NCBI GenBank assembly: GCA_030710605.1
Contig: CP092882.1
Coordinates: 18,038,316-18,102,315, forward strand
Direction of reading: 5' to 3'
From: Cordylochernes scorpioides
Taxonomy: Eukaryota; Arthropoda; Arachnida; Pseudoscorpiones; Chernetidae
Length of the DNA stretch: 64,000 bases
The position numbers were made by a program, and so were the translations under genes. The notes beneath the pieces are model-generated. The model was not told the origin of the DNA and made no database searches. It worked only from the letters and a program-made list of their open reading frames with translations. This document shows positions 1 through 64,000 of this stretch, one piece after another (position 1 is the stretch's first letter; every line of letters starts with the position of its first letter).

Positions 1-7
1 GATCCTC

Positions 8-1544
8 CTATACGTAAACTTCTTTCTTGGTCACTGGGGTCCTCAGTGATCTACCTCTAAAGCATCCTGCCTTAGCGATCCTGTCTGCGAACTCATTACC
101 TTCGAAGAGGCTGTGTCTCCTAAACCAAGGGAGCTCCGGAGCCCGCGTCATCATCTCCAGCTCCTGGATTATTTGATGCGCGAGTTGCCCTTTCTCCAGA
201 TTGATGGCGACGAGGGCCGACATACAATCTGAATAGAGGCGGTCCGGGCAGAAGTTCTTCTCGGCACACACTCTGAGGGCTACCCTGATCGCAACCAGCT
301 CGGCTGAAAAGACCAATTCGTCCACTCTGAGTGTTAAAATTTCTTGGAAGATCAGCTCTCCATTAGTGAATATCACTACCCCAGCTCCAGTATTGGTTCC
401 AGACTTACTACCATTAGTGAAAACTTCCGTGCCAATCCCTGTCGGCCCTCCAGGACTCCAATTTCACTTTGGCAACCACTGCTGAGGCTTCCTTGGGTCC
501 CTCTTCGATTCCAGGGCCCCCGCTTTAAGTCCCAGGGCATCTTCCCTGTTCTCCCAGATCTTCTGTCTGTGGTCTCATCCTCTAGTTTCAATCCCAGGGG
601 AATAAGCCCAGCGAGGACCAAAAAGGCCTCACTGCTGGTAGTGCGATATCCTCCTGTGATTCTGAGTGCCGCTGTCCTCTGCACTCTCTCTAGAGTTGTT
701 GCCACCTTCTGATCCCTGTTTCGGCGCCACCAAGCCCCGGAAGCATATAGCAAGATTGGCTCGACACAGGAGAGGCAGAGGTTCCTAAAAATAGTAGCTC
801 AACGGTGTTTGCCAGGATATTCCACAGAATAGGTCCGCAGCAGGAGCCCTGGGGGCAACCCCTAGCACAGTGTCTTTCCAACTTCCGCCCACCAAAACTG
901 AGGCTAATCCGTCTATCCCTCAGGAAGTCACGAACCGAGCTGCACAAATTATCTGGACAACCCATGTCCATCAAATTACTTATCAGCTTGTTCCAGTTCA
1001 TGGAGTTGAACGCGCCATCAATGTCCAGGGCCACGAGAAGAACCCAAGCACCCTTATTCAACCCCATCTCAACCCCCTCTAACACCTCGTTCAGAGCTGT
1101 GATTGTGGATTTGCCTTCCCTAAAACCATGTTGGAAAGAGGAAAGGAACTCATTACTCTCTAGCCAGTGCTTCAGTCGCTGAGCTAGTAGGCTATCCAGG
1201 ACCATACCTAGACACACTAGTAAAGAAAGCGGACGATAATCCTTATGAGAATTATCCTTTATACCAGACTTTTCGAGAAGCACTACTCGGGCAACCTTCC
1301 ATGCCTCAGGAAATGTACCAGTGTCCAGGCACCTATTGAATAACCTGGAAAGAAGCGATGGGTGCATCCTTACCAGGGCTTTCACGACCGTGTTATCGAT
1401 CCCTTCGGGAGCAGGAGATTTCCTTTTCCCGAACTTGAAAGCCGTCAGTTTCACCTCATTCTCAGAAAAGGGCGGATCCACCAAACCACAAGTGGTCAGA
1501 GAGATCTCGTCCTCTGGTTCCTCGTTTTCGAAGTGCCGATCCAA
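8..1544 (-). pseudogene. R1/I-like non-LTR retrotransposon ORF2 relic (RT plus RNase H)
   Basis: Reading the minus strand from 1544 down gives a reverse transcriptase with recognisable blocks: SPAPEGIDNTVVKAL, GFREGKSTITALNEVL, VALDIDGAFNSMNW and ARGCPQGSCCGPILWNIL. The RT then breaks before the expected catalytic (F/Y)ADD box, which is missing. The frame shifts into a thumb-like stretch (753-376, LERVQRTAALRITGGYRT) and then into an RNase H domain (376-8: ELVAIRVALRVC, LYSDCMSALVAI, GNEFADRIAKAG). RT followed by RNase H with this RT style fits the R1/LOA/I group of non-LTR elements; the exact clade is uncertain. It is dead because of the internal deletion around 750 and the frameshifts. Its 3' end runs off the left edge of the window. 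Confidence 0.85.
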
Positions 1545-1551
1545 GTTGTTT

Positions 1552-4057
1552 TTATTTTGTCTTCTGCTTTCGAGCGAGTAGGTCTAGAACACATTCTCTC
1601 TGAATTTTCTCATTGTTGGTGGATGAAACAGCACCAGTGATTATTATGGCCGCTTTTGCTTGAACACTGTCTAGTCTTACTTTAGTGATGAGCTTGAGGG
1701 AGCCCAGACCGGTGTTGCATATTCCATTATCGGCCTTATTAAGGTGGTATATGTTGTTCTGAGAATTCTGGGTTTTGCTCCCCAATTTGTTCCACATAGC
1801 CTTCTCAGAATGTTTAGTTTTCTGATAGCTCTATTTGAGGTGCTAATTAAGTGTTCTGAAAATTCCAATTCCTCATCAATAATAATTAAAATAATTTTGT
1901 TGACATCTTGTCAATACATACACAGTCTGCACTATTAAAAAAAGATAATATGCATTATATACACTATGTACAATGAATATGGCGCCTCTGCCAGCGCTGC
2001 AGAGTTTGGTGGAGAATCGCCAGTGGGTCTCCAGCGACACCACGCATTTTGCGATCTATGATGAATAGATCGCGTACTTCGCCGCTTAGGAGATGGCGAT
2101 GGCGTGGTCCTCGAGACCAACTGGAAAGATCCAAGACTGCAGTATCACACCTAGGTATTATGGATTTCTAATTTTATCAATTATTTGTTTGTTTATGCTT
2201 ATATTGTGGCTATATTTATCCCTTTTTCCCTGTGAGTGGAGAAGAAGCATAGGTTTGGTTTTATTGGGTTTATGGTCATTTGGTGTTCCATTGCCCACTT
2301 CTCCAGTCCTCTCATTGATGTGTTCAGTATTTTTTACGATTTTTCTATGCTGCTACTTGTGTGCCATATGGCTATATCATCTGCATAACAGGCAACCTTT
2401 GTGTCTTCAGTGAGGTAAGGATGGATGTCGTTAATATATAGCAGGAAGAGTAGAGGACTGAGCACAGATCCCTGAGTTACACCAGCCCATGTTCTTCCTT
2501 CCTTGGAAAATTCTCCATTGACCCTAACCTTTAACCTTCTTCCCCTTAAGAAGTCTGCAATCCAGATTAAGGTTTTTCTTCTTACTCCTATATTGTGCAG
2601 CTTTTCACGTAATTTCTCCCTCCACACTCGATCAAAAGCTGAGGTCATATCAAGGAATATAGCCGTGGTCTTCTTTGGCGGTTTTTCCTGGAAAGAATCT
2701 ATTATTGATTGACAGAAGTAGAACAGTTGATCAGTCGTACAGTGCTGGGATCTATAGGCAGTTTGGTATAAGTTTATTTTATTATTGTTAGTGAGCCAGA
2801 CTATGAGCCTAGAGTGGATAATTCGTTCTGTTATTTTACAAAGTATGCTGGTGAGAGCAATTGGCCGATAGTTCTTGTATTCCTTGGCATCTTTGTTTGG
2901 CTTCAGTATTGGCACTATAATTGATATCTTCCAATTCTTTGATAGTTTACCAGTTTGCCATGAAATGTCCAGTATTCGTAGGAGTTGATTATTAGCTTTG
3001 TCTTCAAAGTGTTTAATCATTTGACCAAAGATTAGATTATCTCTTGGTGAACTCTTGGATTTTTTTATTGATGAGTTTAGCTCATTCAGTGTGAAGTCTC
3101 TCGAGAAAATATCTTGTTGATGGAAGTTTCTTGCTTGTTTAACTAACTGGTTTATATTATTTTTAGAGTCCTGTCTTCATTCGTATAGTTGAGTATGGAA
3201 GTGCTTGAAAGATATTCAGCAATTATGTTAGCTATCTGTTTGTTCTCGTTCTCGCTGTTCTATTCATATCGGCTAGATTATTGGAGGATTTGTGTTGGTT
3301 TTGATTGTTCTCTAACACTCTAATCATATTCCAGTGTTGGCTGTCCTTTCTTGGATCCATTTTTTCGCAGAATTCTGCCATTTTTCTTGTTTGCATATTC
3401 AAATTTCTTGTTCTATTTTGTGACTAATTTCAATGAGTTCCTTTCTTTTTTTTTCTGTTTTATTTGTTTTAAAAAGTTCATTGATATTGTCTCTCTCTCT
3501 GAAATCTTTGCCTCGATGTTGTGGTCCTTCCAGTAAGGTATCCACAGGTCTTTACGTCTACCTCTAGGTATCGATGCTTTTGCAGCTTTTGAAATGTTCG
3601 AAGAGAATTTTTCCAAGTTTTTGTCAAGCGTTCTGTAATTCAATTTTTCGTTGCACAGTTCTTCAAGCTTTTCTGTGAATTTTTACAAGTCGGCTTTCCT
3701 AAAGTTCCATGTTCTTTTATTCTAATGGACATTCTCAATTTTGAAGTTTAGGGTTGTTAAAATTGGTCTGTGGTCGCTGATTGCACCTCTCAGGATTTTC
3801 CATTGTGTTGTGGGTGCGATGTTGTAATTTATCGCTGTGATGTCTATTGCGGATTCTGTGCCTGTGGACTTAGATAGATAGCTGTTCTCTCCGTTATTTA
3901 ACGGTGAAAGGTCGAGGTCGGTTAGCATGTCCTCAACCTGCTGACTTTTGTTATCCTGGACAGGTGATCCCCAAATTGAACTTTTGGCGTTAAATTCGCC
4001 GAGTATGATTGTGATATCCGAAGACGCTTCACTTAATGCCTCTATTGTGTGTACCCA
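1552..4057 (-). pseudogene. Jockey-like non-LTR retrotransposon ORF2 relic (endonuclease-RT)
   Basis: On the minus strand, 4057-3722 encodes the end of an AP-like endonuclease: DITIILGEFNAKSSIWGSP, SAIDITAI and SDHRPI. A linker at 3643-3413 leads to a reverse transcriptase at 3020-2334 with YRPIALTSILCKITERII, AIFLDMTSAFDRVW, GVTQGSVLSPLLFLLYINDI and the catalytic CYADDIAIW. The reading continues in broken frames to about 2125, then resumes at 1868-1552 as thumb/connection sequence (LIRPIMEYATPVW, KAAIIITGAVSSTNNEKIQRE). About 190 bases at 1935-2125 look unrelated and may be a small insertion. The block style matches jockey-superfamily elements. Several frameshifts and stops make it non-functional. 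Its upstream end is cut at about 4057 by the transposase relic. Confidence 0.85.
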
Positions 4058-4792
4058 TACAAAATTCAAAGATTTCACGAGCTGAAAGTTGGCGATTTTG
4101 AGATGCTTCAAGAATTCGCTGCATGGGTTTTCCGGCAAATTGATATTGATGAAAACTGGCTGTCGAATGTTCTGTGGACAGATGATGCTCACTTTTCTCT
4201 AAACGGAGAATTTAACATTCAAAACAGCCGCATTTGGGCAACAGAAAACCCTAGGATTTTTACAGAAATGCCACTTTACCAGCCTAGAGTTACAGTTTTG
4301 TGTGGGTTCACTTCTTTTATTATTGGGCCATTTTTCTTCGATAAATCAATGGAAGAACTTTTAAAACCGTTTTTGTAACTGGTGAACGTTATGTTCAACT
4401 TTTGAGAGAAAAGGGTATTCCCATATTGCAGGGCAAAAGCACTAAGCGAAATAACATTCATGAAAAATGGAGGACCTCCTCATATCTCCCTAGGTGCCAA
4501 ACAATTGCTGAAAGATACGTTCGGTGAAAATCGTGTGATAAGTCGCCACTTTATATCCCAGTGGCCTCCAAGATCACCAGACTTGACGCCTTGCGATTTT
4601 TGTTTATGGGGGTACATTAAATCGAGTGTTTATCGATGCTGGCCTACCACATTGGCCATGTTGAAGGCTTCTATCAGATGGCACGTTTTATCAATTTCAA
4701 CATATATGTTATTTAATGCTGTCCATTCTGTCATTTATCGTCTGCAGGCGGTGATTGAGAATGAAGAGTGCCACATTGAGCAAGGATTGTGA
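4058..4792 (+). pseudogene. Tc1/mariner-superfamily transposase relic (C-terminal half)
   Basis: The plus strand encodes the catalytic half of a DDE transposase in two frames. 4058-4378 carries KIQRFHELKVGDFEMLQEFA and VLWTDDAHFSLNGEF, the block around the first catalytic Asp. After a stop, 4436-4792 carries a GGPPHISLGAKQLL block and PPRSPDLTPCDFCLWGYIKS, the third Asp block. The second block normally reads as an Asp before Gly-Ala-Pro-Pro-His; here it is KNGGPPHI, so the second catalytic Asp is lost. About 34 residues separate blocks two and three, as in mariner DD34D enzymes. The N-terminal DNA-binding half is missing, because the sequence joins the jockey relic directly at about 4057. Confidence 0.85.
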
Positions 4793-5904
4793 CCTAATAC
4801 AAGAGAGAAGGCAGTTATCTCATGTGATATATAAGCTGCCATGTATTATATTATCTACCAATATTTTGCAGCTCTTTGTGTTGGGATATGGGGATAATAA
4901 ATGCTGTCCTAACATCTTGACTCTCTTTTTTTTTGTGAACAGTAATATTTTGTTTGTGATTTGCTCACATATTATGTCGTGCAAACCAGAGGGTTATAAC
5001 TTCTCGAATAACACTGGTACACACAATTTTTCCCCTTATGTTTAGTTTTTCGCTTTTCGCTCATTAGAAGAAATAGCATAAGGAATATTTTCTGTACACC
5101 AATAACTTTAGAAATTTTGTGAAAAAAAAAATAATACAAAATGATTTTACTACCACGTTTTTCAACGCAAAAGGTCGATTTAAAAATTATTTTTATTTGA
5201 GGGGACACATTTTAAAAAATTGTGTACAGTATAATAAACAATGATAACATTTGACAAGCCCATAGGATATTTGGAATAAAGTACGACAAATATATTTTGT
5301 CACTCCCCTCTATATTTCATTTGTTGGATCATGACAAATATCCAGTTAAATAGTCAAGGGTCGCCAATCAGCCAAGAAACTACACATTTCTTATAGCTAG
5401 AAATCCCATTAATAGTGCCATCATAATTTTTGGTACTATATTAACATTTCAAAAATTCGTGTATTGATATCAGCAGTGTTTTTAAACATTCAATCTATTT
5501 CACAAAACCCCATATTAAATATAAATATTTTTGCTACATGTTTTAATTTGCATTTACCTATTTTACATATCTCTGATTGTATTTGAAAATCGTTAACCAA
5601 TTCTTCATACTTTTGGCGAAGTGGTGTTTTATTAATTTGTTATTTGATATTATTAGGGGTCTTTCCTGGTATTCAAAAAGGAAAAATACGTGTCGATCAG
5701 TTATATTTTTCAATTTATCAAACAATTTGGTCTCTGAATCTCTGATTCTGGTAGAACGCCATCTGGCGAATAAAATTGTAACTAAAATCAATTTCGAATT
5801 TTTCAGTATTTGCCATAAAAAATCCCATTGCATCCTGAACACAATGGTGTTTACCGCATTGCTCTAGCGCAAATATTCGCGGAGTTATTAATTTTTAAAG
5901 TTGT
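4793..5904. other. Non-coding remainder of the mariner-like element
   Basis: AT-rich sequence between the transposase relic and the terminal inverted repeat-like end near 5930. No convincing gene was seen; the short open frames here have no recognisable motif. Confidence 0.4.
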
Positions 5905-5931
5905 GCGGGACTTTTGGATCACCCTGTATAT
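5905..5931. repeat. Right terminal inverted repeat-like end of the mariner-like element
   Basis: The motif GGACTTTTGGATCACCCTGT followed by TATA resembles terminal repeats of mariner-like elements and lies at the exact point where homology with the second A unit (47494 onward) begins. The matching left end has been lost. Confidence 0.5.
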
Positions 5932-6040
5932 ATTTATAGATACAAGTAAGACTAAAGAAACAAAGTACCAGTGTAAGTTTTATATAAAGTTTGAATAAAT
6001 ACATTAGTTTTGAAAATAGAGCAATCCATAAATAAATCTT

Positions 6041-6360
6041 TAATTAAAAAGGCATATATTGGATAAAAATATCATTTATTTTACAAATATTTCAGTTAGC
6101 TGAACGCCAACCTTTATCAAGGTGTTATAACATATTTAATATGTCAACAACAAACTCAGCGCCACATAACGTCAATAGAATTAAGTTTTAAAATATTTTG
6201 TTATATTCAATGGGGAGAAACGTTGTTGACGTTATATGGCGCTGAGTTTGTTGTTGACACATTAAATATGTTATAATACCTTGATAAAGGTTGGCGTTCA
6301 GCCAACTGAAATATTGGTAAAATAAATGATATTTTGATCCAATATATGCCTTTTTAATTA
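6041..6360. repeat. Long palindrome with a degenerate hammerhead-like motif in each arm
   Basis: Arms 6041-6175 and 6226-6360 are inverted copies of each other, separated by about 50 bases. Each arm contains a motif that reads TTGATAA, then a TTGGC/GCCAA hairpin, then GAAATATT, at 6279-6317 on the plus strand and 6083-6122 on the minus strand. This is the order of a type I hammerhead core with two core positions changed. The same palindrome is at 47601-47922. Confidence 0.8.
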
Positions 6361-6569
6361 AAAATAAATTAGTGTAGCACATTTTTAAATTCATATAATC
6401 GTTTATTTACATATATTACCTTGTACTCTATATATTTTGTTAAATATGTTTTATTGATCTACTTGTGAAAACTACTCCGGATTGAAATATCTTTTTGATT
6501 TCAAGGAATACCACCAGAGGGAGACGCTTGCTTGCTCCAAGAAATATGAAACCAGTAAAGCGCGGTTTT

Positions 6570-6680
6570 TATTTTTCAAATAAAAAACTACTCCTACTAT
6601 CCTTAACCGCTATGTAAAATATTGGAAGGGCATGGCTCTTCAGTGTTAAACCCTCCCAGCGGTTTCGCCAGTTTAATCTA
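6570..6680. repeat. Single degenerate copy of the satellite/foldback core
   Basis: Contains one version of the core seen in the 127-bp satellite: a tract like CTACTATCCTTAACCGC, a GGCTCTTCAGTG hairpin and CCCTCCCAGCGGTTTCGCC. It is the unexpanded form of the sequence that forms the long array in unit B. The second A unit has the same at about 48140-48225. Confidence 0.7.
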
Positions 6681-6788
6681 CCATACCTCTTTTTAGACTC
6701 TACTATTGTATTGGATGATTCTGCTTATTTATATTGAGAACTGAAGGGTTGAATCTTAGTGTTATGGTATTTAATTGAACTCTATGGA

Positions 6789-6914
6789 CATATATTGAGA
6801 GCGGTACATATTGAGGCGGTACATATACTAAGATTGGAACGATACAGAGAAGATTAGCATGGCCCCTGCGCAAGGATGACACGCAAAATCGTGAAGCGTT
6901 CCATATATTGAGAG
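6789..6914 (+). pseudogene. U6 snRNA retropseudogene with 13-bp target duplication
   Basis: 6821-6906 closely matches eukaryotic U6 snRNA, including ACATATACTA, GATACAGAGAAGATTAGCAT (with the ACAGAGA box), GGCCCCTGCGCAAGGATGAC and GTGAAGCGTTCCATAT. The first ~18 nucleotides of U6 (the 5' stem-loop) are missing and replaced by a short partial repeat (CGGTACATAT twice). No U6-type T-run terminator follows. The insert 6802-6901 is flanked by CATATATTGAGAG at 6789-6801 and 6902-6914. The paralogous unit at about 48350 has the single uninterrupted target. It is therefore a 5'-truncated retrocopy, probably made by non-LTR machinery, and not a working gene. Confidence 0.95.
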
Positions 6915-7194
6915 GACAGTAGAATTACATGTAAATATTTGCATAGAGTAATGCGCTTCCTCCAATAATGTAAATTTTGCATTAATTGAACACAAGGCAA
7001 TGAGGCAGCTTTTATTTTCAAGAAAGGAAGCCATTAAAGCCTGAAATTTTCTTTACAAATAAAACACACTTTCTGTTTCATAAGCAGTAAAGGGCAAAAG
7101 GAGATTTAAAAAAAAAAAATCCATTTTATGAATACCTTTGTACCCTCTCACAGTGAGGATATTGTGAGTTTTGGAATTTCTATTCTATATTTAT

Positions 7195-7389
7195 GGACAA
7201 AAATTAAGGAAGTTGTATCTTTTAGTATGTATATCGGTATTCAGACAATAACTCTGAAAGATATTACAGTGACCTTTATTGGAAACACATAAGATAACCC
7301 GTGTAAACAAAATTGCCTCTGTATCCTTAAAAAAAAAAAAAAAGACGACCAGCGACATTAAAGACTTTCCACTTCCTTAAATTTTGTCC
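7195..7389. repeat. Tc1-like MITE
   Basis: Terminal inverted repeats GGACAAAAATTAAGGAAG and CTTCCTTAAATTTTGTCC enclose about 160 bp of non-coding sequence with an A-run before GACGACCAGCG. Further copies of varying decay are at about 19893-20068, 24600-24790, 47380-47483, 48640-48832, 56263-56407 and 57833-58018. No transposase is present. Confidence 0.75.
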
Positions 7390-8033
7390 GTGAGTGTATA
7401 TTTGTTCTAGATATTTTTAATTAGAAGTGTGCGAGCATATTGTATTTTATCTCTGTTTACATTTCTAACCATCTTCCTTTCTTTACCTGGTATCAACACC
7501 AATGAAATTATTTCATTTTTTGAAACCGGATTCACAATTCTTTGGTGTTGAAATCCTTTTATTTTTTTGACCAGGTTCACTGTTCTTCGCATTTCTTCAG
7601 TTGAATATTCAATTCATCTTTATTCCCTATTACTACTGCTATTAGTAAAATAAATATTTGTTAAGACAATATATCAGCTTCCACGAAGACAGCAAAGCCC
7701 TTCGTCCAGTATATGATGATTAAAAATGAACAAACATGTTGAATTTGGGAAAATTGGTATTTAGACGTTTATAAAAGGAATATTTTAATAAAAATATGAA
7801 TTAGTATATTATAAAAATGTTTCATATATAAATAATAGAGCTTCAAAATATCATTTTGATTCATCTAATAATTTTTTCGTTATTTTCAATTAAAATCTTA
7901 TGATTCAATTTTCATTTTGCATGTTAATATTTATTCAATATATTTATTTATATTTTAAAAATATCGTTAAAAAAACTTTATAAATTATCATTTAATAGAA
8001 ATATATAAAATTATTAGTGCCTCCTTAAGAGAT

Positions 8034-8390
8034 CTCGTTTCCAACGGTCCAACAATGGGCCAGTCAGTTGGGAAGTGAGGTAGAAGGCGGGTCTGCTTTG
8101 AGACTCTGTCCGTTTGTTTCCTCAGATATCCATCCCCTCCCCTGGCTCTTTGAGACGGAGTCCATAGCATCGGCAGACCAGTTCCTGGCAGGGCTTGGAT
8201 CATTAGCTCGGCCGAGTTATCTCGAGCGAGTTGGATGCTCTGGTTGTGCCAGAAGAGTGGAATAGGGCTTCTACGGGAGGCGAAGCGCCACTATAAACAA
8301 AGGCTAACGCGCTGAGCAGGTACCTCCTGGGTGGCGTGGAAACCCTTTGCGAAATATTCTTGACCTGGTCTAATGATGCATGGACTTAAA
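8034..8390. repeat. GC-rich 350-bp module, copy 1 of 4
   Basis: A GC-richer island in AT-rich DNA, present four times (also 27408-27765, 49477-49833, 58667-59020). It can form a 9-bp stem between GACTCTGTC and GACGGAGTC about 45 bases apart, and contains the self-complementary CTCGGCCGAG. The minus-strand 71-residue reading frame over it differs between copies mainly by amino-acid changes, which argues against a protein. Its identity is unknown. An A-rich tail (8387-8410) follows it in the A copies. Confidence 0.7.
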
Positions 8391-8879
8391 AAAAAAAGAA
8401 AAAAAAACACACACACACATTTCATCAAACATTTCAATAAAAATTATCACCTCACTACCAAAATTTTTAAATAGGCCTCAACGTTCTTTTGGCCTTTTGT
8501 TGTCGTGTGTTTTGTTTTATGCAGTGAGCTCTCTTTAACGGACATATAACTCTAAATTCAATTAACTTATCTACGAGTAAAATTAATTTAGAAAAAAATT
8601 GGCTTCATTTTACATACACTAGGTGTTTTGTAAACTTCGCTGGTTTCAGTAATTCACTTTTAAAACTAAAACCTGAGGTATAGTTGGCGCGCGGGGGTTC
8701 CCTTTGAACGTAGCAGAACCCCAGGATCTATATCCGCCCTTTGAGCACTGGTCTTACACACCAACTTAATCACAATATATATACAGTCAAATAACACCCC
8801 TGACCAGATAGTCTTGGTCAAATTTATACAAAATACACACACAGAGCTTATAAAAATAATAAAACTCTATTATTTCTCC

Positions 8880-10300
8880 CCAGATTGAAGGACTACATAA
8901 CGTTCTAGAGAGGCCACCAGAAGCAGCATCAAGTTCACCTGAGGTCTTCGAAGCACTCCAACCAAAGTCCGCAACAAAACAACCCGCACCAGGCCGTCCC
9001 TCCCAGGATGTGTCTCTACCACTCGGCCCATTAACCATGTTGCAGGGGGCCTCCTATCTTCTTCTTTTTTTTTTCAATACTAACGTATTAATGCCGACAT
9101 TGGAAGAGATGGTCTAGCATTTATTGCGCTGTTGTAAGTTATTAAAATTGTTCTTTGACCATCTTCTCCACAGATGTTGCAAGACCTTCTGGACTAGCTG
9201 TCATCTCGACAGGAGATGACTTACCAATAATAGGTCATTTTCTGGGACATGAGAGGATGGTTTAGTCAGCAATAAATAGTCAGGAGTTAATACCTTTTGA
9301 TCATTAGTATCAATACTCATCGGGTACAAAGGTATCAATTTCAAACAATATTCAATTTGTACCAGAACGGTCAGAAGCTCTTCATATGTCAACAAAAACG
9401 CTCCCGATAATTTGCCTCATATGATGCCTTGACCCCAGCTTCCCAAATACTACCAAAATGGGGGGCTCCTGGAGGGCTGAACTTCTATTCAGTTAGTTCA
9501 TTAGCTAACACGGCAGCTATATATTTTAATTGTTGTTGATCCAGATAGAAATATAGAAGCAAGGAAGGAAAGCATTTCCCGTTTGGTAGTCACCGATGTC
9601 AACGACTGAACATCGTTTATAAAAACACTTCTCACTTTGGATCCATCCTAAACCCAATGTCTTTATAACCTTGGATCGTTCAAATGTGATCTTTTGCACG
9701 CAATATTCCTCCGCGAAGTTGTCCAAACTCGTCGGCTCATTTGACGACCACTTCCTTAAGATAAATCCTCCACATCTTAGCAACTCGATGAGTTCATCAC
9801 GTAAGGCCACTGCATCTCATAGATCATCACCACCGGTAATAATGCCATCTACATAAGTATTCTGCTCGAGATGCCCAAGGATGCCTATCCCCTTCATCCT
9901 CTACCAATTTTGATAGAGTCTCATTGCTAAAAAGGAGCTGGAGCAGTGTCATAGGTTGCAGTATTAAATCGATAAGCTATTAATTTAGCTTCCCACCTTT
10001 TCCTCCATATTATTCTCTGCCTTTCTGCATCGCTAGGACGGACCAAAATTTGTCTATACATTTTCTCTATGTCCGCCATAATAACTAGTCTATGCCTTCA
10101 CCAATTCATTATAACAGAGAATATATGGTTCTGTAGCTCTGGGCCAGTGCACAGTCTATCACTAAATGAAAACCAATTCTTTGTTTTTGCGAGGCGTGTA
10201 AAATACGACTCTAAACTTCTTTTAATCAGTTGGCCTCCAATGAGGGCATGATGAGGCAGGCAGCCTCTCAGTTTGCCGAAGTTTGCACTTGTGGCTTTGT
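8880..10300 (-). pseudogene. Old BEL/Pao pol relic, copy 1
   Basis: Minus-strand fragments show BEL/Pao polymerase. At 10260-9900 there is RT sequence with SFSDRLCTGPELQNHIFSV, then MADIEKMYRQILVRPSDAER and QRIIWRKRWEAKLIAYRF. At 9810-9660 there is LRDELIELLRCGGFILRKW followed by SKVIKTLGLGW. At about 9045-8960 the C-terminal domain reads GRVVETHPGRDGLVRVVLLR, the block that follows the integrase in this family. Most of RNase H and integrase is missing. Frames are broken throughout, so this is an old internal-deletion relic. 8660-8800 may be an LTR remnant. Confidence 0.85.
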
Positions 10301-10928
10301 CATCGACCTGAGTCTACTAGTTTACGGAGACTGTCAATAGATGGTGCCTAATTTTGGCGCCTATTTGGACGAAAGAGGACTCCTTTGTATAGATATATGA
10401 GCATCGTCGCACTTGGGGCGAAGAAATTCGAAAGGATATCCGCAAAACAAAAGTCTTCATCAAACTTTATCAAAATTAAAATTAATAAAACGACTAAGTT
10501 TGTAGGGCTTCTGCCATACATGCATATAGTAATCATTGAAAATGAAGCAGCATCGCGCATGCGTAGTGGGCGCAAGCACTGATTGACAGATTCCAAGGCT
10601 CAAGATGGAGCTAGGAATTAAATGAAGGATCATTGTCAAATACCCATACTAGACCAAATGACTCGGGGAATGCCCGGGTTTTGCTTGAGTGGATTTATAA
10701 CCTAATATACGTATATTAAATATAAAAACCTGTTTTTAAAACACTAAATAAATTAATTTTTCCCAGAATTTTTCTCAACTCGATTTTATATCAGTTGTAT
10801 CTTGTCCTATGTATATTTCACTTTACTCGGATTGTATTTATTTTATATAAGTAGTATTTAGGCTTTGTGAAAAATAATACAAAAGTGAATTTGTACTTAG
10901 ATCAGGTGAATAAATTATGAAAAAAGGC

Positions 10929-11275
10929 ATTTCCTGATCGGGCAACTAAAAGTTGATGGCTTGCGCCATCTACCGGAATAAATATCAAATAATCGTTCAT
11001 TTTTAATTATTATTGAATTGGCCAAATACCGTTTCTTTATTAATCAAGAAAAGCTAACCAAATAAAAAATAAACACGTTTGGTCGTTGAGGTATATCTTG
11101 CACCACGCTGACGAGGGCCAAAAGCTCGAAACGCTTATGTGGTTAGCTTTTCTTGATTAATAAAGAAACGGTATTTGGCCAATTCTGGAATAATTAAAAA
11201 TCAATGATTAGTTGATATTTATTCCGATAGATGGCGCAAGCCAACAGCAACTTTTAGTTGTACGAACAGGAAAAG
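10929..11275. repeat. Foldback element with hammerhead-type loop, copy 1
   Basis: Arms 10929-11060 and 11143-11275 are inverted copies that share CAACTAAAAGTTG, GATGGCGCAAGCC and AAGAAAAGCTAACC. The loop of about 80 bases holds a hammerhead core on the plus strand. The right arm begins inside stem I of that core. The same element is at 52972-53289. Confidence 0.85.
11102..11143 (+). ncRNA. Type I hammerhead ribozyme motif, stem III weakened
   Basis: Order and pairing match a type I hammerhead. Stem I is ACCACG (11102-11107) with TGTGGT (11138-11143). The core CTGACGA is at 11108-11114. Stem II is GGGC-CAAAA-GCTC at 11115-11127, then GAA and ACGCTTA. In the paralogue this last tract is ACGCGTA, giving a two-pair stem III; the G to T change here breaks one of the two pairs. 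The motif is otherwise complete, so activity is probably reduced or lost in this copy. No cleavage data are available. Confidence 0.7.
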
Positions 11276-11896
11276 ATTTTTTCTTAATTCTTTACTTTAT
11301 ATACACTTAGATTTTACATCATTTGGAATCTGCTTCATATGGGCTTTCTTTACCTTTTTACCAAGTATTTATTGTAACAAAGAACAATCATATTTACTAT
11401 CGTTGAGATAAATAGAATTCAAAAAAGATAACAATTCGATTTTGATAAAGGCAGTATTTTTTGGTTATTATATAACAATATTGAAAAAGTTCTAAAAAAA
11501 TAAATAAAAAAACACCAAAACTTAGCTTCGAACCTAGGACGTCAAAATTACCAAGTCATATAGGTTACTATCCGGCCACGATAAAAGTAAAAAAAATAAA
11601 CTTATAAAGTTATTTCAACCCTTGCATTTTTTTATAAAAGTGATTTTGGAATTTTAAAAATTTTCAACACTACTATTCAATCATCACATTATTTTGCAAT
11701 CAAATATTTAAAAAATATATTTTAATTTCAAATTATTGTTTTTTAAACTCTGAAATATGCTTTTATTTTTTACTAAAATGTGGCTTTTAAAACTTTGAAA
11801 TATCGTCATTATATACATTTTTAAATGTCCTTATACTTTGATATTTTACATAAAATTTTTTAAAATTGTTACTAGATTTTAAAATATAAATAGTGG
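11276..11896. other. AT-rich non-coding part of unit A
   Basis: No gene or clear element was seen. It carries recurring short motifs of the AAACTTTGAAATATCG type that reappear at 34280-34640 and 53800-53900. Confidence 0.5.
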
Positions 11897-12910
11897 TGTT
11901 CGTGTTCGTTAAAAAAAAATAAAAATGGTGATCGATTGAAAGGAAAAACAATGGGGGAAATAAATGCACATAAAACACAGTATAACAAAAGATTTTATTT
12001 AAATATTAAAACAAAAAGGGCTAAAACTATTACACTTATATATAAAGAATTATGGTTTATTTAAAGATTAAAACAGGGCTAAAAACTATTATACTTATAT
12101 ATGTAAAGAATTATGCATAAAAACAAGATAAAAAAAGGTTAAGCAAAAAATTAAAGTAAAATTAAAGTAGTCTTAGGGAAGGGAGATAAAAAATAAATGG
12201 CAGGGGGGGGTGTCGAGCGTTGTACAGTACCTCGGGTGGCAACGCCGTCGCTGGTTTGACTTGGTTTCCACTTTGTCGCGCGTTGTGCGATGTCCAAGAC
12301 GTTCTTTCCGTCCAAGACGTTCTTTCCGTCCAAGACGTTCTTTCCGTCCACGAGACGCTGCTCGTGGGATACTCCAAGACGTTCTTTCCGTCCACGAGAC
12401 GCTGCTCGTGGGATACTCCAAGACGTTCTTTCCATCCACGAGACGCTGCTCGTGGGATACTCCAAGACGTTCTTTCCATCCACGAGACGCTGCTCGTGGG
12501 ATACTCCAAGACGTTCTTTCCATCCACGAGACGCTGCTCGTGGGATACTCCAAGACGCGTCTGCCGTCCACGAGACGCTGCTCGTGGGATACTTCCCAGG
12601 CGCGTCTGCCCCGCCTGGGCCGCTGCTGCTAACTCATGGTGCGTCTGCTCCGCCTGGTCCGCTGCTTCCAACTAACTCAGAGAAAAAAAAAAAAGAGACG
12701 CCACATGGCGGGCTGTCCCGGGACTTGCAGAACAAAAAAACCAAATTCCAGACATCCACTTGACTTTTCTCCCCGGGCCATCTGCTGACCTTTGTCCTGG
12801 GGCTCGCAGCTGGGAGTTTCCCCGACCATGTCGATATCTTGCTTGTCTCCCTTCACCTAAGTTTTTCATTCTACGTACAAAGTAAAAGAACGGTAAAAAT
12901 AGTTTTAACA
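11897..12910 (-). repeat. BEL element 3' LTR (element orientation)
   Basis: 1014 bp, matching 17351-18360. Inside it lies a 44-bp minisatellite (12290-12590). Confidence 0.95.
12290..12590. repeat. LTR minisatellite, 44-bp unit with hairpin
   Basis: Three short units of CAAGACGTTCTTTCCGTC are followed by six 44-bp units. Each long unit contains the perfect hairpin CCACGAG-ACGCTG-CTCGTGG, at 12348, 12392, 12436, 12480, 12524 and 12568, with exact 44-bp spacing. The array is repeated identically in the other LTR (about 17744-18044). Open frames on both strands here are products of the repeat. Confidence 0.95.
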
Positions 12911-12920
12911 TTCTCCCACA
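12911..12920 (-). promoter_or_regulatory. Polypurine tract of the BEL element
   Basis: Reads TGTGGGAGAA on the minus strand immediately upstream of the 3' LTR, the expected position of the plus-strand primer. Confidence 0.75.
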
Positions 12921-13078
12921 AAATTTTGCTCTGAAAGAAGTCAAAATTAAATATAAGACAAAAGAGCATATATATACACAATACACACAAGAGTAGATAT
13001 GCCTATTACATTACATAAAATACACATAAAAGAATACACATATTACACCTTTTTTTTTTTTTTCTGCAGGTACTTTCA

Positions 13079-15571
13079 CTAGTCCTTCGAGTCATACCTC
13101 GCAGGCTTTCTGATTACCCTACCATATCTATTTCTAGAGTCCCTGGATTCAATATTGGGCCTATTTCCTAAAAATGCTTCAGATTGGGGTTCGGTATTTG
13201 AATTGTCCTTTTGAATCATCTCAACATTCGAGGATATTTCAAGAGGGTGTAAGCGTTGTAGAGCCCTGATCAAGGTTCCTGTGGATGTTTTAACATGGGC
13301 CACTCTCACTATTCCATCTTTTCCTGGTATGAGATTTACTATTCGCCCTTTAGGCCAAAACATTCTTTTAAGATTTTCTTGCCCGATCAGTACAACGTCT
13401 CCTACTTTCAACTGTCTTCTATCAATATTTTCGGATTTCTGAATCAGCGCGCCTAAATATTCCTTTAAGAATCTCTGCTTCAATTCTCTCTTCAGTTGAC
13501 CTAACTCTCTGTATCTAGTGTGCAACATTTCTGGCTTTAAATTTTCAAATTCAGGAAAGCTAGACTCTGGACCATTTTGTAAAAACTCATTAGGAGTTAA
13601 CGGTTTTAGATCATTGTCGTCTTCAGAGACATAAGTGAGGGGTCGATTATTAATGATAGATTCGATTTCACAAAGGGCAGTCTGCAGTTGTACATATTTC
13701 AGCTTCCTGTGACCTAGCATCTTTATCAACATTTCCTTTATTGTCCTAACCATTCTTTCCCAAAATCCTCCCCACCAAGGAGCAGAAGGAGGGATAAAAA
13801 TCCATTGTATCCCTTTAATTAAGGTTTCCCTTTCAATTCTAATCCAATCCAATCTCTTGAATATTCTATTAAGTTTTGCGAAATTGGTGCCATTGTCGCT
13901 ATATATTTTCTCGGGGCGTCCTCTCCGACAAATAAACCTATGGAGGGCCATCATGAAGACTCCTGTCTCTAAACTCTTCACCAACTCCAGATGAATAGCT
14001 CGATAGACGGCGCAAGTAAAGGCGGCTACCCACACTTTCCCACCTTCTTTCAAATGAAGAGGGCCTAATAAATCAACTCCTGTAATTTGGAAGGGTTTGC
14101 CCAGTCCAATTCTGTTTTCTGGCAAAGCTGCCATTGGTCTTTGCAGAGACTTTTCTTTAAGTCTCTTGCAAGCAATGCACTTACTGATAATTTTCTTTAT
14201 CGTTTTCCTTCCCCTGATTATCCAAAATTTCTCTCTCAGCTTTGATAAAATGAATTGCACCCCTACATGTCCATTCTTCAGGTGCACTTCCCATATAAGT
14301 TGCTCTACGAAGGGATGGTCGCCTGGTAGAATGATAGGAGTTTTAAATTCTTCTGGGACCTGTCCATGTAAAAGTTTGCTTTCTGCACACCAAAGTCCGT
14401 CAGTGTTTTTTAATATTTTAAAACTCTTGGTTGCATTCGATTTCTCTATGGAGACTTTCTCCTGAATCATTCGGATAAGCTTTTTTTCTGCCAAGTCTAA
14501 TTCTGAAACTTTCAAAGGTCCTGTTTCAGTTGACTGTTTTTTAAGTTTCCCTAAAAATCTTAAAACATAGGACATTACCCTGATGTTGAGAGAGTAATTA
14601 GACCTCCTTGTCAGTATCCAGTCTTTATAATCGATGTTCAAATTAATGTTGGTTTTCATAATGTTTTCTTCAACATTTATTTCTTTTGGATTTATCGAGA
14701 ACTCTGAATTGGGCCAGAATTCTTTAGGTTTTTTCAACCATTCGGGGCCCTCCCACCATCTGCTTTGCACAAACTGGCTTGGAGGGCAACCTCGAGACAG
14801 AAGATCGGCCGGGTTCAACTGACTAGGAACGAACCTCCAATCGTTCAAATTGGTAGTGGCCTGTATTTCTCTGACTCGGTTTCTCACGAAAACTCTCCAC
14901 TCAATTTCTTTCTTTATCCAACTTAGCGCGGTAGTAGAGTCAGACCAAAGAGTTGTTTCACATTTTCTCTTCAAGGCAGCTTGGATTGCATTGGCTAGTC
15001 TAGCTCCTAGTACCATGGCCATTAATTCCAAGCGAGGGATCGTAATACTCTTCATAGGAGCTAATCTGTCTTTGCTCCAAATCAAAGTTAGAGTATTTTC
15101 TCGTCCCGTTTCGCTCCTTAAATAGGCTACAGCTCCATAGCCTATTTGACTAGCGTCACAAAAGATATGAACTTCTGTAGGGAAAATGAGATCATTCCAC
15201 ATATATCTCGGTATCTTTATTAACTCTATTAATTTTATTTGATCCAACCAGGTTCGAAATTCCTGGGCCATACTTTCGGGTAGTGGTGTATCCCAACCTA
15301 GTTTCAGTCCCCATGATCGCTGCAGTAACAACTTTGGTGGTAAGAATACTGGAGCGCAAAATCCAAGTGGATCGAATATCCGCTGAACCATGGACAGTAC
15401 CAGCCTTTTCGTTAATTTGGGTTGAAGACTCAAATTGTCAGGGAGTTCGCATTTTAATGAATCTTTCATTTTATTCCAAACAACACCCAATATTTTTGTA
15501 CAAGTCCCCTTTTCAGGGTTTTCCTCCAGAGAATATTCCCACTCTCGTAAGTCCATTTTAGCCCTGTCCAT
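13079..15571 (-). CDS. pol: BEL/Pao pol fragment: RNase H, integrase, C-terminal domain
   Basis: An 830-residue open frame. Residues 1-100 are post-RT Pao sequence (GVVWNKMKDSL, QRIFDPLGFCAPVFLPPKLL). Residues 130-280 are RNase H-like, with HIFCDASQIGYGAVAYLR, IPRLELMAMVLGARLA and TTLWSDSTTALSWIKK. Around 430-500 there is an integrase zinc-binding region (HVGVQF, ISKCIACKRL). The integrase core follows with TGVDLLGPLHLK, YSDNGTNFAKLNR and PPSAPWWGGFWERMVRTIKE, and a C-terminal block with VGDVVLIGQENLKRMFWPKG. Catalytic Asp, Asp and Glu of the integrase are in place. The frame opens downstream of where the RT YXDD box should be, so this protein lacks reverse transcriptase. The stated Met is probably not a natural start. 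Confidence 0.93.
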   Translation of the reverse strand: MDRAKMDLREWEYSLEENPEKGTCTKILGVVWNKMKDSLKCELPDNLSLQPKLTKRLVLSMVQRIFDPLGFCAPVFLPPKLLLQRSWGLKLGWDTPLPESMAQEFRTWLDQIKLIELIKIPRYMWNDLIFPTEVHIFCDASQIGYGAVAYLRSETGRENTLTLIWSKDRLAPMKSITIPRLELMAMVLGARLANAIQAALKRKCETTLWSDSTTALSWIKKEIEWRVFVRNRVREIQATTNLNDWRFVPSQLNPADLLSRGCPPSQFVQSRWWEGPEWLKKPKEFWPNSEFSINPKEINVEENIMKTNINLNIDYKDWILTRRSNYSLNIRVMSYVLRFLGKLKKQSTETGPLKVSELDLAEKKLIRMIQEKVSIEKSNATKSFKILKNTDGLWCAESKLLHGQVPEEFKTPIILPGDHPFVEQLIWEVHLKNGHVGVQFILSKLREKFWIIRGRKTIKKIISKCIACKRLKEKSLQRPMAALPENRIGLGKPFQITGVDLLGPLHLKEGGKVWVAAFTCAVYRAIHLELVKSLETGVFMMALHRFICRRGRPEKIYSDNGTNFAKLNRIFKRLDWIRIERETLIKGIQWIFIPPSAPWWGGFWERMVRTIKEMLIKMLGHRKLKYVQLQTALCEIESIINNRPLTYVSEDDNDLKPLTPNEFLQNGPESSFPEFENLKPEMLHTRYRELGQLKRELKQRFLKEYLGALIQKSENIDRRQLKVGDVVLIGQENLKRMFWPKGRIVNLIPGKDGIVRVAHVKTSTGTLIRALQRLHPLEISSNVEMIQKDNSNTEPQSEAFLGNRPNIESRDSRNRYGRVIRKPARYDSKD

Positions 15572-15850
15572 AATTTCAATTGCGGCCTTTTGAACTCCTT
15601 TAAACCTTGAGCTTCACTGAGCTCTTTTTAACCTTTAACAAAGGGCTTCTTGAGCTCCTTTAAACCTTTAACAAAGGGCTTTTTGAGCTCTTTTAAACCT
15701 TGAGCTTCACTGAGCTATTTTTAACCTTTAACAAAGGGCTTCTTGAGCTCCTTTAAACCTTTAACAAAGGGCTTTTTGAGCTCCTTTAAACCTTGAGCTT
15801 CACTGAGCTCTTTTTCCCTTGAGCTTCTTTAGCTTATTTTCCGATCTGCA
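15572..15850. repeat. Minisatellite of GAGCTC/AACAAAGGGCTT units in BEL element
   Basis: Alternating units built from GAGCTCCTTTAAACCTT, GAGCTTCACTGAGCTC and CCTTTAACAAAGGGCTT, giving a longer period near 97 bases. It lies where protease-RT coding sequence would be expected. Confidence 0.85.
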
Positions 15851-15869
15851 GGCTCTCCCACTTCCTCTG

Positions 15870-16340
15870 CTACTCGGCAGGCTAATACTTCCTCTGCTCT
15901 CGGCAGGCTAATTCTTCCTCTGCTACCCGGCAGGCTAATTCTTCCTCTGCTACTCGGCAGGCTAATTCTTCCTCTGCTACTCGGCAGGCTAATACTTCCT
16001 CTGCTCTCGGCAGGCTAATTCTTCCTCTGCTACTCGGCAGGCTAATACTTCCTCTGCTACTCGGCAGGCTAATTCTTCCTCTGCTACTCGGCAGGCTAAT
16101 ACTTCCTCTGCACTCGGCAGGCTAATACTTCCTCTGCTCTCGGCAGGCTAATTCTTCCTCTGCTACTCGGCAGGCTAATACTTCCTCTGCACTCGGCAGG
16201 CTAATACTTCCTCTGCTCTCGGCAGGCTAATTCTTCCTCTGCTACTCGGCAGGCTAATACTTCCTCTGCTCTCGGCAGGCTAATTCTTCCTCTGCTACTC
16301 GGCAGGCTAATACTTCCTCTGCACTCGGCAGGCTAATTCT
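15870..16340. repeat. Minisatellite of 25-27-bp units in BEL element
   Basis: About 18 units of TTCCTCTGCTACTCGGCAGG plus CTAATAC or CTAATTC, with 27-bp and 25-bp variants interleaved. The gag frame runs a few codons into it and stops. The mix of 27 and 25 bp units breaks any long reading frame. Confidence 0.9.
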
Positions 16341-17314
16341 TCTTGCTTAAAGCCTTTTTCCACAAATTTCAGCCGTTGAGCACTCCTTACTTCGGCTTTT
16401 AGAAAGTCCAATAATAACCTGAGCCTTTCTTTAGCTCCTCCAACCCCTTTATCTGACTCTTCCCGTTTTGCTAACTCCATACCATAACCTGAAGAAGGAT
16501 GCCTGTGCCATATTTTCAAAATATCCGAAGGTAATGAAGACTCGACAAGAGGGTATAGAAAAATACCCGACAACTGGGGATCAATGCCCAATGTCTCTAA
16601 TGACCGGAGGTGACTGCTCAGTTCGTCGTACAGACTGCTCAAATTTCTATTTTCTTTCTTTACATTAGATATAACCGAATTCAATAGACGTCTGACATAC
16701 AGTTCTGTCAGTATATTCGGGTCACCGAATCGCTCCTGTAGTGCTTGTACTGCCAAAACATAGTTGGCGCCTGTAACGGGATAGCTTGCTACAACACGAT
16801 AGGCTTCTGAATTTGGTACAATTGCTTGACGCAAATATAAAAACCGGTCGCTATCGGATAAATTCTTATTTTCGTGAATTTTCGAAAACTGCGCCCACCA
16901 AGGCAACCAACCTTCCAGAGAGCCGTCATAGCTTTTTAGGGCTAACTCTGGTAATTTCACATTTATTACAGTGTCCTCGCTAGCAATCGGGATTGTTTCT
17001 TCTTTATCGGGATTCCGTAGTACACTGACTTTCTGTTGAATATCAAACTTTTCCACTTCATATTTATCGCATTCTTGCCATTCCCTATCAATACTTTCCT
17101 CTGTAATCCCTTCTTTCACTACCAATAAAGCCTGATATTTTTCGTTTAGATCTACAAGTTTCGTGTAATAAGACTCTAGTCTATTAAACTTAGAATAAAT
17201 ATCATTCTTATCAATTTGAGACTTTTCAAATTCCCCATTTATTTCATTAATAATTCTAGTGAAAGTACCTCTTATGGCTTTTCTGCGCTTTTTAATTGCA
17301 TCCATTTCCTCCAT
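16307..17314 (-). CDS. gag: BEL/Pao gag protein, C-terminally truncated
   Basis: A 335-residue frame. The N-terminal part (residues 1-110) is charged and coiled-coil-like (KKRRKAIRGTFTRIINEI, YYTKLVDLNEKYQALLV). The central part (120-290) is the conserved gag domain of BEL/Pao elements, with LPELALKSYDGSLEGWLPWW, SDSDRFLYLRQAI, ALQERFGDPNILTELYVRRL and a following Leu-rich helix. The usual C-terminal CCHC zinc knuckles are absent, because the frame enters the minisatellite and stops. Starts at 17314 and 17305 (second Met) are both possible. It lies just inside the 5' LTR and primer-binding site, as expected for gag. Confidence 0.9.
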   Translation of the reverse strand: MEEMDAIKKRRKAIRGTFTRIINEINGEFEKSQIDKNDIYSKFNRLESYYTKLVDLNEKYQALLVVKEGITEESIDREWQECDKYEVEKFDIQQKVSVLRNPDKEETIPIASEDTVINVKLPELALKSYDGSLEGWLPWWAQFSKIHENKNLSDSDRFLYLRQAIVPNSEAYRVVASYPVTGANYVLAVQALQERFGDPNILTELYVRRLLNSVISNVKKENRNLSSLYDELSSHLRSLETLGIDPQLSGIFLYPLVESSLPSDILKIWHRHPSSGYGMELAKREESDKGVGGAKERLRLLLDFLKAEVRSAQRLKFVEKGFKQEELACRVQRKY

Positions 17315-17329
17315 ATTTCCTTTAAATCG

Positions 17330-17347
17330 ATCACGTCCGGCTCACCA
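17330..17347 (-). other. Primer-binding site of the BEL element
   Basis: Minus strand reads TGGTGAGCCGGACGTGAT, three bases inside the 5' LTR. It begins TGG as expected for pairing with a tRNA CCA end. Part of it resembles the 3' end of tRNA-Trp, but the match is incomplete and the tRNA is not assigned. Confidence 0.6.
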
Positions 17348-17350
17348 AAA

Positions 17351-18360
17351 TGTTCGTGTTCGTTAAAAAAAAATAAAAATGGTGATCGATTGAAAGGAAA
17401 AACAATGGGGGAAATAAATGCACATAAAACACAGTATAACAAAAGATTTTATTTAAATATTAAAACAAAAAGGGCTAAAACTATTACACTTATATATAAA
17501 GAATTATGGTTTATTTAAAGATTAAAACAGGGCTAAAAACTATTATACTTATATATGTAAAGAATTATGCATAAAAACAAGATAAAAAAAGGTTAAGCAA
17601 AAAATTAAAGTAAAATTAAAGTAGTCTTAGGGAAGGGAGATAAAAAATAAATGGCAGGGGGGGGTGTCGAGCGTTGTACAGTACCTCGGGTGGCAACGCC
17701 GTCGCTGGTTTGACTTGGTTTCCACTTTGTCGCGCGTTGTGCGATGTCCAAGACGTTCTTTCCGTCCAAGACGTTCTTTCCGTCCAAGACGTTCTTTCCG
17801 TCCACGAGACGCTGCTCGTGGGATACTCCAAGACGTTCTTTCCGTCCACGAGACGCTGCTCGTGGGATACTCCAAGACGTTCTTTCCATCCACGAGACGC
17901 TGCTCGTGGGATACTCCAAGACGTTCTTTCCATCCACGAGACGCTGCTCGTGGGATACTCCAAGACGTTCTTTCCATCCACGAGACGCTGCTCGTGGGAT
18001 ACTCCAAGACGCGTCTGCCGTCCACGAGACGCTGCTCGTGGGATACTTCCCAGGCGCGTCTGCCCCGCCTGGGCCGCTGCTGCTAACTCATGGTGCGTCT
18101 GCTCCGCCTGGTCCGCTGCTTCCAACTAACTCAGAGAAAAAAAAGAGACGCCACATGGCGGGCTGTCCCGGGACTTGCAGAACAAAAAAACCAAATTCCA
18201 GACATCCACTTGACTTTTCTCCCCGGGCCATCTGCTGACCTTTGTCCTGGGGCTCGCAGCTGGGAGTTTCCCCGACCATGTCGATATCTTGCTTGTCTCC
18301 CTTCACCTAAGTTTTTCATTCTACGTACAAAGTAAAAGAACGGTAAAAATAGTTTTAACA
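17351..18360 (-). repeat. BEL element 5' LTR (element orientation)
   Basis: 1010 bp, differing from the other LTR by a 4-base shorter A-run near 18137. It carries the same 44-bp minisatellite. Confidence 0.95.
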
Positions 18361-18887
18361 AGTGGTATATAGTAAACTTAAAATATTTTAATTACATTTT
18401 GGAAATACAATAAATCGTTATTAAATTATGTATTGGCAGAGTATTAACCTTTAAAAAAGTTGATATTACACTTTAAAATATCAGGGTTAAATTTAAAATA
18501 TCATTAAGCTTTAAAAAAATGTTTTAAAATGTAAAATCGCATTAAGGATAGTAGATGTTTGTTTTATGTATAAAAGGAACATTAGTGCTTTAATGTTTTA
18601 TTTCTTATTTATAGATGGTGCGTTTATTGTATTATAATAAAAACGTTTTATTAAAACTATATTAAAATGTACTGAAAATAAAATAGAAAATATATAATTT
18701 TATGAAATATAGAAATATTTTTTAGGTGATAATCAAAGAGAAATATATAAAAAAAAACTTTGATACAACGATAATTTCGATATGCGATTGATCGACTGTA
18801 ATTTATTGGAGTAAAAGCAGAAATATCAAAAGACGCGCTTCAAGTCAGTTTTCTACAATTATTCTGCCTTTATGGACCAAATATAGG

Positions 18888-19101
18888 CTCGACGGTGGCG
18901 CTCGAGTGGCAGATGTGGGAACTAAAATTAGCTTTGTATTATTTACTACCCGCCTATTGGGAAATCTGAGTGGGCTAACTTTCAGAAATTATTTACTTAC
19001 AATTATCTGCCCACATAAACACTAATCCGTTTTAAACGGGGAATAAAAATAATTAAGCTAATTATAGTTCACACTTTCGCCACTCGAGCGCCACTGTCGA
19101 G
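18888..19101. repeat. MITE with 23-bp terminal inverted repeats, unit A copy 1
   Basis: Ends CTCGACGGTGGCGCTCGAGT and its inverse enclose about 170 bp containing CCGTTTTAAACGGG. No coding capacity. Other copies are at 34890-35103, 35446-35659, 35999-36207 and 54429-54642. Confidence 0.85.
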
Positions 19102-19444
19102 CTGAGTTTTACTCCATTCAACTGGATTGAATAAATCGCTTTTGATTTGACGTTTTTTTTTTAATTTGAATAAACTCATATATATATATATATATCAAAA
19201 TATATTTACATATCAGCGTTGTATGTTGAATTGAGCTAAAATTTTATGTTATAGAGGTTTTAGAATTATTTCTTTTACTTTTTTAATATTCAAAGACGAT
19301 GCGTGTTTTGTGTTGTGTGCTTTCAATATATTAAAAATTTATATTTTTTCATTCACTTTTATTATCGTAAAGATAGAGGCTGCCTGGCCGGCATTCATAT
19401 TTCTTCAAATAAAAGACACTTCGGCCAGTAAATCTTTTTATTGT

Positions 19445-19483
19445 CTCGACGTTTCGACAAAAATCTTTTGTCCTCGTCAGGAG
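19445..19483 (-). ncRNA. Type I hammerhead-like ribozyme motif with ACGU stem III
   Basis: Minus strand: a short stem I (CTC at 19483-19481 with GAG at 19447-19445), core CTGACGA (19480-19474), a stem II of ACAAAA/TTTTGT plus a closing G-C pair and one bulged G, then GAAACGTC. Cleavage would fall after GUC, between 19448 and 19447. Stem III is the palindrome ACGU with no loop, so the fold is plausible only as a dimer, as proposed for other minimal hammerheads. All fixed core bases are present. The paralogue at about 55800-55855 has lost the first core C. Confidence 0.6.
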
Positions 19484-20114
19484 CGAACAAAAAACACTTT
19501 TATTATAACTTACGTTTTTTTAGCCGCTAAGGCTTTGCACAATATTCATTAAATTTAACCTTTTTTTTTTATCATTTCATCGTTTAAAATAATTTTCATA
19601 CAATATATTTTTTAATATTTTATTTTTTTTTTAATTAGAGGAATGGCTCTGTCAACGCCAAAGCTACAGAGATTGCAAAACTAATTGTTTTTTTAAACAA
19701 TATTTTGGGAGTTAAATAAATTATTTGGAATGTGTTTTTACATAGTTAAAAGGTGTAATGATTAGAACTTTGAAACACCATAGAATTTATTTGAAATCTC
19801 GCTGGAACTTTCTTTTACCACTTTAAAACATCTCAAGAATTTATTTATCTAACTTTTTGTCATTCTTCATTAATTTAGTAACTACACTCATTGAGGAAGT
19901 TGTACCTCTCAGTATGTATATCGGGATTTAGACTGAAAGATATTACAGTGACCTTTATTGAAGATACACGAGTTAACCAAGTTTAAACAAAATTGCCATT
20001 GTCTCCTTAAAAAAAAAAAAAAAAGACCTGCAACATCAAAGACTTTCCACTTTCTCAAGTTTTGTCCATATATATATGTTATGATACATTAGCGCGCCAT
20101 CTGTTATAAAAATA

Positions 20115-20444
20115 GGAAGCTATTATAGACGCGTATGATTTTTTAAAAAATTAAACAATTTCTACTGCTCTTTCTGCAATGGGAAAAAATATTTATAAAT
20201 GTATGTAATTCTGCTGTCCTCAAAGCTTATGTCCATAGTTAATCTAAAATACCCATTCCAAGATTCTAACATCAGTATTACTATAAAAGGAAGATCGAAA
20301 AATGCAATATAACAGCGGTATGGTAGATTAAACTGGCGAAACGGTGAGAGGGTTCACCACTGATGAGCCAGGCCCTCCCATTACAGTAAGGACAGTAGAA
20401 TTGTTTAATTTGTAAAAGAATCTTACGCGTTTATAACAGTTTCG
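20115..20444. repeat. Foldback hairpin element with interrupted left arm, unit A copy 1
   Basis: Outer arms begin CTATTATAGACGCGTATGAT and end with the inverse (CGCGTTTATAACAG). About 200 bp related to unit B sequence interrupt the left arm. The core on the minus strand includes CTGGCGAAAC and, further on, CTGATGAGCCAG. The related intact hairpins are at 30966-31150 and 59391-59577. Confidence 0.75.
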
Positions 20445-20449
20445 CGAAT

Positions 20450-20930
20450 AAGTAAGAAACATCTCTCAGTAAGTTTGAATAAATATTGGTTGTTTTTTAT
20501 TTAAATAATTTTGATGAATTTTTAAATTAATATAATTGTTTATTAAGATTACTTAGTACTACAACAACAACAAGGCTTTTATTAGGGCTCATTGCCCTGT
20601 ATGGATTCGCCATACAACAACAAAACAAAACAGCAATTCCTCTCCCTTTCCCAATGTGCACGCGAGTCTTTGTTAGAAAAGGGATTTATTTAGGCATCTT
20701 TTCTAAAACTTTCCTCACTACCTCTTTTGTGTATGAATCTATTTACAATTGATCTGTAGAAATTATAGAGCTCTATTGCTATATTTTTCTTTTCTGAAAT
20801 AGTTCTCAGCGTCTTCAGTGGGTTGCAAAGTCTCCAGAAGGTGTTTTTAAGAGTTTTTTCTCTTTCTTCACCTAAATATTGGCATTCTACTTAGTACTAT
20901 TTATTGTTGTATATCTTTTTAATAATCTGT
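20450..20930. other. Unassigned sequence at the A/B boundary
   Basis: Contains a segment (20570-20890) with no counterpart in A', including ACAACAACAACAAGG. No gene was recognised. It is probably a small insertion or an unclassified repeat. Confidence 0.4.
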
Positions 20931-21049
20931 TTGTGGAAACTACTCCGGATTGAAATACCTTAATGATTTCAAGGATCACCACCAGAGGGCGACACTTGCT
21001 TGCTTCAAGAAATATGGAACTCTATTAAAGCTCAGTTTTTCCTTTCAAA

Positions 21050-24000
21050 TTAAACACACATCTCCTACTGTCCTTGACTGCTATGAAAAATATTGTGAGG
21101 GCCTGGCTCATCAGTGGTGAACCCTCCCAGTACTGAACACACGGCAATAACGTGCCATCTATATTTTATTTTCAAATAAAACACACTTCTCCTACTGTCC
21201 TTGACTGCTATGAAAAATATTGTGAGGGCCTGGCTCATCAGTGGTGAACCCTCCCAGTACTGAACACACGGCAAAAACGTGCCATCTTTATTTTATTTTC
21301 AAATAAAACACACATCTCCTACTGTCCTTGACTGCTATGAAAAATATTGTGAGGGCCTGGCTCACCAGTGGTGTACCCTCCCAGTACTGAGCACACGGCA
21401 AAAACGTGCCATCTATATTTTATTTTCAAATAAAACACACATCTCCTACTGTCCTTGACTGCTATGAAAAATATTGTGAGGGCCTGGCTCACCAGTGGTG
21501 TACCCTCCCAGTACTGAGCACACGGCAATAACGTGCCATCTATATTTTATTTTCAAACAAAACACACATCTCCTACTGTCCTTGACTGCTATGAAAAATA
21601 TTGTGAGGGCCTGGCTCACCAGTGGTGTACCCTCCCAGTACTGAGCACACGGCAAAAACGTGCCATCTATATTTTATTTTCAAATAAAACACACATCTCC
21701 TACTGTCCTTGACTGCTATGAAAAATATTGTGAGGGCCTGGCTCATCAGTGGTGAACCCTCCCAGTACTGAACACACGGCAATAACGTGCCATCTATATT
21801 TTCTTTTAAAATTAAACACACATCTCCTACTGTCCTTGACTGCTATGAAAAATATTGTGAGGGCCTGGCTCACCAGTGGTGTACCCTCCCAGTACTGAAC
21901 ACACGGCAATAACGTGCCATCTATATTTTATTTTCAAATAAAACACACTTCTCCTACTGTCCTTGACTGCTATGAAAAATATTGTGAGGGACTGGCTCAT
22001 CAGTGGTGAACCCTCCCAGTACTGAACACACGGCAATAACGTGCCATCTATATTTTATTTTCAAATAAAACACACTTCTCCTACTGTCCTTGACTGCTAT
22101 GAAAAATATTGTGAGGGCCTGGCTCACCAGTGGTGTACCCTCCCAGTACTGAACACACGGCAATAACGTGCCATCTATATTTTCTTTTAAAATTAAACAC
22201 ACATCTCCTACTGTCCTTGACTGCTATGAAAAATATTGTGAGGGCCTGGCTCACCAGTGGTGTACCCTCCCAGTACTGAACACACGGCAATAACGTGCCA
22301 TCTATATTTTATTTTCAAATAAAACACACTTCTCCTACTGTCCTTGACTGCTATGAAAAATATTGTGAGGGACTGGCTCATCAGTGGTGAACCCTCCCAG
22401 TACTGAACACACGGCAATAACGTGCCATCTATATTTTATTTTCAAATAAAACACACTTCTCCTACTGTCCTTGACTGCTATGAAAAATATTGTGAGGGCC
22501 TGGCTCATCAGTGGTGAACCCTCCCAGTACTGAACACACGGCAATAACGTGCCATCTATATTTTATTTTCAAATAAAACACACTTCTCCTACTGTCCTTG
22601 ACTGCTATGAAAAATATTGTGAGGGCCTGGCTCATCAGTGGTGTACCCTCCCAGTACTGAACACACGGCAATAACGTGCCATCTATATTTTATTTTCAAA
22701 TAAAACACACTTCTCCTACTGTCCTTGACTGCTATGAAAAATATTGTGAGGGCCTGGCTCATCAGTGGTGTACCCTCCCAGTACTGAACACACGGCAAAA
22801 ACGTGCCATCTATATTTTCTTTTCAAATAAAACACACTTCTCCTACTGTCCTTGACTGCTATGAAAAATATTGTGAGGGCCTGGCTCATCAGTGGTGTAC
22901 CCTCCCAGTACTGAACACACGGCAATAACGTGCCATCTATATTTTATTTTCAAATAAAACACACTTCTCCTACTGTCCTTGACTGCTATGAAAAATATTG
23001 TGAGGGCCTGGCTCATCAGTGGTGAACCCTCCCAGTACTGAACACACGGCAATAACGTGCCATCTATATTTTATTTTCAAACAAAACACACATCTCCTAC
23101 TGTCCTTGACTGCTATGAAAAATATTGTGAGGGCCTGGCTCACCAGTGGTGTACCCTCCCAGTACTGAGCACACGGCAAAAACGTGCCATCTATATTTTA
23201 TTTTCAAATAAAACACACATCTCCTACTGTCCTTGACTGCTATGAAAAATATTGTGAGGGCCTGGCTCATCAGTGGTGTACCCTCCCAGTACTGAACACA
23301 CGGCAATAACGTGCCATCTATATTTTATTTTCAAATAAAACACACTTCTCCTACTGTCCTTGACTGCTATGAAACATATTGTGAGGGCCTGGCTCATCAG
23401 TGGTGAACCCTCCCAGTACTGAGCACACGGCAAAAACGTGCCATCTATATTTTCTTTTAAAATTAAACACACATCTCCTACTGTCCTTGACTGCTATGAA
23501 AAATATTGTGAGGGCCTGGCTCATCAGTGGTGAACCCTCCCAGTACTGAACACACGGCAATAACGTGCCATCTATATTTTATTTTCAAATTAAACACACA
23601 TCTCCTACTGTCCTAGACTGCTATGAAAAATATTGTGAGGGCCTGGCTCACCAGTGGTGTACCCTCCCAGTACTGAGCACACGGCAAAAACGTGCTATCT
23701 ATATATTATTTTCAAACAAAACACACATCTCCTACTGTCCTTGACTGCTATGAAAAATATTGTGAGGGCCTGGCTCATCAGTGGTGAACCCTCCCAGTAC
23801 TGAGCACACGGCAAAAACGTGCCATCTATATTTTATTTTCAAATAAAACACACATCTCCTACTGTCCTTGACTGCTATGAAAAATATTGTGAGGGCCTGG
23901 CTCATCAGTGGTGAACCCTCCCAGTACTGAGCACACGGCAAAAACGTGCCATCTATATTTTATTTTCAAATAAAACACACATCTCCTACTGTCCTTGACT

Positions 24001-24190
24001 GCTATGAAAAATATTGTGAGGGCCTGGCTCATCAGTGGTGAACCCTCCCAGTACTGAGCACACGGCAAAAACGTGCTATCTATATATTATTTTCAAACAA
24101 AACACACATCTCCTACTGTCCTTGACTGCTATGAAAAATATTGTGAGGGCCTGGCTCATCAGTGGTGAACCCTTCCAGTGGTTTCGCCAG
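21050..24190. repeat. 127-bp satellite array, about 25 units
   Basis: The landmark TACTGTCCTTGACTGCTATG recurs every 127 bp from 21064 to 24112, that is 24 periods with no net length change. Each unit holds a GC-richer hairpin segment (GAGGGCCTGGCTCATCAGTG then GTGAACCCTC), the tract ACACACGGCAATAACGTGCC and an AT-rich tract ending in ACACAC. Variant sites (ATAACG or AAAACG, TCATCAG or TCACCAG, GTGAACC or GTGTACC) define a 381-bp three-unit higher-order repeat near 21826-22460. The 69-residue minus frames repeated through it are a product of the repeat (127 is not a multiple of 3). The array ends in a unit carrying CAGTGGTTTCGCCAG. Confidence 0.98.
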
Positions 24191-24994
24191 TTTAACCTAC
24201 CATACCGCTTTTTAGAGTTCTACTATTATATTGGATATTTGTGCTTATACATCGAGAACTGAAGGTTTGAATCTTAGTGTTATGGTATTTATAGTCAAAC
24301 TATGAACACATAAATATATAGGACAGTAGAATTACATGTATATATTTGCATCGAGCAATACCATTCCGCAAACAAGTTTATTTTAGCATAAATTGAATAC
24401 AAGGTAATAAGGCGTAATCTATCTTTAAGAAATGAAATCATTGAAACATGAATTTTTATTTTCAAATAAAACTACCATCTGTTTTTTAGCAGTTAATGAC
24501 AGATGTTTTATTTTAAAATAATAATTCATTTCATGAATATCTTCTGTATTACCTCACAGTGAGTACAAGGTCAGATTTGGGATTTTTATTCTACAACCAT
24601 GGACAAAACTCGAGGAGGTTTCAGCATGTATATCAGGATTTAGACAATAACGCTGAAAGATATCACAGTGACCTTTATTGAAGACACACGAGATAACCAA
24701 ATGTGAACAAAATTCCATCTGTCTCCTTAAAACAAAAAGAAAAAAAAAGACAGACGACCGTCGATATCAAAGAATTTCCACTTAAGTTTTGCTTATGAGT
24801 GTATATTTATTATGGATTTTAAATTGGAAGTGTGCGAGCATATTGTATTTTTTTCTCTTTTCACATTCCAAAAGGTCTTCCTTTCCATATGTGGTCTTAA
24901 CATCAAATATTTATTTTTGTTGAAATTGTTCCATTTTTTGAACAAGGTTCACCATTCTTCGTTTTGAATATTTCTATATTCGCTATTACTAATA

Positions 24995-26986
24995 CAGTCT
25001 ACTCTCGTTATAACGCCACTCGATATAACGCCACCCTCGCCTTACGCCGCTTTTTCGTTTTGTCCCAATCGACATCAATGTATTTTTCTCGATATAACGC
25101 CACTCCCTCGCTGTTCGCCTTCCGCCGCTGATTTTTCGTATCCCAAGTAGCAAAAACCACTCGTTATAGCGCCGCTCACAACGTCCCTCACCCCCGCTCC
25201 CCTTTTCCTGTCTGCATTTTTCCGCCAGCGGCACCGGACTTTGTTTGCTGTTGACACAACAGATAACAGATTGTGTGAACAGCCAGCAGACCCTTTTCCT
25301 GCTTGTGCCTGGGACATACACAGTCGCTTCATCCTTTGCTAACGTCAACACAACAACCTTATTGTCGTATCATGAGTTCCCAAAAGGGTAAACGTGAGTC
25401 GATCACCATTGAAAAGAAGAAGGAGATATGCCAGTTGGCAAGAAATAACCCTACGATGTCGAAGAATGAGATTGGAGAGTGTTTCTCACTACCACGAACA
25501 ACTGTCCGTGATATTCTCACTCAGGCTGAGAAGTGGGAAAATTATACTGTTGGTTCTTCAAAGAGACAAAGAGTCGGAAAATTTAGTGACTTGGAAGACG
25601 CTCTCTTCAACTGGTTTACCCAAAAGCGTGCCAATAATATTATTATTACTGATGACCTCCTAAGAGAAAAGGTAAAAAAACTTGGCGAGCAGTTGGACGT
25701 ACCAGAAAATTTCGCGTACAGCAGTGTGTGGCTGCAGCGATTTAAAGGGATATTCTATATTTCGCCACGACGGCTCTGTGGGGAAGGCGCATCGATTTCT
25801 CCAGCTATCATTGATGAACACCTCACAAATTTGAACAGTATTCTGGCGAACTCCAGATATGACCCAACCAACATATACAATGCAGACGAAACAGGATTAT
25901 TTTTTCAGCTCATTCCTGACCGAACACTTGCTCACAAAGATGAAAACTGCCGTGGTTTCAAAAGGATGAAGCAACGAATCACTGTTCTACTGTGCTGCAA
26001 CTCTACTGCAACAGAAAAGCGGCGATTGCTGATTATTGGAAAATCGGCAAAGCCTCGATGCTTCAGAAACTTTAGTCCACACTTCTACTGCACTTACACA
26101 TCTAACAGCAAAGCATGGATGACCTCTAGCATCTTTCAAGAATGGCTACTGCAGTTCAACAAGCAGCTTGTCTCTGAAGGACGTCGTATCCTACTGTTGT
26201 TAGATAACGCTATGTCTCACTGCTTCCCTAATGATGGTCTCAGCAACATAAAGATACACTTCCTTCCACCAAATATGACTGCCAGTCTGCAACCACTGGA
26301 TAGTGGCATCATCAAAAGTTTCAAGGCTCAATATCGCAAGCTTCAACTCCAGAAAATGGTGGAATTGGCGGATGCCCATCTACCCACAATCTGCTTGATC
26401 GCATTCGCGACATCTTCGCTATTACACCAGAGAATTAGATGACTGAAAGGGAGTTTCAACTGGTTGATGATTCCCAGGAGGCGGAAATGAAGCTAACAGA
26501 TGACAATTTGCTAGTGTCCACTGTTACAGCGAAAGAAGAACTTGGCGAGGATGATGATACAACAGTGACCCAGCGCCTACCATCGTTAAGGGAAGCCAGA
26601 ACAGCTGCTGAGACATTTTTGTTGTTTCTTGAGCACTCCAAGAGAGCAACATCTGACGACGTCAATCTATCTGCGGATTTGTTACGCCGTGTCTATGCCA
26701 TAAGTGAGGGAGAGAAAACACAAGTTGTGATCACAGACTTCTTCAAGAAAATGTAATTACTTTTATGAATAAATAATAAATTAATACTTTCTATTTATCA
26801 TATTAATTAATTAATGCCGGCATTCTATATATTGACTTAGAGTATAAATTGTTATTAGTAATTGTTATAAATAATTTATTGTATCTTTAAATTTCACATT
26901 TTAAACGTGTTCGATACAACGCCACCCTCGTCTTACGCCGCTTTTTTCCAAAATCCGGATGGTGGCGTTATAACGAGAGTAGACTG
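24995..26986 (+). mobile_element. Tigger/pogo-type DNA transposon
   Basis: Terminal inverted repeats CAGTCTACTCTCGTTATAAC (left) and its inverse (right) end the element. The TA target duplication is at 24993-24994 and 26987-26988. A longer sub-terminal similarity (ATAACGCCACCCTCG versus ACAACGCCACCCTCG) is present on both sides. The empty site is visible in unit B' at about 58265-58275. It contains one transposase gene. Confidence 0.95.
25372..26756 (+). pseudogene. Tigger-like transposase, one frameshift
   Basis: The likely start is the Met at 25372 (MSSQKGKRESITIEKKKEIC). The N-terminus is a CENP-B/pogo helix-turn-helix (KNEIGECFSLPRTTVRDIL), followed by a second DNA-binding domain (DALFNWFTQKRANNI, VWLQRFKGI). 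The DDE_1 catalytic core has Asp residues in YNADETGLFF, ILLLLDNAMSH and LQPLDSGIIKSFK. A frameshift near 26385-26395 ends this frame at 26442, and the C-terminal part continues in another frame at 26439-26756 (acidic, ending ITDFFKKM). Without the shift it would be near the normal length for this family. It is probably recently inactivated; no other stop was noticed. Confidence 0.93.
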
Positions 26987-27407
26987 TAATATTGATGATA
27001 AAAAAATATTTGTTGAGACAATATCTCGGCTAGCTAAACTCTCCCGAAGACAAAATCTAGGCGAAGCCGGGCATTCAGTATTTGTTGATCAATGATGAGC
27101 AATATGTTAAATTGGAGGAATTTTATATTAAAAAAAAGTAAAATAAATGGTTTCAGAATAAAATGAATTATTATATTTTAAAATGTTTCATATATAAATT
27201 ATAAAGATTAAAAGATAATTTTGATTCATCTAATAATTTTGCGGTATTTTCAATTGATATCTTATTAATCTCAATTTTTCATTTGTATGAGATAATATTT
27301 ATTTAAAATATTTTATTAATGATTTAAATATATATATATATCTCATTAATCTCTAAAAATTATAATGTAATAGAAATATATACAATTATTAGGGCCCTCT
27401 ATGAGAT

Positions 27408-27765
27408 CTCGTTTCCAACGGTCCAACAATGGTTCAGTCAGTTGGGAAGTGAGGTAGAAGGCGGGTCTGCTTTGAGACTCTGTCCGTTTGTTTCCTCAGA
27501 TATTGAGGCCATCCCCTCCCCTGACTCTTTGAGACGGAGTCCATAGCATCGGCAGACCAGTTCCTGGCAGGGCTTGGATCATTAGCTCGGCCGAGTTATC
27601 TCGAGCGAGTTGGATGCTCTGGTTGTGCCAGAAGAGTGGAATAGGGCTTCTACGGGAGGCGAAGCGCCACTATAAACAAAGGCTAACGAGTCGAGCAGGT
27701 ACCTCCTGGGTGGCATGGAAACCCTTTGCGAAATATTCATGACCTGGTCTGGTGATGCATGGACT
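27408..27765. repeat. GC-rich 350-bp module, copy 2 of 4
   Basis: Same module as 8034-8390, with a 3-6 bp insertion (TGAGGCC) at about 27505. It lacks the A-rich tail found after the A copies. Confidence 0.7.
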
Positions 27766-27919
27766 TTTTGAGATAAAAATAAGATACTTTCATCAAACAT
27801 TTCAATAAAATATAACACCTCACCACTATAAACTTTTAAATAGGTTTTAAAGTTATTTTGCCATTTGTTGTCATGTGTTTTGTTTTATACAGTGAACCCT
27901 CTTTAACAGTAATCTAACT

Positions 27920-28080
27920 CTTCTTCTTATCTCTCCACTCAATCATATTAGAGCATCAAGCTTGTAAAGCTTGAGACTTTTGAAAGTGTCTGCCGGAGAT
28001 GAGTAGAACTCATCAATGGATGAGTCAATAAAGTCAATAATGTGCTTTGGGGTTGCAGGTTGAGAATTACACTTACACAC
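27920..28080. repeat. Insertion of about 160 bp, dispersed repeat candidate
   Basis: Unit B' (about 59165) runs straight through, while this copy has extra sequence beginning CTTCTTATCTCTCCACTCAA. Sequence at 63185-63290 resembles its start (CCACTCAATC, GTATCAAGCTT). No internal promoter box was identified. Confidence 0.5.
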
Positions 28081-28204
28081 TTACATTCAATTAGCCTATT
28101 TGATAATTATTTTTGAAACAAAATTAGGTCTTCATTTATAAACACCAAGATAAAATGCACTAAGGTAAAATCTGGTGATTTCCTGGGTCTCTAGTTATAA
28201 ATAT

Positions 28205-28717
28205 TGTTACGACGCTTCTCAGCCGTCGATGTTTGCGTTCAAGGTTTACTGAGAAGACAATGTGGGTTCTTTAGGATACAGCTTAGTGCGGTATATTTAT
28301 TATACGAGCTTAAAGAGTAGATAAGTAACTATACAGTAGAAGATTGACTTGCCTTCAATGCCCGCCACTAGAGGGATCCTTCTCCGCTACCGTCTTCCCG
28401 GTCAGTCCATACGGCCACACGTTCGGGGCCCACCTGCTGCGTCTGTTGTCCTGCCGTTCTCCCTGCTGCAGGTCCCGTCGTCATCAGACAGACTTCTCTC
28501 CCCAGACTGCTATGTCTGGCAGGCCGGCCGGCTTCCTTCACGGCGACACCAGCTGGGCTCGGCTGATCCCTTCCCCGCGGCGGCGTCAGCTGGACTCCCG
28601 TCTGCCACCCCCTCCCCCTGGAATTTGTCAATCAACACTTCCTTGGAGGAGCCCCGGCATACCTTCTCTCTTGGCTTCCCCACGTCTTCTCTTCTATTTC
28701 TCTGCTGCATCGCTTCA
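28205..28717 (-). repeat. 3' LTR of the non-autonomous element (element orientation)
   Basis: 513 bp, nearly identical to 30336-30848. Confidence 0.95.
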
Positions 28718-30296
28718 CTGCCCCCTTCTCAAACCTTTTCGTCCCGAAAAGGCTGATTTCACCAGAGGCGCTGATCGGCGGCCCTTTGATCTCCCTGACG
28801 TCTCTGGCCACATGAGGGTCGTCAGCCTCCCGGAAGCGTAACGGCAGGGTTAACACCAACCCTTGTTTGCAGAACCACTTCTCAACTCGGGCTTTCTTTC
28901 CACTCTCAACCAGTGCCGACGCCATTGATTGGTCTCGCTGTCTAGCACAGGGCGGTGGTTCTCCACAAGATGGCGGCCATATTTCACTGCCTACGATGCT
29001 TCCATCTGATATTTTGAATTCTCCTTGTGAACACTCTGTAGCCGCAATGTACAAAGGGTTGTGATCGCTTGTATTGCGCTTTCGCCGCTTCCTTCCACGA
29101 CGGCGCTGTAGATCGCCGATCTTTACAGTGGATTCGTCCACCTGATCCACGCTGTCCATATCGTGGCCTCCCTTTTCTTCTTTAGGTTTCTCATTCTCTT
29201 GCTCTAGAGGCTCTCTCTTTCCTAACCCTTCAAACCTGGGCTCCTTAGTGCCGACCGCGCACAGGGCTGTGAATTTCTTAAACCTTCTGGAGGTGTCGGA
29301 TCCCGTGACAGTCTCAAGATCGGGAGAACTTTTCCTAGGCGGTGGCTGCTTGATCTGCACCTTGTCGGGCGAAGGAGCGAAGATAAATGGTACACATTTT
29401 TGGCACATCTTTTCAGCTTGCATTGCAGACGACGGCGCTGACACATTGCGCGCGACTTCCGCGTCACAGACATTGTCGTCGGACTTCCACAGAGCGTCCA
29501 ATGCTCTATCCCGTTCAGTCGGGTTGCCGGCTCCAACTTCAGGGTGCTTCGACCATCTAGCCTTGTCGCACTTCCACGGAGCATCCAGCTCCGTCCCGTC
29601 CAGTTGGATCGCCGCTGTAGTCCCTGACAGCCTGACACTGTCGCTGAAGTCAGCCACGCTGTCGCACTGCAGCTCGCCAAGATCGTTGCTGTTCTCATGG
29701 AGTATTTCAGAAAGAATCCTAGGGGTTGAATTTTCGCTCTGTATATCACCTTGAGGGCATTCTCCTTCCGTCCGCTTGATTTTATACAAAACACTGGTGC
29801 CACAGCCGTTGTCGGAGGCAATCAGCTCACCCTCCTCCGCTACACAACCAGTCTGGATCATTTCCTGATGTCGACACTCTTCGGACTTCTGGATCACGGG
29901 AGAATCTTCTAGAGTAGATTCTGGCAGTTCACTTACAACGTCTCCTGACGTGATGATCTTTGTTGTGATGGTCTTGTCGGGATCTACATCACCTGGGATC
30001 GTCTTTTGTCCCCTCAGACATTGAATACGTGGGTTATTAGTTGCTGTGATTGTTTTTGAAAAGCCATCAGGATTTTCTGGCGGTAGTACATTGAACTTAA
30101 CTTCGCAAGACATGGGTGTGGCAGAACGTTTGACATTCCGAATATGCTCGAGTCGGCTCAACCGAGAATCCAAGTTTTCTCCGAGCTCATCTACTTTCTG
30201 GCTTATTAGTCTGAGCAATTTTGTGAATTTTTCAATTTCGAGGTCGGTTAGTTTTTCCATTTTTCTTTTTAAATTGGCGCAAAATAAAATCTTCAA
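28632..30296 (-). CDS. Single ORF of non-autonomous LTR element, gag-like of unknown type
   Basis: A 554-residue open frame filling the interior and ending inside the 3' LTR. The second Met at 30260 (MEKLTDLEIEKFTKLLRLIS) is a more natural start than the first. Residues 13-65 form a probable amphipathic helix or coiled coil (KLLRLISQKVDELGENLDSR). The middle is acidic and polar with no repeat. A basic patch RRRGRKRRKR lies near residue 405 and the C-terminus is basic. No zinc knuckle and no protease, RT, RNase H or integrase motif was recognised. The intact long frame in an element with near-identical LTRs suggests the protein is real. A gag-like or RNA-binding role is only an inference from position and the basic patch. 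Confidence 0.7.
   Translation of the reverse strand: MKILFCANLKRKMEKLTDLEIEKFTKLLRLISQKVDELGENLDSRLSRLEHIRNVKRSATPMSCEVKFNVLPPENPDGFSKTITATNNPRIQCLRGQKTIPGDVDPDKTITTKIITSGDVVSELPESTLEDSPVIQKSEECRHQEMIQTGCVAEEGELIASDNGCGTSVLYKIKRTEGECPQGDIQSENSTPRILSEILHENSNDLGELQCDSVADFSDSVRLSGTTAAIQLDGTELDAPWKCDKARWSKHPEVGAGNPTERDRALDALWKSDDNVCDAEVARNVSAPSSAMQAEKMCQKCVPFIFAPSPDKVQIKQPPPRKSSPDLETVTGSDTSRRFKKFTALCAVGTKEPRFEGLGKREPLEQENEKPKEEKGGHDMDSVDQVDESTVKIGDLQRRRGRKRRKRNTSDHNPLYIAATECSQGEFKISDGSIVGSEIWPPSCGEPPPCARQRDQSMASALVESGKKARVEKWFCKQGLVLTLPLRFREADDPHVARDVREIKGPPISASGEISLFGTKRFEKGAVKRCSREIEEKTWGSQERRYAGAPPRKC
28718..28730 (-). promoter_or_regulatory. Polypurine tract of the non-autonomous LTR element
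   Basis: Minus strand reads GAGAAGGGGGCAG directly before the 3' LTR. Confidence 0.8.
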
Positions 30297-30315
30297 TTAA
30301 AATTAACTAAGCTGT

Positions 30316-30333
30316 ATCCCACTTCTGACACCA
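30316..30333 (-). other. Primer-binding site complementary to tRNA-Leu
   Basis: Minus strand reads TGGTGTCAGAAGTGGGAT, two bases inside the 5' LTR. Its complement ATCCCACTTCTGACACCA is the 3' end of a common animal tRNA-Leu including CCA. Confidence 0.85.
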
Positions 30334-30335
30334 AA

Positions 30336-30848
30336 TGTTACGACGCTTCTCAGCCGTCGATGTTTGCGTTCAAGGTTTACTGAGAAGACAATGTGGGTTC
30401 TTTAGGATACAGCTTAGTGCGGTATATTTATTATACGAGCTTAAAGAGTAGATAAGTAACTATACAGTAGAATATTGACTTGCCTTCAATGCCCGCCACT
30501 AGAGGGATCCTTCTCCGCTACCGTCTTCCCGGTCAGTCCATACGGCCACACGTTCGGGGCCCACCTGCTGCGTCTGTTGTCCTGCCGTTCTCCCTGCTGC
30601 AGGTCCCGTCGTCATCAGACAGACTTCTCTCCCCAGACTGCTATGTCTGGCAGGCCGGCCGGCTTCCTTCACGGCGACACCAGCTGGGCTCGGCTGATCC
30701 CTTCCCCGCGGCGGCGTCAGCTGGACTCCCGTCTGCCACCCCCTCCCCCTGGAATTTGTCAATCAACACTTCCTTGGAGGAGCCCCGGCATACCTTCTCT
30801 CTTGGCTTCCCCACGTCTTCTCTTCTATTTCTCTGCTGCATCGCTTCA
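30336..30848 (-). repeat. 5' LTR of the non-autonomous element (element orientation)
   Basis: 513 bp. Plus- and minus-strand open frames of 65-150 residues in both LTR copies are coincidental. Confidence 0.95.
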
Positions 30849-30965
30849 ATATTTTTCATTCTTTTTTTTGTTGAGTCCAGTCTTTTTTCTTTCTTCTTGA
30901 ATCTGTATATAAAAAGGACATAGGAGTATATCTATAACATAATGTACATAACTTTATGAAAATTT

Positions 30966-31150
30966 GAAACTATTATAGATGCGTATGATTCTTTTTTAAA
31001 AATAAAACAATTTCTACTGTCCTTACTGCAATGAAAAATTAATGGGAGGGGTTGGCTTATCAGTGGTGAACCCTCCCATCAATTTTTCCATTGCTGTAAG
31101 GGCAGTATTGTTTATTTTTAAAAGAATCATAAGCGTCTATAATAGTTTCG
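30966..31150. repeat. Uninterrupted foldback hairpin, unit B copy 1
   Basis: About 85-bp arms from GAAACTATTATAGATGCG to its inverse CGTCTATAATAGTTTC meet at a core GGGAGGGGTTGGCTTATCAG then GTGAACCCTCCC. Arms contain the tract CTACTGTCCTTACTGCAATG, recognisably the parent of the satellite landmark. A transcript would form a long near-perfect hairpin. Confidence 0.85.
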
Positions 31151-32355
31151 AATTTTCATAACAGATGGCGGGCTAATGCATCATAACTTTATATTAAATT
31201 AATTATAATATATTCCCCATATAACTTTGTAATGTTTTTTTCTCCCTCCCTCCCCTCCTCGCAAATACCTACTATATTGAGAGGAAGATATTTGCATAAA
31301 AAGTGTAGATAAGTTTAAATTTTTATTTTACATTTACTCATACCAAAATATATCGATTTTTATATAAATGCTAAGCAAAAAATATTTTTGAAAATCCGTT
31401 ATACTGTGTCTTAAATCTGAACTTCGGAAGTAGAGTATTAAAATTTTTATGAGAAATGTTGAATGTATGGATCATAGAACCCCATGGTTAAATACTATGG
31501 ATTCATCTGCGTAGTATTTTGGTATTTTTTAGTTATTTGCAATCTTCTGTCTATACTGTTATTTGCTATTAATTCTAGAATGAGTTATATTTTGAAAAAT
31601 ATATTGGAAATAATACTACGTGCTGTAAAATTGATGAAAAGCAGATTTTTCATGCTGATATATTATTTTTTCACATTAGCTCTTGAATATCTAGTGACGA
31701 CTGATTGGCCTGTTTCTCCTATATATGAGGAGGCACTGTTGGCAGGATACTCAATATGGCATTGTGCCGATTTCTAGTTTCTATTTTAATGTTTGATTTG
31801 GTAATGGGATTCCTTCATCTACGTTTTTTAGAGTTGCTAAAAATCTTTGAGCAATTTTTTTTATTTATAAGATGGTTTTTGATTTTAGATGGAGATTACT
31901 TTAGGTAACAAATAGCTCAATAAACTTTTCGGGAAGGAATTTTTTCGGTATGCTTCTGTATAAATTCTAAGTTCTTTTGCAGATTTAAGATAATATTGAA
32001 CTTTTCTGTTCTTTTGAATACAGGTAGAGAGCAATGTTTAAAATTTCGTTAATGTTTTCACTATTGATATTTTAGGATCTATTGAACCAAATGAATTAAA
32101 GTTTTTAGAACTTTATATAAAACATTTCAAAATTTAATATACGAGTACTGATATTTCAAGGTTTAACAACAACTATTCGGATATTAATTGATATTTTACA
32201 TATTGAATCATCTTCCATTTTGTAATCTTTTAGTAATATTTAATTTAAAAAAAACTCGTTTACTCATAAAATATACGCCGATTTTAACGAGATATAAAAT
32301 ACCAAAGTATATTTTAATTCATAATAAAGTTGGAATCATTTGTGTTACATGTATA
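31151..32355. other. Non-coding end of unit B
   Basis: AT-rich sequence shared with 59578-60551 up to 32106, then unmatched. It has a CCCTCCCTCCCCTCCTCGC tract and no gene. A short plus-strand frame at 31484-31777 is rich in hydrophobic residues but is broken in the paralogue (59913-60155), so it is not supported. Confidence 0.5.
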
Positions 32356-32446
32356 GAGAGAGAGAGAGAGAGAGATAAATGTAACCCGGGCTCCTGGAGC
32401 GCAAAACGCCAACTACCCGGGCTGTCCAGCAGTCTAGTTTAGAATA

Positions 32447-32798
32447 CTAGTCACGTCCTGTACGGGTTGCTGAGCTAAACCAGTCCACCAGGAAGTTCCA
32501 TGCTGGCAGAGTTTCTGGTAGGCGGGCCAGTGATGAGGAATCGAAGTCTGCCTGTCCAAGCAGTAAAGCCGTTTGCGTCCTGTGCCTCAGAAAAGCAGGG
32601 CAGTCGAACAAGAGATGATCCACTGTCTGGGGACATTCAAGGCAGTGAGGACAGGTTGGGTCTGTGCCAGGATACCAAAGTGCAAAGTCCGCCAAGCACG
32701 ATGTCAGCTTGAGTCGTATTGGCAAGATCAGCAAGCTCCAAGATGGCGGAAGGAGACCTGTGGGCATTGGCCTGCAAGATTCTTAGGGGTCTAGACAT
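32447..32798 (-). pseudogene. ORF2 remnant: start fused to C-terminal cysteine motif
   Basis: The ORF2 start codon is at 32798-32796 and begins MSRPLRILQANAHRSPSAIL, the usual opening of an AP-like endonuclease. After about 25 residues the sequence changes frame into the C-terminal end of ORF2 (from about 32740 to 32447), with PTCPHCLECPQTVDHLLFDC, the cysteine-histidine motif found at the end of many R1/jockey/I-type ORF2 proteins. The junction removes the remaining endonuclease and the whole RT. It cannot encode a working protein. Confidence 0.85.
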
Positions 32799-33942
32799 GA
32801 TTCTTGGATTGGGCGATTTTCGTCTTCACAAATAGACACAAGGAAGATGTAGCCAGATGGTTGATGGCAGCACCAGCTTTTTTACTGCAGCGGCAGCAGC
32901 GTGCCTGGCTTGCCTCGACGGCGCACTGTTTGCCTTCGTGCTCAGTAGAACCGCATTTGTAGCAAGTCGGATGGGCAGCAGTGCAGTAAGGGGCTCGGTG
33001 TCCAAATCCGCAGCAGCGGAAGCACTGTTTCAGGGAGTGACTCCTCTCAAACCTATGCATTAAGCCCGCTATCGGAATCCGTCCTTGTTGTCCCAGAATT
33101 TCAGCTACCTTGTTATCCACCTCCACGAACACTGTATCAGCGCCCCATGCATTGTTTCCAGAACGGTGCACCACCTTGATGGAGCGAAGACCTGGCAGGG
33201 ATTGGATGGCGTGGTTGGAGGAAAGACCAGTACAAATCTCCTCATCGGACACATTGTTATCGACACTGAATAGGCAGTATCTCGGTAGAATGGTAGGGCG
33301 CTCATGGCAGGACAGGCTAGATGGGAGTGTGGCCAATTTAGATGCCAGGTTTTTGGCCACTTCGTCCGTGCTGGTATGAAGTACCACTTTGCCACTGGAG
33401 TTGATGGAGGCTACCATGTCCTTGGAGGTTGTGAGTGAAGGGTCAGCCTTTTGAATTTCCTTCAGAATATCCCTCGGGTTCGCTTTGGGATCGACCGACC
33501 TCACGACGACATGAGATTTGAAGGAGGGGGCTAGATTTACAAAGGCGGGCTTTGATTTGGTTTTTGGAGGTGCAGTCATACCCGGCTTGGCTTCAACTGC
33601 CGCAACAGAGGCGAAAGATGTGGAGGGAGAAGGAGCGCTTTCTGTAGGCTGAGGTCTGCTATAGCTAGCACCCTTGAAGGAATCTTCAAGTAGAAGTTCA
33701 GCTTTTTGAGCGACGCTTAACAAGAGACCCCTGGTAGCCATGTTTTTCTTGGAAGGCGAGTCAAGGCTGGAGTCAGCAAGAATGGCCTCAAGAGTGCGGC
33801 AGGCGAAGTCGAAAAGATTTGCCGTGCTGTTAAACTTGAACTTGTGCTGAGAAGATGGGGGAGACTCATCATATTCGGGGCGGGGCCGCTTGTTGGAATT
33901 TGGCAGGCTCCCATCACCGCCGCCATGTTTGTTCAACACCAT
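32791..33942 (-). CDS. Non-LTR retrotransposon ORF1 with three zinc knuckles
   Basis: 383 residues and intact. The N-terminus (1-130) is Ser/Pro-rich and polar (RPRPEYDESPPSSQ). The middle (145-290) has the RNA-recognition-like region typical of these ORF1 proteins, with VVVRSVDPKANPRDILKEIQ and CLFSVDNNVSDEEICTGL. The C-terminus has zinc knuckles CFRCCGFGHRAPYC and CYKCGSTEHEGKQC and a third, longer one beginning CCRCSKKAG. This is the gag-like nucleocapsid of R1/jockey/I-type elements, which binds element RNA. Its stop codon overlaps the ORF2 start by 8 bases (32791-32798), so ORF2 was probably translated by re-initiation. Confidence 0.92.
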   Translation of the reverse strand: MVLNKHGGGDGSLPNSNKRPRPEYDESPPSSQHKFKFNSTANLFDFACRTLEAILADSSLDSPSKKNMATRGLLLSVAQKAELLLEDSFKGASYSRPQPTESAPSPSTSFASVAAVEAKPGMTAPPKTKSKPAFVNLAPSFKSHVVVRSVDPKANPRDILKEIQKADPSLTTSKDMVASINSSGKVVLHTSTDEVAKNLASKLATLPSSLSCHERPTILPRYCLFSVDNNVSDEEICTGLSSNHAIQSLPGLRSIKVVHRSGNNAWGADTVFVEVDNKVAEILGQQGRIPIAGLMHRFERSHSLKQCFRCCGFGHRAPYCTAAHPTCYKCGSTEHEGKQCAVEASQARCCRCSKKAGAAINHLATSSLCLFVKTKIAQSKNHV

Positions 33943-34889
33943 GACGGAAAAAGAAAGGATTTTTACAAAATATGTGCCAGTAATTGATAAAATAAAATGA
34001 ATATATGAAATTAGAAGAGATATTAAATATATAAGAGTAAATTTAAAGAAAGAAAACCGTTAAATATAATATTAAAGAGATTTGTTTACCGGAACTAAAT
34101 AAAACGCACGTAACTCAAGAACCGGTGGTGCCGGATGTGACATGTATAAGAGTCTTATGGAATGAAATGGAAGTAAAAGTTTAAAAATGAAAGGTTTATG
34201 AACATTTCAATTAAAATAGAAAATCATATTTAACTCTTCGAAGTTATATTATTTAATTAATTCTTAAAATGTCCTAATTTTATGCAAAATGTGGCTTTTA
34301 AAACTTTGAAATATCGCTATTAAAAAACTTTGAAATATCGTTACACTTTTTAAAATATTTTTATATAAAACCTTTAAAATATATATATTGTTCTATATTA
34401 GAATTTAATATATTAGTATTAAACTTCAATATTGTAATTGTTAATACACTCTAAAATATTTTGTAAATACACGGAAATATAATGTTATTAAATTTTAAAA
34501 GGTTAGCGCATTAAACTTTAAAAAAGTTGATATTACACTTTAAAATATGTCAGTGTTAAAAACTTTAAAATATCATTTTAATGACATTTAGCTTTAAAAT
34601 GTGGTTTTAAAATGTTAAATCGTTATAATATCTGCACATATATAATAAATGTTTATTTAAACCAAAAGTGTACTTAATAAAATTTAAAAAAAAGTTTAGA
34701 ATATATATTTTTAACTAGTGATATTTAGAAATATTTTTTTTATATAATGAACAAGGGGAAAACTAATTCGAAAATAAACCTCGATATAACGATATTTTCG
34801 ATATGCGATGGTTCGACTGTAATTTATTGAAGAAAATACAGAAATATCAAAAGACGCGCTTCAAGTCAGTTTTATGGACCAAATATAGG

Positions 34890-35103
34890 CTCGACGGTGG
34901 CGCTCGAGTGGCAGATGTGTGAACTAAAATTAGCTTTGTATTATTTACTACCTGTTTAATGGGAAATTTGAGTGGGCTAACTTTAAGAAATTATTTACTT
35001 ACAAATATCTGCCCACACAAACACTAATCCGTTTTAAACGGGGAATAAAAAGAATTAAGCTAATTTTTGTTCCCACTTTCGCCACTCGAGCGCCACCGTC
35101 GAG
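34890..35103. repeat. TIR MITE copy in block 1
   Basis: Same 23-bp inverted ends as 18888-19101. Confidence 0.85.
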
Positions 35104-35445
35104 CTGAGTTTTACTCCATTCACCTAGGCTAAATAAATTGTTTTTGTGATTTCTGTGTGGCTTTTTTTAATAAACTTAAAATGTAAAATCGTTAAAATAT
35201 ATGCACAGATATAATAAATGTTTATTTACACTAAAAAATGTACTTAATAAAAAAAAAAGGCTAAGAATATATTTTAATATAAAATGTAGATTTTTTTTAA
35301 ATGTATAATTATCATGGAAAACTAATAAGAAAAACTTCGATATAAAGATAATTTCGATATGCGATGGTTCGACTGTAATTTATTGGAGTAAAAACAGAAA
35401 TATCAAAAGACGCGCTTCAAGTCAGTTTTATGGACCAAATATAGG

Positions 35446-35659
35446 CTCGACTGTGGCGCTCGAGTGGCAGATGTGGGAACTAAAATTAGCTTTGTATTAT
35501 TTACTACCTGTTTAATGGGAAATTTGAGTGGGCTAACTTTCAGAAATTATTTACTTACAATTATATGCCCACACACAAACACTAATACGTTTTAAACGGG
35601 GAATAAAAAGTATTAAGCTAATTTTAGTTCACTTTCGCTACTCGAGCGCCACCGTCGAG
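35446..35659. repeat. TIR MITE copy in block 2
   Basis: Left end has one change (GACTGTGG for GACGGTGG). Confidence 0.85.
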
Positions 35660-35998
35660 CTGAGTTTCACCCCATTCACCTAGGCTAAATAAATTGTTTT
35701 TGTGATTTCTGTGTGGCTTTTTTTAATAGCCTTAAAATGTAAAATCGTTAAAATATATGCACAGATATAATAAATGTTTATTTACACAAAAATGTACTTA
35801 ATAAAATAAAAAGGCAAAGAATATATTTTAATATAAAATGTAGATTTTTTTAAATGTATAATTATCATGGAAAACTAATAAGAAAAACTTCGATATAAAG
35901 ATAATTTCGATATGCGATTGTTCGACTGTAATTTATTGGAGTAAAAACAGAAATATCAAAAGACGCGCTTCAAGTCAGTTTTATGGACCAAATATAGG

Positions 35999-36207
35999 CT
36001 CGACGGTGGCGCTCGAGTGGCAGATGTGGGAACTAAAATTAGCTTTGTATTATTTACTACCTGTTTAATGGGAAATCTGAGTGGGCTAACTTTCAGAAAA
36101 CATTTACTTACAATTATCTGCCCACACAAACACTAATCCGTTTTAAACGGGGAATAAAAAGTATTAAGTTTAGTTCACACTTTCGTCACTCGAGCGCTAC
36201 CGTCGAG
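35999..36207. repeat. TIR MITE copy in block 3
   Basis: Right end has changes (GTCACTCGAGCGCTACC). Confidence 0.85.
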
Positions 36208-36295
36208 CTGAGTTTTGCTCCATTCAAATGGATTGAATAAATCACCTTTGATTTCTGTGTGTCTTTTTTTAATACTATCTCATAACTATTATATA

Positions 36296-37168
36296 TAAAA
36301 ATATATTTATGTCATAATTTGTATATAACTGAATGCGCCTCCGACCCACTATGTATGTACAATGTATGTTTTAAAAGGATTTAATAAAAGAACAAAGGTA
36401 ACTGGAGGATAGAACGCCTTAGAGAAAAACCTAGGAAGTAGGCTTAGAAGAGAAGAAAACTATTAATAAAGTCACAGTCAACCTTATGACCCCGGAAATC
36501 GTAAAAGCTAAGTTTAACGATCAGTATTTCCTGGGCAAGGCCGGAAATATCTTCCGCCAAAGAGATTGGCAAGGGCCAATTAGAAAGTATCACCTAAATA
36601 GGTCAACCAATAGAAAACGGGCCATGTGACATCTTCCTACCAATTAGGAAACAATACCTAAGTAGGTCAACCAATAGAAAAAAGCCCACGTGATAACTTC
36701 CCGCCAATGGGAAAGAAGAAAACTCTTCGTGTTAAATCGAGAAGGAAGAATTGTTAGTAGTGCTTTCGCTCCCATAGGAACAACACCTAGAGTAGTCGCT
36801 TCGCTCCCACCGAGTTCGGATCGAGTTTTCGACTTGCTCTCACCAAGGTAACCTCTGCTCTAGAGACCTCTCTCTCCGCTCATCCCATAGATAAGTCCAA
36901 TCATCGCCATGTGATCAACTAGTTAATAATCCAAAAATCGCTCCGCTTTTCTCAAGCTTTCTGTCCTCCAAACCAGTTGCCTTTTATTTTCAAACCCCAT
37001 CACGTGTCCTGATTATTCCTAACTGTATGCTTCACTTGCCCCTCAAACGACTGCGTTTCAATCAATTCTCACCATTCTCATCGAGCAACAAGAAACCCCG
37101 CAACGAAATTGTCACAGAACGGTTAAGTCGACAGGATAAAGATATTATGGAGCTTAATCAGGATCAAG
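36296..37168 (+). other. Possible LTR/leader region of the Gypsy relic, CCAAT-rich
   Basis: No gene. 36593-36715 has two copies of a 65-bp unit with GGTCAACCAATAGAAAA, each bearing a CCAAT box; the second contains CACGTG. Short CTTTCGCTCCCA repeats follow at about 36765-36805. This looks like promoter sequence upstream of the gag-like frame, but no matching second LTR was found after the element, so the boundary is unknown. Confidence 0.45.
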
Positions 37169-37651
37169 ATGGAAATTAGCCCAGACGCCAGCAAAACAAA
37201 CGGCAATGACAAACCGAGAAGGAAGAAACTGGCAACGAGCGGAAAGAAGCGGGCAACGAACGAAGCGACAAAACACACCCTGGCGACATTAATTTTGCAG
37301 TTGACCGCCGCACTTCAAGGAGCAAGGTCCACTCAACTACAGACGACGTTCCGTAGCGCCACCCCCGGAGCAGCCCACACCCCCCGCCGACTGAAAGGCG
37401 AGATGGACGCGACAGCCGACGCACGTGCCACCACCCCAGGCAAGTGTCACCGAGGCCGGACACCGACCACCGAGGAGTCATCCACTGCCCTGCCGTACCC
37501 GTACACCGTACCCGAAACTAATCCGCGCGAACCGGGACAGTGCAAACGGTCCCAAAACGACATTCCAGTACCGGACTTCACTCCAATCCCGCGGACGGTG
37601 CACCCATCCCAAGCCCAAGACGTCCCAGCCGAGCCGAACTTTCGAGACTAA
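37169..37651 (+). CDS. Basic, proline-rich frame at the Gypsy gag position
   Basis: A 160-residue frame beginning MEISPDASKTNGNDKPRRKK, rich in Arg, Lys, Thr and Pro. It lies upstream of a Gypsy pol relic and downstream of a promoter-like region, the position of gag. No capsid motif or zinc knuckle was recognised. The following 700 bases are low-complexity C/A-rich sequence in which no frame is convincing. It may be a gag N-terminus or simply an open frame in skewed sequence. Confidence 0.4.
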   Translation: MEISPDASKTNGNDKPRRKKLATSGKKRATNEATKHTLATLILQLTAALQGARSTQLQTTFRSATPGAAHTPRRLKGEMDATADARATTPGKCHRGRTPTTEESSTALPYPYTVPETNPREPGQCKRSQNDIPVPDFTPIPRTVHPSQAQDVPAEPNFRD

Positions 37652-38307
37652 GGTAGGCACCCCCCCTATGGCGTCAAGAATTGACTTTGGACTTCTATCT
37701 AACCCTACCTACACCTTTGACCATGTATCTAAACATATACCAAATGAATGCAAGCACGGGCTAGACCAAAACCTGTCCCAAAGGGCTCGTACAGCACACA
37801 AAACTTTCACGCATGGAAACCCTTGCCTGCATTCATTGCCCAAACCCCAAATATTTACATGCCACCATTCTAATCTCACACCACGCAACTTTTCACTCAA
37901 CCCAATTGCCAGTACTATATGCCCACAACACATAAAGCCACCACGGCTTCAACCTACAATTCCAATAATGCCCAAAACAGTGTCCGTACACCAACACAGC
38001 TCACCCACTTACCACACAAAACCCATACATGACCATACGTCGTCACGCCACAATCACGCAAATGTACCTCACAGCAAACACGACATTCACAATAACAATA
38101 CCCAGACAGCACCCATCCAACAGGACGGTTTTCACGCTAACAAACACGCACCCATACGTCATCACGCAACAAACACGCACAACCCGCCCAACAAGCGCGA
38201 CACTCGCGCCAAAAGACGACAACAACCAGTAAGCGCATGCACAACCGTTAAGAATAATACAATCATCCCGTCTACACAAAACATAGAAAAAATTCACGCC
38301 ACCAAAC

Positions 38308-39220
38308 AACCACACAATCGAAAAACATTGCGATCTTTCCTAAAAGCTGTGAACGCCTATAAAGAGTTCATTCCAGACCACGCCCGCTTGCGGACGCCAC
38401 TTGTCAACCTTCTAAAAAAGGATGTCATGTGGGTCTGGGGTGACGAATGCCAGAAAGCGTTCACTAATCTGAAAGAAAGCCTTACCACACACCCCACATT
38501 ACACCTTTACCAAGAAGGTCTGCCATGCCAGGTGTACTGTGTACCTCAACATTCGGCATTGCAGGCATTCTTAAACAAGTCTACCCTGATGGGAAGACAT
38601 ACCCAGTTCAACATTTCAGCCGCTCTCTGCGTGGTCACGAGCGAAATTATTCAGACTTGGAACTACAATGCCTAGCCATTGTGGAAAGTGTGGATAACTT
38701 CCGCGCCTGTCTAATGGGCAGAAAATTTACAATACTTTCTGACCATCCTGCATTGCAGTGGTTGAAAGAGATCAAAGCCCCGTCAGGCAGATTGTTTCGA
38801 TGGAGGTTAAGACTATCAAGATACGAATATGAGGTCCGTAGCATAAATGGAGTACAACAATATGAAACGGGCGTTGTAACTCGTATCCCATTTTGTGGCT
38901 TTCTAGATGCGCCACTCATAAAGAACCAACGGTCTTCTCCACCGGGAAAATCTCGCGTGACTATGGATCACAATGAACTGCGCACCGTCTCCCGAAAAGG
39001 TGTACTTAAAACTATAGTCCCAAGTTCACTTACAGCCAGACTTCTTAAGTCCGTACACACACAACACCACCATCCAAACATCTCCAAGATGACGAGACTC
39101 ATCTCGTCACAATATTATTGGCAGAACATGACACAATACATCGCAAAACAGGTAAAAACCTGTCCCACCTGCCGATTCGCTAGAAGAATCGATGAATCCA
39201 ACCAACCTCCACGTAAAAAT
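38308..39220 (+). pseudogene. Ty3/Gypsy pol relic: RT thumb, RNase H, integrase zinc finger
   Basis: 38308-38530 encodes the RT connection (LRSFLKAVNAYKEFIPDHAR, LVNLLKKDVMWVWGDECQKA). A frameshift at about 38530 falls where the first RNase H catalytic Asp should be. The next frame gives RNase H (STFGIAGILKQVYPDGKTYP, FSRSLRGHERNYSDLELQCL, TILSDHPALQWLKEI). The integrase H2C2 finger follows at 39040-39180 (HHHPNISKM and KTCPTCRFARR). The RT palm, the protease and the integrase catalytic core are missing. It is a gutted deletion derivative. Confidence 0.9.
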
Positions 39221-39601
39221 ACCGACACAGGCCCCAAGGCAAAACAAAATTCGTACATAAAGCACAGCGTACACACAACACAAACAATGCCGAAATTACA
39301 CCACCCACGTCAGAGAAACGATCACATATCTCCACTTAAACCAATTACCACCGACATATCTCTAATAAAACCATTGACGATCAAACAGGAGAACTGCGAA
39401 CCTATCAATCATTTAAATTCTACAATTAATAAGGTTCAAGCAAATATTTCAGAATCAACATTTATAACAACATGGAAGAACATGGGTCAATACCCTATCT
39501 TTCATCTGATTTTTATCCTTTGTTTGTTAGCTTTACCATACAAATATATCCCAGTTTTATTTCTTAGTTATTTGTTCATTTATACCATGCCCCCCCCCTA
39601 G
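39221..39601 (+). other. Frame continuing from the Gypsy relic with hydrophobic end
   Basis: The frame of the integrase finger stays open for 125 more residues that do not resemble integrase. Its last ~40 residues are strongly hydrophobic (FHLIFILCLLALPYKYIPVL), like a membrane segment. It could be the tail of a third, envelope-type frame joined by deletion, or chance. It is described only; no family was recognised. Confidence 0.35.
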
Positions 39602-40426
39602 AGTTTTCGAACTGCAAGAAGCAGTTTTTCATTGTGGACAAGCATTCGTAAAACTTCTCATAATTTTAGGAAACATTTTTGCAGAAAATTTAAATAAATT
39701 CCGAAGAGATAGAAGTAACTGAAAGTAACAATCAGTGCCGAGAGAAAGAAAAAAAAATCCAACACCAATAAAATAAGTAGAGAGACAATAAAAGATGCAA
39801 GTCGCACACAAAATCAATTAGGCGGCAGGAAGTGAGAATTTTGAGACGTAGCGACAAAGACGAAACGCCCTTACTTCAATTACGTGCAAATAGAGAGGAA
39901 GTCTTGTTTCCCCCACGTCCCATGTCCGGTTTCTAATTACCACCTCCCTCGACCAGCAGCTAAATCGAGATCAAGCTGAGAACTTCTACATGTCATCCAA
40001 TTTCATTCCCTCTCTTTTGGCCGACACATAAAAATAGGTCACCGCTTTTCCCACCCCTATTATAACTAATCAATTACTTTACAGACTTCCAAAAACGTTA
40101 CATATTCCACCTACACGTAGATATCACAGACCTTAGGATCTCGACAACACATAGAATTCGCTCACACATTTCTTACAAAAAAAAAAAAAACTACTAACAT
40201 TTTTCACAATACACACAAAGACAAAAAATTTATAGGGCATAATTGAGCAATTAAAACATTTAGATCAGGGCATGTAGATACAAAAGGGTTCAAACCAATA
40301 CACCTTATTATTCATATTAACTATTTTCATTATTTTCATTCAATTAAAATTTAAAATATTTAACCAATTTAACAATTTATTCAATTTATTATCACTTTTA
40401 ATCATTAATTATCATTTTTATTTATC
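39602..40426. other. Unassigned sequence between two LTR elements
   Basis: No gene, LTR or repeat was recognised. The 3' LTR expected after the Gypsy relic was not found here. Confidence 0.4.
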
Positions 40427-41245
40427 TGTGATGAGATGAGAATTCCAGTAGCTTTTGTAGAGATCCTGTCGACTACTGAAATAAAATTGAAGTCCTGGTA
40501 GCTCTTGTTGTACTGTGTTGACCGAGAGGAACAGTCAGGATGTAGAGTTTTCCAGTACCTCTCTGCACCTTGGAAGACCTTTAAAAGTTCTCACAAAATA
40601 CAGGCAGTCGTTGTCGAGGCAGAGTGGAAAGCTGGGGATATCCACACAAAAAACGAAGACACAGTTGCACTAAGAAAGTTCCGTAAACAGATAAAAGTTG
40701 AGCCAGGAGCGAAAGATGGAGACATAGAAGTTTCTTACTCGTCTACATGATAGTTGAGATCGACATAAGGTACGACCGACGTGAGCTGACGCTAAGGGTG
40801 AACTAAACTCAACTGACTGAACTGTCTGAACTGTCAAGTCCCTGTAAGGTGATGATTTATAGGTTAAAGACGGGGTGACCTTATGTGACAGGGGCGTTTG
40901 AGAAAGGGCGCCTTTACCTGTCCAGGTGTGAGAGGGGTCTCTGCATTCCACCACATGTGACAGTGTGGGTGGCCTGTCGTGGGAATTGTGAATCTACCTG
41001 ATTTATGAGTTCCATCTTTAGACTGTTGTTTTGGTAATACTATGCTCGATCTCTGCTTTAGCTCAACTCTTAAATCTATTACAGATTTTATTTATTTATC
41101 CACTTTGTACAAATTACATTACATAGGGTGATGTAAAGACACAGATTAATCATGCGCATAATTATTTATAGATGTTTCTATATACAACATGGCAATCTTG
41201 TTATAAGTTATCTACACCATATGAGGTTGTTGTTTTAAATTACCA
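40427..41245. repeat. Left LTR of the LARD-like element
   Basis: Near-identical to 44905-45722. Boundaries could shift a few bases left, since TTATC precedes both copies. Confidence 0.8.
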
Positions 41246-44200
41246 TAGATGGGCCCCGGGAGTGAAAGGGTTTATCCGGGTTTAGGCGGGTAAAGCCTCT
41301 CTAACACAGGTAAGTAATTAAAATTTCTTTTAATTAATTTAAACTGTGAGGGTTAAAAAGGGCTATAACAAGATGATATTTGTTGGATATATAAAAGTGA
41401 AATAAAAATGACATTGTGTTTGATTAACAAAAAAGATGATTAAAATAAAATGATGACATAAAAATTCACATTCTAAGAGAATATTGGTGGGCGTTGGACA
41501 GGGTTAGTAGTTAAAGAATAAGCAATTGTGAGATTTACACATGCAATCAAATACTTAGGTCCAGGTGCAAAGCGAGGATATGGACTTGAGCGTCTTCCTA
41601 GGCAATGTTTCACCTGTGATCCTGTATAGGGTAACAGTGCTTTGTCACAATTGTAGTGTTATTGGGTTGAAAAGTTGTTGAAGAATATGTAATTGTTAGA
41701 AGTGCTCATGTAAACCAAATACTCATATCCAGGTGCAAAGCGAGGATATAGACTTGAGCTGTCTTCCTTGGCAATGTTTCACTTGCGATCCTATATAAGG
41801 GTTACAGTGTTTTGTCACAATTTTAGGATTATTGGGTTAAAAGTTGTTGAAGAAAAGTTGCTTATTAATATGATTGAGAAAGGAGTGAAATAGAGCCATG
41901 CGATAAGTAGAATTGTAGCGACAGTAGGTGATCTGACTTGACTCGAAATCAAAGGTTGAATGTGGTCCGCTAGAGCTGAAAAAAAAAGTTGAAAGTTGAA
42001 AAAAGTGAACGCTTTGTGTATGCGTTGGTGATTTGCTCTGCGGATGAAATGAAATAAACTCTTGAAGCTTGTTCAGACCAGAAGTTTGGATTTGTAAGTC
42101 TGGGGAACTGTGTTCAAGGCGTTTGTTGAATTACGAAATCAAAAAATAAATTGTCAAGCAGTGCTGTCGTTTTTCTACATTGATGTGACGCAATGACTGA
42201 AAAGCTAGTGATGAAAAATATAGGGAATTGGTTAAAGAAAATGATTGTTGAAAACGATTGTTGTAGATGCCCGATAGTGGATGATTAACTTTGTCAGATA
42301 ATAAAGGTATTTAAACAAATAAAATATAGTGAATAGAAATATAGAAATATGATTGCGGGTACAAAAAGTGTAAGTGGACAAAATTAAACCTGTAATATAT
42401 AAAATATATAATAAATAATAAAATAAAAATAATTTTTGAAACAATTAGATGTTTTACAATACTAAAATAATATCATGAAAAATAAAAGTAAATTTGATTA
42501 AAGGGTTTTTTTTTTTTTTTTAAATGTTGGATTAAAAAATTTGTTTATATAATTGAAAGGTAAGAATAAGAATAATTATTCAAGATTTTATACAAAATTT
42601 ATAATATAATTGAAGGTTATTAATGATTGGATAAATTTTAAGTAGTGTAAAATTGAACAAAAATTGTCTCTTTTGACGAAAAGTTACAGTTGTGGTGTGT
42701 GACTAGATTATATCCCTTTGGTAACATCGGTGTTTCTATGACTCTGAAACTGGGAATATGTGAAATGATCTTTTCGTTTGTCCTCAATGCTGGTATGTAG
42801 AGAATGATTTCTCTTTCGCGTTAAAAAGTCTATATAAGACTTAACCAAATTGTTTTAATTGGTGTTATCAATTAACATGTAAAATGTTTAAAGTATGTTG
42901 TGTTGTGATATCTCGTTGGTGAGATTTGTGAGATTCTCGAGGAAATCTAAATGAGTAGTGTGACACATGTGTTCAAAATGGCGTCATGAAGCTAGCGGTC
43001 AAGAAGATCTGCCTTGAGGGGGGAGAGAAGATATTCTCCTTTTGTTGAGTTGGCAATTTTCTGCTATAATTGAAAGATATGATTTTCTCGGTGTTTGTAG
43101 TTATTGTGTTTCGCATTTAGTTTAGACTTAGAAAAAATGTTATTAGGTGATGTCAGGTTTAGATGTGTGGTGAAAGTGCGACTTTCAACGTGGACACGCT
43201 TTGGGGTGAATTGTGGTGTCACAGGCGTGAAGGGCGTCTTTGGCCTGAAAAGTGAAAAAGTTTTGTGGTGTGGCACTGTGACACGAAGTGAGAAATGTGA
43301 ATGAAAAGGTGTCACGTGAAGTCTTAGTTTGGTACAAATCTAACCTGTTTCACCATAAATAACAAATTTAATAAAGTCATAGGTGGTTGTTGTATGAAAC
43401 ACATCGAGAGAATATTTGACTGTTAGTGGATGTGGCACGCTTAAGGTGAAATTATTTTATTGTTGCGACGATATAGAGCTAAGTGGAGCTTGTGTGGTTC
43501 AAGATTTGGATTTGTGTGTTAAGTCGCGCACTAAAAATTGTTGCCAATTGAGATAGTGATGCGAGGGTGTTGTAAGGTTTTTTGAAAGAAATGTGTTGAT
43601 GACCAATCATGCATGTAAAAAGGAAAAGACGAGGGAGTGTATTTATCCTCGAATATTAACGATTGTAATCGTTTTGGAAGGCTGTGACTTAAATCAGCTA
43701 CTGGCGGTGAAGTGGAGTGAATCTTTATTCCTAACTTGTTTTGGGAAAGATAGTTGTTTTCCCTAGTGGTGTTTTTGAAGATATTGTATCTTCCGATTTT
43801 TGCAATTAAAAAAAAATGCGTTTCACCTTTGTTAATTTATATTTAAAATTTGAATATACTTTTTAAATTGTTGATTATGATAATTAAAATGATTCTTATA
43901 AAAGGGCAATGTCGTGAGAGTTACAAATAATTTGAATTGGGCGCTTACTTAAAATGGTGAACATTACCAAATTTTAAGAATTGATAAAGATATTGGTCTT
44001 TTGATATAAAGATAACTAATAAGTAAAACAAAAATAAGTTGAGAATTATGATGAATGAGAGATTTTAAGAAATAATAATAATGATTTTTTTTTTTTTTAG
44101 TTGTAGATTTGGATAATATTATTATAGGTGAATTTAAGAACGACATGTAAGATTGGCAAATTTGTAAAAATGCGTGATGGGCGAAATTTTTTTTTTTTTA

Positions 44201-44904
44201 AGTAAAATTAAGAGTAATAACTTGAAATTTATAATCTGATTAAAAATTAAAATAAATTTGATAAATGAGAGTGTGAGAGTTTTAAAAATTCAATAAAAAA
44301 TGATATAAAAAAAGGTAAAAATTGATTTTAAATGCTTAAAGTGAAAATATAAATACAAAATTTAGGTTGAATCAAGTTGTGAACTTGAGGATAAAGTTAT
44401 GTAAGATTTTAAAACTTACAGTTTGGATGAAAGTTCAGTCAGGAAACTTGGTCTTGGCTTGTATTCCTGCTGACGTTGAAGACGCTCCATGTAGAGCTTG
44501 TAGACGCTTGTAGCTTCTGTGAAGTTGATTGTGGCTTGTTGCCTTGAGCATTGTCTCGACGATGTCAGGTCGAAGGTGTGGAACTTGTCACAGGGTTTGG
44601 GTACATCGCTGCTCAGTTTCCATGTCGTGTGGGATTTTCGGCTGTGTCGTTGGGGTGGTCAGCTTGCTCCCGACGTTGGCGATCGGTTAGCGGGTATGCG
44701 GAAGTCCGTTGGGGCGGCGTTTCTTCCGTAAATATCTTGTGGAGAGATTGCTTGGACGTTTCGTTGGAATGGTCGGGCTTGTTCCTCCATCTTCGCTCTT
44801 TCTCGCTTCCTATCTGAACAGTCTTCTTACCTCTTCGTTGTGTCATCCTTCGTTTTGGTCATCCTGTCGACTTAAATGTGATGATGAGTTGCTGTCGACT
44901 TATC
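41246..44904. other. Non-coding interior of the LARD-like element
   Basis: AT-rich, with no supported gene. 41545-41860 is a direct duplication of about 167 bp (marked by CCAGGTGCAAAGCGAGGATA). The tract at 41249-41270 begins TGGGCCCCGGGAGTG and might be a primer site, but no tRNA was matched. 44460-44890 is GC-richer, but its frames are short. Confidence 0.6.
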
Positions 44905-45722
44905 TGTGATGAGATGAGAATTACAGTAGCTTTTGTAGAGATCCTGTCGACTACTGAAATAAAATTGAAGTCCTGGTAGCTCTTGTTGTACTGTGTTGAC
45001 CGAGAGGAACAGTCAGGATGTAGAGTTTTCCAGTACCTCTCTGCACCTTGGAAGACCTTTAAAAGTTCTCACAAAATACAGGCAGTCGTGGTCAGGCAGA
45101 GTGGAAAGCTGGGGATATCCACACAAAAAACGAAGACACAGTTGCACTAAGAAAGTTCCGTAAACAGATAAAAGTTGAGCCAGGAGCGAAAGATGGAGAC
45201 ATAGAAGTTTCTTACTCGTCTACATGATAGTTGAGATCGACATAAGGTACGACCGACGTGAGCTGACGCTAAGGGTGAACTAAACTCAACTGACTGAACT
45301 GTCTGAACTGTCAAGTCCCTGTAAGGTGATGATTTATAGGTTAAAGACGGGGTGACCTTATGTGACAGGGGCGTTTGAGAAAGGGCGCCTTTACCTGTCC
45401 AGGTGTGAGAGGGGTCTCTGCATTCCACCACATGTGACAGTGTGGGTGGCCTGTCGTGGGAATTGTGAATCTACCTGATTTATGAGTTCCATCTTTAGAC
45501 TGTTGTTTTGGTAATACTATGCTCGATCTCTGCTTTAGCTCAACTCTTAAATCTATTACAGATTTTATTTATTTATCCACTTTGTACAAATTACATTACA
45601 TAGGGTGATGTAAAGACACAGATTAATCATGCGCATAATTATTTATAGATGTTTCTATATACAACATGGCAATCTTGTTATAAGTTATCTACACCATATG
45701 AGGTTGTTGTTTTAAATTACCA
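44905..45722. repeat. Right LTR of the LARD-like element
   Basis: Ends at the base where the Helitron begins. Confidence 0.8.
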
Positions 45723-46445
45723 TATATATATATATATAAGTCAGTGTATGTATGTATGTATGTGGGTATCTATGTCGGCTATACACGTCCACAATACGTA
45801 ACTAATCTGACTGAAATTTTAACAGTATATACGTAGAGTAGAATCTGGAAAAACTTATAGTGAAAATTTCAGGTCTCTATCCCGAATATTCTTCGAGTTA
45901 TTTGCAAATTGCGTTGAAAATTTGCCCTTTCGCTCGCAAGCAGCGCCTCTAGCGGTGAAGATGGGAGTTAATATCAGCTGACCTAATGTACACGTAAAAC
46001 GTGTTTTGACAGGACATAGATAAAAATCTGGAAGAGAGATTTATCGGATTTTTAGCCAAGAAAAATTTAAATTGACAGGTTCTGGGCAAAAATAGTTGTT
46101 TTTTTTTAGTCAGAAAAATGATGACGACAATATTGCTCTATAATGTTTGAGTATCAGATACAAAATTATATCCGGAAAAAATCCAAAAAGCAGAGACCAC
46201 GGGTGAAGCCAGTTCAATTTTATTATGCAGGAACAAAATTCTAACAGAAAAACATTCATTCAAGCGGAAGACACTAAGCCAGATCATCTCTCTATAAAAA
46301 TATCGCTTCTCAGACACAAAGTTTGGAGCGGGACGTTTCACAAGAGTGACATCTACGGCGCCAATTTATAATTGTAACGAATAGTATTTGGATAAAAACA
46401 TTTAATCGGGTAAAACCTGGGCGTTGCCCGGGTCATTCGGCTAGT
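45723..46445 (+). mobile_element. Non-autonomous Helitron
   Basis: The 5' end is a TA run followed by AAGTCAGTGTATGTATGTAT. The 3' end has the hairpin CCTGGGCGTTGCCCGGG followed by TCATTCGGCTAGT, the arthropod Helitron pattern of a GC hairpin 10-12 bases before CTAGT. It lies between A and T with no target duplication. No Rep-helicase coding sequence was seen. Confidence 0.8.
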
Positions 46446-46690
46446 TGTAAATAATTGTGTGTATATACATATTAATTCTAAATTAATGATAAAATTTTAA
46501 AGCAAAATAAATGAGTAAATTAAAAGTATATACATAGTTATTTACAAATAATTAAGATATGACTTCTTTATAAATTTCTGGAAAATATATATCAAAGTGT
46601 ATTTTGAATTGAACCAATATTTTAGCCCATACTTTTTAAAATTTTTTTAAATATCTATTTACTTCTTTGTTGTATTTAAAGACTGCGCGT
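46446..46690. other. Diverged fragment related to the end of unit A
   Basis: AT-rich, resembling the 19200-19330 region. No gene. Confidence 0.4.
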
Positions 46691-47004
46691 CTAGGGGGTC
46701 GGTGGAAGGCTGGTTAAACCGTTTGGTTTTCGACCACTACGACCCGGGTTCGATTCCCGCATTGGACACTTTTTTTCTGTTTAAAATAAATGCCCCAATG
46801 GCCCCCGATTCTTGCAAAAGTCCAACCATACCAGCGAGTGCAAGTAACCAAACGGGGCTCTGGCACATTTGTAAGTGCAAAGTCGAACTGCTTTTCACAT
46901 GTATATACATGTAGTGCACTTACAGTAAAAGCAGTCGCTAACTACCCACCATGATTATCATGGCCTGTATCACGTGTACTAGGGATAAGCAAAAAAAAAA
47001 AAAA
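46691..47004 (+). repeat. tRNA-derived SINE, full length
   Basis: Flanked by the 13-bp duplication AAAGACTGCGCGT (46678-46690 and 47005-47017). The head (46691-46770) is tRNA-like with a perfect B box GGTTCGATTCC (46747-46757) and an A-box-like GGCTGGTTAAACC region. The body continues to AGGGATAAGC and a poly-A tail at 46991-47007. This is the structure of a Pol III SINE mobilised by a non-LTR element. Confidence 0.92.
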
Positions 47005-47171
47005 AAAGACTGCGCGTGTGTTTTGTTTTCAATATATAATTATTAAAGTAATTAAAAAATGATAGAAATAAGGAACACATTTTTGAACTATTGAGGCCTT
47101 CAATAAGGTTTTTATAATAATTTTTTACCTTGCATCATTTAAAATAAATTTCATATGACAATATTTTATCA

Positions 47172-47308
47172 TGGGGGGGTCGGTGGATCTAAACCGTTGG
47201 TTTTAGACCGCTAGACCTGGGATCGAATCCCGCATTGGGCAATTTTTACTATTAAAAAAAAAAATGCTCCCATGGCCCCTGATTCTTGCAAAAGTCCAAC
47301 CCCACCAT
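47172..47308 (+). repeat. tRNA-derived SINE, shorter second copy
   Basis: Same head (GGGGGTCGGTGGATCTAAAC, B box GGATCGAATCC) and the same following tract GATTCTTGCAAAAGTCCAAC. It stops at CCACCATTTAAAAAAAA, about 180 bp before the full-length copy ends. No clear target duplication. Confidence 0.85.
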
Positions 47309-47600
47309 TTAAAAAAAATTGTAGGTTGGATTTAATTCTCCTTTATATGTCAAAAAAGCGCAACAAAATACATTCAAGGACAAAATTTAAGAAAGTGTGA
47401 ACAAAATTGCCCCTGTCTCCTTGAAAAAAAAATAGACGACCAGAGACATCAAAGACTTTTCACTTCCTTAAGGTTTTGTCCACGAGTGTATGTATATTTA
47501 TAGATACAAATAAGACTAAAGAAACAAAGAACAGTAAGTTTTATATAAAGTTTGAATAAATACATTGGTTTTTAAAATAGAGCAATCCATAAATAAATCT

Positions 47601-47922
47601 TTAATTAAAAAGGCATATATTGGATAAAAATATCATTTATTTTACCAATATTTCAGTTGGCTGAACGCCAACCTTTATCAAGGTGTTATAACATATTTAA
47701 TATGTCAACAACAAACTCAGCGCCACATAACGTCAATAGAATTAAGTTTTAAAAATATTTTGTTATATTCAATGGGGAGAAACGTTTTTGACGTTATGTG
47801 GCGCTGAATTTGTTGTTGACACATTAAATATGTTATAACACCTTGATAAAGGTTGGCGTTCAGCCAACTGAAATATTGGTAAAATAAATGATATTTTGAT
47901 CCAATATATGCCTTTTTAATTA
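47601..47922. repeat. Long palindrome with hammerhead-like arms, copy 2
   Basis: Same as 6041-6360, with arms slightly better preserved in the motif (TTCAGTTGGCTGAACGCCAA on the left). Confidence 0.8.
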
Positions 47923-49476
47923 AAAATACATTAGTGAAGCACATTTTTCAATTCATATAATCGTTTATTTAGATTACCTAGTACTCTATATATTTTGTTG
48001 AATATGTTTTATTGATCTACTTGTGAAAACTACTCCGGATTGAAATATCTTTTTGATTTCAAGGAATACCACCAGAGCTTGCTTGCTCTAAGAAATATGA
48101 AACCAGTAAAGCGCGGTTTTTCATTTTCAAATAAAGAACAATTCCTACTGTCTTTAACCGATATGTAAAATATTGGGAGGGTATGGCTCTTCAGTGTTAA
48201 ACCCTCCCAGCGGGTTCACCAATTTAATCTACCATCCCGCTTTTTAGACTCTACTATTGTATTGGATGATTCTGTTTATATATATATTGAGAACTGAAGA
48301 GTTGGATATTAATGTTATGGTATTTAATTGAACTCTATGGACATATATTGAGAGGACAGTAGAATTACATGTATATATTTGCATAGAGTAATGCGCTTCC
48401 TCCAATAATGTAAATTTTGCATTAATTGAACACAAGGCAATAAGGCAGCTTTTATCTTCAAGAAATGAAACCATTAAAGCCTGAAATTTTCTTTACAAAT
48501 AAAACATACATTCTGTTTCATAAGCAGTAAAGGTTAATAAGAGATTTAAAAAAAAAGAAAAATCCATTTTATGAATAAACTTTGTACCCTCTCACAGTAA
48601 GAATATTGTGAGTTTTGGAATTTCTATTCTATATTTATGGACAAAAATTAAGGAAGTTGTATCTTTTAGTATGTATATCGGGATTCAGACAATAACTCTG
48701 AAAGATATTACAGTGACTTTTATTGGAAACACATAAGATAACCCGTGTAAACAAAATTGCCTCTGTCTCCTTAAAAAAAAAAAAAAGACAACCAGCGACA
48801 TCAAAGACTTTTTACTTCCTTAAATTTTGTCCGTGAGTGTGTATATTTGTTCTAGATATTTTTAATTAGAAGTGTGCGAGCATATTGTATTTTATCCCTG
48901 TTTACATTTCTAACCATCTTCCTTTCTTTACCTGGTCTCAACACCAATGAAACTATTTCATTTTTTGAAACCGGATTCACAATTTTTTGGCGTTGAAATC
49001 ATTTTATTTTTTTAACCAGGTACACTGTTCTTCGCATTTCTTCTGGTTGAATATTCAATTCATCTTTATTCCCTACTACTGCTACTATTAGTAAAATAAA
49101 TATTTGTTAAGACAATATATCAGCTTCCACGAAGACAGCAAAGCCCTTCGTCCAATATTTGATGATTAAAAATGAACAAACATGTTGAATTTGGGTAAAT
49201 TGGTATTTAGACGTTTATAAAAGGAATATTTTAATAAAAATATAAATTAGTATATTATAAAAATGTTTCATATATAAATAATAGAGCTTCAAAATATCAA
49301 TCTGATTCATCTATTAATTTTTTCATTATTTTCAATTAAAATCTTATGATTCAATTTTAATTTTGCATGTTAATATTTATTCAATATATTATATTAATGA
49401 TTTAAATATATATCTCATTAATCTCTATAAATGATCATTTCATTGAAATATATAAAATTATTAGTGCCCCCTTAAG

Positions 49477-49833
49477 AGATCTCGTTTCCAACGGTCCAAC
49501 AATGGGCCAGTCAGTTGGGAAGTGATGTAGAAGGCGGGTCTGCTTTGAGACTCTGTCCGTTTGTTTCCTCAGACATCCATCCCCTCCCCTGACTCTTTGA
49601 GACGGAGTCCATAGCATCGGCAGACCAGTTCCTGGCAGGGCTTGGATCATTAGCTCGGCCGAGTTATCTCGAGCGAGTTGGATGCTCTGGTTGTGCCAGA
49701 AGAGTGGAATAGGGCTTCTACGGGAGGCGAAGCGCCACTATAAACAAAGGCTAACGCGCTGAGCAGGTACCTCCTGGGTGGCGTGGAAACCCTTTGCGAA
49801 ATATTCTTGACCTGGTCTAATGATGCATGGACT
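49477..49833. repeat. GC-rich 350-bp module, copy 3 of 4
   Basis: Closest to 8034-8390, with the same A-rich tail after it. Confidence 0.7.
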
Positions 49834-50989
49834 TAAAAAAAAAAGAAAAAAAAACACACACACACATTTCATCAAACATTTCAATAAAAATTATCACCTC
49901 ACTACCAAAATTTTTAAATAGGCCTCAACGTTCTTTTGGCCTTTTGTTGTCGTGTGTTTTGTTTTATGCAGTGAGCTCTCTTTAACGGACATATAACTCT
50001 AAATTCAATTAACTTATCTACGAGTAAAATTAATTTAGAAAAAAATTGGCTTCATTTTACATACACTAGGTGTTTTGTAAACTTCGCTGGTTTCAGTAAT
50101 TCACTTTTAAAACTAAAACCTGAGGTATAGTTGGCGCGCGGGGGTTCCCTTTGAACGTAGCAGAACCCCAGGATCTATATCCGCCCTTTGAGCACTGGTC
50201 TTACACACCAACTTAATCACAATATATATACAGTCAAATAACACCAATGACCAGATAGTCTTGGTCAAATTTATACAAAATACACACACAGAGCTTATAA
50301 AAATAATAAAACTCTATTATTTATCCCTGAATTGAAGGGCTACATAACGTTCTAGAGAGGCCACCAGAAGCAGCATCAAGTTCACCTGAGGTCTTCGAAG
50401 CACTCCAACCAAAGTCCGCAACAAAACAACCCGCACCAGGCCGTCCCTCCCAGGATGTGTCTCTACCACTCGGCCCATTAGCCATATTGCAAGGGGCCTC
50501 CTATCTTTTTTTTTCAATACTAACGTATTAATGCCAACATTGGAAGAGATGGTCTACCATTTATTGCGCTGTTGTAAGTTATTAAAATTGTTCTTTGACC
50601 ATCTTCTCCACAGATGTTGCAAGACCTTCTGGACTAGCTGTCATCTCGACAGGAGATGACTTACCAATAATAGGTCATTTTCTGGGACATGAGAGGATGG
50701 TTTAGTCAGCAATAAATAGTCAGGAGTTAATACCTTTTGATCATTAGTATCAATACTCATCGGGTACAATATTCAATTTGTACCAGAACGGTCAGAAGCT
50801 CTTCATATGTCAACAAAAACGCTCCCGATAATTTGCCTCATATGATGCCTTGACCCCAGCTTCCCAAATACTACCAAAATGGGGGGCTCCTGGAGGGCTG
50901 AACTTCTATTCAGTTAGTTCATTAGCTAACACGGCAGCTATATCTTTTAATTGTTGTTGATCCAGATAGAAATATAGGGGCAAGGAAGG

Positions 50990-51365
50990 TGTTGGAAAAG
51001 AAGGAGTTCGAAGCAGCCAATGGGAGGCCGAAGGAAGCGGCTACGGGGATGCAGCGGCTAAAATGAGAAAACAAATTCAGAAGAACCTGTAAACAACTTT
51101 CGAACACGAGAATTTGCCCTGATCTCCGATTCTTTTAGTGTAAATATTTAAATATATAATTAATTAAAAACTACTTTACTTATTTTCTTAATTTATAATA
51201 AATATAATTTTCCCTCCTGTTTTCGTCTAATATTTTAATAGTGCTATAAGCAGCGACACCTTAATTTTGAACCTTCAACCCCGCCGACCAAGAATAGAGG
51301 TGATCGACTACCTCTATAGAACTTAGATCGTCGTCACACAACAGATTGGCGGTGAAAACGCAATA
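50990..51365. mobile_element. LTR-like insertion, 376 bp
   Basis: Flanked by GAAGG (50985-50989 and 51366-51370). The A1 copy has the empty site at about 9562-9572. Begins TGTTGGAAAAG. A TG...CA LTR could end at ACACAACA near 51342, leaving about 23 bases (GATTGGCGGTGAAAACGCAA) that look like a primer-site tail. Confidence 0.65.
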
Positions 51366-51815
51366 GAAGGAAAGCATTTCCCGTTTGGTAGTCACCGATG
51401 TCAACGACTGAACATCGTTTATAAAAACACCTCTCACTTTGGATCCATCCTAAACCCAATGTCTATATAACCTTTGATCGTTCAAATGTGATCTTTTGCA
51501 CGCAATATTCCTCCGCGAAGTTGTCCAAACTCGTCGGCTCATTTGACAACCACTTCCTTAAGATAAATCCTCCACATTTAGCAACTCGATGAGTTCATCA
51601 CGTAAGGCCACTGCATCTCATAGATCATCAGCACCGGTAATAATGCCATCTACATAAGTATTCTGCTCGAGATGCCCAAGGATGCCTATCCCCTTCATCC
51701 TCTACCAATTTTGATATAGTCTCATCGCTAAAAAGGAGCTGGTGCAGTGTCATAGGTTGCAGTATTAAATCGATAAGCCATTAATTTATCTTCCCACCTT
51801 TTCCTCCATATTATT

Positions 51816-52044
51816 TGTAAGCAGGTGTGCTGTACTTTGCATATTTGCTCTTAGCATGTTTGATCTTTGTGTGGCACAATTTGCATAGTTGCTATTTAAC
51901 CTATTTGTGCCAGCTATATATAGGACGTATGGATTGAGTTAGGGGTGCCAGTCCAACCTTAGGATAAGAATAGTCTTGTTACCTAAAACGACTTTTGCTA
52001 ATATAGTTTTTATCCTGACAAATAAAGAATATTTGTTTAAAACA
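51816..52044. mobile_element. Solo LTR, 229 bp
   Basis: Begins TGTAAGCAGG, ends TTTAAAACA, flanked by TTATT (51811-51815 and 52045-52049). Empty site in unit A at about 10006-10011. Contains a TATA-like CTATATATAGGAC and the polyadenylation signal AATAAAG near its end. Confidence 0.9.
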
Positions 52045-52971
52045 TTATTCTCTGCCTTTCTGCATCGCTAGGACGGACCAAAATTTGTCTATACATTTTC
52101 TCTATGTCCGCTATAATAACTAGTCTATGCCTTCACCAATTCATTATAACAGAGAATATATGGTTCTGTAGCTCTGGGCCAGTGCACAGTCTATCACTAA
52201 ATGAAAACCCATTCTTTGTTTTTGCGAGGCGTGTAAAATACGACTCTATACTTCTTTTAATCAGTTGGCCTCCAATGAGGGCATGATGAGGCAGGCAGCC
52301 TCTCAGTTTGCCGAAGTTTGCACTTGTGGCTTTGTCATCGACCTGAGTCTACTAGTTTGCGGAGACGGTCAATAGATGGTGCCTAATTTTGGCGCCTATT
52401 TGGACGAAAGAGGATTCCTTTGTATAGATATATGAGCATCGTCGCACTTGGGGCGAAGAAATTCGAAAGGATATCCGCAAAACAAAAGTATTCATCAAAC
52501 TTTATCAAAATTAAAATTAATAAAACGACTAAGTTTGTAGGGCTTCTGCCATACATGCATATAGTAACCATTGAAAATGAAGCAGCATCGCGCATGCGTA
52601 GTGGGCGCAAGCACTGATTGACAGATTCCAAGGCTCAAGATGGAGCTATGAATCAAATGAAGGATCAAATACCCATACTAGACCAATGACTCGGGGAATG
52701 CCCGGGTTTTGCTTGAGTGGATTTATAACCTAATATACGTATATTAAATATAAAAACCTGTTTTTAAAACACTAAATAAATTAATTTGTTCCCAGAATGC
52801 TTCTCAACTCGATTTTATATCAGTTGTATCTTGTCCTATGTATATTTCACTTTACTCGGATTGTATTTATTTTATATAAGTAGTATTTAGGCTTTGTGAA
52901 AAATAATACAAAAGTGAATTTGTACTTAGATCAGGTGAATAAATTATGAAAAAAGGCATTTCCTGATCGGG

Positions 52972-53289
52972 CAACTAAAAGTTGATGGCTTGCGCCATCT
53001 ACCGGAATAAATATCAAATAATCGTTAATTTTTAATTATTATTGAATTGGCCAAATACCGTTTCTTTATTAATCAAGAAAAGCTAACCAAATAAAAACTA
53101 AACACGTTTGGTCGTTGAGGTATATCTTGCACCACGCTGACGAGGGCCAAAAGCTCGAAACGCGTATGTGGTTAGCTTTTCTTGATTAATAAAGAAACGG
53201 TATTTGGCCAATTCTGGAATAATTAAAAATCAATGATGAGTTGATATTTATTCCGATAGATGGCGCAAGCCATCAGCAACTCTTAGTTG
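52972..53289. repeat. Foldback element with hammerhead-type loop, copy 2
   Basis: Inverted arms as in 10929-11275, with the intact ribozyme core in the loop. Confidence 0.85.
53131..53172 (+). ncRNA. Intact type I hammerhead ribozyme motif
   Basis: All conserved elements are present in order. Stem I is ACCACG (53131-53136) with TGTGGT (53167-53172), five Watson-Crick pairs and one G-U. The core CTGACGA is at 53137-53143. Stem II is GGGC with GCTC (53144-53147 and 53153-53156), loop CAAAA. GAA is at 53157-53159. Stem III is A-U and C-G around a 2-base loop (ACGCGU, 53160-53165). A GUA triplet precedes the predicted cleavage between 53166 and 53167. Such short stem III hammerheads are known in Penelope-like elements and satellite DNAs, often acting as dimers; ACGCGU is itself palindromic and could pair between two copies. 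Activity is not shown. Confidence 0.8.
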
Positions 53290-54428
53290 TACGAACAGGA
53301 AAAGATTTTTTCTTAATTCTTTACTTTATATACTTAGATTTTACATCATTTGGAATCTGCTTCATATGGGCTTTCTTTACCTTTTTACCAAGTATTTAGT
53401 ATAACAACAGAACAATCATATTTACTATCATTGAGATAAACAGTATTCAAAAAAAAGAAATCAATTCAATTTTAATAAATGCAGTATTTTTTTGTGGTTA
53501 TTATATAACAATATTAAAAAGTTAGTCTTAGAAAAAAAAAAACCAACACAAGCTTCGAACCTACGTTGTCGAAAATACTAAAACATCCGCTCACGATAGA
53601 AGTCAAAGATATAAACTTATAAAGGTATTTTAACCCTTACATTCGATTATAAAAGTTATTTTCAAAAATAAAATAAATGAAAGTGATTCAAAATTTTCAA
53701 CACTACTATTCGATCATCACATTATTTTGGATTCAAATATTTAAAAATATATATTTTAATTTCAAATTGTTGTTTTTAAACTCTAAAATGTGCTGCTATT
53801 TTATACTGAAATGTGGCTTTTAAAACTTTGAAATATCGTCATTATATACATTTTTAAATGTCCTTATACTTTGATATTTTACATAAAATTTTGAAAAATT
53901 GTTACTAGATTTTAAAATATAAATAGTGGTATATAGTAAACTTAAAATATTTTAATTACATTTTGGAAATACAATAAATCGTTATTAAATTTTGTATTGG
54001 TAGAGTATTAAGCTTTAAAAAAGTTGATATTACACTTTAAAATATCAGGGTTAAATTTAAAATATCATTAAGCTTTAAAAAAATGTTTTAAAATGTAAAA
54101 TCGCATTAAGGATAGTAGATGTTTGTTTTATGTATAAAAGGAACATTAGTGTTTTAATGTTTTATTTCTTATTTATAGATGGTGCGTTTATTGTATTATA
54201 ATAAAAACGTTTTATTAAAACTATATTAAAATGTACTGAATAAAATAGAAAATATATAATTTTATGAAATATAGAAATATTTTTAGGTAATAATCAAAGA
54301 GAAATTTAAGAAAAAAACTTCGATATAAAGATAATTCCAATATGCGATTGTTCGACTGTAATTTATTGGAGTAAAAGCAGAAATATCAAAAGACACGCTT
54401 CAAGTCAGTTTTATGGACCAAATATAGG

Positions 54429-54642
54429 CTCGACGGTGGCGCTCGAGTGGCAGATGTGGGAACTAAAATTAGCTTTGTATTATTTACTACCCACCTATTG
54501 AGAAATCTGAGTGGGATAACTTTCAGAAATTATTTACTTACAATTATCTGCCCACACAAACACTAATCCGTTTTAAACGGGGAATAAAGAGAATTAAGCT
54601 AATTTTAGTTCACACTTTCGCCACTCGAGCGCCACTGTCGAG
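54429..54642. repeat. TIR MITE, unit A copy 2
   Basis: Same ends as 18888-19101. Confidence 0.85.
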
Positions 54643-54726
54643 CTGAGATTTACTCCATTCAACTGGATTGAATAAATCTCTTTTGATTTCACGTTTTTTT
54701 TTTTTTGAATAAACTCATATATATAT

Positions 54727-55570
54727 ACTAGCGGATGTGTACCCGGCTTCGCCCGGGTTTTATCTGAGTGATGTTTGCCTAACGAATATTATATATTATG
54801 AAGTATAATAAACAATGCTAAAGATTAGTTTTAATTATTAATCAAGATTGTGTGTGAATATGTGAGAAAGATGTAATATCGTTGTTGTTTTCTTGGCCGA
54901 CTGTTTTACATATGGTGTTATCTTAAAATTGCTTGTTTTGAATATTTTTTTAGATTGAGTTGAATGAATTGCTGATTTTTTTTTTTGTATTTATATATAA
55001 ATAAAATTAACTCTGTTGAATTTTTTTGTATTTTATCGATAACAGCAAAGTTATGTATTTTAAAGTTAGGAAAAATATTTTGATGTTAAGCAAAACCTGC
55101 TCCATCTCGTTTTACATAAATGTTGAAAATTTGGTCGAAATTGATGCATTGTAACGAAAGTTTTTAGCGAACACCACTTATGAAATTTCCATTTATATAG
55201 AAGATATAATATAAATGAGTTTTAAAAATTGTTTTAAAAAAAAATGCATTGGCCGGGAATCGAACCCTGGCCGCCCGCGTGGCAGGCGAGCATTCTACCA
55301 CTGAACCACCGATGCTTTAAAAAAATCAAATTCATTTATCGTCGCGACCAGTGCTGCGCCCTAGCGGTAAAAGACTGGAACTAACGCTTTTTGGTTTTTT
55401 ATTTTTAAAAAAAGCACATTAACTTTTTTAGTTTTTTGAATAGCCTATATGTTAAACGAAATCTTCAGCTACCTACATGCGAAATTCCATAATGATTGAG
55501 TCAGTAGATTTTGCGTGATGCGATAACAAACATCGATTTCGCATTTCATTTTTATATATATAAGGAAGGA
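54727..55570 (-). mobile_element. Non-autonomous Helitron carrying a tRNA-Gly sequence
   Basis: On the minus strand it begins TCCTTCCTTATATATATAAA (55570 down) and ends with the hairpin CCCGGGCGAAGCCGGG then TACACATCCGCTAGT (54727). It sits between A and T inside an AT run; the uninterrupted run is visible in the paralogue at about 19180-19195. No Rep-helicase coding sequence. A tRNA-Gly sequence lies inside on the same strand. Confidence 0.9.
55245..55315 (-). tRNA. tRNA-Gly (GCC), probably slightly degenerate
   Basis: 71 bases starting GCATCGGTGGTTCAGTGG, with anticodon loop CTGCCAC (anticodon GCC), B box GGTTCGATTCC and discriminator A. Two mismatches are seen: C5 against A68 in the acceptor stem and A50 against G64 in the T stem. 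Nine T residues follow directly (55244-55236), a good Pol III terminator. There is no CCA or intron, as expected for a nuclear gene. It may still be transcribed, but the stem mismatches make a pseudogene plausible. Its location inside a Helitron indicates capture. Confidence 0.88.
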
Positions 55571-55797
55571 TATATCAAAATATATTTACATATCAGCGTT
55601 GTATGTTGAATTGAGCTAAAATTTTATGTTATAGAGGTTTTAGAATTATTTCTTTTACTTTTTTTAATATTCAAAGACGATGCGTGTTTGCTTTCAATAT
55701 ATTAAAAAAATATTTTTTTTTCATTCACTTTTATTATCGTAAAGATAGAGGCTGCCTGGCCGGCATTCATATTTCTTCAAATTAAAGATACTACGGC

Positions 55798-55858
55798 CAG
55801 TAAATCTTTTTATTGTCTCGACGTTTCGACAAAAATCTTTTGTTCTCGTCAAGAGCGA
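55798..55858 (-). ncRNA. Hammerhead-like motif, core mutated
   Basis: Paralogue of 19445-19483. The core reads TTGACGA instead of CTGACGA, so the first core C is lost; GAAACGTC is retained. Expected to be inactive. Confidence 0.55.
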
Positions 55859-56457
55859 ACAAAAAAAAAAAACACTTTTATTATAAACGTACGTTTTTTT
55901 AGCCGCTAAGGCTTTGCGCAATATTAATTAAATTTAATCTTTTTTTATCACATTTCATCGTTTAAAATAATCTTCATACAATATTTTTTTAATATTCAAT
56001 TTTTTTTTATTTTAGAGGAATGTCTCTGTCAACGCCAAAGCTACAGAGATTGCAAAACTAATTGTTTTTTTAAACAATATTTTGGGAGTTAAATAAATTA
56101 TGTGTTTTTACATAAGTTAAAAGGTGTAATGATTAGAACTTTGAAACACCAGCGAATTTATTTGAAATCTCGCTGGAACTTTCTTTTACCACTTTAAAAC
56201 ATCTCAAGAATTTATTTATCTAACTTTTTGTCATTCTTCATTAATTTAGTAACTACACTCATTGAGGAAGTTGTACCTCTCAGTATGTATATCGGGATTT
56301 AGACTGAAAGATATTACAGTGACCTTTATTGAAGATACACGAGTTAACCAGTTTAAACAAAAAGACCGGCAACATCAAAGACTTTCCACTTTCTTAAGTT
56401 TTGTCTATATATATATGTGTTATGATACATTAGCGCGCTATCTGTTATAAAAATAGG

Positions 56458-56795
56458 AAACTATTATAGACGCGTATGATTTTTTAAAAAATTAAACAAT
56501 TTCTACTGCTCTTTCTGCAATGGGGAAAAAAAAATAAATGTATGTAATCCTGCTGTCCTCAAAGCTTATGTCCATAGTTCATCTAAAATACCCATTCCAG
56601 AGTCTAACATCAGTATTACTATAGAAGGAAGATCGAAAATGCAATATAACAGCGATGTTGTATATTAAACTGGCGAAACCTCTGGGAGGGTTCACCACTG
56701 ATGAGCCAGGCCCTCCCATTATTTTTTTCCATTGCAGTAAGGGCAGTAGAAATTGTTTAATTTGTAAAAGAATCATACGAGTCTATAATAGTTTC
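56458..56795. repeat. Foldback hairpin with interrupted left arm, unit A copy 2
   Basis: Same organisation as 20115-20444. The right arm is well preserved (TTGCAGTAAGGGCAGTAGAA). Confidence 0.75.
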
Positions 56796-57099
56796 GCGAA
56801 TAATTGAAGAAACAAAGTATCTCTCAGTAAGTGTTATATAAAGTTTGAATAAATATTAGTTGTTATTTATATTTGATTTAAATAATTTTGAATTTTTAGA
56901 TTCGTATAATTGTTTATTAAGATTATTTAGTACTATGTATTGGTGCATATGTTTTAATAATCTATTTGTGAAAACTTCTCCAGATTGAAAATACCTTTTT
57001 AATTTCAAGGACCACCACCAGAGGACGACACTTGACACTAACTTGCTCTCAAGAAATATATAACTCTAGTAAAGCTCAGTTTTTATTTCCAAATAGAAC

Positions 57100-57420
57100 A
57101 TACCTCCTGTCTTTAAATGATATGAAAAATATTTGGGCCTGGCTCATCAGTGGTAAACCCTCCCAGTACTGAACACACGGCAATAACACACCACCTATTT
57201 TTTATTTTCAAACAAAACACACATCTCCTACTGTCCTTGACTGCTATGAAAAATATTTGGGACTGACTCATCAGTGGTGAACCCTCCCAGTACTGAGCAC
57301 ACGGCAATAACACACCACCTATATTTTATTTTCAAATAAAACACACATCTCCTACTATCCTTGACTGCTATGAAAAATATTGTGAGGGCCTGGCTCATCA
57401 GTGGTGAACCAGCGGTTTCG
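57100..57420. repeat. Short satellite array, about 2.5 units
   Basis: Three landmarks spaced about 125-127 bp, diverged from the long array (ACACACCACC in place of ACGTGCCATC). This is the unexpanded state of the array in unit B copy 1. Confidence 0.85.
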
Positions 57421-58666
57421 CCAGTTTAACCTACCATACCGCTTTTTAGAGCTAATATTATATTAGATGATTCTGCTTATATATAGAGAACTGAATGGTT
57501 GAATCTTAATGTTATGGTATTTAGTCAAACTATGGACACATAAATATATAGGAAAGTAGAATTACATGGAAATATTTGCATCGATCAACACCATTCCGCA
57601 AACAAGTTCATTTGAGCATAAATTGAATACAAGGCAATAACGCGTAATCTATCTTTAAGAAATCATTGAAACATGAATTTTTATTTTCAAATAAAACTAC
57701 CATCTGTTTCTTAGCAGTTAAAGACAGAAGAGGAGTGTTTTATTTTAAAATAATAATTCATTTCATGAATATCTTCTGTATTACCTCAAAGTGAGGACAA
57801 GGTCAGCTTTGGGATTTTTATTCTACACCCATGGGCAAAACTCGAGGAAGTTTCAGCATGTATATCAGGATTTAGACAATAACTCTGAAAGATATTTGAT
57901 ACACAGTGATCTTTATTGAAGATACATGAGATAACCAAGTGTGAACAAAATTCCATCTGTCTCCTTAAAAAAAAAAGATAGACGACCATCGATATCAAAG
58001 ACTTTCCACTTAAGTTTTGCTTATGAGTGTATATTTATTATGGATTTTTAATTGGAAGTGTGCGAGCATATTGTATTTTCTCTTTTTCACATTCCTGAAG
58101 GACTTCCTTTCCATATGTGGTCTCAACACCAAAGATCTCTTTTTGTTGAAATTGTTTCATTTTTTGAACAAGGTTCAGAATTCTTTAGTGTTGACACGAT
58201 TTCATTTTTTGAAAAAGGTTCACCACTCTTCGTGTTGAATATTTCTATGTTCGCTGCTACTACGACTAATAATAAAATAAATATTTGCTGAGACAATATA
58301 TCCGTTAGCCAAACTCTCTCGAAGACAAAATCTAGGCGAAGCCGGGCGTCGAGAATTTGATAATTAAAGATGAGCAATATGTTAAATTAGGCGAATTTGA
58401 TATTTTAACATATGTGAAATGAATATTTTCTGAAAAGCTTAAATTTGTATATTTGAAAAATGTTTCATGTATAAATTATAAAGCTTAAAAGATCATTTTG
58501 ATTCAGCTATTAAGTTTGTGTTAGTTTCAATTAAAATCTTGTGATTCAATTTTCATTATGCACATGATATTATTTATTCAAGATATTTTATTTTGAATAT
58601 ATATCATTAATCTCTATATATTATCATTTCATAGAAATATATAAAATTATTAGGGCCCTCTATAAG

Positions 58667-59020
58667 ATCTCGTTTCCAACGGTCCAACAATGGGCCAGTC
58701 AGTTGGGAAGTGAGGTAGAGGGCGGGTCTGCTTTGAGACTCTGTCCGTTTGTTTCCTCAGATATCCATCCCCTCCCCTGACTCTTTGAGACGGAGTCCAT
58801 AGCATCGGCAGACCAGTTCCTGGCAGGGCTTGGATCATTAGCTCGGCCGAGTTATCTCGAGCGAGTTGGATGCTCTGGTTGTGCCAGAAGAGTGGAATAG
58901 GGCTTCTACGGGAGGCGAAGCGCCACTATAAACAAAGGCTAACGCGCTGAGCAGGTACCTCCTGGGTGGCGTGGAAACCCTTTGCGAAATATTCTTGACC
59001 TGTTCTGGCGATGCATGGAA
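58667..59020. repeat. GC-rich 350-bp module, copy 4 of 4
   Basis: Same module; followed by GAATTCTTGAGATAAAAATA rather than an A-rich tail. Confidence 0.7.
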
Positions 59021-59390
59021 TTCTTGAGATAAAAATAAGACAATTTTATCAAAAATTCCAATAAAATATAACACCACTATAAACTTTTAAATAGTTTTCA
59101 AAGTTCTTTCGGCCATTTATTGTCTTGTGTTTTATACAGTGAGCCCTCTTTAACAGACATGTAACTCTAAATTCAATTGGCCTATTTGATATTTATTTTA
59201 AAAACAAAATTAGGTTTTCATTTACATACACCAAGATAAAATGCATTAAGGTAAAACCCAGTGATTACCTGGGTCTCTATATTTCATTCTTTTTTGTTGA
59301 GTCCGGTCTTTTTTCTTTCTTCTGGAATCTGTATATAAAAAGGACATAGGAGTATATCTATAACAATGTACATAACTTTATGAAATTTCT

Positions 59391-59577
59391 AAACTATTAT
59401 AGACGCGTATGATTCTTTTTTAAAAATAAAACAATTTCTACTGCCCTTACTGCAATGGAAAAATTAATGGGAGGGCCTGGCTTATCAGTGGTGAACCCTC
59501 CCATCAATTTTTCTATTGCAGTAAGGGCAGTAGAAATTGTTTTATTTTAAAAGACTCAAGCGTCTATAATAGTTTCG
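59391..59577. repeat. Best-preserved foldback hairpin, unit B copy 2
   Basis: Arms from AAACTATTATAGACGCGTAT to the inverse, through CTACTGCCCTTACTGCAATG and its near-perfect inverse, with the core GGGAGGGCCTGGCTTATCAG then GTGAACCCTCCC. About 75-80 paired bases per arm. Confidence 0.88.
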
Positions 59578-60551
59578 AATTTAATGCATCATAACTTTTT
59601 ATATTAAATTAATTATAATATTATATATACAAATTTCCAATACGTATAACTTTGTAAAGTTTTTTTTTCTCCCTCCCTCCCCTCCTCGCAAAATACCTAC
59701 TATATTGAGAAGATATTTGTATTAAAAGCATAGATAAGTTTAAATTTTTATCTTGCATTTACTCATACAAAAAATATATCGATTTTTATATAAATGCTAA
59801 ACAAAAAATATTTTTGAAAATCCGTTATACTGTGTCTTAAATCTGAACTTCTGAAGTAGAGTAATAAAAAAAATGATATGATAAATGTTGAATGTATGGA
59901 TCATAGAACACCATGGTTAAATACTATGGATTCATCTGCGAGGTATTTTTGTATTTTTTAGTTATTTGCAATCTTCTGTCTATACTGTTATTTGCTATTA
60001 ATTCTAGAATTAGTTATATTTTGAAAAATATATTGGAAATAACACTACGTCCTGTAAAATTGATGAAAAGTAGATTTTTCATGCTGATATATTATTTTTG
60101 CACATTTGCTCTTGAATATCTAGTGGCGACTGATAGGCTTGTTTCTTCTATATGAGGAGAGGCACTGTTGGCAGGATACTGAATATGGCCTTGTGCTGAT
60201 TTCTAGTTTCTATTTTAATGTTTGATTTGGTAATGGGATTCCTTGATATACGTTTTTAGAGTTGCTAAAAAATCTTTATACCGAATTTTTTATTTACAAG
60301 ATAATTTTTGATTTTGGTTGGGAATACTTTAGGTAAAAAAAAAAAAATAGTTCGATAAACTATTCGGGAAGGATTTTTTTTTTTTTTTTTGGTATGCTTC
60401 TGCATAAATTCTAAGTTGTTTTTTTTTGCAGGTTTAAGATAATATTGAACTTTTCTGTTCTTTTGAATACAGGTAGAGAGCAATGCTTAAAATTTTCACG
60501 TTTTCACTATTGATATTTTATGACCTATTGAACCAAATGAATTAAAGTTTT

Positions 60552-63500
60552 TAGATATGAAGATTCTATCGCTTTTTCAATATACTAGAATATTTTTCCT
60601 GTTCCAAAGAAAAGTAAATATGGTAATGCTGCTTCAGTGTCTCCATTGCGAATTTCATCTCGAGATTCTATAGCTGTTCAAAAAGTTTAAAATTTACTCC
60701 ATTTGAAATTAGAAAAAAATAGCATCGAGGCACCTGTGTCATGAACAAAATATACTAGCTCAAGGTAGATTTATTTATTTAGCCTAAATAGTACTTTATA
60801 TTTTCATATTTAAAGTGACTTCTCTGGCGCGAAGTTACTTAACTCTGTGCAGAAGTACAAAGGCCATTATGGGGAGAAGTCTACTTTTCAGGATTTTTCA
60901 CATCGTTCATGTTCTCGAGAGATGGTCCAAATCCCCTGTTCATGGGATTCTGCTTTAAAAGAGCGAACTAATTTATCACAACTTTTAGTTTTAACTATTT
61001 GAGTTTTCACACGAGCGAAAAATATAAAGCGCTTTGATTTGAAATGAGACAAACTGCGCAAATTTCCTCGGTATCCAAGCCATTTCAGTAAATATCGAAA
61101 CACCTACAATTAGGATTTTCTATGTAAATTAAAGTTCAAATCCGTAAACAAAGAACATTTCTGTAAAGCGCAAGCCTCTGGTGATATCTTTATAACTATT
61201 CCAAGGACAACAATTATAATGATTTACTCGCTGGTGGGGATAGGGATTAACCAAGAGTGTGAAATATTGTTGCCGAAAGACTGTGCATTGGTTTTCCTTA
61301 TTTGAATTCTATCTAGCCGCACTAGATATTCAGTAAGGATAATACTATTCATTCAAACTGAGCTATTGGAAAGTTTTATTTCAATCTACAAATAACGATT
61401 CCAAACAATCCAGATTAAAGCAACCTACTAACGTTGATTAATTCTAAAAGGCTTAAAACCTCACCCTAGTACACAACAAAAGACAAACTGAAAAGTTCAC
61501 TCACTCACAGCACATACAGAATTAACAAGACTGCTCTATTTAACCGTATATATAAAACTTTCTCCAAGATTCGATTTAAAAATGATAAAAATAAAACTCC
61601 CAAGTTTATAAAATTTCCATATTGGCCAAGAATCCCACCCAGTTTGTCAATGATAACTATCTAATCCAGTGTTAAGATAAGAGTCCAAATTACAGGTTGA
61701 GGGATTCTTTATATAAATATATTTATTAGTACATCGGAGCTGGTTAGTTATCTAGGTTACTAGAGGGAAGGGGCTAGTTGAAGGGGGCAAGGCGAGGGGT
61801 CGGAGGGGGAGTCAGGTAGCATGTGGGAGGCTCTCCACCGTACAGCTTGCAGGGTGACCCCGTGGTGGACTCCGGACCGCCCGAGCAGCTCTGGACATCG
61901 GGCAAATATACCTCATTTGATTCAATACAACCACCATGAATATAAACATACAACTCTTCAAATTATGGTTGCATAAATCACAACAGGGGTGTCCGTGAAG
62001 CAGTTGCGGTGGTAAAAATATTTGTAAACACTTTGCAAATATTTTAAATTTTGTAATTCAAGTATAATTATTTGCGACCATATATTTCAAGTAGGTAGCG
62101 GTATTGTAGACAAAACTGATGAACCAAGGGCCGTCCAAATATTTTGGTCCTTTAATTGTAGGATAAAAAAAATAACGCGTTTAGACTAGCGAACTACTGG
62201 TGTAATTTTTAACATGCAGATGTTCCGTTTTTAATTATGTAAATGCATAAAATTTGCATAAGAGTAAATAAATGGGACCGGCGGAATTGACAGAAAAAGG
62301 CGTGTGGCCAGGATTGAACGAGTGCGCTTGCGCAGATAAAAATTATTCTTTAAGGGTATGCGCCATGTTATTGGTACAAACCATATTTGAAAATCTTGAA
62401 CTCTGTCTTTGCTTTTTGCTCTATGAACTCGGAATTATAAAGCTTTTATTGAATTATCAAATATTTATAAATTCTAAATATAAAATCTTTTATTGAAATA
62501 TTTTTATAAATTCTGTATTAAGCCTTTGCTTGTATTATCCATTTTAGTATATAAAGACATCTAAAATGTTTAGAAGGAAGCCCGAAATATGACTTCTATA
62601 AATCAGGGCAATGTGAATGGCTAGGTTGGGGAAACAATATTGGATATGGCACAATGCCAATAGATATTGTATCAATGGGTGTTGGAGCAAGTCGGTGTGT
62701 TGTCCGTACCCCATACGGCGTGTTGCCGCTGACTTGCGTGTTTTGGTCAAGAGGGTTGCGTGCACGAGCGCTGAACGAAGAAATTGCTGGGTCTCTATTC
62801 TGGCACGAAGACATTAACTTTTAAAGAGGATAACGACGTATTCAAAGTTTTAGAAAAATCTACCCAATGAAACTATTTTTACGAATATGAAAGCTAGTTA
62901 ATAATTCTTAAGAATCCTCTGTGCTAATAGATTTATTAATAAATCTTTTGGATATTATGAAGCGATCGGCTTACCTCAACCAGGACATCTACCTTTCAAG
63001 AATGTCAGATTGAAGAGGAGCAATAGTTTATATCGAAACTACCTCTTAATTCTTCAACACTATCAATTTCTGTAGAATGGCCTAATTTCTCCAGTCCAGT
63101 CTTCATATATTGCTACCCAGACTGCTGGCGTTGTCTTCGAACAGTCTACTAGATTGCACACTGTTAATGGTGCATCAGCTTTTCTTTCTTATTTCCACTC
63201 AATCGTGTTAAGGTATCAAGCTTTGACAACCATCATGACTGGGTGAAGTAGAATGTGTCTGCCTTTGTCATTAAGACTGGGAGCACTACTCAGTGGCAGG
63301 CCGACTTGGTTCCGCATCAGCTTTTAAGTACAGAAGAGGTATACACTTTAGATAAGACATCCTCTCGGCAAAAATTCACTCGATAGTTTGTTCCTGAAGA
63401 GGATTTAAAATGTAATATAGAGTTCCATCATGTATATAGTTGCTTTTTTTAAATTTCAAACTAAATTGAACTCTGAATCTTGTTAATACCCTACTTATAA

Positions 63501-63678
63501 TTTTAAAATACGGGATATAATTTGCAAGTTAAAAGGTTTCACTTAACCTCGGAATTAAGTCCAAATTGGAGTTCTGCCAAAGACTTTTTTTACCCATTTT
63601 ATCCATTGTAGACTACCAAATGCATTTTTTTTTTGTTTTGGTATTCGAGAAATTTTTACCATTTTTCCTATCAATTTT
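60552..63678. other. Unassigned, apparently single-copy sequence
   Basis: No gene supported. 61740-61910 is GC-richer (GAAGGGGGCAAGGCGAGGGG, then CTCCACCGTACAGCTTGCAG) and may be the edge of an LTR or an exon, but no frame convinces. 62570-62830 is moderately GC-rich without a recognisable product. 63185-63290 resembles the small insertion at 27920-28080. Confidence 0.5.
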
Positions 63679-63846
63679 CTACATATTTACGAGAAAAATA
63701 AAGTAACAACAAACCTCCATCTTATCAGATTCTCCCATCCCATGGCGAGGGGAGAGGGTTACATAGGGGCTGTAGGCGTAAACATGGCCTCCCGAAGAAG
63801 GAAACATGTAGGGGCCGGTTGCATAGCTGGCGGCCGGAAAGGAGGT
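63679..63846 (-). CDS. Candidate small host exon (minus strand)
   Basis: After an acceptor-like CTGCAG at 63852-63847, the minus strand is open for about 55 codons, reading TSFPAASYATGPYMFPSSGG and then HVYAYSPYV. The composition, rich in Tyr, Ser, Pro and Gly and GC-rich at third positions, is unlike the surrounding AT-rich DNA. A possible donor GGAG/GTTTGT lies at about 63719. Such low-complexity stretches occur in RNA-binding proteins and transcription factors. No family is assigned and it could be chance. Confidence 0.35.
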   Translation of the reverse strand, partial: TSFPAASYATGPYMFPSSGGHVYAYSPYVTLSPRHGMGESDKMEVCCYFIFLVNM

Positions 63847-64000
63847 CTGCAGGTCACGTGTCCATTAACGACCGTTAAAGACTAGCCAATGAGGAAGCTT
63901 ACCCCAGCAGCCGCCGAATAGCACGCAGCCTGATTGGCCGGAATCAGAATGGGGTGAGCGTACATCACGGGGTATCCTCCCTGCTATATACAAACCGACC
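63847..64000. promoter_or_regulatory. GC-rich CCAAT/TATA-like region at window edge
   Basis: Contains AGCCAATGAG, an inverted CCAAT (GATTGGCC), CACGTG at 63856-63861 and a TATA-like GCTATATACAAA near 63982. It might be a plus-strand promoter whose gene lies beyond the window. Alternatively it is an intron of the candidate exon. Confidence 0.3.

Follow-up and report, generated by a model that had tools for sequence, protein, structure and literature searches.

The question raised by this locus is whether a 64,000-nt stretch of Cordylochernes scorpioides DNA (hereafter, the window) carries a genuine self-cutting RNA motif between the arms of an inverted repeat, and what kind of element would host it. 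A sequence-only reading had described an intact hammerhead ribozyme in the loop of a foldback element. The answer towards which we lean is a genuine minimal type I hammerhead located where loop and arm meet in a short, non-coding, MITE-like foldback, a reading supported by the complete catalytic core, by the rarity of its compact form in random sequence and by the long-armed foldback with its candidate target-site duplication (TSD).

Hammerhead core, helices and predicted cut

A strict descriptor placed the minimal type I motif at positions 53131-53172 of the plus strand, where the invariant features of the type (core CUGANGA, GAA, the A15.1-U16.1 pair and H17) were all found. The 5' strand of helix I (ACCACG, 53131-53136) is complementary to the substrate strand UGUGGU (53167-53172) over 6 bp, including one G-U pair. 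It is followed by the catalytic core CUGACGA (C3 to A9, with C at N7; CTGACGA in the DNA; 53137-53143), by helix II (53144-53156), whose 4 bp, one of them G-U, join 53144-53147 with 53153-53156 around a 5-nt loop, and by the core GAA (G12 A13 A14; 53157-53159). Helix III (ACGCGU, 53160-53165) consists of the pairs A53160-U53165 and C53161-G53164 around a 2-nt loop; since ACGCGU is self-complementary, this helix could reach 6 bp between two copies. Positions A15.1 and U16.1 correspond to 53160 and 53165, H17 is A53166, the GUA triplet occupies 53164-53166, and the cut is predicted between A53166 and U53167. The core, pairing and cleavage triplet initially described were thus borne out: the motif is confirmed, at the level of sequence, as a real hammerhead pattern and the RNA is predicted to be self-cutting, the kind of ribozyme being one already known. 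The three helices (6, 4 and 2 bp, open end in helix I) were present as a pairing pattern, which differs from the predicted fold described below.

Covariance models told less in favor of the motif. No hammerhead was detected at the gathering score in an Rfam scan of the window, and the significant match that had been expected did not appear: with the threshold opened, the top hammerhead over 461 bases was HH9 (14.0 bits vs. a gathering score of 52, E = 1.7), a value that stands for the best clan member only, overlapping matches of the other clan models (type I included) being suppressed. As no Rfam match reached the gathering score, the locus is classed as a motif fitting the hammerhead pattern and not as an Rfam member. 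On the minus strand over the foldback, matches to SQ2397 (E 0.003, 29.3 of 100 gathering) and RUF1 (E 0.001, 28.8 of 70), together with weaker Rfam matches to MIR7993, SNORD45 and SNORD50, were taken as AT-rich hairpin artefacts. The core pattern had no occurrence in viral or in prokaryote contigs, collections unlikely to contain pseudoscorpion DNA.

A scan of both strands of the window for helices of at least 4, 3 and 1 bp returned two sites only (53131-53172 and 11102-11143). The same limits gave 56 sites across 500 dinucleotide shuffles of the window (0.11 per window). Helices of at least 6, 4 and 2 bp were found in none of the 500 shuffles, and helices of at least 6, 4 and 1 bp at four sites over all of them. 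Among 2.4e9 strand-bases of composition-matched, first-order random sequence, 31 sites had helices of at least 6, 4 and 2 bp (0.0017 per window, ~65 per 2.5 Gb) and a single one also had loops II and III of 6 nt or less (~5e-5 per window, ~2 per 2.5 Gb); the limits for helices and loops were picked after the hit was seen, the single count has a wide error, and the 2.5-Gb genome size behind the per-genome figures is an assumption. The loose core pattern without helices was uninformative (2 matches vs. 0.90 expected, with at least 2 in 23 of 100 shuffles).

Foldback element and position of the motif

An inverted-repeat alignment defined a left arm at 52942-53093 and a right arm at 53165-53318, separated by a 71-nt loop (53094-53164) that contains the first 34 of the 42 hammerhead bases. 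Without gaps, the arms extend over 111 nt (52983-53093 and 53165-53275; spacing 71 nt) and are 92% complementary; with gaps they reach out to 52942 and 53318, giving 155 columns, and so have the long terminal inverted repeats of Mutator/Foldback (MITE-like) elements. A perfect 46-bp run ends at 53169 in the right arm and is followed by one mismatch and three matches to 53165. A 9-bp candidate TSD, TACTTAGAT, lies at 52923-52931 on the left and at 53331-53339 on the right; at least 9 bp were shared by 21 of 2000 random window pairs. GC content was 0.313 across 52001-54000.

On the right, the inverted repeat stops inward at 53165 (ungapped) or 53169 (perfect run), on either side of the predicted cut (53166/53167). 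The innermost part of the right arm thus doubles as the substrate strand of helix I, facing left-arm positions 53086-53091 with one mismatch. The initial placement of the motif in a foldback loop therefore held with respect to the inverted repeat, but not with respect to a cut in mid-loop, since 53165-53172 belongs to the right arm. With the substrate strand in that arm, the arms compete with helix I; judging from the sequence, they would act either as an extension of helix I or as its competitor, and the putative ribozyme is not hanging free in the loop. The idea that the whole loop is a degraded palindrome carrying another, minus-strand hammerhead was rejected: the alignment scores of the loop halves were reached by 871 of 2000 (local) and 1039 of 2000 (global) shuffles.

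The statement that the element has no accompanying coding sequence was upheld, as the longest ATG/GTG/TTG frame overlapping it was 52 aa. A protein-database search with the right arm's longest open frame gave no candidate, and the patterns of the arms had no occurrence in the viral and prokaryote collections, where pseudoscorpion DNA is not expected. Among the 10 of 22 stop-to-stop ORFs of at least 70 aa that were scanned by Pfam between 46 and 60 kb, there was one match, a DUF5641 fragment at 50317-50553. Our best guess is that 52942-53318 is a Mutator/foldback-like MITE, an assignment by analogy that follows from the long arms and a 9-bp candidate TSD like those of insect Mutator-like families and of Tm1 foldbacks.

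Duplicated copy of the locus

The only other foldback copy in the window (10913-11289) lies within a segmental duplication (10009-11897 vs. 52044-53930, 94% match). It surrounds the second motif, 11102-11143 on the plus strand, which is identical at 41 of 42 bases (copy A; the 53131-53172 locus is copy B). Copy A has T at the equivalent of 53164, so that C15.2 is unable to pair with position 16.2 and the C15.2-G16.2 pair is lost. The possibility of counting the two copies as independent support was ruled out, because one duplication spans both motifs. The copies differ at 6 positions within 52930-53320, one of which falls inside the 42-nt motif, giving no sign of constraint. In copy A, 8 of the 9 bases of the candidate TSD are kept, a match equalled by 72 of 2000 random pairs.

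The arms themselves showed an uneven pattern. In both copies the inner 46 bp are free of differences, and all the differences between arms (18 events over 153 columns in copy B, a 3-column gap being counted once, and 17 events in copy A) are located elsewhere. Shuffles were as extreme in 351 of 20000 cases for copy B and in 530 of 20000 for copy A. This is only suggestive of arms under selection, and the copies are not independent.

The duplication around these copies is larger and in direct orientation (5929-11897 and 18361-21377 vs. 47493-57410, in blocks ~86-98% identical), and it was interrupted by later insertions. One copy contains a U6 snRNA sequence (6804-6910) bordered by a 13-bp direct repeat, CATATATTGAGAG, with its first bases partly repeated, and the other copy has the empty site near 48342-48354; the insert looks like a retrocopy with a target-site duplication. 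A BEL/Pao LTR retrotransposon (11897-18360, identified by Pfam), with LTRs of ~1 kb that are 99.6% identical, is inserted in copy A; AGTGG flanks it on both sides, and copy B has the empty site near 53925-53930. Over 95% of the 830-aa Pao protein of this element (13079-15571), identity to a Cordylochernes scorpioides protein reaches 98%.

Predicted folding

In the lowest-energy fold of the plus strand, a competing hairpin at 53107-53151, formed by 53107-53113 with 53145-53151 plus inner pairs, is predicted to bury the catalytic core. The foldback as a whole pairs strongly with itself (-189.6 kcal/mol, z -22), while the 52-nt motif region was no better folded than its shuffles (146 of 200 equal or better, z 0.66). 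For the 42-nt core as a monomer, the best fold was -9.2 kcal/mol vs. -2.9 for the forced hammerhead. Across ten stretches, the monomer hammerhead made up 1.6e-6 down to 6.5e-11 of the ensemble, falling to ~1e-10 in the longer ones, figures calculated with one helix III pair only, as the software is unable to form a 2-nt loop. With arms (53045-53213), the hammerhead reached -63.0 vs. -84.9 kcal/mol for the trapped fold, a gap of ~22 kcal/mol.

The dimeric hammerhead of the 42-nt core had -25.3 kcal/mol, close to the optimum over all dimer shapes (-25.5) and below a pair of separate monomers (-18.4). For the 52-nt region the dimeric hammerhead fell behind (-26.5 vs. -31.8 for the optimal dimer), and with arms, at -145.4, it lagged both the optimal dimer (-176.8) and a pair of trapped monomers (-169.8); the core dimer of copy A (-13.7) was worse than its two monomers (-19.8). 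Of the forms calculated, the dimer of the isolated 42-nt core alone is predicted to lie near its own optimum. One study, to go by its title, reportedly deals with dimer cleavage by small hammerheads associated with Penelope-like elements (PLEs). Given a model that forms no 2-nt loop, includes no tertiary contacts and was run with no known active hammerhead as control, these energy gaps argue against activity without proving inactivity, and it may be, on these predictions, that the foldback arms keep the hammerhead from working. Hence, what stood of the "intact ribozyme in the loop" is the complete core with its low chance rate; "intact" was too strong a word in view of the trapped core, of a 52-nt region folding as its shuffles do, of the silence of Rfam, of the substrate strand lying in an arm and of the duplicate that lost one helix III pair.

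Origin of the motif

According to PMC7761336, thousands of minimal type I hammerheads occur in many metazoan genomes, mostly dispersed and non-coding; with that base rate a genuine relative is likelier here than a chance resemblance, a single locus not being decisive. A chance origin by mutation in the loop of the foldback, with no ribozyme activity at any time, is unlikely in our estimation, yet deserves serious weight: there is one locus, then duplicated, lacking Rfam support and with a core trapped in the predicted folds, some 65 sites per 2.5 Gb would be expected if the loops are left free within the scanned ranges, and the screening of many windows favors rare hits. Against it stand the very low rate of the compact form and the self-complementary helix III, as in the dimeric type I ribozymes described in PMC3088659.

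The literature also connects minimal type I hammerheads to PLEs. Those of PLE pseudo-LTRs, where they are typical, and the dispersed ones resemble the present motif in that helix I is open, helix III is tiny or missing, the setting is non-coding or pseudo-LTR and dimer action is possible (PMC7761336 and PMC6155905). The locus could accordingly be PLE debris, with the hammerhead derived from a pseudo-LTR and the arms made of pseudo-LTR sequence that reverse transcription linked in inverted orientation, and the arm boundary lies ~2 nt from the cut, as if cDNA had ended at ribozyme-cut RNA and then switched template. We regard this origin as rather improbable: the boundary match was spotted post hoc, and no PLE protein was recognized among the 20 ORFs that were scanned by Pfam (10 of the 20 ORFs of at least 150 aa, plus the 10 of 22 stop-to-stop ORFs mentioned above), not counting two RVT_1 fragments at 690-3020 that could be of any reverse transcriptase type. 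Moreover, unlike in PLEs, each element has a single motif, not a tandem, placed where the arm and loop of an inverted repeat meet, the two motifs of the window being 42 kb apart through segmental duplication, and no sizeable ORF starts at helix II, as the ORF of the PLE PAc does according to PMC11167929. A further candidate is a lone unit of an animal retrozyme, a small non-autonomous retroelement spreading via circular, self-paired RNA. Size, low GC, self-pairing and type I hammerhead would all suit it, and are shared with metazoan non-LTR retrozymes of a few hundred bp (PMC7229834). This we find very hard to credit, given that the tandem 150-450 bp repeats with one hammerhead each are absent from the window, which has two motifs far apart, and that the DNA inverted repeat by itself accounts for the self-pairing; in the same source, metazoan retrozymes are tandem repeats expressed as circles, in contrast to the single unit found here, and canonical retrozyme hammerheads carry loop-loop contacts.

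For the arms, the comparison is the one behind the MITE assignment. Long inverted arms and non-autonomous, MITE-like members are shared with the Tm1 Mutator/Foldback elements of root-knot nematodes, in which, according to PMC3169594, TSDs are mostly of 8-10 bp (45 of 53 elements) and one group carries an RNA motif, a histone hairpin. In the present case the RNA motif is a hammerhead, and the likeness lies in the arms and the candidate TSD of one duplicated locus. The Muta Mutator-like elements (MULEs) of Aedes aegypti, compared without regard to transposase, are similar as well, with terminal inverted repeats longer than 100 bp in 12 of 14 families and 8-9-bp TSDs in all 14 (PMC5225508). A hammerhead within a foldback element was not described in the open-licence titles and abstract openings among the matches listed, and this setting may be new.

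Proposed behavior of the transcript

If, as we prefer, a genuine hammerhead sits at the loop/arm junction, helices I, II and III could assemble in a plus-strand transcript, and a self-cut after A53166 would give the right-arm RNA a 5'-OH end. When transcribed in full, the foldback would have its substrate strand occupied by the left arm and its core buried by the second hairpin, so that cutting would need short, nascent or paired RNA, that is, a truncated or nascent transcript or two ribozymes joined via the self-complementary ACGCGU of helix III.

A stronger version, to which we assign very little probability, is that ribozyme and inverted repeat are functionally tied, with arms that extend helix I and a repeat that ends at the cut. 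The foldback would then be made or copied when reverse transcription reaches the ribozyme-cut end and switches template, and the arms would act as a brake, cutting taking place only in nascent or paired transcripts. Recurrence of hammerheads inside foldbacks, if true, would link self-cutting RNA to an inverted-repeat element and would make it testable whether the ends of such repeats are set by ribozyme cut sites; in the sequence analyzed, the arrangement extends to one locus, duplicated once.

The cellular role of such ribozymes is not established even for PAc. PMC11167929 reports that the PAc hammerhead cut in vitro only with protein present, that insertion was unaffected in catalytic mutants and that no RNA-seq ends lay at the cut site; in view of the protein-dependent cutting, a ribozyme inactive as naked RNA could still have a role in the cell. 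What minimal type I hammerheads do in the biology of retrotransposons is described in PMC7761336 as still a mystery.

Other repeats in the window

The window is rich in transposable elements. An array of 127-bp tandem repeats was found at 21037-24179, its shifted copies being ~95-97% alike, with related sequence near 57081-57410. Four palindromes (6036-6365, 47597-47927, 30954-31161 and 59384-59582) were ~81-87% self-complementary and had no clear loop. The latter two are copies of one duplicated stretch and have direct repeats of 10 and 9 bp at their edges, CATAACTTT(A), while the edge repeats of the former two are merely 8 bp (of low complexity) and 6 bp. Two further stretches are bounded by long direct repeats, namely 28205-30848 (513 bp, 99.8% identical), which includes a 554-aa ORF without a Pfam match, and 40422-45724 (826 bp, 99.6% identical); both are possibly young LTR elements.
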